Shown here one piece after another: positions 1 through 30,815 of a stretch of 30,815 bases of DNA (position 1 is its first letter; every line of letters begins with the position of its first letter). The stretch is taken from positions 1 through 30,815 of IMG/VR virus record IMGVR_UViG_3300042543_000245; one strand, written 5' to 3'. The notes beneath the pieces are model-generated. The model did not search any database, was not told where the DNA came from, and worked only from the letters and a program-made list of their open reading frames with translations. Source of the stretch: a virus. The position numbers were made by a program, and so were the translations under genes.

Positions 1-57
1 GTCGCCGCGGAGGAGGCGGAGCTTCGTCGGCTGTTTACGCGGTCCGCGTTTTCCCAT
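1..57 (-). CDS. terS: Terminase small subunit, N-terminal part (cut by window edge)
   Basis: This is the beginning of the small terminase subunit, the DNA-recognition partner that brings phage DNA to TerL for packaging. From the ATG at 57 the 19 visible codons read MGKRGPRKQPTKLRLLRGD, the classic opening of P27-family small terminases. The gene overlaps the end of the methyltransferase gene by 23 bases. It runs off the left edge of the window; the remainder is found at the right edge (30815-30410), but joining the two directly gives the wrong frame, so two (plus a multiple of three) bases must be missing at the junction. Recognition of the family from this short stretch is good, because both halves fit the same family in the right order. 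Confidence 0.8.
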   Translation of the reverse strand, partial: MGKRGPRKQPTKLRLLRGD

Positions 58-919
58 GCGTCACCTCCTCGCGTGTCGCCTTCTTGCCGGTCAGCGTTTC
101 CCACCGATTGACGATCACGTCGCAATACTGCGGGCTGATCTCCATGCCATAGCACTTGCGGCCGAGCTGCTCGGCGGCGATGAGCGTCGTGCCGGAGCCG
201 AGGAACGGGTCGTAGGCCAGGCCTTGCGGTGCGGTCGAGTTGCCCATGAGGTAGGCGAACAGCGAAACCGGCTTCATCGTCGGATGCTCTTGGTTTCGCG
301 ACGGCCTGTCGAACCGCAGCAGCGTCGTTTGCTTTCGGTCGCTGTACCACCCGTGAGCAGCACCATCCTTCCAGCCGTAAAGGCACGGCTCGTGCTGCCA
401 TTGATAGTCTTGACGACCCATCACCAGAACGTCCTTGGCCCACACAAGGCACTGCCGAACTTTCTCTCCGCAGTCTCGGATAGCACCTCGGAAGTTGAAT
501 CCCTCGCTGTCTGCGTGCCAGACATAAAAGGCCGCTCCAGGTTGCATGCTCGCAAAGGCCTGGCCGAAACAGGAAACAAGGAACGCTCGGAAGTCAGAGT
601 CTGACATAGAGTCGTTTGCGACGACCTTTCCGTCCGTCCTTCGGTTGCGTGCCTTTGCCTGTTCTGGCGTCTCGTTCATCCCAAGAGCGACGTTGTAAGG
701 AGGATCAGTGAGCATTAGGTCTGCCTTCGCCCCCGCCATTAGCCGCTCGACATCCTCGGCCTTCGTCGAGTCGCCGCAGAGCAGGCGATGATCGCCCAGC
801 GTCCACAGGTCGCCTGCCTTCGTGATCGGATCGACCGGAGGATCAGGGATTTCGTCCTCGACGATCTCGGCGTTCTCGCCCTCATAGAGTTCCGCCGCCT
901 CAGCCATGTCGGCGTACAT
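35..919 (-). CDS. DNA methyltransferase domain (beta-type, N6-adenine/N4-cytosine), downstream part of a ParB-MTase gene
   Basis: Type II-like DNA methyltransferase that would transfer a methyl group from S-adenosylmethionine to adenine N6 or cytosine N4. Visible motifs are the catalytic DPPY (motif IV, in LMLTDPPYNV), HPTMKPV, and the SAM-binding YDPFLGSGTT (motif I) followed by GMEIS. DPPY preceding the FxGxG motif is the beta-class order. Such enzymes are common in phages as solitary methylases that protect phage DNA from host restriction; no matching restriction enzyme is seen next to it. The reading frame is open upstream of the ATG at 919 to about 1093 and that upstream stretch continues the ParB-like protein encoded at 900-1295, so this is probably the C-terminal two thirds of one larger protein, separated by a one-base frameshift. 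If the frameshift is genuine, translation may begin at the ATG at 919. The stop overlaps the start of terS. Confidence 0.85.
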   Translation of the reverse strand: MYADMAEAAELYEGENAEIVEDEIPDPPVDPITKAGDLWTLGDHRLLCGDSTKAEDVERLMAGAKADLMLTDPPYNVALGMNETPEQAKARNRRTDGKVVANDSMSDSDFRAFLVSCFGQAFASMQPGAAFYVWHADSEGFNFRGAIRDCGEKVRQCLVWAKDVLVMGRQDYQWQHEPCLYGWKDGAAHGWYSDRKQTTLLRFDRPSRNQEHPTMKPVSLFAYLMGNSTAPQGLAYDPFLGSGTTLIAAEQLGRKCYGMEISPQYCDVIVNRWETLTGKKATREEVTHGKTRTA

Positions 920-1295
920 CTGCTGGAGCCCTTCGCTTCCGGTGTCGACTTCGCGGAGCAGGGCGTCGAGGGCGACCGCGTTCGTCTCGGCAAGGGCCGC
1001 GAGAGGATCGAGCGAGAGGAGCAGCTTGTCGGCCTCGGCCTCGTCGATGTCGAGGACCAGGACCGGGACCTCCTGGTCGGGCGTGGTTCTCGGCCCGCAG
1101 GTGACCGTCGACGAGGATCAGCGAGCCGTCGGGCAGCTCGCGGGCGAGCAGGGCGTCGGCGTAGCCGACCTCGGCCAGGATCCCGCGGAGGGCGTCGGCC
1201 TGGGCCTTCGGGTGTGTCCGCCAGTTCTTCGGGTTCGGCGTCAGGTCGCCGGCCCGGACGCGGCGTAGCTCGCGGACGCGGTCTCGGATCTGCAT
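900..1295 (-). CDS. ParB/sulfiredoxin-like nuclease domain, N-terminal part of a frameshifted ParB-MTase gene
   Basis: The first 65 or so residues read as a ParB-like N-terminal domain, with PNPKNWRTHPKAQ, a middle ILAEVGYADALLA and the hallmark LVDGHLRAE (the GHxR-like box). After that the predicted protein degenerates into a proline/arginine-rich shadow sequence, while the expected continuation (PDQEVPVLVLDIDEAEADK) appears in the reading frame of the downstream methyltransferase. ParB-like domains fused to DNA methylases are a familiar phage architecture. The start ATG at 1295 is preceded by GGAGG at good spacing. Removing one base at the AA of GAGAACCAC (1087/1088) would join both parts into a single 419-residue protein. 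The C-terminal half of this reading frame past about 1085 is therefore probably not meaningful. Confidence 0.75.
   Translation of the reverse strand: MQIRDRVRELRRVRAGDLTPNPKNWRTHPKAQADALRGILAEVGYADALLARELPDGSLILVDGHLRAENHARPGGPGPGPRHRRGRGRQAAPLARSSRGPCRDERGRPRRPAPRSRHRKRRAPADVRRHG
1083..1092 (-). other. Single-base frameshift site between ParB-like and methyltransferase parts
   Basis: On the minus strand the sequence GCCGAGAACCACGCCC would encode the expected RAETTPD only if one of the two adjacent A residues (1087/1088) were absent. The total span 35-1295 is 1261 bases, which becomes a multiple of three after deletion of one base. There is no obvious slippery heptamer, so a mutation or a sequencing/assembly error is likelier than programmed frameshifting. 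Confidence 0.75.
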
Positions 1296-1342
1296 TTATG
1301 GGCCTCCAGTCGTCACGGTACGGGAGTGCTACTGCGGATCAA

Positions 1343-1825
1343 CTAGCCCCCCTGTCGAAAACCTCCGGAAATACGCGTCGAGGGCTCGTGGGGTCTTCCG
1401 TCCTTTTTTGGCCCCGCGGCCGACCCCACCCCCTCGGCCATCCGGGCCTCCAGGACGCGACGGAACCGCTCTGGACGCTCGCGTGTGGCCCGATCGCGGA
1501 GCGTGCCATGCTCCGCCTCGATCTCGTGCCATGTGGCTGCCATGCGTCTGTAGGTGACGTAATCGCGTGCCTCTGGGTACGCGTGGACGATCCACACGTC
1601 GAACGTCCCCGAGGAGTGAAGCCGGACCGCGGCGTCGATCGCGTGCCAGCGAGCGGCCCTCGCGATCTCGCCGACGTGGTCGGGGTAGTCGTGGTCCGCG
1701 ATGTCGTCGGTCGTCATGGCATGGGCGAGGAGGTCCATGTCGATGATCACGTCGCCGCGTCTCGCGTGCTCGCGGACGAACGTCGTCTTCCCCGAGCAGA
1801 TATGGCCGGTGACGATGTGGATCAC
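1343..1825 (-). CDS. P-loop kinase-like protein
   Basis: Small P-loop NTPase of 160 residues that resembles phage nucleotide/polynucleotide kinase-like proteins. The N-terminus reads IVTGHICSGKTTFV, a Walker A motif within the first 16 residues, followed by DVIIDMDLLAHAM, matching the acidic motif of AAA-type kinases such as T4 PNK N-terminal domains. The substrate is not evident. The C-terminus (about residue 135 onward) is basic and proline-rich and probably disordered. The GTG start at 1825 overlaps the stop of the HNH gene as GTGA, which fixes the start and suggests translational coupling. In many phages a kinase of this type sits next to the HNH endonuclease near terS, as here. Confidence 0.75.
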   Translation of the reverse strand: MIHIVTGHICSGKTTFVREHARRGDVIIDMDLLAHAMTTDDIADHDYPDHVGEIARAARWHAIDAAVRLHSSGTFDVWIVHAYPEARDYVTYRRMAATWHEIEAEHGTLRDRATRERPERFRRVLEARMAEGVGSAAGPKKDGRPHEPSTRISGGFRQGG

Positions 1826-2118
1826 AGCCTGCCTCGCCTCCGCTGCTCTTCCCGCGTCTTCGTGCCGTGGCACGACTGGCACAGCGTCTGCAGGTTCGCG
1901 TCGTCGTCTGTCCCGCCCTCCTCGAGGGGCTGGACGTGGTCGACGTGGGCCGCCTGGCCGTAGACCACGCGAGAGCAGACGGCACAGATGAACGCGTCGC
2001 GACGCAGGATCCGCAGGCGGCGGGCCTTCCAGTCGGCGGTCTGGTAGTGGGCTCGCTCCTTCGTGACCGTGGTCCGCTTCATGCGTGGCGGCGACCATCG
2101 TTCGACTCGGGCAGGCAT
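1822..2118 (-). CDS. HNH endonuclease
   Basis: HNH-family nuclease of 98 residues. It shows two zinc-knuckle CxxC pairs (CAVC and CQSC) around the core HVDHVQPLEEGG...NLQTLCQSCHGTK, the typical beta-beta-alpha-metal nuclease fold. In HK97-like phages such free-standing HNH proteins encoded close to the terminase genes assist genome cleavage during packaging; the position here, shortly before terS in the transcription direction, fits that role. The start ATG at 2118 overlaps the stop of the upstream fibre gene as TGATG. Family assignment is secure; the role in packaging is inferred from context. Confidence 0.9.
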   Translation of the reverse strand: MPARVERWSPPRMKRTTVTKERAHYQTADWKARRLRILRRDAFICAVCSRVVYGQAAHVDHVQPLEEGGTDDDANLQTLCQSCHGTKTREEQRRRGRL

Positions 2119-3473
2119 CAGAATATCGACGTGAGGGCCGCCTGGATCGTCGTGGCCGCGAGGGCACAGCCGGCGTCGTTCAGATGGACCCCGTCGCCCG
2201 TGTAGGTGTTGATTTGAGATACCGGGTTAAACATCGAACCAGTTTCAGATATCCAGATATTTTTTGAACCGCCAACGGTTGACATAGTTGAAGCAAGCGC
2301 CGTGCGCAATGTCGCTAAGTTCGATTCGTTCGTTGTGTTTCCGGTTGGGAACGGCGACAGAACGACGCACCAGGTCGATGGGTAGAACGTGTTCCAGTAG
2401 TTAAGCCACTTTGCAAGGTTTGCCTGAGTGGTCGCGGTCGTGACGCCCTGGGAAATGTCGTTTATGCCGTGCTCCCAAAAGACCATAAACGGAGCATCGT
2501 TCAGTGTGTAGCGTCCATTAAATGCGCGAAGGTATTCGTGATGCGTGGACGTTGATCCGCTAATTGCCTTGTTGACAACCCGAGTTAGCACACCCTTTGT
2601 ATCGCGAAACCAGTTGCGCATCAGATACGGATACGATGCCGAATAGGCCGAGCCGGTTCCTGCGGTGATTGAAGTGCCGCACCAAACGACTGGGGCAAGA
2701 TCGGAAAAAACATCAAAATCGGTTTGCCATCCGTGAGTTGAATATGCAAGTTGAACAGCCGTCCGCGAACGAAGGGTAACCGTGAGCGCGGCAAACGAAG
2801 TGCCGGTCGCTTGACTCGTTGTGCTTGTGGCAGTCATCACGCCGCTAGCAACGCTAGCCGTCCAACCAGTCCCCGATGTTGAGACGACATCACAGTCGGG
2901 GGGGATCGTGTCGGTGATGGTGGTAGTTCCAGACGCCGTTGATCCGGATGAGTTTGAAGCGGTCAACGTGTAGTAAAATGTTGAGTTTCCGTTGTCGGTT
3001 GTGGCACTTTTCGTCACCGACAGACTTGCGCCCCCGGAGTTTGAAACGAAAGACCGCTGTATCGCCGGGTCTTGTGTCGGCACGGAAATAAGTGCCATTA
3101 GCATCGCGGCAGTATCTGCGCCCCAAAAAGAGTTTACGGGAATAACTAGCCCGCTTGGGCCAACCGTGTATTGAGCCGATTGCACTTGCGAGGAGCCGAG
3201 CGGGGTAGAAGTGCTTTGATAAACCAAATACGGCCCGAGCGTTTGCACGACGCAAGGAACGTTTGCAGTAATCGTAACGTTATCGATCCACTGGCCGCGA
3301 TATGCGTTCCCAATGCCAACGGAGCCGAACACAGTTCCGCCGCCGCCCTTTCGTCCGCTCCAGAAGTTGACAGAACTTCCACCGGCCACAAACGGAATGC
3401 CTTCGCTTGTGATTCTCTCGCGGATCAATGAGGGATTACGAACAGGGAAACGCGACGGAAATCCAGTGGGCAT
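2118..3473 (-). CDS. Tail fibre/tip protein with DUF11-like and SGNH hydrolase domains
   Basis: A 451-residue protein likely displayed on the tail. Residues 1-140 are unrecognised. Residues about 145-235 (LSVTKSATTDNGN ... YYTLTASNSSGSTASGTTT ... ITDTIPP) look like a DUF11/conserved-repeat beta domain common in surface proteins. Residues about 260-451 form an SGNH/GDSL-type esterase domain with CGTSIT (nucleophile Ser268; GTS in place of the common GDS), HGINDI (Asn338) and GDGVH (Asp427, His430). Such domains in tail fibres deacetylate surface polysaccharide, which is the likely role here. Start ATG at 3473 has GAGGAA five bases upstream. The gene is visibly richer in A+T than its neighbours, which suggests separate acquisition or exchange of the host-range gene. 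Confidence 0.82.
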   Translation of the reverse strand: MPTGFPSRFPVRNPSLIRERITSEGIPFVAGGSSVNFWSGRKGGGGTVFGSVGIGNAYRGQWIDNVTITANVPCVVQTLGPYLVYQSTSTPLGSSQVQSAQYTVGPSGLVIPVNSFWGADTAAMLMALISVPTQDPAIQRSFVSNSGGASLSVTKSATTDNGNSTFYYTLTASNSSGSTASGTTTITDTIPPDCDVVSTSGTGWTASVASGVMTATSTTSQATGTSFAALTVTLRSRTAVQLAYSTHGWQTDFDVFSDLAPVVWCGTSITAGTGSAYSASYPYLMRNWFRDTKGVLTRVVNKAISGSTSTHHEYLRAFNGRYTLNDAPFMVFWEHGINDISQGVTTATTQANLAKWLNYWNTFYPSTWCVVLSPFPTGNTTNESNLATLRTALASTMSTVGGSKNIWISETGSMFNPVSQINTYTGDGVHLNDAGCALAATTIQAALTSIF

Positions 3474-3487
3474 AGTATTCCTCGGAG

Positions 3488-3865
3488 TTAGTCGGCAATC
3501 GCGGCGATCCAGAGTCGCGAGCCGTTGGGCCAGAGTTGGTAGACCGTGTTCGATGCGCCTTTGTTCTCGTCTGCCGTCACCCTGACGGTCGTCAGGACGG
3601 ACGGCGTCCCGAGAGCGAGCATGGCCGCGTAGGTCGCGACTTGGGCGTAGGCCGAAGCGTCGGCGATGCCGTAGCCGGCGACTGTCGTGGGCTTGCTGGT
3701 GATCCCAGACCATGTCGTAGTGCCGGCGGGCCCCTGCGGTCCGGTCGCCCCGGTTGCGCCAGTGGCCCCGGCTGGGCCTTGCGGTCCGGTCGCCCCTGTA
3801 GGCCCTACGCCGCCAGAGACGGTGGCCTGGACTGTCTGATCGGTGACGTTTACTTCGATCGGCAT
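3488..3865 (-). CDS. Collagen-like short tail fibre protein
   Basis: A 125-residue fibre protein. After a 20-residue head (MPIEVNVTDQTVQATV) comes a Gly-X-Y stretch at about residues 19-48 (GPTGATGPQGPAGATGATG and on), which should form a collagen triple helix. The remaining C-terminal part includes SGITSKPTTVAGYGIADA, a motif common in phage tail-fibre shafts, and ends in a short beta domain with LWPNGSRLWIAAIAD. It lies between a small beta-rich protein and the SGNH-hydrolase fibre and probably trimerises as a stalk or adhesin with them. The start overlaps the stop of the upstream gene. Confidence 0.75.
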   Translation of the reverse strand: MPIEVNVTDQTVQATVSGGVGPTGATGPQGPAGATGATGATGPQGPAGTTTWSGITSKPTTVAGYGIADASAYAQVATYAAMLALGTPSVLTTVRVTADENKGASNTVYQLWPNGSRLWIAAIAD

Positions 3866-4185
3866 CAGCGGACGACCTCCCAGATCCCCTCGAGGGCCGT
3901 CTGGGCATTCCCGGCGGCCGGCGTCCAGACGAGCCGCCAGAGATACGTCCCGGCCGCGACGTTAGCCGCGGCAGCGGCCGACAGCCCGACGTTCACCTGA
4001 CCGGTCGCGATATTCACCGTCGACACCGTCAGGGCCTGGACGGTCGCGAACGTCACGGCCGACACGATCTCGGCTGAGAACGTGTAGCCGGTGAGGGCGA
4101 TCGAGAAGTCGAGCAGTTGCGACACGGCCTGGCCTTGCTTCACGATGATGTTCAGCGTGCCGGGCGTTGCGGATACGGTAGCCAT
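3865..4185 (-). CDS. Hypothetical beta-rich protein, probably tail-fibre associated
   Basis: A 106-residue protein with alternating hydrophobic strands and a pattern (IVKQGQAVSQLLDFSIALTGYTFSAEI ... GTYLWRLVWTPAAG) resembling the beta-sandwich domains of baseplate upper proteins and other phage adhesin-anchoring proteins. It precedes, and overlaps by one base-sharing junction, the collagen-like fibre gene, so a role in attaching the fibres to the tail is likely but inferred only from position and composition. No catalytic motif is visible. Confidence 0.6.
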   Translation of the reverse strand: MATVSATPGTLNIIVKQGQAVSQLLDFSIALTGYTFSAEIVSAVTFATVQALTVSTVNIATGQVNVGLSAAAAANVAAGTYLWRLVWTPAAGNAQTALEGIWEVVR

Positions 4186-4195
4186 GACGAAAAGC

Positions 4196-4540
4196 CTACG
4201 CGTCGTCTAGCGGGGTGAATCTCGGATTCCATCTCGTCTGGGTCTCGTCCTCGCTCCACCTCTCGGCTCGCAGCTCGGCGGCTCGTCGGTAGATTTCCTC
4301 GACCGGTATGTCGACGAACTCCGGCTGGGGCGGATACTCGACGCCGGGCCGCGGACCGTGCTTCCCAGGAGGCAGGTCGGAGAGTTGACCGTGAAGGGCA
4401 CGGTAGACCCGCTTCACAGGCACACCCGCAGCCGCGGCCGCCTCGGCTCGCGTTGCTCCGCCGGCGATCGCTCTCCGGACGATCCGCTCCTGGGCAGCCG
4501 TCAGGATCCGTCCGCTGTTCGCGAACCGTGGACGCCTCAC
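4196..4540 (-). CDS. HTH DNA-binding protein (candidate late regulator)
   Basis: A 114-residue protein with a helix-turn-helix of homeodomain/resolvase type at about residues 14-50 (ILTAAQERIVRRAIAGG then RAEAAAAAGVPVKRVYRAL). The C-terminal part is charged (VEEIYRRAAELRAERW) and unassigned. The GTG start at 4540 overlaps the stop of the RusA gene as GTGA, so it is expressed with the replication genes and lies just upstream of the fibre and packaging genes. It could be an activator of late transcription; this is inference from position only. A terminase-like role is less likely because TerS is identified elsewhere. Confidence 0.65.
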   Translation of the reverse strand: MRRPRFANSGRILTAAQERIVRRAIAGGATRAEAAAAAGVPVKRVYRALHGQLSDLPPGKHGPRPGVEYPPQPEFVDIPVEEIYRRAAELRAERWSEDETQTRWNPRFTPLDDA

Positions 4541-4980
4541 GGAGGCAGGCTCCGGATCGTGATCCCTGTCCGAGGTCCTTCCCCACAAATCGCGTAGCGT
4601 TTCAGGCAGCGGCCCTCGACGACCTGCGAGTCGTCCTTCCACACGGACCCGGTCTTCGTGATCGCGTCCGCGACACCTTTCGCGAGATTGTCCCAGTCGC
4701 CACACCGCAGGCCCGGCCAGGCCGGAGCCGTCGACCGCAGCTCGCCCGAGGTGGTCAGGTGGGAAAGTGGGCGGCCGAACACACAGACGACCTCGAGGAC
4801 GAACGCGGAGGAATCGTCCAGTGAGATCCTCCGACGTGCCGCCTCGGCCTTCACGATCAGGCCCACGGCCTCCTTGAACGCGACGATCCCATTGTCCGGC
4901 GTGTACATGCGACCGCCGCGGGTGCTTCGTGCCCGCGGCTGGGGAACGGCGTCGCCTGGTATGTCGACGGTGAACTCCAC
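4537..4980 (-). CDS. rusA: RusA-family Holliday junction resolvase
   Basis: Structure-specific endonuclease of 147 residues that resolves branched DNA created by phage replication and recombination. The N-terminus carries VPQPRARS (family signature PxpkxRpR) and the core reads GDWDNLAKGVADAIT followed by GSVWKDDSQVV, giving the conserved aspartates that bind magnesium. Length matches the family (about 120-150 residues). The GTG start at 4980 follows GGAGGCGG at good spacing. It lies at the end of the replication block, downstream of the replisome organiser and Sak4-type recombinase. Confidence 0.92.
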   Translation of the reverse strand: MEFTVDIPGDAVPQPRARSTRGGRMYTPDNGIVAFKEAVGLIVKAEAARRRISLDDSSAFVLEVVCVFGRPLSHLTTSGELRSTAPAWPGLRCGDWDNLAKGVADAITKTGSVWKDDSQVVEGRCLKRYAICGEGPRTGITIRSLPP

Positions 4981-5027
4981 GATCCGCCTCCGTGCGGACC
5001 TTCACCGTAGATTTCCTGCCCTGCGAA

Positions 5028-5327
5028 TCAACCGGCGAGGTGAATGTGGAGCCGGTGCGCTGCGAAGAAGTCGTAGGAGTCGTCGTCCATGAAGACGACG
5101 ATCGACAGCTCGGCCCGCTTGAATCCGTACTTGATCATCAGCCGGTCGCGGAGATCCTGGAGCCGGTCGGCTCCCTTCCCGGTGAACTTTGGGAAGACGA
5201 CGCGTATGAACGTGTGATAATCGTGGAAGTGATCGACCCAGAGCTTCGTCGGCGTCGCGACCCCGTCGCCGAACACGGCAACGAACTCCTTCTCAAGCTG
5301 CTCGGTCGTCAGGTGTAGGCAAGCCAT
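5028..5327 (-). CDS. Hypothetical protein
   Basis: A 99-residue protein with no recognised family. It is a mixed alpha/beta sequence with a histidine/aromatic-rich middle (WVDHFHDYHTFIRVVFPKF) and an acidic patch MDDDSYDFF near the end, finishing in HRLHIHLAG. The start ATG at 5327 has GGAGGG six bases upstream. It lies between a small hypothetical gene and RusA in the replication operon. No function can be assigned. Confidence 0.7.
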   Translation of the reverse strand: MACLHLTTEQLEKEFVAVFGDGVATPTKLWVDHFHDYHTFIRVVFPKFTGKGADRLQDLRDRLMIKYGFKRAELSIVVFMDDDSYDFFAAHRLHIHLAG

Positions 5328-5375
5328 CCGTGGCCCTCCGCGGTCGAGTCTATTGGCGTCCTGTGGAGGGCGGAT

Positions 5376-5603
5376 TCACGTCCTGTGTCCTCCGCCCTGT
5401 GGCCGGCTGATCCCGGCGTTCCATTTCGCGATCTTCGCGCTCGCGGCCTCCTCGGTCTCGGCCATGCGTCGCCCGATGTGAGCCTCGCGGAGTTTGCGGG
5501 CTTCGATCTCGATCGCCGGAGCGAGCCGAAGACTCGACATGCTCGCGGCGTCCTCGGCAGGATCGACCCATGGCTCCGATCCGGTGTTCAGTGGTCGTCC
5601 CAT
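5376..5603 (-). CDS. Small hypothetical protein
   Basis: A 75-residue, mostly helical, charged protein with the middle IEIEARKLREAHIGRRMAETEEAASAKIAKW expected to form a long amphipathic helix. The start overlaps the stop of the replisome-organiser-like gene as TAATG, suggesting coupled translation. In phages a small helical gene right after the initiator often encodes a partner such as a helicase loader, but no motif supports this here and it is offered only as an idea. Confidence 0.6.
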   Translation of the reverse strand: MGRPLNTGSEPWVDPAEDAASMSSLRLAPAIEIEARKLREAHIGRRMAETEEAASAKIAKWNAGISRPQGGGHRT

Positions 5604-6475
5604 TACGCGGCTCCCTCCTGTGACCTGATCTGCTCCGCGAGCTTCCGCTTCGTCGCCTCGAACGCCGCGGCGTCGCTCCCCGACCAGGCCTGCGGAGGCG
5701 GCCGGTCTTCCTGGCCTCGGAATCCTCCGCGGGCCTGGCCGTGGTCTCGCGGGTTATCGAACTGGCCCCCGAGGACCTTGTCGACGAAGCCCGGCGCGAG
5801 GAGCTGCGGCAGCGTCACCGGGTCGCGGAAGTAGCGGCAGCGAGGCAGGGCCTCGATCGCCGCGAGGGCCTTCTCGAACCAGCCGTCCTCCGACAGCCGC
5901 TCCCCGACCTTGTCGGGCGGTCCAGGCAGCCGCCAGGGGCGACCCGTGCCAGCCGCCCAGGCCTTGCGGAGCGTCTCCCAGCCGGCAGGCCCGGCAGGGG
6001 CTCGGTCCGGGTCCCCTTGCGCAGCCGTCCCGGGGGAAGAAGAAGAATTTCTATCTCCTCTCTCTCTGGCGCGTTGCGCCCCGGTCGGGGGCGCTACGCG
6101 CCCCGGCTGGGGGCGCGTAGCGCCCCCGACCTTGTCGACCTGGTGTCGGACGGTCGCCAGAGCCCTTGATTTCGCGGCTGTTGAGAACCTGGCGTCCCAT
6201 CCGGGGATACCAACGGTCCCATTTTCCGCGTCGATCACGAGCCAGCCAACGTCCTGGACCGCGTACCAGAAGGCCTCGTCGCCTCCGCAGACCTTCGACA
6301 GGAGCCGGAGCGACATCCGGGCCGACCCGTCGGAGCTGTTCAGGGCCGACCATCCCCAGAGCATCAGGAGCCGACCGACGACCTGGTCGACCTCGAGGCC
6401 GGTCCGGTCGACGAGGTCGAGGACCTCGGGCTTCTGGGGTAGGCATACGTCGTAGGGAATCCATTCACCGGCCAT
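5603..6475 (-). CDS. Replisome organiser/replication initiation-like protein
   Basis: A 290-residue protein. Residues 1-110 (GEWIPYDVCLPQKPEVLDLVDRTG split over a winged-helix-like pattern, then VVGRLLMLWGWS and SLRLLSKVCGG) resemble the N-terminal DNA-binding domain of phage replisome organisers. A low-complexity linker follows at about 118-165 (rich in R, P, G, S), and the C-terminus is helical. Such proteins bind repeats at the phage origin and recruit the host helicase. The origin is commonly inside the gene itself, and this gene does contain 22-bp tandem repeats in exactly the linker-coding part. Start at ATG 6475 is favoured over GTG 6496 because AGGAGG lies eight bases upstream. It overlaps the upstream winged-helix gene slightly. 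Confidence 0.7.
   Translation of the reverse strand: MAGEWIPYDVCLPQKPEVLDLVDRTGLEVDQVVGRLLMLWGWSALNSSDGSARMSLRLLSKVCGGDEAFWYAVQDVGWLVIDAENGTVGIPGWDARFSTAAKSRALATVRHQVDKVGGATRPQPGRVAPPTGAQRARERGDRNSSSSPGTAAQGDPDRAPAGPAGWETLRKAWAAGTGRPWRLPGPPDKVGERLSEDGWFEKALAAIEALPRCRYFRDPVTLPQLLAPGFVDKVLGGQFDNPRDHGQARGGFRGQEDRPPPQAWSGSDAAAFEATKRKLAEQIRSQEGAA
6036..6134. repeat. Iteron-like tandem repeats with large inverted repeat (candidate replication origin)
   Basis: Three consecutive 22-bp units lie at 6069-6090, 6091-6112 and 6113-6134, each beginning GCGC and containing GCGCCCC. Within them a perfect 22-bp inverted repeat (6083-6104 with 6110-6131) is separated by only five bases and could extrude as a cruciform. 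Immediately to the left is a strand-asymmetric run (6036-6067, GAAGAAGAAGAATTTC then CTCCTCTCTCTCT) that is A+T-richer than its surroundings. Iterons inside the initiator gene next to an easily melted tract is the arrangement of the lambda origin. Function is inferred. Confidence 0.6.
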
Positions 6476-6791
6476 GTGCTGCCCTCCTGTATTCACACTC
6501 CGGACAACCGCTCGCGCTCTTCACCGCTCGGCCAGTCCTCTCGACCGCGCCGGTGCGAAGTAGCTCGTGCATCCTCCGCGCGACCTGCTGCTCGGTAAGG
6601 CCGGATCGACTGCCGATCTCCGTCTTCCCGGCAGGCCCGGCCGCCAGGGCCTCGACGATCCGCTTCGCGTGGTCGCCCTTGAACTCTTCGGAACGGGCGG
6701 CCGCCGCCTTGCTCGTCGCCGGATCATCGCGGCGAGCGGCCGAAAAGATCGGCAGGGCCTCAATCGCTTCCATGCTCGTCCGTAGCGTCAT
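6465..6791 (-). CDS. Winged-helix DNA-binding protein
   Basis: A 108-residue protein with a winged-helix pattern at about residues 40-90 (AKRIVEALAAGPAGKTEIG then GLTEQQVARRMHELLRTGAV), as in MarR-like and other phage regulators. The preceding RRDDPATSKAA is a motif often found ahead of this domain in phage proteins. A lone CPEC near the C-terminus could bind metal weakly. Likely DNA-binding regulator or replication accessory; target unknown. The ATG at 6791 lies two bases after the previous stop; an alternative ATG is at 6773. Confidence 0.7.
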   Translation of the reverse strand: MTLRTSMEAIEALPIFSAARRDDPATSKAAAARSEEFKGDHAKRIVEALAAGPAGKTEIGSRSGLTEQQVARRMHELLRTGAVERTGRAVKSASGCPECEYRRAAHGR

Positions 6792-6793
6792 GA

Positions 6794-7012
6794 TCAGTCC
6801 CCAGTCCAGTTAGTGCCGACCCGCGGCCCGGCGTAGCCGAGCTGCTGCGGAGCGTTGCCCCACCGCTCGAACCAGGCCTTCCGGACGGCCAGCTCGTCGG
6901 CGTAGGGTCTCGCGCCGTCCATCGATTCCATGGCGACCGCGTTCGCGATCCGCATCGCGGCGTGCCGGTCGGCTGCCGTGTTGATCGCGTCGATCGCGTC
7001 CGTGATCGTCAT
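6794..7012 (-). CDS. Small hypothetical protein
   Basis: A 72-residue protein, alanine-rich and helical in its first half (ITDAIDAINTAADRHAAMRIA) and ending in YAGPRVGTNWTGD. No family is recognised. The ATG at 7012 is preceded by GGAGGG at five bases, which decides it over the longer frame starting at 7087. It is separated from the upstream SSB-like gene by 162 bases that contain a hairpin (7055-7091) and nothing else recognisable. Confidence 0.6.
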   Translation of the reverse strand: MTITDAIDAINTAADRHAAMRIANAVAMESMDGARPYADELAVRKAWFERWGNAPQQLGYAGPRVGTNWTGD

Positions 7013-7054
7013 CCGTCCCTCCGTGTTCGGTTGCCGCGTGTCGTGCGGCTTCCG

Positions 7055-7091
7055 CCTAGTGCCGGTCGTCAAGGCGAACGACCTCACTAGG
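7055..7091. promoter_or_regulatory. Imperfect inverted repeat in the gap before the 72-residue gene
   Basis: Arms CCTAGTG (7055-7061) and CACTAGG (7085-7091) are perfect complements, and the inner GGTCGT/ACGACC arms also pair, with one small asymmetric bulge and an eight-base loop. No T-tract follows on either strand, so a Rho-independent terminator is unlikely. It could be an operator, an mRNA-stabilising or processing hairpin, or a small RNA. It is the only structured element seen in the 162-base gap 7013-7174. Confidence 0.45.
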
Positions 7092-7174
7092 AGCCGGTGT
7101 TATGTCGCGACCGCCGGCAGCGCTCTCCCCGTGGCCGAGATAGGCAGCCACTACAGACGGGAGCGGCCGGAAGA

Positions 7175-7687
7175 TCAGAACGGAATGTCGTCCCCCGGCA
7201 TCCGCGACGCGTCGTCGACCTGCTTCGTCGTCGTCCGCTTCACCGGCGGCCTCGAGGTCGGCGGAGCGACCGCTCGCTCGACCTGCGGCTTCGCGGTAGC
7301 GGTCTCGACGACCTGCTCGGCCGGCAGGAACTCGCCGACGTTCACGAACGTCTTCCCGTTGCCGGCCTTGTGGTAGATCCGGGCTCGGACGCGACGGCCG
7401 ACCAGGTCGGTGATCTCGCCGGCGGCCCACTCCTCGCGGGTCATGCCGACGGCCTGGCGGAGGCTCGAGAGGATCCGCCGGCCCCAGTCGGCCTTCGGGA
7501 TCCTGGCGAACACCCAGCCAAACCGCTTCTCGTCGTGGACGAGCCGGAACTCCACCTTGTCGCCGTGGTCGATCACCTCGCGGACCTGGAGCGAGTGGTC
7601 GCCCTCGGGGACCAGCTCGCGATCCGGAGCCCGCGAGTCGTCGCGGACAGCAACCGGCGGAAAATCATCATCAAGACCCCAGTCCAT
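7175..7687 (-). CDS. Single-stranded DNA-binding-like protein
   Basis: A 170-residue protein. Residues about 25-115 are beta-rich with aromatic and basic residues (HSLQVREVIDHGDKVEFRL, FGWVFARIP, VRARIYHKAGNGKTFVNVG), compatible with an OB fold. Then comes a proline/threonine linker and a C-terminus of PGDDIPF. Bacterial SSB ends in DDDIPF, the acidic tip that recruits replication and repair proteins, so an SSB role is inferred. It directly follows a Sak4-like ATPase operon segment, and annealing-type recombinases are often encoded with an SSB partner. Family membership by overall sequence is not certain. Confidence 0.65.
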   Translation of the reverse strand: MDWGLDDDFPPVAVRDDSRAPDRELVPEGDHSLQVREVIDHGDKVEFRLVHDEKRFGWVFARIPKADWGRRILSSLRQAVGMTREEWAAGEITDLVGRRVRARIYHKAGNGKTFVNVGEFLPAEQVVETATAKPQVERAVAPPTSRPPVKRTTTKQVDDASRMPGDDIPF

Positions 7688-7937
7688 CGCGTGTCTCCTG
7701 TTCTTGGGATTTCGCGGTCGCGAACTCGATCACGGCGATCAAGTGGTCGCGGCCGTAGTGGTTGTGTCCGTAAGCCTTCTCGGGCTTCGGCAGGTGAGTG
7801 ATCGCCGTCCGGATCTCGTAGCGGGTCATCCGATAGCCTGCGGCCTGCGACGCGTCGACGAGGTCCGAGCAGCGAAACCAGTCGCGATCGTGGTCGTGCC
7901 GCAGGCCCGAAAACGTCAGGTGTTCGAGGCTGGTCAC
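7671..7937 (-). CDS. Hypothetical protein
   Basis: An 88-residue protein of unknown function. The pattern WFRCSDLVDASQAAGYRMTR followed by EIRTAITHLPKP suggests a small helical, perhaps winged-helix-like domain, with a histidine/glycine-rich turn (YGHNHYGRDH). The GTG start at 7937 overlaps the Sak4 gene stop as GTGA, and its own end overlaps the start of the SSB-like gene by 17 bases, so it sits in the middle of a recombination operon and may act with those two proteins. Confidence 0.65.
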   Translation of the reverse strand: MTSLEHLTFSGLRHDHDRDWFRCSDLVDASQAAGYRMTRYEIRTAITHLPKPEKAYGHNHYGRDHLIAVIEFATAKSQEQETRDGLGS

Positions 7938-8902
7938 GACGCGACCTCCTCGACCGGCTCGATCTCTTTGTGCCGCTCGTTCACCCGGTCGGTGAGCTGC
8001 GACCACTCGTCGGCCGTGATCTGGTCCGTCGAGACCAGCTCGTCGAGACGGTTCCCGATCCGCCCGAGCGTCCGGACGTTCTCCGCCTGGGCGATGAACA
8101 TCACGATCTGGCTGTAGAGCGGCAGAGCCTGTGGCTCGAATCGCTCGACGTGGGCCACGGTCATCCCTGGTGCGACCGCCTTGACGGTTTTTGTCAAGGG
8201 AGCCTCCGCCGGGGCCGCTCCGGCCAGCCAAGCCGCCAGCCGCTTGCCGGTCTCGACCGTGATCGGCTTCGGGTCTCCAGAGAAGATCCCCGTCCGGTCC
8301 TTCGAGACGGTCGCGTAGTGGCCGTCGTGAACGAGATCGAGAACGGTCGTGAACTCGTACTCGAGGCCGTCGCGGGCCTCCAGCTTCATCCCGAGCTTCG
8401 TCACCTTCTTCCGACCGTGATCCTCGACCTGGGCTGTCTCGGTCTTACTTCGCCCCGTGCAGATCACATGGGCCGACGACCGGAGGATCGCGTCGACGAA
8501 CGACCGCCACCTGGGCGTGATTACCGAGAAGGCCGACCATGTGTTCCCGCGGAACTGTGCCTTCGCGATGTCGTCGACCAGCTCCAAACACCCACCCTTG
8601 CCGCTCCAGCAGTGAGTCACGGAGTCGATCACGATCACCTCGTAGCCGGCGGCCTCGGCCCCCGAGATCGCCTCGACGTACCTCTCCGGCGTGAACGGCG
8701 GCTTCAGGTCGAGAACGTCGAAGTCGTGCAGCTCGTCGTAGAGGTCGCTCGACCCTTCCTCGGTGTCGATCACGACCGTCTTCCCTCCCAGCCCCTTCGC
8801 CAGGAGCAGGGCTCCGAACGTCTTCCCGCCGCCGCTCGGGCTCGTTAGCAGAATCCGGAGCTTCGTTGCTGATCGCCTTGCCTTCCGAATAGAAACAGTC
8901 AT
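7934..8902 (-). CDS. Sak4-like RecA-fold ATPase (phage recombinase)
   Basis: A 322-residue AAA/RecA-fold ATPase. Walker A is SPSGGGKT (residues 21-28), Walker B is EVIVID (to Asp93), and the family-typical TVVIDTEEGSSDLYDEL follows the first strand. VICTGRSKTETAQ and a glycine/lysine-rich KLGMKLEARDGLEYEF match the later part of the Sak4/AAA_24 family. The C-terminal third is a helical extension after an alanine/proline linker. Sak4 proteins promote single-strand annealing together with SSB, and the SSB-like gene lies two genes downstream. Start at ATG 8902 overlaps the previous stop region. Confidence 0.85.
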   Translation of the reverse strand: MTVSIRKARRSATKLRILLTSPSGGGKTFGALLLAKGLGGKTVVIDTEEGSSDLYDELHDFDVLDLKPPFTPERYVEAISGAEAAGYEVIVIDSVTHCWSGKGGCLELVDDIAKAQFRGNTWSAFSVITPRWRSFVDAILRSSAHVICTGRSKTETAQVEDHGRKKVTKLGMKLEARDGLEYEFTTVLDLVHDGHYATVSKDRTGIFSGDPKPITVETGKRLAAWLAGAAPAEAPLTKTVKAVAPGMTVAHVERFEPQALPLYSQIVMFIAQAENVRTLGRIGNRLDELVSTDQITADEWSQLTDRVNERHKEIEPVEEVAS

Positions 8903-9168
8903 CTCGAATACCTCCTCACGGTGTCACAGTCGATCCACCCTGTCTCACAGAACACCCGGAGCAGGGTCTCGCGGTCCGGCTCCGCCGGCCGCGAACACTT
9001 GCCATGGCCTCCAGCCAGGCCGGCATCCCGCCGGCATCCCTCTCGGTCGGGCTCCGCCCGGCCGAACTCATCCAGTGATCGGAAGTAAGCCAGCCCGGCG
9101 ATCGCGAGCCCGGCACATGCGAAGGCGATCCCGAGGACGGCCCCGACGAACAATGCGGCGGCGTTCAT
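8899..9168 (-). CDS. Small membrane protein
   Basis: An 89-residue protein with one clear N-terminal transmembrane helix (about residues 5-29, ALFVGAVLGIAFACAGLAIA) followed by a charged tail with several cysteines and the end WIDCDTVRRYSR. No family is recognised. The ATG at 9168 overlaps the preceding stop as ATGA and has GAGGTG six bases upstream, favoured over the in-frame GTG at 9174. Early phage membrane proteins may act in superinfection exclusion, but nothing here shows that. Confidence 0.65.
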   Translation of the reverse strand: MNAAALFVGAVLGIAFACAGLAIAGLAYFRSLDEFGRAEPDREGCRRDAGLAGGHGKCSRPAEPDRETLLRVFCETGWIDCDTVRRYSR

Positions 9169-9425
9169 TTCCACACCTCGCCTTCCTGGTCCTCGAGGTA
9201 GGGCATCGCGTGTTCGAGGGCCGCCCGAGCCCGGAGTAGGACGGCCCGGTTCACCGGGCAGCCGCAGGCGTCGACCTCGTCGATCAACGCCTCCAGCGAC
9301 CGCAGCGGACGCCAGGCCGCGATCGCCAGGTGGCGAGCGAGCCGGGCACCGCGAGCGATCGGGTGGTGCCGGTCGTGGGTGTTCCGGTGGAGGGCCGTGT
9401 CGTTTCGCGAGATCATGCGTCCCAT
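9165..9425 (-). CDS. Small hypothetical protein
   Basis: An 86-residue helical, arginine-rich protein. The middle (IARGARLARHLAIAAWRPLRS) and the end (LLRARAALEHAMPYLEDQEG) look like two amphipathic helices joined by a VDACGCPVN turn. The ATG at 9425 has AAGGAG about seven bases upstream, which sets the start well inside the longer open frame. Part of an early operon with overlapping junctions. Function unknown. Confidence 0.6.
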   Translation of the reverse strand: MGRMISRNDTALHRNTHDRHHPIARGARLARHLAIAAWRPLRSLEALIDEVDACGCPVNRAVLLRARAALEHAMPYLEDQEGEVWK

Positions 9426-9436
9426 GGTCTGGCTCC

Positions 9437-9703
9437 TTAGAAGGGCAGGATCGCGCCGTCCGGCCACGGCCGGCCGTCGATCACGCGGAGCGTCTTCTCG
9501 TCGTCGGTCTCGACCACGACGAGCGGCCGGTCGCCTTCCTGGATTCGGACCACGCGGCCCGCTTCCCATTCGGTGTCCGTGTGGGTCTTCAGCCGGTAGG
9601 CGATCCGGTCGCCGATGCTCGGCAGGTGACAGGCCGTCGGCCGTCCGTAGGTCTCGGCCATGCCGTCCGCTGCGGCCCGATATTCGCGTTCGTGGGCGTC
9701 CAT
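9437..9703 (-). CDS. Small hypothetical protein (SH3-like beta domain)
   Basis: An 88-residue protein. From residue 29 on it alternates short strands (SIGDRIAYRLKTHTDTEWEA, GRVVRIQEGDRPLVVVETD, RVIDGRPWPDGAILPF), a pattern of small SH3-like barrels. Its first 25 residues are polar and helical. The ATG at 9703 follows AAAGGA at six bases. It is the first clear gene of the leftward early operon after the control region. Function unknown. Confidence 0.65.
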   Translation of the reverse strand: MDAHEREYRAAADGMAETYGRPTACHLPSIGDRIAYRLKTHTDTEWEAGRVVRIQEGDRPLVVVETDDEKTLRVIDGRPWPDGAILPF

Positions 9704-9730
9704 CTCGCGTCCTTTCGTTGATGGTCTGAA

Positions 9731-9745
9731 GTGAACACGCGTACA
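9731..9745. repeat. 15-bp direct repeat, copy A (GTGAACRCGYGTACA)
   Basis: GTGAACACGCGTACA lies 28 bases upstream of the start of the 88-residue gene on the minus side. A second copy with two changes is at 10568-10582, just before the integrase. The pair brackets the int/early control region. Confidence 0.4.
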
Positions 9746-9834
9746 TGCGTTTCGTCAAACGTTTTTAGGTGTGGTTTCGTCCGTGAAAAACACTGAGCGG
9801 AGGAGTCGAAAAGCTTCGTCGACGTTTGCGTTTA

Positions 9835-9849
9835 TCGGTAAACGAGTCA
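9835..9849 (-). repeat. 15-bp control-region repeat, copy 1 (TGACNCGWTTACCGA)
   Basis: Reads TGACTCGTTTACCGA on the minus strand. It overlaps the stop codon of the 47-residue gene at 9847-9990 and lies about 130 bases before the next gene. It is one of three copies in 600 bases. Confidence 0.6.
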
Positions 9850-9990
9850 GCGAATGAAAGCGTTTGCGATGGTCACGAGAAGATCGATCGCGTCGTGGAT
9901 CGCCTTCGTTGCTGGCGAATCGCAGCCAAGCTCCTGGCCTGCCCTGACCAGAACGAGAGAGTGGATCGCGGCCGTCCAATGGCGTCGCAT
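9847..9990 (-). CDS. Small helical protein, 47 residues
   Basis: A short gene in the control region, easily overlooked. From the ATG at 9990 it encodes MRRHWTAAIHSLVLVRAG and on through CDSPATKAIHDAIDLLVTIA, ending ANAFIR with TGA at 9847. The frame has a Shine-Dalgarno-like GGAG seven bases upstream, and the predicted protein alternates hydrophobic and polar residues as expected for two short helices. A different frame here (9755-9979) gives an arginine-rich product typical of a shadow. The stop codon lies within a copy of the 15-bp repeat. Function unknown; could be an early regulator. Confidence 0.5.
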   Translation of the reverse strand: MRRHWTAAIHSLVLVRAGQELGCDSPATKAIHDAIDLLVTIANAFIR

Positions 9991-10064
9991 GTCAGAACTC
10001 CAAGCCACTGCCGATCAATCGCGGACTACACGTCAGCGATCAACGGCCAATACGATTACGTTTG

Positions 10065-10079
10065 TCGGTAATCGCGTCA
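10065..10079 (-). repeat. 15-bp control-region repeat, copy 2
   Basis: Reads TGACGCGATTACCGA on the minus strand, preceded by TTG... so that TTGACG resembles a -35 box. It lies about 75 bases upstream of the 47-residue gene. Confidence 0.6.
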
Positions 10080-10109
10080 AGGCCAGTTCAGTGATTTTTT
10101 TACTGGGCC

Positions 10110-10136
10110 AAAAGCTCGGCTATTTTGCGAGCTTTT
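10110..10136. terminator. Hairpin terminator at the end of the excisionase-like gene
   Basis: AAAAGCTCG (10110-10118) and CGAGCTTTT (10128-10136) form a perfect 9-bp stem with a nine-base loop, extended by further T residues on the plus strand and flanked by A residues on the minus strand. The stop codon of the excisionase-like gene lies in the loop. It could stop transcription in either direction. Confidence 0.6.
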
Positions 10137-10374
10137 TTCGCGGTCGCTTAGACCGAGCGGCCGCCGCTTTCGCCTCGGCCTTGCGGACGGTCGAGTTTGG
10201 GGCGAGCTGCCCGCGGAGAGACTTGCATCCGTCCACGCTAACCATCCAGGCACGGCCGTTGAACTTGAAGCCTTCGAGCTTGCCGTCTCGGATTCGGAGC
10301 CGGATCAGACCGTCGGTGCAGCCTGCGATCTCGCAGGCCTCCTCGACCGAGCACCACTTGCCGTCAGGGGTCAT
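10120..10374 (-). CDS. Excisionase-like MerR-type HTH DNA-binding protein
   Basis: An 84-residue basic DNA-binding protein. The first half (GKWCSVEEACEIAGCTDGLI then IRDGKLEGFKFNGRAWMVSV) is the winged-helix/MerR-like fold shared by phage excisionases and HTH_17 proteins; the second half is lysine/arginine/alanine-rich (KAEAKAAAARSKRPRKKLAK). It lies next to and divergent from the integrase, the usual place for an excisionase or an early regulator, so it probably directs integrase toward excision or acts as the lysis/lysogeny switch. The second ATG (10374) is chosen because AAGGG sits nine bases before it but abuts the first ATG (10383). A 15-bp repeat with a -35-like TTGACC lies just upstream. 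Confidence 0.75.
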   Translation of the reverse strand: MTPDGKWCSVEEACEIAGCTDGLIRLRIRDGKLEGFKFNGRAWMVSVDGCKSLRGQLAPNSTVRKAEAKAAAARSKRPRKKLAK

Positions 10375-10402
10375 CGTTGCCATCCCTTGAAATGTACCGA
10401 CA

Positions 10403-10417
10403 TCGGTAAACGGGTCA
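10403..10417 (-). repeat. 15-bp control-region repeat, copy 3
   Basis: Reads TGACCCGTTTACCGA on the minus strand, 29 bases upstream of the chosen start of the excisionase-like gene, and overlaps the -35-like TTGACC. This placement suggests an operator or promoter element. Confidence 0.6.
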
Positions 10418-10567
10418 AACTGTCCAACCTGCCCGACCCTCGCGACCTGCCCAGCCGGCGCGACCGTTTGCATTGGTCGGCCGGCGAGGAAAGAGTCGAG
10501 GTGTCGGGCAGATTTCGAGTGGAGGCGAGGGGAGTACAAACGTTCAGGTGAGGGGAGTGGAATAGTG

Positions 10568-10582
10568 GTGAACGCGTGTACA
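10568..10582. repeat. 15-bp direct repeat, copy B (GTGAACRCGYGTACA)
   Basis: GTGAACGCGTGTACA, 45 bases upstream of the integrase start. It differs from the copy at 9731-9745 at two positions. It contains the palindrome TGTACA. Confidence 0.4.
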
Positions 10583-10627
10583 GTCCGGTAGGCTGCCCGG
10601 CATCTAAACAAAAAAGGAAGTGATGCC

Positions 10628-11641
10628 ATGCGTTCAATGCCGTTGCGTGATGCGTTTCGTCGGTATGCCTTGCTCCGTGAGTTGAAGCCCCACACGGTCT
10701 CGCTCTACGGGATGCTCTTCGATCGTCTGGAGCGATTCTTGAAACGACCGCCAACGGTCGGGGACCTCGAAGACGTGGTCGTCGCGGAGTATTTGGAATG
10801 GCGACGAGTCACGCCTGGGTGGCGTGATCGCCTGCCGAAGCCGGCCACGATCAGGAAGGACCGGAACATGATCCGGGCCGTCTGGGAATACCTCGCCCGT
10901 AAGAAAATCACTACAGAGTTTCCCGAGGTCCCGCGTGTCAAAGTCCCGAAGACGATCCCTCTGGGTCGTGCCTACACGGCCGACGAGGTCGGCTCCCTGA
11001 TCAGGGCAGCGAAGCGTCGGATCGGAAGGACGGGCGGCCTGCCGTCGCGGTGGTGGTGGTCGACGCTCATCTACGCGGCCGTATGCACGGGCGAGCGATT
11101 CGAGGCCCTCACGTCCCTACGCTGGGGGCAGGTTGACCTCGACCGCCGTCGCGTGATCTTCCTGGCCGGGACGCGGAAGGGCTCGACACGCGACATCGAG
11201 AGGGCGGTGACGCCGCAGCTCGCCGCGATGCTCGCGGAGCACCGTCGCGGGCCGGACGACCTGGTCTGGCCGTGGGACCGGGCGACCCGCAGCCACTGGG
11301 CCTCTCTACAGGTCCTGTGCCGATCTGCCGGCGTCGAGTATCGGGGGCGAGGCTTCCACGGATTCCGCCGCATGGCCGCCTCCTACGCGGCCCTGGCGGG
11401 CGGAGCCGCCGCGGCGACCCAGCTCCTCGACCACAGCGACCCGGCCCTCCAGGCCGTCTATGTGGACCCGCTGATCTGCCCGCGGGACACCTGCTCGGTC
11501 GACACCCTGCCGCCGCTGGACCTGGGCGAACTCGACGCACGACAACCGGACCAGCGGCCGACGGATTTTGAGTCCGCCGGCCGCGGTCCGTCTACGTCAA
11601 CGGTAGCGGATCACCGCGTACCACCGACGCGTGACCGGTGA
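10628..11641 (+). CDS. int: Tyrosine-type site-specific integrase
   Basis: Phage integrase of 337 residues, the only plus-strand gene. The N-terminal part (residues 5-100) is a core-binding SAM-like domain (LKPHTVSLYGMLFDRLERFL). The catalytic domain shows Arg157 in TGERFEALTSLRW, Lys184 in GTRKG, His244 and Arg247 in FHGFRR, His269 in LLDHSD and the nucleophile Tyr278 in AVYVDP, a complete active site. It recombines attP with a host att site, so the phage is temperate. The ATG at 10628 follows AAGGAAG. About 59 residues extend beyond the tyrosine, and the last 45 bases overlap the convergent secreted-protein gene. Confidence 0.95.
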   Translation: MRSMPLRDAFRRYALLRELKPHTVSLYGMLFDRLERFLKRPPTVGDLEDVVVAEYLEWRRVTPGWRDRLPKPATIRKDRNMIRAVWEYLARKKITTEFPEVPRVKVPKTIPLGRAYTADEVGSLIRAAKRRIGRTGGLPSRWWWSTLIYAAVCTGERFEALTSLRWGQVDLDRRRVIFLAGTRKGSTRDIERAVTPQLAAMLAEHRRGPDDLVWPWDRATRSHWASLQVLCRSAGVEYRGRGFHGFRRMAASYAALAGGAAAATQLLDHSDPALQAVYVDPLICPRDTCSVDTLPPLDLGELDARQPDQRPTDFESAGRGPSTSTVADHRVPPTRDR

Positions 11642-11908
11642 GAATGCGACGCCTTCGTCGGCGATCGGACGTGTACCAAAAAAGCAGCACGACCGGCGAG
11701 CCTGCTCGGGTGTCGAGCCCATGCCGATCCCTTCCATCTGGCCGCAGCCAGAATGAACGAGCGAGCCGCGTCGAGCGATCACTGTCGCGTGCGACTGAGC
11801 ACAGCTCCCGTTCACACAGACGACCGACCGCGGCCGGGCGATGATCACGTCCTGAGCCACGGCGGCCGAGGCGACGAGCGACAACACGGACAGGAGAAAC
11901 AGACGCAT
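11597..11908 (-). CDS. Small secreted cysteine-containing protein
   Basis: A 103-residue protein with a clear signal peptide (MRLFLLSVLSLVASAAVA, cleavage likely before Gln at residue 19). The mature part has five cysteines or more and ends in the pattern STPEQARRSCCFFGTRP...GVAFSPVTRRWYAVIRYR. From memory, the CCF..GxR...WYAV ending occurs in small secreted proteins of planctomycetes; this is the main, weak, hint to the host. The ATG at 11908 has AAGGA eight bases upstream. It is the last gene of the late transcript and overlaps the convergent integrase gene by 45 bases. It may be a lysogenic-conversion or cell-surface factor. Confidence 0.7.
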   Translation of the reverse strand: MRLFLLSVLSLVASAAVAQDVIIARPRSVVCVNGSCAQSHATVIARRGSLVHSGCGQMEGIGMGSTPEQARRSCCFFGTRPIADEGVAFSPVTRRWYAVIRYR

Positions 11909-11965
11909 AGGCGAATCCTTTCGCGTAGGTGGGAACCGACCAGCCACTAGCAGACCGGATCGTCC

Positions 11966-12463
11966 CTACGAGTCCAGCGGCTCGGGAGCCTCACAGCCCG
12001 GCCCGCGGAGCGTGCCAGCGTTCAAGTGGGGCCAGAGGGCCTCGGAGTGGATCGCGGCGAGGAGGCCCCACGCCGCGTGTGGCAGGTGATCCTCCGAGCG
12101 GTCGCCGGCGAGGTACTGGTAGATGTGGCGGATCGCGTGATTCAGGAGGTCGTTCACCGGCATTCCGGCCTCCCAGTTGAAGTCGGAGTATTTCTCGGCC
12201 CCTTCGGCACACGTCCGGGCGACGGCCTCCAGGCCGATCGGTGAGATCAGGTCGTAGCGAGTCGCCTCCGCGTCGCTCGACCTCACAGCCCCAGTCGTAT
12301 AGGTCACGGTCCCGCCGTTCGTCGTCTTCATGTTTCGCTCCTTCAGCTCTCGGATCATTCGCAGAGCGAACGAGGCTAGAGAACCTCCAGTGCCAGTCCA
12401 GCAGTTTGCCGGACCGAGCCTGCGGCATAGCTGCTCCGCGGCGGCGAGCTCGTCTTCGGTCAC
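11966..12463 (-). CDS. dATP/dGTP diphosphohydrolase-like protein (DUF5664/MazG-related)
   Basis: A protein of 165 residues whose last 121 form a phage dATP/dGTP diphosphohydrolase-type (MazG-related, all-helical) domain: RYDLISPIGLEAVARTCAEG, EGAEKYSDFNWEAGMPVND, LLNHAIRHIYQYLAGDRSED, HLPHAAWGLLAAIHSE. Family members hydrolyse purine dNTPs and may adjust nucleotide pools. Two starts are plausible: GTG 12463, overlapping the preceding stop as GTGA, and ATG 12331, which has a strong AAGGAG six bases upstream and begins the conserved domain. Either a longer protein with a 44-residue extension is made, or both forms are, or a short separate function lies upstream. No purZ-like gene is present, so a Z-genome role is unlikely. 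Confidence 0.8.
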   Translation of the reverse strand: MTEDELAAAEQLCRRLGPANCWTGTGGSLASFALRMIRELKERNMKTTNGGTVTYTTGAVRSSDAEATRYDLISPIGLEAVARTCAEGAEKYSDFNWEAGMPVNDLLNHAIRHIYQYLAGDRSEDHLPHAAWGLLAAIHSEALWPHLNAGTLRGPGCEAPEPLDS

Positions 12464-12744
12464 GGCAGCCGGTATCCCAGCGACCACAGGATCCGGGCGA
12501 GATCGCGGCCGGCCCCGGAGACGGTCTCCTCGGCCAAGTCGGGGAAAAGCTGATGGAGGCCCTCATGGATCTCCGTCTCGAGGCGAGCCCGTCCCCGGAG
12601 CCGCTGGTCGATCAAAACCTTCCTTTCGAGGTCCGGCCGTTTCTCGTCTGGAGTGATCGACCAGCCCGCGGCCCGGCCCCGTAGCCTCGCATACCTCCAC
12701 AGGACGCGGAGGCCGCGGATCTGGAAGTGATGGTCGCCGCTCAC
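12460..12744 (-). CDS. Minimal HExxH zinc metallopeptidase-like protein
   Basis: A 94-residue protein. The motif EIHEGLHQLFPDLAEE gives a HExxH zinc site (His60, Glu61, His64) with glutamates at about 72-73 that could be the third ligand, the layout of very small gluzincin-type metallopeptidases. The N-terminal half is a beta-rich, basic section (FQIRGLRVLWRYARLRG) and the end (RDLARILWSLGYRLP) is helical. Similar short HExxH proteins occur in phages, but their substrate is unknown. The GTG start at 12744 overlaps the metallophosphoesterase stop as GTGA, and its stop overlaps the next start as GTGA. Confidence 0.7.
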   Translation of the reverse strand: MSGDHHFQIRGLRVLWRYARLRGRAAGWSITPDEKRPDLERKVLIDQRLRGRARLETEIHEGLHQLFPDLAEETVSGAGRDLARILWSLGYRLP

Positions 12745-13760
12745 GACGACCTCACCCGGCCGTCGGCCGTGATCCTGTGATTCGACACGTCGAACGATCC
12801 GTCGGCGTGGGTCGTCACGGCCGCGAATCCGTGGTTCCACTTATTCAGCCTCGCGTATTCCGGACGAAGGTCACACAGGCAGCCGGTCGACCAGCAAAAG
12901 ACCTCATGTCCGAACATGTCGGGTTCGCAGTGTCCCGAGGTCCGGTGGCCGTGGCCCTCGAGGACGGTGTGGTGAAGTCGCAGGAACGCTCCGCGGGCCT
13001 GGTTGACCGGGGCCGAGATCCCCTTCCCCTTTTCGTGTCCGTGGAGGATCGGCAGCTTCCCGGCCATGATCGGCCGCTGGTCGTCGACGAGCGTGATGTC
13101 GTGCTGGTCGAGACGAAGCCAGGACGCGAGCCCCATCTCCGGCTCGTCGGATATCTCGGGAGCGTGTTGCCACAGCCAGTGAGCCCAACGCTCCTCGTGG
13201 TTCCCTGTTTTGAACACGATCGGGATCGCGGGGAACTCCTGGCGGATCCACGACACGAGCTGGCGGATCTGCTCGATCTCGCCCTTGAAGTTTCGGTGTC
13301 GCGGATTCTTCGTCCACCGACTGATCGCGTAGAAATCGCAGGTGTCGCCGTTCAGGACCAGGGCGTCGATCCCGCTCGACTTCAGGTCGGCGACCGCGGC
13401 CCCGAGGGCGACCTCGGAGTGATACGGGACGTGAATGTCGGACAGGACGCCGATCGTCCCGACGACTCCCAGGTCGTGAGTCTCCCAGGGCTCGGCCTTG
13501 CTCTTCGGCATGGTCACCACTTCGCCGGCCGCTCGCGGCTGCCGGTGGAGCGACTTGTCGGCCGCATTGCCCCGCTGCTGCCGACCCTTGATTCCGAGCT
13601 GGTGCCGGATCCGCTGGTATCCCTGTTGAAGTGTGATCGCTCCGCCGGTCTCGGCCGCGAGCCGGCGGCCGAGCGTCCGGGCCGGGGCGTCTGGGTGCAG
13701 CTCGACGAGCTGCCGGGCCATACGCGTGATCTCGTCGCCGCCGTGCTGGCCTCGTCGCAT
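12741..13760 (-). CDS. Calcineurin-like metallophosphoesterase
   Basis: A 339-residue metal-dependent phosphoesterase. The dimetal motifs are SDIH (Asp108, His110), GDTCD (Asp139), GNHEE (Asn187, His188), HGHEKG (about 240-245) and GHGHR (269-273), complete and in canonical order. An N-terminal section (about residues 8-60, LVELHPDAPARTLGRRLAAETG and a basic tail) is a helical, perhaps nucleic-acid-binding domain seen in other phage enzymes of this type. The substrate could be nucleic acid or a nucleotide. The full-length start ATG 13760 is favoured by GGAGGG five bases upstream over the internal start that would give only the catalytic part. It lies among late genes behind the tail-tip genes. 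Confidence 0.9.
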   Translation of the reverse strand: MRRGQHGGDEITRMARQLVELHPDAPARTLGRRLAAETGGAITLQQGYQRIRHQLGIKGRQQRGNAADKSLHRQPRAAGEVVTMPKSKAEPWETHDLGVVGTIGVLSDIHVPYHSEVALGAAVADLKSSGIDALVLNGDTCDFYAISRWTKNPRHRNFKGEIEQIRQLVSWIRQEFPAIPIVFKTGNHEERWAHWLWQHAPEISDEPEMGLASWLRLDQHDITLVDDQRPIMAGKLPILHGHEKGKGISAPVNQARGAFLRLHHTVLEGHGHRTSGHCEPDMFGHEVFCWSTGCLCDLRPEYARLNKWNHGFAAVTTHADGSFDVSNHRITADGRVRSS

Positions 13761-13816
13761 CCGGCCCTCCGTGTTGCGGTCGGCGGCCGTCCATGGCCGC
13801 GGGCCTTCACCCTACG

Positions 13817-14158
13817 CTATGGGGTCCCCGGATCAATCTCCGGAGGAGCCGTCGAGCCGGGCGGCATTCCGAGCCATTTCGCCGCGGCCGCGTTTAGCGC
13901 CGCCTGACGTTCTGGACAGCCGCAGGGGCCACCGACGACGGCCTCGACTCGCTCCTTCGTGATCCCGATTGCCGCGAGGCCGGCGGCTACGCGATCCCCC
14001 AGGCCGGGAGGCTTACGCCTCGCAGGGTAGGCCGGATGCGTCTCGTCGACAATGAGATAATCGCCCTGGTCCGAGACAATGCAGGCCGCTATATCCTCCC
14101 ACGCGTATTTACGCTCGATGCAGCGAGCCTTTAGGTGTGATCTGGGGCAGCGAATCAT
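13817..14158 (-). CDS. Hypothetical cysteine-containing protein
   Basis: A 113-residue protein starting MIRCPRSHLKARC and containing IAACIVSDQGDYLIVDETHPAYP, then a glycine-rich PPGLGDRVAAGLAAIGI and a CGCPERQAALNAA near the end. The paired cysteines might bind a metal. I recall related short proteins in phages of planctomycetes next to tail genes but know no function. ATG at 14158 overlaps the stop of the upstream cysteine-rich gene as ATGA. The last six residues run into the space before the metallophosphoesterase. Confidence 0.65.
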   Translation of the reverse strand: MIRCPRSHLKARCIERKYAWEDIAACIVSDQGDYLIVDETHPAYPARRKPPGLGDRVAAGLAAIGITKERVEAVVGGPCGCPERQAALNAAAAKWLGMPPGSTAPPEIDPGTP

Positions 14159-14841
14159 GGGAGAGCGTTCGTTTCGATGGTAGCCTGAAAGTTTCCACTG
14201 AAACCCCATCGGTAAAGGTCCGCGCAGCCAGCCGCACCAAGGCACCCAGACGATTCTTCCTTCGCGCAAAAAACTTGCGAGCCAGAGATCCCTTGGATTG
14301 TGCTCGAAAGGAGAAGGTTGCCGCATGTAGTGTTCGGCGGGCTAGCCGACGTAACATTAATTCCTGGCGCGAACGTGATAGGGGATTGTGTCGCGTAGGC
14401 GGATGTAAGGGTCGCAAATCCGGTGTTTTGTTGGCATCCCATGCTGGTGTCAGGAAATAAATAAAAAGCACCGCCACACTGAGCGACGCCCCTGTAAAAA
14501 TACTGAACAGTCCCGCCGCTAGGCGAACTCATTACCGGAGACGAGCCCTTCCAGGTCATCGAGTAAGTTGTCGCGCTATCAAACGCGAGCGTAACTGCTA
14601 CTGCGTTGAAATGGTCTGACCACGCAAAAGCTTCTGAACTTGATGGCGCGAAAAACATGTTTGGTGTTGTGCAGTGAAAGCATCCACCAATACCACTTCC
14701 AAGCCTTCGGGAATATCCAAAGTTTGAAAACGTGATGCTTATCACTTTATTTTTCAGGGCCGTGTACTGCTCAAAGTCGGTACATCCACAGTCCGGAACA
14801 GGAGGCGCTGGGCAGCAGTCTCCGCACGGCAGTAGCACCAT
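14155..14841 (-). CDS. Cysteine-rich minor tail protein (candidate host-contact protein)
   Basis: A 228-residue protein rich in Cys, Ser, Thr and Gly with many predicted beta strands (CGDCCPAPPVPDCGCTDFEQY near the start; GSGIGGCFHCTTPN; VFCAKEESSGCLGAAGC). No family is recognised. It lies after the tail-hub genes, where tip or receptor-binding proteins are usually encoded. The DNA is visibly A+T-richer than its neighbours and uses different codons, as does the SGNH fibre gene, which suits a horizontally exchanged adhesin. ATG at 14841 shares a base with the preceding stop (TAATG) and has GGAG upstream; an in-frame GTG at 14850 is less likely. Confidence 0.6.
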   Translation of the reverse strand: MVLLPCGDCCPAPPVPDCGCTDFEQYTALKNKVISITFSNFGYSRRLGSGIGGCFHCTTPNMFFAPSSSEAFAWSDHFNAVAVTLAFDSATTYSMTWKGSSPVMSSPSGGTVQYFYRGVAQCGGAFYLFPDTSMGCQQNTGFATLTSAYATQSPITFAPGINVTSASPPNTTCGNLLLSSTIQGISGSQVFCAKEESSGCLGAAGCADLYRWGFSGNFQATIETNALP

Positions 14842-15185
14842 TACGAGCACTCCGCGGCGACAACGTACCAGCGGCCGTTCGCGTGGAGTGCGACCGAGAC
14901 AAACTTCCCGCTCGCGATGTTCGCGTATTTATTGACCACGTCCGCGACCGTCGCGCCGCTGGTCTGGGTCTCGTTCGGTGGCGTTCCGCTCTCCCAGACA
15001 TCGAGCGTCGCCACCGTGCCCTTGTTGAACGCGGCCGAGGTCTTACACAGCCGGAGCGCATCTCCCTCTCCCCCGGCGTCGCGAAACCGGATCCCAGGCA
15101 TGTCGCGACTGCCGGCCTCGTAGGCCTTCGTCGCCGCGATCACGCGACGGGCTCCGTCCTCGGAGAATGCGACGGGCTTCGTCAT
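14841..15185 (-). CDS. Hypothetical tail-associated protein
   Basis: A 114-residue protein with MTKPVAFSEDGARRVIAATKAYEAG at its start split into a helical N-terminus, a middle of LGKTS-like composition (LCKTSAAFNKGTVATLDVWE) and a C-terminal WYVVAAECS. It resembles short proteins that accompany minor tail genes in phages. The ATG at 15185 overlaps the stop of the upstream gene as ATGA. A role in tail-tip assembly is inferred from position. Confidence 0.65.
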   Translation of the reverse strand: MTKPVAFSEDGARRVIAATKAYEAGSRDMPGIRFRDAGGEGDALRLCKTSAAFNKGTVATLDVWESGTPPNETQTSGATVADVVNKYANIASGKFVSVALHANGRWYVVAAECS

Positions 15186-16078
15186 GTTGGGATAAAGACC
15201 GGCGTCCCGAATCCGGTCGTGAAGTTTGCCGTCTCGTAGATATCGACGCCGGCTCCGTTGTTGATCACGGTCGGCTTCTGGCCGACGGATTTCTTCGTGC
15301 CGTCGTTGTTGAGGGCGACCGGTTGCTTCACGGGCTTCCCGTCGTTGCCGGTGATCGTCTTCCGCTCGCCGCTCACCTTCTCCATGAAGCCCACGTCCCA
15401 AGGCTTGCATTTCCAGGTGTCGGGGTCGTAGCGAAACTCCCAGTGGCTCTCGATGTAGTCGAGCGTCGCACCGTCGGCGGCTCCGTCCAGTTTGGAGACG
15501 CTGACCTTCTTCGCGCTCTTCAGATAACACTTCCATGTTTTCGCCGGATATGCTCCCCACTCCGCGCTATTCACCTTTCCGGGATATGCATACTCCGCGG
15601 TCGCGAAGGCCGCGTCCGTCGCGTAGCACTTCACGAGAGACCAGGACATCTCCTCGCGCTCTCGCTCCAGGCCCTCGAGGGGATCTCCGGCCGCGTTCGT
15701 GATCGAGACGCCGCTCGTGTCGAGGAACACAGGGACCGTCGAAGTCCCGCCCGAACGCTCCCACGAGTCCTTCGGGATCCCCGAGGCCTGCGGCGTCTTC
15801 GAGGGGGGCGGGACGTAATACTTGACCGCGAACATCCACCGCATTCCCTCGCGGCCTTCGGCGTCGAGCGTGAACTCCATCGCCTTCAGTGCGGAAAACT
15901 CGGGGTGTGAGGCACCCCACACGATCCCGCCGGTGGCGAGCGTCTGGAGGATCTCGAGGCGGGTCGTCGTCGGAGAGTCGACGCGGACCTGCCAGCGTTC
16001 GGTCGCCTGGAGCGACTCGCCGAACTTGCCGGACAGGCCAGCGCCGTCGAGGATCCGCTGGTAGGAGACGACAGCCAT
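15182..16078 (-). CDS. Minor tail/tail-hub-like protein
   Basis: A 298-residue protein following the tape measure gene, the usual place for distal-tail or hub proteins. It begins MAVVSYQRILDGAGLSG, has long beta-rich stretches (RWQVRVDSPTTTRLEIL, MRWMFAVKYYVPP, WSLVKCYATDAAFATAEYAYP), and ends in a less structured part with ITGNDGKPVKQPVALNNDG. The ATG shares a base with the tape-measure stop (TAATG). Recognised by context more than by sequence; not matched to a named family. Confidence 0.65.
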   Translation of the reverse strand: MAVVSYQRILDGAGLSGKFGESLQATERWQVRVDSPTTTRLEILQTLATGGIVWGASHPEFSALKAMEFTLDAEGREGMRWMFAVKYYVPPPSKTPQASGIPKDSWERSGGTSTVPVFLDTSGVSITNAAGDPLEGLEREREEMSWSLVKCYATDAAFATAEYAYPGKVNSAEWGAYPAKTWKCYLKSAKKVSVSKLDGAADGATLDYIESHWEFRYDPDTWKCKPWDVGFMEKVSGERKTITGNDGKPVKQPVALNNDGTKKSVGQKPTVINNGAGVDIYETANFTTGFGTPVFIPT

Positions 16079-17853
16079 TAGAAGTCCTCGACGACGGTGA
16101 AGCCTTCGCCGCCCGTGTTGGCGGCGATCTCCTCGAGGACGGAGAGCTGTTGCTCCTGCACGTCACCGGCCCCGCCTCGCATGATCCGGAACATCTCGGT
16201 GATCCCTTCGGTCGACCTCGAGTCGATACCCTTGATCGCCTGGGCCACGTCGACGACGACGGTCTGGTTCAACTGGACCGGCTTGCTAGACGCCTCGTCG
16301 ACGGAGTTTGCCGCGGCCTCGGCTGCCGCGATCGACGCGTCGAGCGAGGTCACGAGAGGGCCGGCGATGGCCTGCCCGACGTTCGGAGCGTTGTCGGCGA
16401 ACGCGGCATTGAATCCGGCTTGCATCTGCTCGACGTTCGTCGTGATCCCGTCCGCGATTGTTTGATTGAAGGCCGAGGCCCCCGCGACGACGGAGTCGAG
16501 CGTCGACGTATCGAAACCGAGATACGACCCGATCTCCTTCGCCACCGTCGCGAGGCCCTCGAACGCCCCACTGAATCCGAGGACGATCATCCCGAGCCCG
16601 GCCTGGGCTCCGTTGAAAACGCCTGACAGGAAGGAGGCTGTACGATTCATGAGGTCGCCCACGTCTCCCCACTGCTGCCCGACCTGCGACAAGTAGGAGA
16701 ACGTCGACCCGAAGTTTTCGATCAGGTAGTCGCCGATCCCGGCCAGGAATCTTGCCCCCTGGAGGATCCCGGCCCCGATCGCCTGGCCGATGTTCGCCCC
16801 CCCGATGTCTCCGACCAGCGTCGTGAACTGCTCGGATATCGCCGTGATCGCCGGGGCGAGGTACGCGACGACCTGCTGGACGACTCCCTCGATCGACTTC
16901 GCGACCATAGTGAACGAGTCGTTCATCGCCTCGACGTTCTGGCCCTGGGCGTTCGTTAGCGTCAGACCGAGCCGCTCGGCCTCCTCGCGAGCGGCAGCGA
17001 TTGCGGATACCGAACCGTCGAGCGAACCTGCTATAGCCTCGCCAGATCTCCCGAAGATCGCCACGGCAGCCGCGGACCGTTGAGCGTCTCCCTGGATTCC
17101 TTGCAGGGCGGCCGCTATGTCGTCAAACGAAACAATTCCGGCTTTTATCGACGCATCGTCGAAGCCGAGATTCGCTAAAGCGTCGAAAGCCTCTGGAGTT
17201 TTGAGCCCTGTTAGCGTTGCGCCAAGTTTTTCGGCCTGAGCCCTGGCGGCGTCGATCGAAGCAGATGCAGACCCGAAGAGCGGAAGCAGCTCGGCACCGG
17301 CTTTGCCGAAGAGCTGGACGGCGGCCGCGGCCCTCTGGGCCTCGGTCGGCAGGGCCGCAATCGCGGCCGCGATCGCGTCGAACCGGTCGGACGCCGACAT
17401 GCCGTTAAGCTGCTCGACCGATAGGCCGAGGCCGGCGAACGCAGCCGTCGCGACCTTCGATCCGCCGGCCGCCTTCGCGAACGCGATCTCGGCCTTCTGC
17501 GAGGCCTTGCCGATTGTATCCATTGAGACGCCAGCCAGGTCGGCCGCGAGCGAGAGCCCGGCAAACTCCCCGTAAGTCATGCCCAGCCGGGCAGCAAGTT
17601 TGCTCGCGTTGTCGACTACGTCGGCCTGGGCCTGCCCGAACGAGACGAGACTCCGCACGCTTGAGATCGCCGCGGAGGCGACCGACGCGAAGAGCTGCGT
17701 CACGTTCACCGCGACGAGCGTCTTCATCGCAGACTCGAGGCCCTTCGTATCCGACTGGAGGCTACGGAACGACGAGGAGGCGGCCTTCACTCCGGACGTG
17801 AGTCCAGACGTGCTCGCGGTGAATACGGCCGACACTTTTCCGATCGACGCCAC
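16078..17853 (-). CDS. Tape measure protein
   Basis: A 591-residue tape measure protein that sets tail length and passes through the tail at DNA ejection. The composition (very high Ala, Gly, Ser; alternating helices) and the hydrophobic central segments at about 345-400 and 420-460 are typical. Two homologous repeats at about residues 156-216 and 244-300 share the pattern EAQRAAAAVQLFGKAGAEL / DAQRSAAAVAIFGRSGEAI and end in AEKLGATLT / AERLGLTLT. By the usual rule of about 1.5 angstroms per residue the tail would be near 90 nm. GTG start at 17853 follows AAGGAGG. Directly downstream of the frameshifted chaperone genes. Confidence 0.9.
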   Translation of the reverse strand: MASIGKVSAVFTASTSGLTSGVKAASSSFRSLQSDTKGLESAMKTLVAVNVTQLFASVASAAISSVRSLVSFGQAQADVVDNASKLAARLGMTYGEFAGLSLAADLAGVSMDTIGKASQKAEIAFAKAAGGSKVATAAFAGLGLSVEQLNGMSASDRFDAIAAAIAALPTEAQRAAAAVQLFGKAGAELLPLFGSASASIDAARAQAEKLGATLTGLKTPEAFDALANLGFDDASIKAGIVSFDDIAAALQGIQGDAQRSAAAVAIFGRSGEAIAGSLDGSVSAIAAAREEAERLGLTLTNAQGQNVEAMNDSFTMVAKSIEGVVQQVVAYLAPAITAISEQFTTLVGDIGGANIGQAIGAGILQGARFLAGIGDYLIENFGSTFSYLSQVGQQWGDVGDLMNRTASFLSGVFNGAQAGLGMIVLGFSGAFEGLATVAKEIGSYLGFDTSTLDSVVAGASAFNQTIADGITTNVEQMQAGFNAAFADNAPNVGQAIAGPLVTSLDASIAAAEAAANSVDEASSKPVQLNQTVVVDVAQAIKGIDSRSTEGITEMFRIMRGGAGDVQEQQLSVLEEIAANTGGEGFTVVEDF

Positions 17854-17854
17854 A

Positions 17855-18495
17855 CTAGCCTCCTTCCTTGGTCCAGCCCTTCAGCTTCTCCGCTATCTCG
17901 TCCTCGGTCATCTCCCGATCCGGGTCATAGTTCGGCAGGAACACGTCGACGAAGTCGGACCCCGGCTTCGCGCCGAGGGCCGCGATCGTGAACATGGTCG
18001 CCCGTGCCTCCCGGAGCCAGTCCTCGCCGAATGGCTCGACGCGGTAGTACGCGATCCACTTGTGAAGCTGGTCGAGAGTTAGTTCGCGTTTCCATGTTTC
18101 AACGTTTCCGATCCCTAAGTGGGCCGCCAGACGGTAGACGAATCGGTCGACGCGTCCCGTCTGGCTTCTTAGTTTTTTTCGATCTCTCCCACGACCTGGT
18201 CGTCGGACAGGAGGACCGTCGCCCAGGCCTTCTTGTAGAGCCACATCACGCGACGGTGACCCGCGAGCAGGACCTTCGACGCCTCGGCCCCGAGCGGCTT
18301 TCCGCTCGCGTCACAGAGGCAGGTGGTGAGCGTCTTCGCGATCAGATCGGCAGGAGGAGCGGCGGTGCCGAGGTCCCTGTGAGCCATCGCTAGGCCGTGC
18401 CATTCGGCGAACGTCGGATGGCGGAAGTAGACCGGCTCGCTATAGCCGGGCGGATTCACGCGGACCGTTTCGGAGATATTGTCGAGGAGGCTCAT
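17855..18495 (-). CDS. Tail assembly chaperone, long form by -1 frameshift (G-T type)
   Basis: The second reading frame (open from about 18244 to its stop at 17855, coding region used from 18178) has no good start of its own and lies in the -1 frame of the chaperone gene at 18169-18495. A slippage at AAAAAAC would join the 108-residue first protein to about 106 more residues beginning KLRSQTGRVDRFVYRLAAHLG and ending EIAEKLKGWTKEGG, giving a product of roughly 213 residues. This is the G/GT arrangement of lambda: both forms help tail tube and tape measure assemble and are absent from the final virion. The signal is described separately. TMP follows two bases later. Confidence 0.85.
18126..18178 (-). 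promoter_or_regulatory. Programmed -1 frameshift signal
   Basis: On the minus strand the zero frame reads GAA AAA AAC TAA; A_AAA_AAC (18178-18172) is a perfect X_XXY_YYZ slippery heptamer in phase, followed at once by the stop. After a six-base spacer (TAAGAA) come GCCAGACGG (18165-18157) and CCGTCTGGC (18134-18126), a perfect 9-bp stem with a 22-base loop. Heptamer, spacer and stem are all in the optimal range. Confidence 0.85.
18169..18495 (-). CDS. Tail assembly chaperone, short form (G-like)
   Basis: A 108-residue protein (MSLLDNISETVRVNPPGYSEPV at the start in two pieces, ending VVGEIEKN). Its size, location between the tail tube genes and the tape measure gene, and the -1 frameshift at its end mark it as the short tail assembly chaperone. 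The middle (LIAKTLTTCLCDASGKPLG then RRVMWLYKKAWATVLLSDDQ) is compatible with the compact alpha-helical fold of such chaperones. ATG at 18495 overlaps the previous stop as ATGA and follows GAGGGAC. Confidence 0.8.
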   Translation of the reverse strand: MSLLDNISETVRVNPPGYSEPVYFRHPTFAEWHGLAMAHRDLGTAAPPADLIAKTLTTCLCDASGKPLGAEASKVLLAGHRRVMWLYKKAWATVLLSDDQVVGEIEKN

Positions 18496-18878
18496 TGTCC
18501 CTCACCTGTCAGTTTGAAAACGGCCTGGCCCACGAGAAACTCGCCGACGCTGCCGGTCACCTCGAAGGTCTCGAGGTAGGCCGGACGAGACAGCGAACCG
18601 CCAGCGAACCGAACAGAAACGCTCCCCCGAGATCCGATCTGGGCGTTCGTATACGGAGGGCATCCGTACAGTGTGACCTCGACAGTCCCCGGATCAATGG
18701 CGACACAGTCGTAGGTTTTCACGATTCGCGAGTTTGCGCCAGAACCGACAACCTCGCTCGTTATGTTCGTCTTCTCGACGAACACGGCGGCCCCTGGCGA
18801 GACTCGGAACCGCGTCATCGTCCCAAGGGATTGACCATCGAAACTACAGCTTGATCCCTGCGAAGAAGGAGTCGGCAT
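18492..18878 (-). CDS. Tail-tube-like protein 3
   Basis: A 128-residue beta-rich protein (CSFDGQSLGTMTRFRVSP, VEKTNITSEVVGSG, GTVEVTLYGCPPYTN, YLETFEVTGSVGEFLVGQ). Size, position directly before the chaperones and strand pattern fit a major tail/tube protein or its paralogue. It is the third of three consecutive proteins of similar size and predicted fold. Which of the three builds the tube is not clear from sequence. ATG at 18878 has GGGAGG nine bases upstream. Confidence 0.6.
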   Translation of the reverse strand: MPTPSSQGSSCSFDGQSLGTMTRFRVSPGAAVFVEKTNITSEVVGSGANSRIVKTYDCVAIDPGTVEVTLYGCPPYTNAQIGSRGSVSVRFAGGSLSRPAYLETFEVTGSVGEFLVGQAVFKLTGEGQ

Positions 18879-18898
18879 CGTGACCGGCCTCCCTTACG

Positions 18899-19267
18899 TC
18901 AAGCCGCATAGTCCGAGGTATAGTTCGCCGACCACTTCTTCAGCTCGCCCACGGAGTCGTCGCTCGTGGAGTCCATACACTTACAGGTGACCCCCTCGGC
19001 CGTGATCGTGGTCCCCTTTGTTGGCTTCGTTGCCCCCAGGCCGTCGATCGTCACCGTCACGATCGCGCCGGAGTTTGAGTTTTGCCCGTTGTCCGTCAGG
19101 CCGTTTTCGTAGACGCGAGTCGATCCGTGAGCGAGCGACAGCGTCGAGGCGTCGAGCTGCGGCGTCACGTCAGACTTCCGCGACACCTTCACGGAGACCT
19201 TCGTCGCGCCGGAAACGCCGAACGCGTTGAACCCCTGCGAGCTGGTGAACGTTACGGGATCTGGCAC
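18899..19267 (-). CDS. Tail-tube-like protein 2
   Basis: A 122-residue beta-rich protein with a pattern (KVSVKVSRKSDVTPQLDAST, LSLAHGSTRVYENGLTDNGQ, IVTVTIDGLGATKPTKG) close to that of the neighbouring gene at 19280-19624, which has DSTRQYAAPPLIEGG in the corresponding position. Probably a tail tube protein or tube-related paralogue. GTG start at 19267 is supported by AAGGAG eight bases upstream. Its two lone cysteines (CKC) are unexplained. Confidence 0.6.
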   Translation of the reverse strand: MPDPVTFTSSQGFNAFGVSGATKVSVKVSRKSDVTPQLDASTLSLAHGSTRVYENGLTDNGQNSNSGAIVTVTIDGLGATKPTKGTTITAEGVTCKCMDSTSDDSVGELKKWSANYTSDYAA

Positions 19268-19279
19268 TTCTACAGCTCC

Positions 19280-19624
19280 TTACGTCGTGGGCGGATAGTA
19301 GGAGAACTCAACCGAAAACGTCGCGTATTTACCGACCTCGTACGACTTCTCGAACGACTCGCAGATCCAGCCGGTCGTGATATTGGCCGCGGTGATCGCG
19401 AGCGTCGTGTCCGACTTCAGATTCCCCGAGACGGAGCAGGTCTTGGTCGCCGTGTTCGTCCCGCCTTCGATCAGCGGAGGGGCCGCATACTGTCTCGTCG
19501 AGTCCCCGAGGACCGTCACGTCTTCCTTCGCGGTCGCGCCGGCCGTCTCGATATCCTTTAGGGAGATCGTCTTCGCGCCGGACGGAATCGTCGGGCCTGG
19601 CGAGGTCAGTGTGGAGATCGGCAT
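19280..19624 (-). CDS. Tail-tube-like protein 1
   Basis: A 114-residue beta-rich protein (AKTISLKDIETAGATAKEDV, VTVLGDSTRQYAAPP, CSVSGNLKSDTTLAITAANI, YATFSVEFSYYPPT). Position after the tail-completion gene and strand-rich sequence make a tail tube role likely. Threonine-rich ends are common in tube proteins. ATG at 19624 follows AGGAG at seven bases. First of three similar consecutive genes; the 11-base gap to the next gene suggests co-expression. Confidence 0.65.
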   Translation of the reverse strand: MPISTLTSPGPTIPSGAKTISLKDIETAGATAKEDVTVLGDSTRQYAAPPLIEGGTNTATKTCSVSGNLKSDTTLAITAANITTGWICESFEKSYEVGKYATFSVEFSYYPPTT

Positions 19625-19680
19625 GGTCTGCTCCTGTGTCGGGCGTGGTCGATTTTATGGGGTGACGTGCGGGGACAATC

Positions 19681-20094
19681 TCACTCGGCCCAGCGGATCT
19701 CGACGGACAGCTCGACCGTGTAGGTCGGCGTCTCTCGGCCCTCGAGGTAGTCGGGCTGTCCGTCTCGCTCGTCGAGAACCAGGCAGTGTTCGACCGTGGT
19801 CCCGTCGGCTGTCCCGGCGAACTTGTGGATCGCCGCGGTGATCTGGCCGGCGAGCGTCCAGGCCTGGACGTAGTCGTCGGCGTAGACCGCCACTAGGAAA
19901 CGGGCGACAGGGTTCACCTGATCGGCGACCGGAGTGTCGTCGAACGTGTCGGCGAGGACCTGCTCGCGGCTCGTCGCCTCGCGGGCGTAGATCGTGAAGG
20001 GAGGCGACTGGGTGCCGGTCATGCCGACCGGCCAGGCCGTGGCCGACGTGGCGTCCTCGATCGCTTCCTTTAGCCAGACGTGCGGGGTTCCCAT
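19681..20094 (-). CDS. Tail completion/terminator-like protein
   Basis: A 137-residue protein placed between the HK97 gp10-like gene and the tube genes, the usual slot for a tail terminator (gp17-/DUF3168-type). It starts with a helix (HVWLKEAIEDATSATAWPVG) and continues with strands (FTIYAREATSREQVLADTFDD, RFLVAVYADDYVQAWTLAGQ) before TYTVELSVEIRWAE at the end, matching the family layout of helix then sheet. It would cap the tail and join it to the head. ATG at 20094 follows GAGG at seven bases. Confidence 0.7.
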   Translation of the reverse strand: MGTPHVWLKEAIEDATSATAWPVGMTGTQSPPFTIYAREATSREQVLADTFDDTPVADQVNPVARFLVAVYADDYVQAWTLAGQITAAIHKFAGTADGTTVEHCLVLDERDGQPDYLEGRETPTYTVELSVEIRWAE

Positions 20095-20097
20095 GGA

Positions 20098-20622
20098 TCA
20101 GCCTCCGTATCCAGGATTCTTTCCGGACCCCAGCTCGGCGGCAGCCTTCTCCAGGCCGACCGCCATTTCCTCGGCGAGCCTGGAGGCCGCGACCGGCCCA
20201 AACTCGGCCAGCGTCTTCTCGACCATCTGGTATGCCTTCACGCCTCCAGCCGTTCCGAACTGGAGCCAGATCGCCTTTCGGCTCTCGAATGACGCCTTGT
20301 AGCCGAGGACGCCGAAGACGAACGAGTCGAAGGCTCCGTTGTTTCCCGATTGCCCTGTCCGCACGGTCACGGCACGACGGAGGGCTCCGGAGGACCGAGG
20401 CTTCTCGCCTTTCTTGCGACGACCGCGACGCGTGCCGAGCGGCGGCGTGTTCTTCCGAAGGATCGGAACGGCAGGCCGAAGAAGGCGACGCATCGCGGCC
20501 TTCAGGTGCTTCTTCGCGATGTGCTTCGGAAGGGCACGGTAGGCGTTCATCATCGCGCCGATGTGCTGGTTCGCGTCGTAGCTGTTCGGCTCGAACGAAC
20601 TATTCCACGAGAGAGAGATCAT
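20098..20622 (-). CDS. HK97 gp10-like head-tail/minor tail protein
   Basis: A 174-residue protein of the HK97 gp10 type, which helps connect head and tail. Typical features are the basic middle (KKHLKAAMRRLLRPAVPILRK, then GTRRGRRKKGEKPRSSGALR), the SRKAIWLQFGTAG motif with aromatic residues near 135-145, and a helical C-terminus (LAEFGPVAASRLAEEMAVGL). ATG at 20622 overlaps the preceding stop as ATGA. The gene order connector, adaptor, gp10-like, completion, tube is that of HK97-like siphoviruses. Confidence 0.75.
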   Translation of the reverse strand: MISLSWNSSFEPNSYDANQHIGAMMNAYRALPKHIAKKHLKAAMRRLLRPAVPILRKNTPPLGTRRGRRKKGEKPRSSGALRRAVTVRTGQSGNNGAFDSFVFGVLGYKASFESRKAIWLQFGTAGGVKAYQMVEKTLAEFGPVAASRLAEEMAVGLEKAAAELGSGKNPGYGG

Positions 20623-20951
20623 GCCACCTGCTCCTCAACGGTCAGCTCAAGGTCCTCGCGGTTCCCCTGCTCGACGACGGCCGAGATGTAGAGCAGCCTG
20701 CCGCCGCGGGCGAGCCAGCGAAGCCGCTGGTCGCCTGCCAGCCCGGAGCGGTAACGCGTGTAGACCGTGGCCGAGATCCCGCCGCCGACCTGGCCGCGTC
20801 GGGCCTGCTCGTTGTAGCTCGTTGCCTCGTAGGAGCCGAAGATCGTCGCGACAGTCTCCCAGGTCTCGACGGTCCCGCCGGCCGCGTTTCGCGTGCGGAC
20901 GGGTCGCTCCAGGACGAAGACTTCGCGGTAGCGGCCGGCAGCTCGTGCCAT
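20619..20951 (-). CDS. Head-tail adaptor (SPP1 gp16-type stopper)
   Basis: A 110-residue protein with the pattern of phage head-tail joining proteins: ARAAGRYREVFVLERPVRTRN, GGTVETWETVATIFGSYEAT, ISATVYTRYRSGLAGDQRL, RWLARGGRLLYISAVVEQG and ENREDLELTVEE-like end. This is a small beta-barrel that stops DNA leaking from the filled head. The start ATG 20951 overlaps the connector stop as TGATG, which places it inside a longer open frame that begins upstream without good signals. Confidence 0.85.
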   Translation of the reverse strand: MARAAGRYREVFVLERPVRTRNAAGGTVETWETVATIFGSYEATSYNEQARRGQVGGGISATVYTRYRSGLAGDQRLRWLARGGRLLYISAVVEQGNREDLELTVEEQVA

Positions 20952-21511
20952 CACCAGCCTCCGTTCCACGAGCTGGCCGCGAGGAGCGTCTCGAAGGCCT
21001 GGGGCAGCTCGCCCCCGCCTTCGGTGTTCAATAGGCCGCGGTTCTCGAACTGGTGGTTCACATAGGCCAGGAGGGCCGAGCGGATCGTGGGCTCGATCAC
21101 GCCACCAGGAGCGACGCCTCCCCAGTAGACGACGACGACCTTCCCGGTCGTCGCGGTGTCGAGCGTCAGGGTCGCCGGGAACGCGTCCTGGTCGACCTCG
21201 TAGTCGGAGGCCGAGAGGGCAACGCCGTCGACGGTGACGGTGATCGGATAGGTGGCCGAGATCAGGACCGGAGGAGCCGGCAGGTCGAGCACGCTGCCGC
21301 CAGTCTGCCACGTCGCCCGATACTGGGTCGCGACGAGCGTCACCGAGAGCCGCCGCTCGATCAGCCGCCGGGCTGCCGCGATCTTATCCAGGAGGAATCG
21401 GTCGTGTTCCGTCTGGTCCTGGGCGAGCGAGACCTGGGCCTTCGCCTCGGTGAGCGAGACGGGCTCGACGATAGGCCACTGAAGGACGCGAATCGTGTCG
21501 GGCTTCGCCAT
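20951..21511 (-). CDS. Head-tail connector (gp6-like)
   Basis: A 186-residue connector of the HK97 gp6 type. The N-terminal VEPVSLTEAKAQVSLAQ followed by HDRFLLDKIAAARRLIERRL is the classic signature, then comes a beta domain (YRATWQTGGSVLDLPAPPVL and SASDYEVDQDAFPATLTLD) and a helical C-terminus (PTIRSALLAYVNHQFENRG). It forms the ring below the portal. ATG at 21511 lies 85 bases after the MCP stop, with a hairpin between them. Confidence 0.88.
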   Translation of the reverse strand: MAKPDTIRVLQWPIVEPVSLTEAKAQVSLAQDQTEHDRFLLDKIAAARRLIERRLSVTLVATQYRATWQTGGSVLDLPAPPVLISATYPITVTVDGVALSASDYEVDQDAFPATLTLDTATTGKVVVVYWGGVAPGGVIEPTIRSALLAYVNHQFENRGLLNTEGGGELPQAFETLLAASSWNGGW

Positions 21512-21542
21512 GCTCGCCTCCGGAGGTCCCTATAGAGAGAGA

Positions 21543-21572
21543 GCCGGGGCCGGCATCCCTGCCAGCCCCGGC
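21543..21572 (-). terminator. Hairpin between capsid and connector genes
   Basis: GCCGGGGC (21543-21550) pairs perfectly with GCCCCGGC (21565-21572), and the inner GGCA/TGCC extends the stem after one mismatch, with a four-base loop. On the minus strand it is followed by TCTCTCTCTAT, only partly T-rich. A partial terminator after the major capsid gene would keep capsid messages more abundant than downstream ones. It fills the 85-base gap 21512-21596. Confidence 0.6.
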
Positions 21573-21596
21573 CCCCGAGAATCACATCGTCGAGGG

Positions 21597-22820
21597 TCAG
21601 GCCTTCGCGAGGCGACCCACGAACTCCGGAGCGTGGTTGCTCACGCCGAACCGGGTGTTCGCGACGTAGAGAACCTGGCGGTTCCGCATCAGGATCTCGC
21701 GGCCCGCTTCGATCTCGAGGCCGCTGTCCTTCAGGCCGACCACCGTCGACATCGAGAAGTCGCCGTAGAGGGCGAGCGTCGTGGAGGGGAGACCCTTCAC
21801 GAGGTAAACAGGGGCACCGAAGATGGTCGGAACCACCCGACCGCCGCCGACCGTGAGGGTCGTCTGCTGAGCGGACCAGATCTTCATCAGGTCGACCCAG
21901 CCAGCACGCGAGCAGACCCACGAGGCGGTCCCCATCACGGTCTCGTCGACCTTGCCGACAACGTCGGCCAGGTTCGCGAGGCTCGTCGCCGTGGAGCCGG
22001 CCGCGACGGTGATCGTGTTGCCAGCCGCGACGCCAGCCGCGAGGCCGCCGATCGTCGGGTTCGACGCCTGGCCCGCGAGCCAGAGAGCGTCCATCTTCTG
22101 AGCGTAGGCCAGGGCGAACCGCTCGGCCACGAGGCCGGCCACGTCGAGCGGCGAGTCCTCGATCAGGCTTCGCGAGATCGCGACCGAGCCCCGCATCTCG
22201 TACATGGTCAGAGCACCGACCGAGGACACAAGGTCCTGATCCGTGGTCGCCGTGCCTTCCGCGACAAGGCTCGCGGTGGCGTCGCCGACCTTCGGAAAGT
22301 CGATCTTCTGGCCGCGGGGCCGGACGACCGTCGCGAGCTGAAGGGCGACCGACGCGTACTGGAGCCGGTTGACGATCGCGCCGTACAGCTCCTTATAGAC
22401 GTACTCGGCACCGATCCCGTCGTAGGTGCTGGAGGTCTCGCCCATCGCTCTGGTCTCGCCCGTGTAGAGGGCCTTCAGGTACGAGCCGACAGCCTCGGCA
22501 GCACGCCGCGAGCTGAAGAGCTTGATCCCGCTCCGCACGTCGGCGGGCTCCTGGAAGTCTTCGACGGCGGCCTTCTCGGCAACCTTCGGCGACGAGGCCG
22601 AGCCGGTCACCTTCCGGAGGCCGGCGAGCTTGTCGTCGAGGTCACGCTCACTGCCGGCGTCCTTCGACACGATGTCGGCCTTCGCGATCAGGCCCGCGAG
22701 TCGCTCCTCGATCCGGGTCCGCTCCTCGTCGTTCGAGGGCTCGACCGAGCGGAGGGTCTCGATCTCGGTGGCGATCTGGGCGGCTTCGTCCTGGAGGCGA
22801 GCGAGTCGGGGCGACGGCAT
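21597..22820 (-). CDS. Major capsid protein (HK97 fold)
   Basis: A 407-residue capsid protein. Residues 1-95 are highly charged and predicted coiled coil (RLARLQDEAAQIATEIETLR, ERTRIEERLAGLIAKA), acting as a built-in scaffold (delta domain) that the prohead protease would remove. The remaining part has HK97 signatures (YVYKELYGAIVNRLQYASVA, GQKIDFPKVGDATASLVAEG, YEMRGSVAISRSLIEDSP, RFALAYAQKMDALWLAG). ATG at 22820 has AAGGG eight bases upstream. The gap before it (22821-22917) shows no clear promoter. Confidence 0.93.
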   Translation of the reverse strand: MPSPRLARLQDEAAQIATEIETLRSVEPSNDEERTRIEERLAGLIAKADIVSKDAGSERDLDDKLAGLRKVTGSASSPKVAEKAAVEDFQEPADVRSGIKLFSSRRAAEAVGSYLKALYTGETRAMGETSSTYDGIGAEYVYKELYGAIVNRLQYASVALQLATVVRPRGQKIDFPKVGDATASLVAEGTATTDQDLVSSVGALTMYEMRGSVAISRSLIEDSPLDVAGLVAERFALAYAQKMDALWLAGQASNPTIGGLAAGVAAGNTITVAAGSTATSLANLADVVGKVDETVMGTASWVCSRAGWVDLMKIWSAQQTTLTVGGGRVVPTIFGAPVYLVKGLPSTTLALYGDFSMSTVVGLKDSGLEIEAGREILMRNRQVLYVANTRFGVSNHAPEFVGRLAKA

Positions 22821-22917
22821 GGGGAGTCCCTTCGTGTTCGTGTGGTGTCCTTACCGACCATCACGATATGAGAGGCCGCCGCGGCAGAATCTCGCGGAGC
22901 GTTCTACGGTAGGACGG

Positions 22918-23214
22918 TCAGCGACACGTCCCCGACGTGCATGTCTTCGCACGCTCCGCGACACATCGCGGGCACTTACAGCCGCAGCGTTGCTCGATCT
23001 TCCCGTCGGGCTTCCACACTCCGCGGACGCACGTCTTCCCGCAGTCGCAGACCTGCGGCGTCGGCGACGGCGGGGCCGGAGCGTCGACGAGCATCGAGGC
23101 ACGAGCGGCCGACACGGCCGCGGCGGCCTTCGGGGCCTCGAGGTCGACGGACCTCGGGTCCGACGAGAGCCAGACCAGGAAGGCGATCAGGGCATTCCAG
23201 ATTCCGGAGAGCAT
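22918..23214 (-). CDS. Membrane-anchored cysteine-rich protein
   Basis: A 98-residue protein with an N-terminal hydrophobic anchor (LSGIWNALIAFLVWLS, residues 2-17), a proline/alanine linker (APAPPSPTPQ) and a C-terminal region with nine cysteines (CDCGKTC at 56-62, CGCKCPRC at 77-84, CTSGTC at 92-97). The cysteines could bind zinc or form disulfides outside the cytoplasm. ATG at 23214 shares a base with the preceding stop (TGATG). It is the last gene of the membrane/protease cassette before the capsid gene. Function unknown. Confidence 0.65.
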   Translation of the reverse strand: MLSGIWNALIAFLVWLSSDPRSVDLEAPKAAAAVSAARASMLVDAPAPPSPTPQVCDCGKTCVRGVWKPDGKIEQRCGCKCPRCVAERAKTCTSGTCR

Positions 23215-23471
23215 CACCAGCCCCTTCCGTTGTGGATGATCGGATAGCCGTCGTCTCCGACGTTCGCGGACCTGGCGACGTGGTGGTCGGGCTGCGGCTC
23301 CTCGGGAGGCTTCTCGGCCAGGAGGGCAACCCAGAGCAGGCTCCGAGCGGTCCTTGCGATCCACCGCACGACCGGCCTGTCGGCAGGCTTCGGCGTGCCG
23401 TCATGCGACGAGGCGAGCCAGTAGCCGACGACCAGGGCGACAGCGACGGCGGCGAGCGTTCGGCGATCCAT
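23214..23471 (-). CDS. Small membrane protein
   Basis: An 85-residue protein with an N-terminal transmembrane helix (residues 5-20, TLAAVAVALVVGYWLA), a second hydrophobic stretch (about 36-52, RWIARTARSLLWVALLA) and a polar C-terminus with HH and a GDDGYPIIHNGRGW ending. Two weakly hydrophobic helices in a small, basic protein would fit a holin- or spanin-like component, but no family is recognised. ATG at 23471 has GAGG upstream and lies seven bases after the protease stop. Confidence 0.6.
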   Translation of the reverse strand: MDRRTLAAVAVALVVGYWLASSHDGTPKPADRPVVRWIARTARSLLWVALLAEKPPEEPQPDHHVARSANVGDDGYPIIHNGRGW

Positions 23472-23478
23472 GGGATCC

Positions 23479-24609
23479 TCACGGGGCGAGTGTGAACGTG
23501 TGCGGAGCGAACCAGTCGGCGATCGTTTCGGGTGGGGCCGGCGTGAGCCAGTTTCCGTTATGGAGATCGCGCCAGCCGAAGCCACTGACCGAGCCGACCG
23601 CGAATGAGTCCTTCGCCCGGAGCATGGATTCCACGACGGGCCGCGTCACCCAGAACGAGCCGTCGGGCTGATCGGCCGGAAACTTTCCGCGATAGTTGAT
23701 CCATCGGGGTCCCCAGCTATTCAAACACAGGAGAGCGTCCGACGGCGATCCGTTCGCCTGGTAGCGGACCGCAACGAAACACATCTGGTGAGCCCACTGG
23801 CCGGAGGCGGCCGCGTAGCCCTGCTGATCGGTGACGCTCGCGAATCCCTGCATCGACGCGACCGGGATCGGGAAGCCTGCCTCGATCGCGGCCGCCGCCT
23901 CGGCCCAGGTCGTAATCATCGCTATGTGCTGGGCCGGGTGCTTCTTCGCGATCGCGTCGAGCTTCCCACCGTCTCCCTGGCCGCCACATCCATAGGCTCC
24001 CCAGTCCTTCGCTCGGTTCGCGGAGTAGGCAGAGAGGTCGTAGCGGTCGAACTTCTCGCGGTAGACGACGCCCCAGTCGCGGACGAACCGAGCGGCCGCG
24101 GCCCCATACGATCCGTCGGAGTAGCCGCCGACCGGCGACGAGCCGTCACCTGATCGGCCGCGGGCCTCGACGCGAGAGCCTCCATAGATTGCCTCCGTGC
24201 TCGGGAACGACGGAGGCTCCGCGAGGCGGCCCGTCTCCCAGTCGACGGCCTGGGCGATCCATACGCCGTGAGCCCAGCCCCAGGAAACACAATCCCCGAT
24301 TCCCTGGCGTTCGCAAACCCAGGGCTTTCCGTAGCGAGCCAGGTGAGCGCGAACCGCGGAGCGATAGAGGAACGTGTCGACGCCTTTCGCCTCGCGGACC
24401 GTCTCGGCTCCGGCGTCGCGAAAGAGCGGCTGGGGCAGCTCCGCGAGGAATCGCTCGACTCCCTGCGGGTCTGGACGGTAGCCGAAGTTTTCGTCCCCGG
24501 ACCAGCCGGCAGGGCCGGGGCGACGGCCGAGGCCGGCGACGATCGCGGCGGCCGCGAGCCCCAGGAGCAGAGCGACGGCGAGCCATCGAAGAGCGTTAGC
24601 GCGAGGCAT
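23479..24609 (-). CDS. Papain-like (C1-type) cysteine peptidase, membrane-anchored or secreted
   Basis: A 376-residue protein. Residues 7-28 (LRWLAVALLLGLAAAAIVAG) form a signal anchor. The catalytic set of papain-like peptidases is complete: Gln102 and Cys107 in RQGIGDCVSWG, His274 in GQWAHQMC and Asn297 in LCLNSWGPRW. The order Q, C, H, N is that of clan CA, family C1. Between these lie STEAIYGGSRVEA, SDGSYGAAAARFVRDWG and AIEAGFPIPVASMQ, the last resembling the family's regulated insertion before the His. Role unknown; because it lies in a group of membrane proteins and no endolysin is visible, involvement in lysis or in degrading a proteinaceous envelope is possible. ATG at 24609 overlaps the previous gene by 14 bases. 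Confidence 0.85.
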   Translation of the reverse strand: MPRANALRWLAVALLLGLAAAAIVAGLGRRPGPAGWSGDENFGYRPDPQGVERFLAELPQPLFRDAGAETVREAKGVDTFLYRSAVRAHLARYGKPWVCERQGIGDCVSWGWAHGVWIAQAVDWETGRLAEPPSFPSTEAIYGGSRVEARGRSGDGSSPVGGYSDGSYGAAAARFVRDWGVVYREKFDRYDLSAYSANRAKDWGAYGCGGQGDGGKLDAIAKKHPAQHIAMITTWAEAAAAIEAGFPIPVASMQGFASVTDQQGYAAASGQWAHQMCFVAVRYQANGSPSDALLCLNSWGPRWINYRGKFPADQPDGSFWVTRPVVESMLRAKDSFAVGSVSGFGWRDLHNGNWLTPAPPETIADWFAPHTFTLAP

Positions 24610-25144
24610 CGGCGGCAGCCCTCGCGATTTCCCTGTAGGCCGCGACCCACGCGGACCGCTGGGCCGGAGTCAGCGGACCGCCGGACGTGCCGGCCGTCGC
24701 GTCCAGGTGTTGTTTGATCGCCTCGCGGGCTCGCGGATGCTTCTCCCCGAGAGAGACTCCTCGGCACCGCAGCTCGCGGGCACGCTGCCGGAGATCGTCG
24801 ACGGCGACGCCGGTCCGGATCAGCGGCTCGGCCTGCATCGAATCCCATTCGATCTCTGAGGCCAACTCCTCCATCAGGGCCGACACGGTCGCAGCGTCTG
24901 CCGAGGCGTCGGGGCCGACGAACGTCCCGCGGAGCGAGAAGCCGGGGGCCGGGCCGGGGGCCGGCTGCGGAGCCGGGGACGGTGGAGCGGACGAGCCCCA
25001 CGCGAACGCGGCCGCCGCGAGCAGGGCAGCCCCGACGACGTGTCGCCGCTCCAGGGTCGGCAGCGACACGTTCGACGCGTACTGGGCGAACTTGTCGCCG
25101 GCGAACGCATAAGCCGCGGCGGCGATCAGGAGGGCGACGATCAT
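24596..25144 (-). CDS. Membrane protein with two N-terminal helices
   Basis: A 182-residue protein beginning with a hydrophobic helix (IVALLIAAAAYAFAGDKFA) and a second (VVGAALLAAAAFAWGS, about 40-56), a Pro-rich linker (APPSPAPQPAPGPAPG), and a helical soluble C-terminus with LRQRARELRCRG and TPAQRSAWVAAYREIARAA. ATG at 25144 overlaps the preceding stop as ATGA. It may be an envelope protein working with the papain-like protease that follows. No family is recognised. Confidence 0.6.
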   Translation of the reverse strand: MIVALLIAAAAYAFAGDKFAQYASNVSLPTLERRHVVGAALLAAAAFAWGSSAPPSPAPQPAPGPAPGFSLRGTFVGPDASADAATVSALMEELASEIEWDSMQAEPLIRTGVAVDDLRQRARELRCRGVSLGEKHPRAREAIKQHLDATAGTSGGPLTPAQRSAWVAAYREIARAAADASR

Positions 25145-25518
25145 CGGGCGAGCCTCACGAGTGGAAGGAGCTGCTCGATCACGCCGCCCGCGAGAGCCAG
25201 GACCAGCGACCGGACGGCCGGACGGGCGACGAGCCAGATCGGGTAGAGCGACACCGGGACCGCGTAGTGGGCAACGGCGTCGAAGAGCCGGGCGACCGCG
25301 TCGAGGGCCATGAACTTCTTTTCCCGCCCGGAGAGCGTCGCCACGGAGTCGAGGGCCGAGACGACAAGCCGAAGGAGCGCGAGGAGCATCTCGCCGAACT
25401 CCGACCAGGTCAGGCCGTCGGCGGCCGCGACCTTCGCCGACGCGATGTACGTCGTGATCTTGTCGAGGAGGCCCGGCTGGTCGACGGCCTCGGTGATCGG
25501 AACGGTTGTGATACTCAT
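25141..25518 (-). CDS. Putative holin-like membrane protein
   Basis: A 125-residue protein. After a polar N-terminal third it has a helical, amphipathic middle (FGEMLLALLRLVVSALDSVA) and two hydrophobic stretches (AVPVSLYPIWLVARPAVRSLV and VLALAGGVIEQLLPLV). The arrangement and the small size fit a holin or pore-forming protein, and it is followed by a membrane protein and the papain-like protease. ATG at 25518 has GAAGGAA seven bases upstream and overlaps the upstream stop as ATGA; the longer open frame upstream is discounted. The holin call is inferred. Confidence 0.55.
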   Translation of the reverse strand: MSITTVPITEAVDQPGLLDKITTYIASAKVAAADGLTWSEFGEMLLALLRLVVSALDSVATLSGREKKFMALDAVARLFDAVAHYAVPVSLYPIWLVARPAVRSLVLALAGGVIEQLLPLVRLAR

Positions 25519-25667
25519 CGTTTCCTTCTCCACACCTGGGCGGCCGGCACGACCTGGCGGCGACGTTGCCGGCAGGTCTGACACTCGACATATCGGACCT
25601 GGCGGTCGCCGGCCCGCTTGCTCGACTCGACGCGGCAGCGGCCGCCGCAGGTCGTGCATAGGCTCAT
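25515..25667 (-). CDS. Small zinc-ribbon protein
   Basis: A 50-residue protein with two CxxC pairs, CTTCGGRC near the start and CQTC at 29-32, typical of a treble-clef or zinc-ribbon knuckle, and a strongly basic end (RQRRRQVVPAAQVWRRKR). Such proteins bind DNA or RNA. It is shorter than the usual gene-finder cut-off. Both ends overlap neighbours as ATGA, which makes it convincing. Function unknown. Confidence 0.65.
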   Translation of the reverse strand: MSLCTTCGGRCRVESSKRAGDRQVRYVECQTCRQRRRQVVPAAQVWRRKR

Positions 25668-26170
25668 GTCTTCGTTCCGACGAGAACCATGTCGTAGGTG
25701 GCCGCCAGCGTGTTGCCGGGGATCGAATACGCGATCACCTTGTCGATCGGAGTCGCGTCCGCGGAGCCCTCGACATTCGACACACCGACCGACCAGAGCA
25801 GGACGCCGCCGGGATGAACCTCGGCGCTCCAGTAGGGAGTCGACGACGAGTCGGCGAGCATAATCCCGAGGAACTGGGCCGCGCTTGTGTTCTTCACATA
25901 GAGCAGTCGGACCTTGTCGATCGACGCGGTGTAGGTCGTGCCCGACTGGGTCGGCACGGTCACCGAGGAGAGCGTGGTCGTATCGGTCCCGGAAGTGGCG
26001 ACGCTGCCCGACTTCCTGATGTAGATATTCGCCTGGCTCGCGCCGGTCCCGTTCGCGAAGGCGATATTCTCCAGCACGACGGACGAGTCCGACACGGACC
26101 CGACGGTGAGCGTGTTCGTCAGATCGCAGTCGATCCGGAGGAGCCCGGAAACGGTCAGAGCGGATGGCAT
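25664..26170 (-). CDS. Beta-rich structural protein, possibly head decoration
   Basis: A 168-residue protein of strands rich in Thr, Ser, Val (TNTLTVGSVSDSSVVLENIA, TTTLSSVTVPTQSGTTYTAS, YWSAEVHPGGVLLWSVGVS). It follows the prohead protease gene and has no catalytic motif. Phages often encode capsid decoration or other head-associated proteins here, so this is the likely role, but no family is recognised. ATG at 26170 follows GAGGA at five bases. Overlaps the zinc-ribbon gene as ATGA. Confidence 0.6.
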   Translation of the reverse strand: MPSALTVSGLLRIDCDLTNTLTVGSVSDSSVVLENIAFANGTGASQANIYIRKSGSVATSGTDTTTLSSVTVPTQSGTTYTASIDKVRLLYVKNTSAAQFLGIMLADSSSTPYWSAEVHPGGVLLWSVGVSNVEGSADATPIDKVIAYSIPGNTLAATYDMVLVGTKT

Positions 26171-26182
26171 AGCGTCCTCGTG

Positions 26183-27166
26183 TTAGCCGGCGTTGATTCG
26201 CATCCGGGCGACGGCGGCCGCGGCGGCAGCCTTCGATCCCGCGAGCGTCGAGACCTTGAACGATCGAGCCGCCGGGGCCTGGGCCGCCACGATTCCCTCG
26301 GGGTAGTCGTCGACCCACACGTCGACCGAGATCCCGGCCTGGGCGGCCGCGTCTCGCTTCTGTGTGTCCGTCCCGCAGAGGATCAGGTCGCCGACCTCGA
26401 GGTCCGCGAACGCGAGCCGCAGCTCCTCGCGGTTCTCGTCGGTTGCCTCGCGTCGCGAGATACATACGACGCGGTTCCCGGCAGCCGTCGCCATGTTGAC
26501 GAACGATCGCCAGAGGCCAGGGGCCGCGGTGAACGTCCGGTCGTAGTCGAGCGAGATCACGAGCCCGCGGCCCTCGGCCCTGTGGTGGACGAGCCCTCGG
26601 GCTTCGCGCCAGGCCGACAGGGACCGAAGGCCGACGGAACTATTGGGATACGCGGCGTGTGTTACTGGGCTTACGTCAAAGATCGCCGCGTCGGTGATCG
26701 TCCGCGTGACGTTGCCGGCGGGATCCTCGTCCCAGGTCTCGCCTCGCGGATCGGGCAGTGAGAACGCGAACGACGAGCCGAAGATGTAGCCTTCTCTGAT
26801 CAGAGGTAGGACCTCGGCAGTCGTCGGCGTGCCGACCGGAGGGGTCGCCCGGAACACGAGCCCCTTCTCGTTCTCCTGGATCTGGAGCGTGCCGTTCGTC
26901 GTCCGGCCGAGGACGGCGGAATCCATGTGGTTGTATTTCGCGACAACGTCAGCAGCGCCTCGCGGATCGTTCGGCGAGCGGTCGAGCCACTTTCGGAACG
27001 CTCCGGGCATGAAGCGTTCTTTGAATCCGCCCAGGTCCACCGACCACTTGTTCCATGGCGGGGCCATGCCGACGATCTGCGGCCGGCCGTCGTCGCGGGT
27101 CTCCAGCCGCAGCTCGATGTCCGGGTCGCCAGCCTGGGCCAGATAGCGGGTCTCAACTTGCGACAT
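26183..27166 (-). CDS. Prohead protease fused to a HAD-like domain
   Basis: A 327-residue protein. Residues 20-185 form an HK97-type (S78) prohead maturation protease: VVAKYNHMDSAVLGRT gives His80, IFGSSFAFS gives Ser131/132, and DVSPVTHAAYPNSSVGLRS gives the third region. The protease cuts the capsid delta domain during assembly. After a short linker, residues 201-295 form a HAD-type domain: motif I SLDYDRTFTA (Asp207, Asp209), motif II VCISRR (Ser237), Lys270, and a WVDDYP motif (Asp286, Asp287). The fusion is unusual; HAD proteins of this kind are normally separate. The domain might act as a phosphatase or only as a structural part. ATG at 27166 overlaps the portal gene by 14 bases. Confidence 0.88.
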   Translation of the reverse strand: MSQVETRYLAQAGDPDIELRLETRDDGRPQIVGMAPPWNKWSVDLGGFKERFMPGAFRKWLDRSPNDPRGAADVVAKYNHMDSAVLGRTTNGTLQIQENEKGLVFRATPPVGTPTTAEVLPLIREGYIFGSSFAFSLPDPRGETWDEDPAGNVTRTITDAAIFDVSPVTHAAYPNSSVGLRSLSAWREARGLVHHRAEGRGLVISLDYDRTFTAAPGLWRSFVNMATAAGNRVVCISRREATDENREELRLAFADLEVGDLILCGTDTQKRDAAAQAGISVDVWVDDYPEGIVAAQAPAARSFKVSTLAGSKAAAAAAVARMRINAG

Positions 27167-28742
27167 CGTTCTCGCCTCCGTCCATGGGATCCGCCGACAG
27201 GTCCGCGACTCGCTTCCCGACCGTGAACTCGGTCGCCTGCCCGCCTTGGTGAATGCGAATCGAGGCGGCCGGCGAGTCGGGCGACGCGGAGATCGCGAAG
27301 GGCGACCCTTCGACACCGAGGACGCCGTCAGTCATCAGGTGCTCGATCGTTCCCTCGCCGCCGTCGAAGTAGACGTACTGGCCGAGAGCGAACCCGCCGG
27401 CCTGGTCGACGCTCTCGCCTTCGGACGACTGATCGTCCGGCGAGTCCTCGGCGGCGGGCGGCAGCGGCTCGCCTCCGGCGGCCCCGGCCTGAGCGGCCGC
27501 AGCGTCGAGCGTCGAGAAACCGAGTTGGACGAAGGTCTGGTTCGCGGCCTCGGTGTCGAGGAGGTCGAAGTCTTCGCGGTCGCGGATCTCGTTCGGTGTG
27601 ATCGCCCCCATGTTCCACAGCGACTGGTACAGGGCAGCCCGGCCGGCCGTGTCGGCCCGGAGGATCCCTCGCGTGTCGAGCTTCGCGTACACGTCCTCCC
27701 CGTAGACCGGCTGCAGCGCCATGTCGATCGGCGACTCCATGCGGCGAGCCCATGGAAGCAAACACCAAACCTGCGCGGAGAGATGCTCCTGCTCGACCGT
27801 CGAATATTTATTCATCTTCGCGTCGCCCAGGAGCGTCGAAGGGACGCCCCAGTGACGGCACACGTCAGGCAGGATCGCGTCCCGCAGCTCTTGAAACTGC
27901 GACGCCTCCATCGAGTTTGAGTCGATCGGCTTCAGTCGCGTCTTCTTCGGGAGGACGGCGGCCTTCCCGCGGTTCTCGGCTCCGCCGTAGACCTGGTGGA
28001 GCGACTCGCGAAGAGCGTCGACCGCTTCGTCGGGGATCCGCTCGTCGGTCTCGAGGACCATGTCGGGCCGGGCGGAGTTGTCCCAGAACGCGGTCGCCGC
28101 GGTGTCGAGCTTCTGGGCCAGGCGGATCGAGGTCGCGCACATCTCGGCCGGAGCGTGCCCGACGATTCCGTTGTCGCTGATCCACTTCCAGTGAAGGACC
28201 TGCTCCTGTGGGATCGTCTCCCACACTCCGCGGTCCGTCCAGAACTTGTAAGACAGCGAGTAGTCGTCGAGCTGCTCGACCTTCACCCGCGACGGGTGCA
28301 TGGGCACGAGCTGCGACATCCAGCCGCGGTCGCCGGAGAGAATCCTCGCGTAGCCGTTCCCGTGGAGGGCCGCCCAGTAGGCTTGCAGCAGGTAGAAGTC
28401 GAACGCCGATTGCCAGCGGTTTGGCCGCTTGCGGAGCGTATAGGCGGCCGGGATGTCGGCCTTCTCGCGGCGGCCGTCTGGCCGGTGCCGCATGATCTGG
28501 ACCGGGCAGATCGCGACAGCCTGGGCGATCCAGCGGACGACGCCAAAGATCGAGGAGACGCGGATCGCGGTCTCGGGTCCGATGTTCCCCGGAGAGATCG
28601 CTCCGAACGCGTAGGGTGACCCGAGCGAGGTCGACCGAAACGAGATAACGCGAGCGGCCGCGGCGGCCTTCGCCGGGGAGCGGCGGCGGCTGCCGCGGCC
28701 TCCATTGGCGGTCGGCTTGCGGCTGGGCTTCTTTTCGGGCAC
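27153..28742 (-). CDS. Portal protein (HK97 type) with an extra C-terminal domain
   Basis: A 529-residue portal protein, the dodecameric gate for DNA packaging. Typical family stretches are FGVVRWIAQAVAICPVQIMR, FDFYLLQAYWAALHGNGYAR, VLHWKWISDNGIVGHAPAE, FWDNSARPDMVLETDERI, DVCRHWGVPSTLLGDAKMN and YSTVEQEHLSAQVWCLLPWA. After about residue 400 there is an extra region: an acidic linker and a small beta domain (FALGQYVYFDGGEGTIEHLM) resembling SH3/tudor-like domains in other phage head proteins. GTG at 28742 is the chosen start, with GAGG nine bases upstream, and 61 bases after the TerL stop. Confidence 0.88.
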   Translation of the reverse strand: MPEKKPSRKPTANGGRGSRRRSPAKAAAAARVISFRSTSLGSPYAFGAISPGNIGPETAIRVSSIFGVVRWIAQAVAICPVQIMRHRPDGRREKADIPAAYTLRKRPNRWQSAFDFYLLQAYWAALHGNGYARILSGDRGWMSQLVPMHPSRVKVEQLDDYSLSYKFWTDRGVWETIPQEQVLHWKWISDNGIVGHAPAEMCATSIRLAQKLDTAATAFWDNSARPDMVLETDERIPDEAVDALRESLHQVYGGAENRGKAAVLPKKTRLKPIDSNSMEASQFQELRDAILPDVCRHWGVPSTLLGDAKMNKYSTVEQEHLSAQVWCLLPWARRMESPIDMALQPVYGEDVYAKLDTRGILRADTAGRAALYQSLWNMGAITPNEIRDREDFDLLDTEAANQTFVQLGFSTLDAAAAQAGAAGGEPLPPAAEDSPDDQSSEGESVDQAGGFALGQYVYFDGGEGTIEHLMTDGVLGVEGSPFAISASPDSPAASIRIHQGGQATEFTVGKRVADLSADPMDGGENDVAS

Positions 28743-28803
28743 GGGCGGCGACCTCGTGGACGGTGCCCGCCAATATCCCAGCGGCCTGCCGGGCAGAATC
28801 TCG

Positions 28804-30459
28804 CTACAGGACGCGGATCCGCCACTCGTCGAGGCTCCGGCCGGTCCCCGTGTCCTCGTCGGTGGACGCGAGAGCGAGGGCATTCACGAGAGCCGCGACG
28901 CCGTCGATCTTCTCCGTACTCTTCGCCTTGTCCGGCTTGATCATCCCGGTGGGGTCGGTGTAGACGCAAACGTTGTTTGCGTTCCACTGTGCCACGGGAT
29001 TGCCTCCGGTCCGGAGCCGCTTCTCGACGACCAGGGCCTCAAGGAGTTTGCATGGCGAGTTGAGCGTCGACGTTTTTTGCGCTATGTCCTTCGTCGTGAT
29101 CCCTTCACGCTGGAGCAGCGTCTCGAGGGCTCCGGCCTGCCAGGGGTCGCAGCCCACGGCCTTGATCTCGTGGGTCTCGCCATACGCGATGATGTCGCGA
29201 GCGACCGACTCGTGATCGAGCCGGTGTCCGTCGGTGACGGTCACCCAGCCGTCGCGGATCCAGGAGTCGTAGGGGATCCCTTCGCGGACGCGGTCGGCCA
29301 CGGTCTCGCGTGGGACCCAGTATTTCCACTCGACCGAATAGGAGCCGTCCGACTCCTTGAACACGAACGCGGCCGCCGTCATGTCGAGATTAGACGCCAG
29401 GTCGACGCCGACCCAACACGGCCGGCCCTCGGTCGGATCGAGCGGACCGGCGGAGCAGGCCGACCAGTCGTCGCCGTGGAACCAGCGAGCGTCGGCCTGT
29501 GCCCAGATTCCGAGCCGGTATCTGAGGAACGCCGTCATCTTCGTCGGGGCCGTGAGGGCGTCGGCGTAGTCGGCCGCGAAGTCCTTCTCGGTTATCGTGA
29601 CGCCGATCGACGGGTTCGCCTCACGCCACACTTCCGGGTCGCCGTAGCCGCGAGGGTCGTCCGGCTTCGCCTCGTAGATCTTCCCGAAGAATGTCGGGTT
29701 AGCGGCCGGGTTTGCTTGGACCAGCCGGGCGTCCTCGTACCATCGGAAACCAATCCCGTTTCGCGACTCGCCGGCCGTCGAGATCGCGACGACGAGCGGC
29801 TGGGATCTCGCGGCCCCGGCGTAGGTCAGGGCCTGGACGAGGTCCGGCTTACGGTGAGCGTGTAGCTCGTCGATCACGACGGACGACGCGTCGATACCTT
29901 CAGCTCTCCACGAGTCGGCGGCGAGGCAGGTGTATCGACTGGCCGTCGGCTTATGGACGATGGTCGACCGCGAGTCGATCACCTCGAGGGCTCGCGTCAG
30001 CTCGGGGTTTGCCCGGACGCTCGCGGCGACGGCACGGTAGATCAGCCCGGCCTGAATCCGGTCCACTGCCGCCCCGTAAACGGCTGCCCCCGGCTCGCCG
30101 TCCGCGAGCAGGTGATACAGGACCAGGGCCGCCATCAGCGACGACTTGCCGTTTTTCTTACTGACGAAAATGGCGGCCCGGCGGTAGCGGCGGAGCCCGT
30201 CGTCGTCAACCCAGCCGTACAGCGGTTCGATGATGTCGTGGATCTGCCACGGCATCAGCTTCATCGGCTTCCCGGCAAACTTCCGGCCGCTCGTCATCGT
30301 GACGAACTGCTGAACGAACTTCACGACCCGGTCGGCTCGCTCCTGCTCGAACGTGTAGCCTGGAACGTACTCCGGCCGTCGCTTCCACGCCGGACCCGCC
30401 GGTCGCTTCTTAGGCTCGGCCTTCGATGAACGCTTGGAGGGTGTCTTTGATTTCGCCAC
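28804..30459 (-). CDS. terL: Terminase large subunit
   Basis: The packaging motor and nuclease of 551 residues, Terminase_1 family. The ATPase part shows Walker A FVSKKNGKSS (about 99-108), Walker B SVVIDEL (to Glu198) and the coupling motif AISTAG (225-230). The nuclease part shows GVDLASN (Asp353), GCDPWQA (Asp438) and EKIDGVAALV (Asp519). GTG at 30459 is chosen over ATG 30480 because GGAGG lies seven bases upstream and the protein then starts MAKSKTPSKR. It overlaps the end of terS by 50 bases. Confidence 0.95.
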   Translation of the reverse strand: MAKSKTPSKRSSKAEPKKRPAGPAWKRRPEYVPGYTFEQERADRVVKFVQQFVTMTSGRKFAGKPMKLMPWQIHDIIEPLYGWVDDDGLRRYRRAAIFVSKKNGKSSLMAALVLYHLLADGEPGAAVYGAAVDRIQAGLIYRAVAASVRANPELTRALEVIDSRSTIVHKPTASRYTCLAADSWRAEGIDASSVVIDELHAHRKPDLVQALTYAGAARSQPLVVAISTAGESRNGIGFRWYEDARLVQANPAANPTFFGKIYEAKPDDPRGYGDPEVWREANPSIGVTITEKDFAADYADALTAPTKMTAFLRYRLGIWAQADARWFHGDDWSACSAGPLDPTEGRPCWVGVDLASNLDMTAAAFVFKESDGSYSVEWKYWVPRETVADRVREGIPYDSWIRDGWVTVTDGHRLDHESVARDIIAYGETHEIKAVGCDPWQAGALETLLQREGITTKDIAQKTSTLNSPCKLLEALVVEKRLRTGGNPVAQWNANNVCVYTDPTGMIKPDKAKSTEKIDGVAALVNALALASTDEDTGTGRSLDEWRIRVL

Positions 30460-30815
30460 GGTTGACCTCCATCCCAGCACGGGCCGACGGTGTCAGGCCG
30501 TACTCCTGCTCGATCCTGAGCATCGACTGGGCCAGCTTGACGAACATCGTCGCGGCCGGCGTCGACTGCATGTATTTCACTTTCCCGTCCTTGTCGCGGA
30601 TCACGAGCACGTCGAGCCCGCGGCGGATCTGGTCGAGGTAGCGGACCCACTGCTCGTACATCGCACAGTAGCGGCCGATCGCTTCGGTGTCGGCCGGCGT
30701 GATCAGGCCCATCGCCTCGAGCTGCGGGACGACCTCGTCCCACTTCTCGCGAGCCTTGCCGGTCACCCATGCCGGGGCGACGACGGCCCCGGCCGGCGGG
30801 ACCGGCTCGTCGGCG
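30410..30815 (-). CDS. terS: Terminase small subunit (P27-type), C-terminal part, cut by window edge
   Basis: P27-family small terminase. From the right edge the frame reads ADEPVPPAGAVVAPAWVTG, then KAREKWDEVVPQLEAMGLIT, DTEAIGRYCAMYEQWVRYL and a C-terminus ending LQAFIEGRA, which is the family pattern from the PPAG stretch to the end. The upstream part, starting MGKRGPRKQPTKLRL, is at the left edge (57-1). About five to seven residues plus two bases seem to be missing in between if the family layout holds. A start at GTG 30766 (VTGKAREKW) is not needed, because the reading frame stays open to the edge. The protein selects the phage DNA for TerL. Confidence 0.85.
   Translation of the reverse strand, partial: ADEPVPPAGAVVAPAWVTGKAREKWDEVVPQLEAMGLITPADTEAIGRYCAMYEQWVRYLDQIRRGLDVLVIRDKDGKVKYMQSTPAATMFVKLAQSMLRIEQEYGLTPSARAGMEVNRGEIKDTLQAFIEGRA

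Follow-up and report, generated by a model that had tools for sequence, protein, structure and literature searches.

Genes and features at the window ends

The sequence analysed here (the window) has 30,815 bases and comprises an entire IMG/VR record. On the minus strand, the genes around its two ends run in the order HNH endonuclease, kinase-like ORF, predicted cos site, ParB-methylase, terS, terL, and HK97-type portal, protease and capsid. The genes discussed below are:

1 to 57, minus strand: 5′ part of terS, residues 1-19, MGKRGPRKQPTKLRLLRGD, the N-terminal arm of a P27-type small terminase
30410 to 30814, minus strand: 3′ part of terS, from ADEP... to the stop codon, assigned by PF05119, phrog_83 and relatives
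28804 to 30480, minus strand: terL, large terminase with PF03354 ATPase and PF20441 nuclease domains; the 5′ end of the ORF is probably over-extended
35 to 1295, minus strand: ParB-like and N6/N4 DNA methyltransferase gene (ParB-methylase; PF01555 on 35-919; phrog_498)
1343 to 1825, minus strand: P-loop kinase-like ORF (GHICSGKTTF), spanning the predicted cos site
1822 to 2118, minus strand: HNH endonuclease (PF01844), the right-end gene adjoining cos
10628 to 11641, plus strand: tyrosine integrase (phrog_1; Pfam score just under the cut-off), interior on either map

The portal (TIGR01537, 190.3 against a cut-off of 112.05) and the capsid protein (TIGR01554, 112.6 against a cut-off of 27.5) are both of HK97 type, and an HNH gene lies beside the predicted cos as it does in HK97-type cos phages. 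The ParB-methylase is a single ORF of 407-414 aa in several relatives and is split here into ORFs at 1295-900 and about 1117-35 by one extra base near position 1088 (GAGAACC, versus GAGACC in all eight aligned relatives), which is either a real mutation or a sequencing error. A separate observation concerns the right arm, where the product of positions 2118-3908 contains a GDSL lipase/acylhydrolase domain (PF13472) and may be an esterase associated with the tail.

The two window ends carry two parts of one terS gene

Translation of positions 57 to 1 on the minus strand gives MGKRGPRKQPTKLRLLRGD, and translation of positions 30814 to 30410 gives ADEPVPPAG...IEGRA*, which matches PF05119 (Terminase_4) with 74.9 bits (cut-off 24.7). 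The original prediction that the two ends are two parts of one P27-type terS was borne out, as the gene is intact in 36 of 36 close relatives among viral contigs; the start given for the second part, 30815, was one base off, this base being the last of the preceding codon. When viral contigs were searched with the 3′ part of terS, 51 relatives were found, the 36 closest of which make up the close-relative set. The intact protein of one relative (L002) is 160 aa long and scores 65.4 bits against TIGR01558 (sm_term_P27; cut-off 45.6), and a phmmer search against solved chains gave no structural match for this TerS at an E value below 0.7.

In order to determine the size of the missing piece, the two ends were placed on the relatives. 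The gap between the homologues of window positions 1 and 30815 is exactly 20 nt in 36/36 close relatives, the homologue of base 30815 is a C in all of them, and each reads RGD-PSKEGKH-ADEP across the junction, the missing 20 nt encoding PSKEGK and two bases of the His codon. In those relatives to which both ends could be aligned, blastn likewise placed the two homologues at a distance of 21 positions. It had been foreseen that the gap would measure two bases plus a multiple of three, and 20 is 2 + 18, such that joining the ends directly shifts the frame; counting the missing bases and translating the joined gene, which had been proposed as the check, thus gave 20 nt and a gene that reads through in the relatives. 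Positions 57-1 share 48-56 of 57 bases with the close relatives, an identity that excludes chance.

The map is circular or concatemeric

No terminal repeat or overlap was found between the window ends, the best match being 11 bases, which is at chance level; the absence of an end repeat is also why the record carries the class linear. However, one relative (G004; 29,466 bases) runs collinearly from window position 16778 to 30815, through the 20 nt, and on from position 1 to 13966. Its identity to the window is 85-96% in the aligned blocks on both sides of the junction, and its integrase region is contiguous. As this contig crosses the junction and was opened elsewhere, the gene order is circular or concatemeric, in agreement with the circular map originally proposed.

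Assemblies of circles from short reads usually carry end repeats of k-mer length (PMC8116208), whereas the window has none. Circular contigs made by the assembler Flye often lack tens of bases where they start or end (PMC6966772); the loss seen here resembles such gapped circularisation, and a trim of this type may be one cause. Two causes had been suggested for the missing piece, an assembly trim and the loss of ends at a cut site. The former is the likelier, and the latter is not supported, as the recurrent contig end in relatives lies at window position 1383, outside terS and about 1.4 kb from the break. The likeliest cause of the 20-nt loss is accordingly an assembly trim or a local coverage gap; the ends of the window are an assembly artefact at an arbitrary opening point, and not a packaging cut. 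Widely noisy long-read sequence was considered and rejected, since a single frame-changing difference tied to a gene break (the one near 1088) was found in stretches with relatives at at least 93% identity.

Contig ends of relatives define a predicted cos site

For 11 terS relatives, the first base of the contig is exactly the homologue of window position 1383 (minus strand), 88-89 nt upstream of the ParB-methylase start codon. This was extended to a survey of 80 ParB-methylase relatives, of which 50 were informative in having both a recognisable CCG[GC]NNGTTTT block, used to place the contigs, and a contig start within 3 kb. In half of these (25/50, 20 distinct sequences) the contig start precedes the block by exactly 15 nt, while any other start position is shared by at most two contigs. 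A second block, AGGGGGG at 31-37 from the left end, was not used for placement and is also conserved. Fixed ends beside the terminase genes are therefore seen by proxy, in contigs of relatives.

On the opposite side, three contigs (L201, L221 and L181) stop adjoining a G-rich arm that they have in common with the window and, when aligned to relatives that cross the site, halt 9 nt short of the left-end base. These three, all from more distant relatives, are the only right-end contigs found, and a second pattern scan for further right ends added none; with right ends so few and distant, the predicted overhang length may be off by a base or two. Library end repair removes 3′ overhangs (PMC5557969), and left and right contig ends lying 9 nt apart therefore predict a 9-nt 3′ cohesive end, the 3′ polarity following from this end-repair chemistry. 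The predicted features of the site are:

1384 to 1392, minus strand: predicted cos overhang of 9 nt, 5′-CCCACGAGC-3′, with the left chromosome end at 1383 and the right chromosome end at 1393
1393 to 1430, minus strand: right side of cos, GTGGGGTC...GAC, with an inverted-repeat arm, GACCCCAC, that runs into the overhang
1358 to 1368, minus strand: conserved CCGGAGGTTTT block, a candidate TerS-binding site, whose first base is position 16 counted from the predicted left end

In the block at 16-26 inside the left end, the G at 22 is invariant and is followed by TTTT at 23-26; the GGGGTGGGGTCGGC part of the right cos side is widely conserved in relatives. Where circular forms are present, the position of cos within a contig is random (PMC5557969); the window crosses cos intact, which indicates that it was assembled from joined DNA.

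Several further observations were made at this site. As the kinase-like ORF continues through the predicted cos, its last codons and stop would be carried by the opposite end of the linear chromosome; the ORF also spans cos in some relatives and ends before cos in others, and in close relatives L002-L004 and L010-L012 it (window 1434-1820) is missing and the HNH gene directly adjoins cos. In two contigs (L033 and L035) the first 17 bases pass the left end and consist of the 9-nt overhang and 8 unusual bases unlike the common upstream arm. A contig of 30,968 bases (G007) was considered as a full cos-to-cos molecule and rejected, as it has a cos end on one side only and its other end lacks the cos motif and does not align to the window.

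In L148, L200, L207 and others, one HNH-cos arm is joined to either of two downstream sets, the ParB-methylase with this TerS or another TerS directly, and the switch between them falls within about 15 nt of cos. A conserved block specific to each downstream set lies 16-27 nt in from the end. A tentative reading, which we hold to be somewhat less than an even chance, is that cos serves as an exchange point between module sets, at which the HNH-cos arm (up to CCTCGACGCG) could be combined with either TerS set and packaging specificity swapped together with the cognate TerS.

Alternative explanations

If the ends of the window were instead the true ends of the virion DNA, cos would be cut within terS and the 20 bases would be an overhang removed during library preparation. 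A break inside terS does lie near the usual location of a packaging site, and the loss of 3′ overhangs in end repair (PMC5557969) would account for the gap. However, none of the contigs of the 36 close relatives ends there, whereas 11 of them end at 1383, the window passes the 1383 site unbroken, and 20 nt exceeds the largest cohesive ends known to the authors of PhageTerm, at 19 nt (PMC5557969), leaving a cut in terS extremely improbable. Headful (pac) packaging, which would yield circularly permuted, terminally redundant virion DNA and random contig ends, accounts for both the circular map and the arbitrary opening point, but not for half of the informative relatives' contigs beginning at one exact base that the right ends mirror 9 nt off; TerS, portal and capsid are moreover of P27/HK97 type and an HNH gene adjoins the site. 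We consider it highly improbable. The term "circularly permuted" in the original prediction was, in the headful sense, not upheld: the contig is permuted but the virion DNA is not, since the recurrent end in relatives is fixed, and a fixed recurrent end indicates cos packaging.

The same junction would arise from a tandem lysogen, and an integrase is present, such that the window could represent part of a prophage, integrated or tandem, with its ends falling in two copies of terS. Against this, an integrated prophage would show flanking host DNA and an integrase near one end, and neither is seen in the window; host DNA is also absent from G004, and a single search of the bacterial and archaeal genome collection with the terL protein found no relative. 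In the alignment search for a host, the best match was a 3.5-kb contig binned as Alphaproteobacteria, at 52% identity. A prophage fragment is thus very unlikely, in line with the earlier argument against an integrated prophage, as the ends adjoin in terS, the integrase is interior and contiguous in G004, and host flanks are absent.

The window is very probably a near-complete circle of a temperate HK97-like phage, opened arbitrarily in terS, whose packaging cut lies at cos 1384-1392 and not in terS. The genome would measure about 30,835 bp provided that nothing beyond the 20 missing bases was lost. It would have been assembled as a circle from DNA with joined cohesive ends, whether circular, concatemeric or ligated, and the assembly opened inside terS with the loss of about 20 nt there. 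During packaging, the terminase and the neighbouring HNH nuclease would make a staggered cut at 1384-1392 that leaves 9-nt 3′ overhangs, TerS probably recognising the CCGGAGGTTTT block that lies 16-26 nt in from the left end. Entry into the capsid would begin with the left end, which carries ParB-methylase, terS and terL; the HNH side would be the right end.

A contig classed as linear can in this way be read as a near-complete phage circle, with the exact size of its missing piece given, and the packaging site is moved to a place that the contig had hidden, which provides a useful cos annotation. Tallying the stop points of relatives' contigs offers a cheap and testable way of mapping cos in uncultured phages.

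Comparison with known systems

We regard the system as an ordinary cos phage of HK97-like type. HK97 has a 10-nt 3′ overhang, and its HNH protein gp74 stimulates cleavage (PMC11331095); counted from the cut, the TerS site of HK97 covers 15-29 and contains an A tract and a G at 21 that is key (PMC11331095). The phage described here resembles HK97 in its fixed ends by the terminase genes (here seen in relatives), adjacent HNH gene and overhang of about 10 nt (here predicted), in the placing of a conserved block, 15-29 nt in from the left end, where a G precedes an A/T tract, and in its HK97-type portal and capsid. It differs in the predicted overhang of 9 nt rather than 10 nt, in the invariant G at 22 (in our own numbering) before a T tract as compared with the key G at 21, in the ParB-methylase gene that lies between cos and terS, and in a TerS without a phmmer match to any solved chain. 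Within the P27 family (TIGR01558/PF05119), of which gp1 of Gordonia phage Bunnybear is an example, the likeness consists of a score above the curated cut-off and adjacent terS and terL genes, whereas the identity of this TerS to those of sequenced isolates is at most about 37%, and terS of Bunnybear starts 56 nt from the genome end as compared with about 1.3 kb here.
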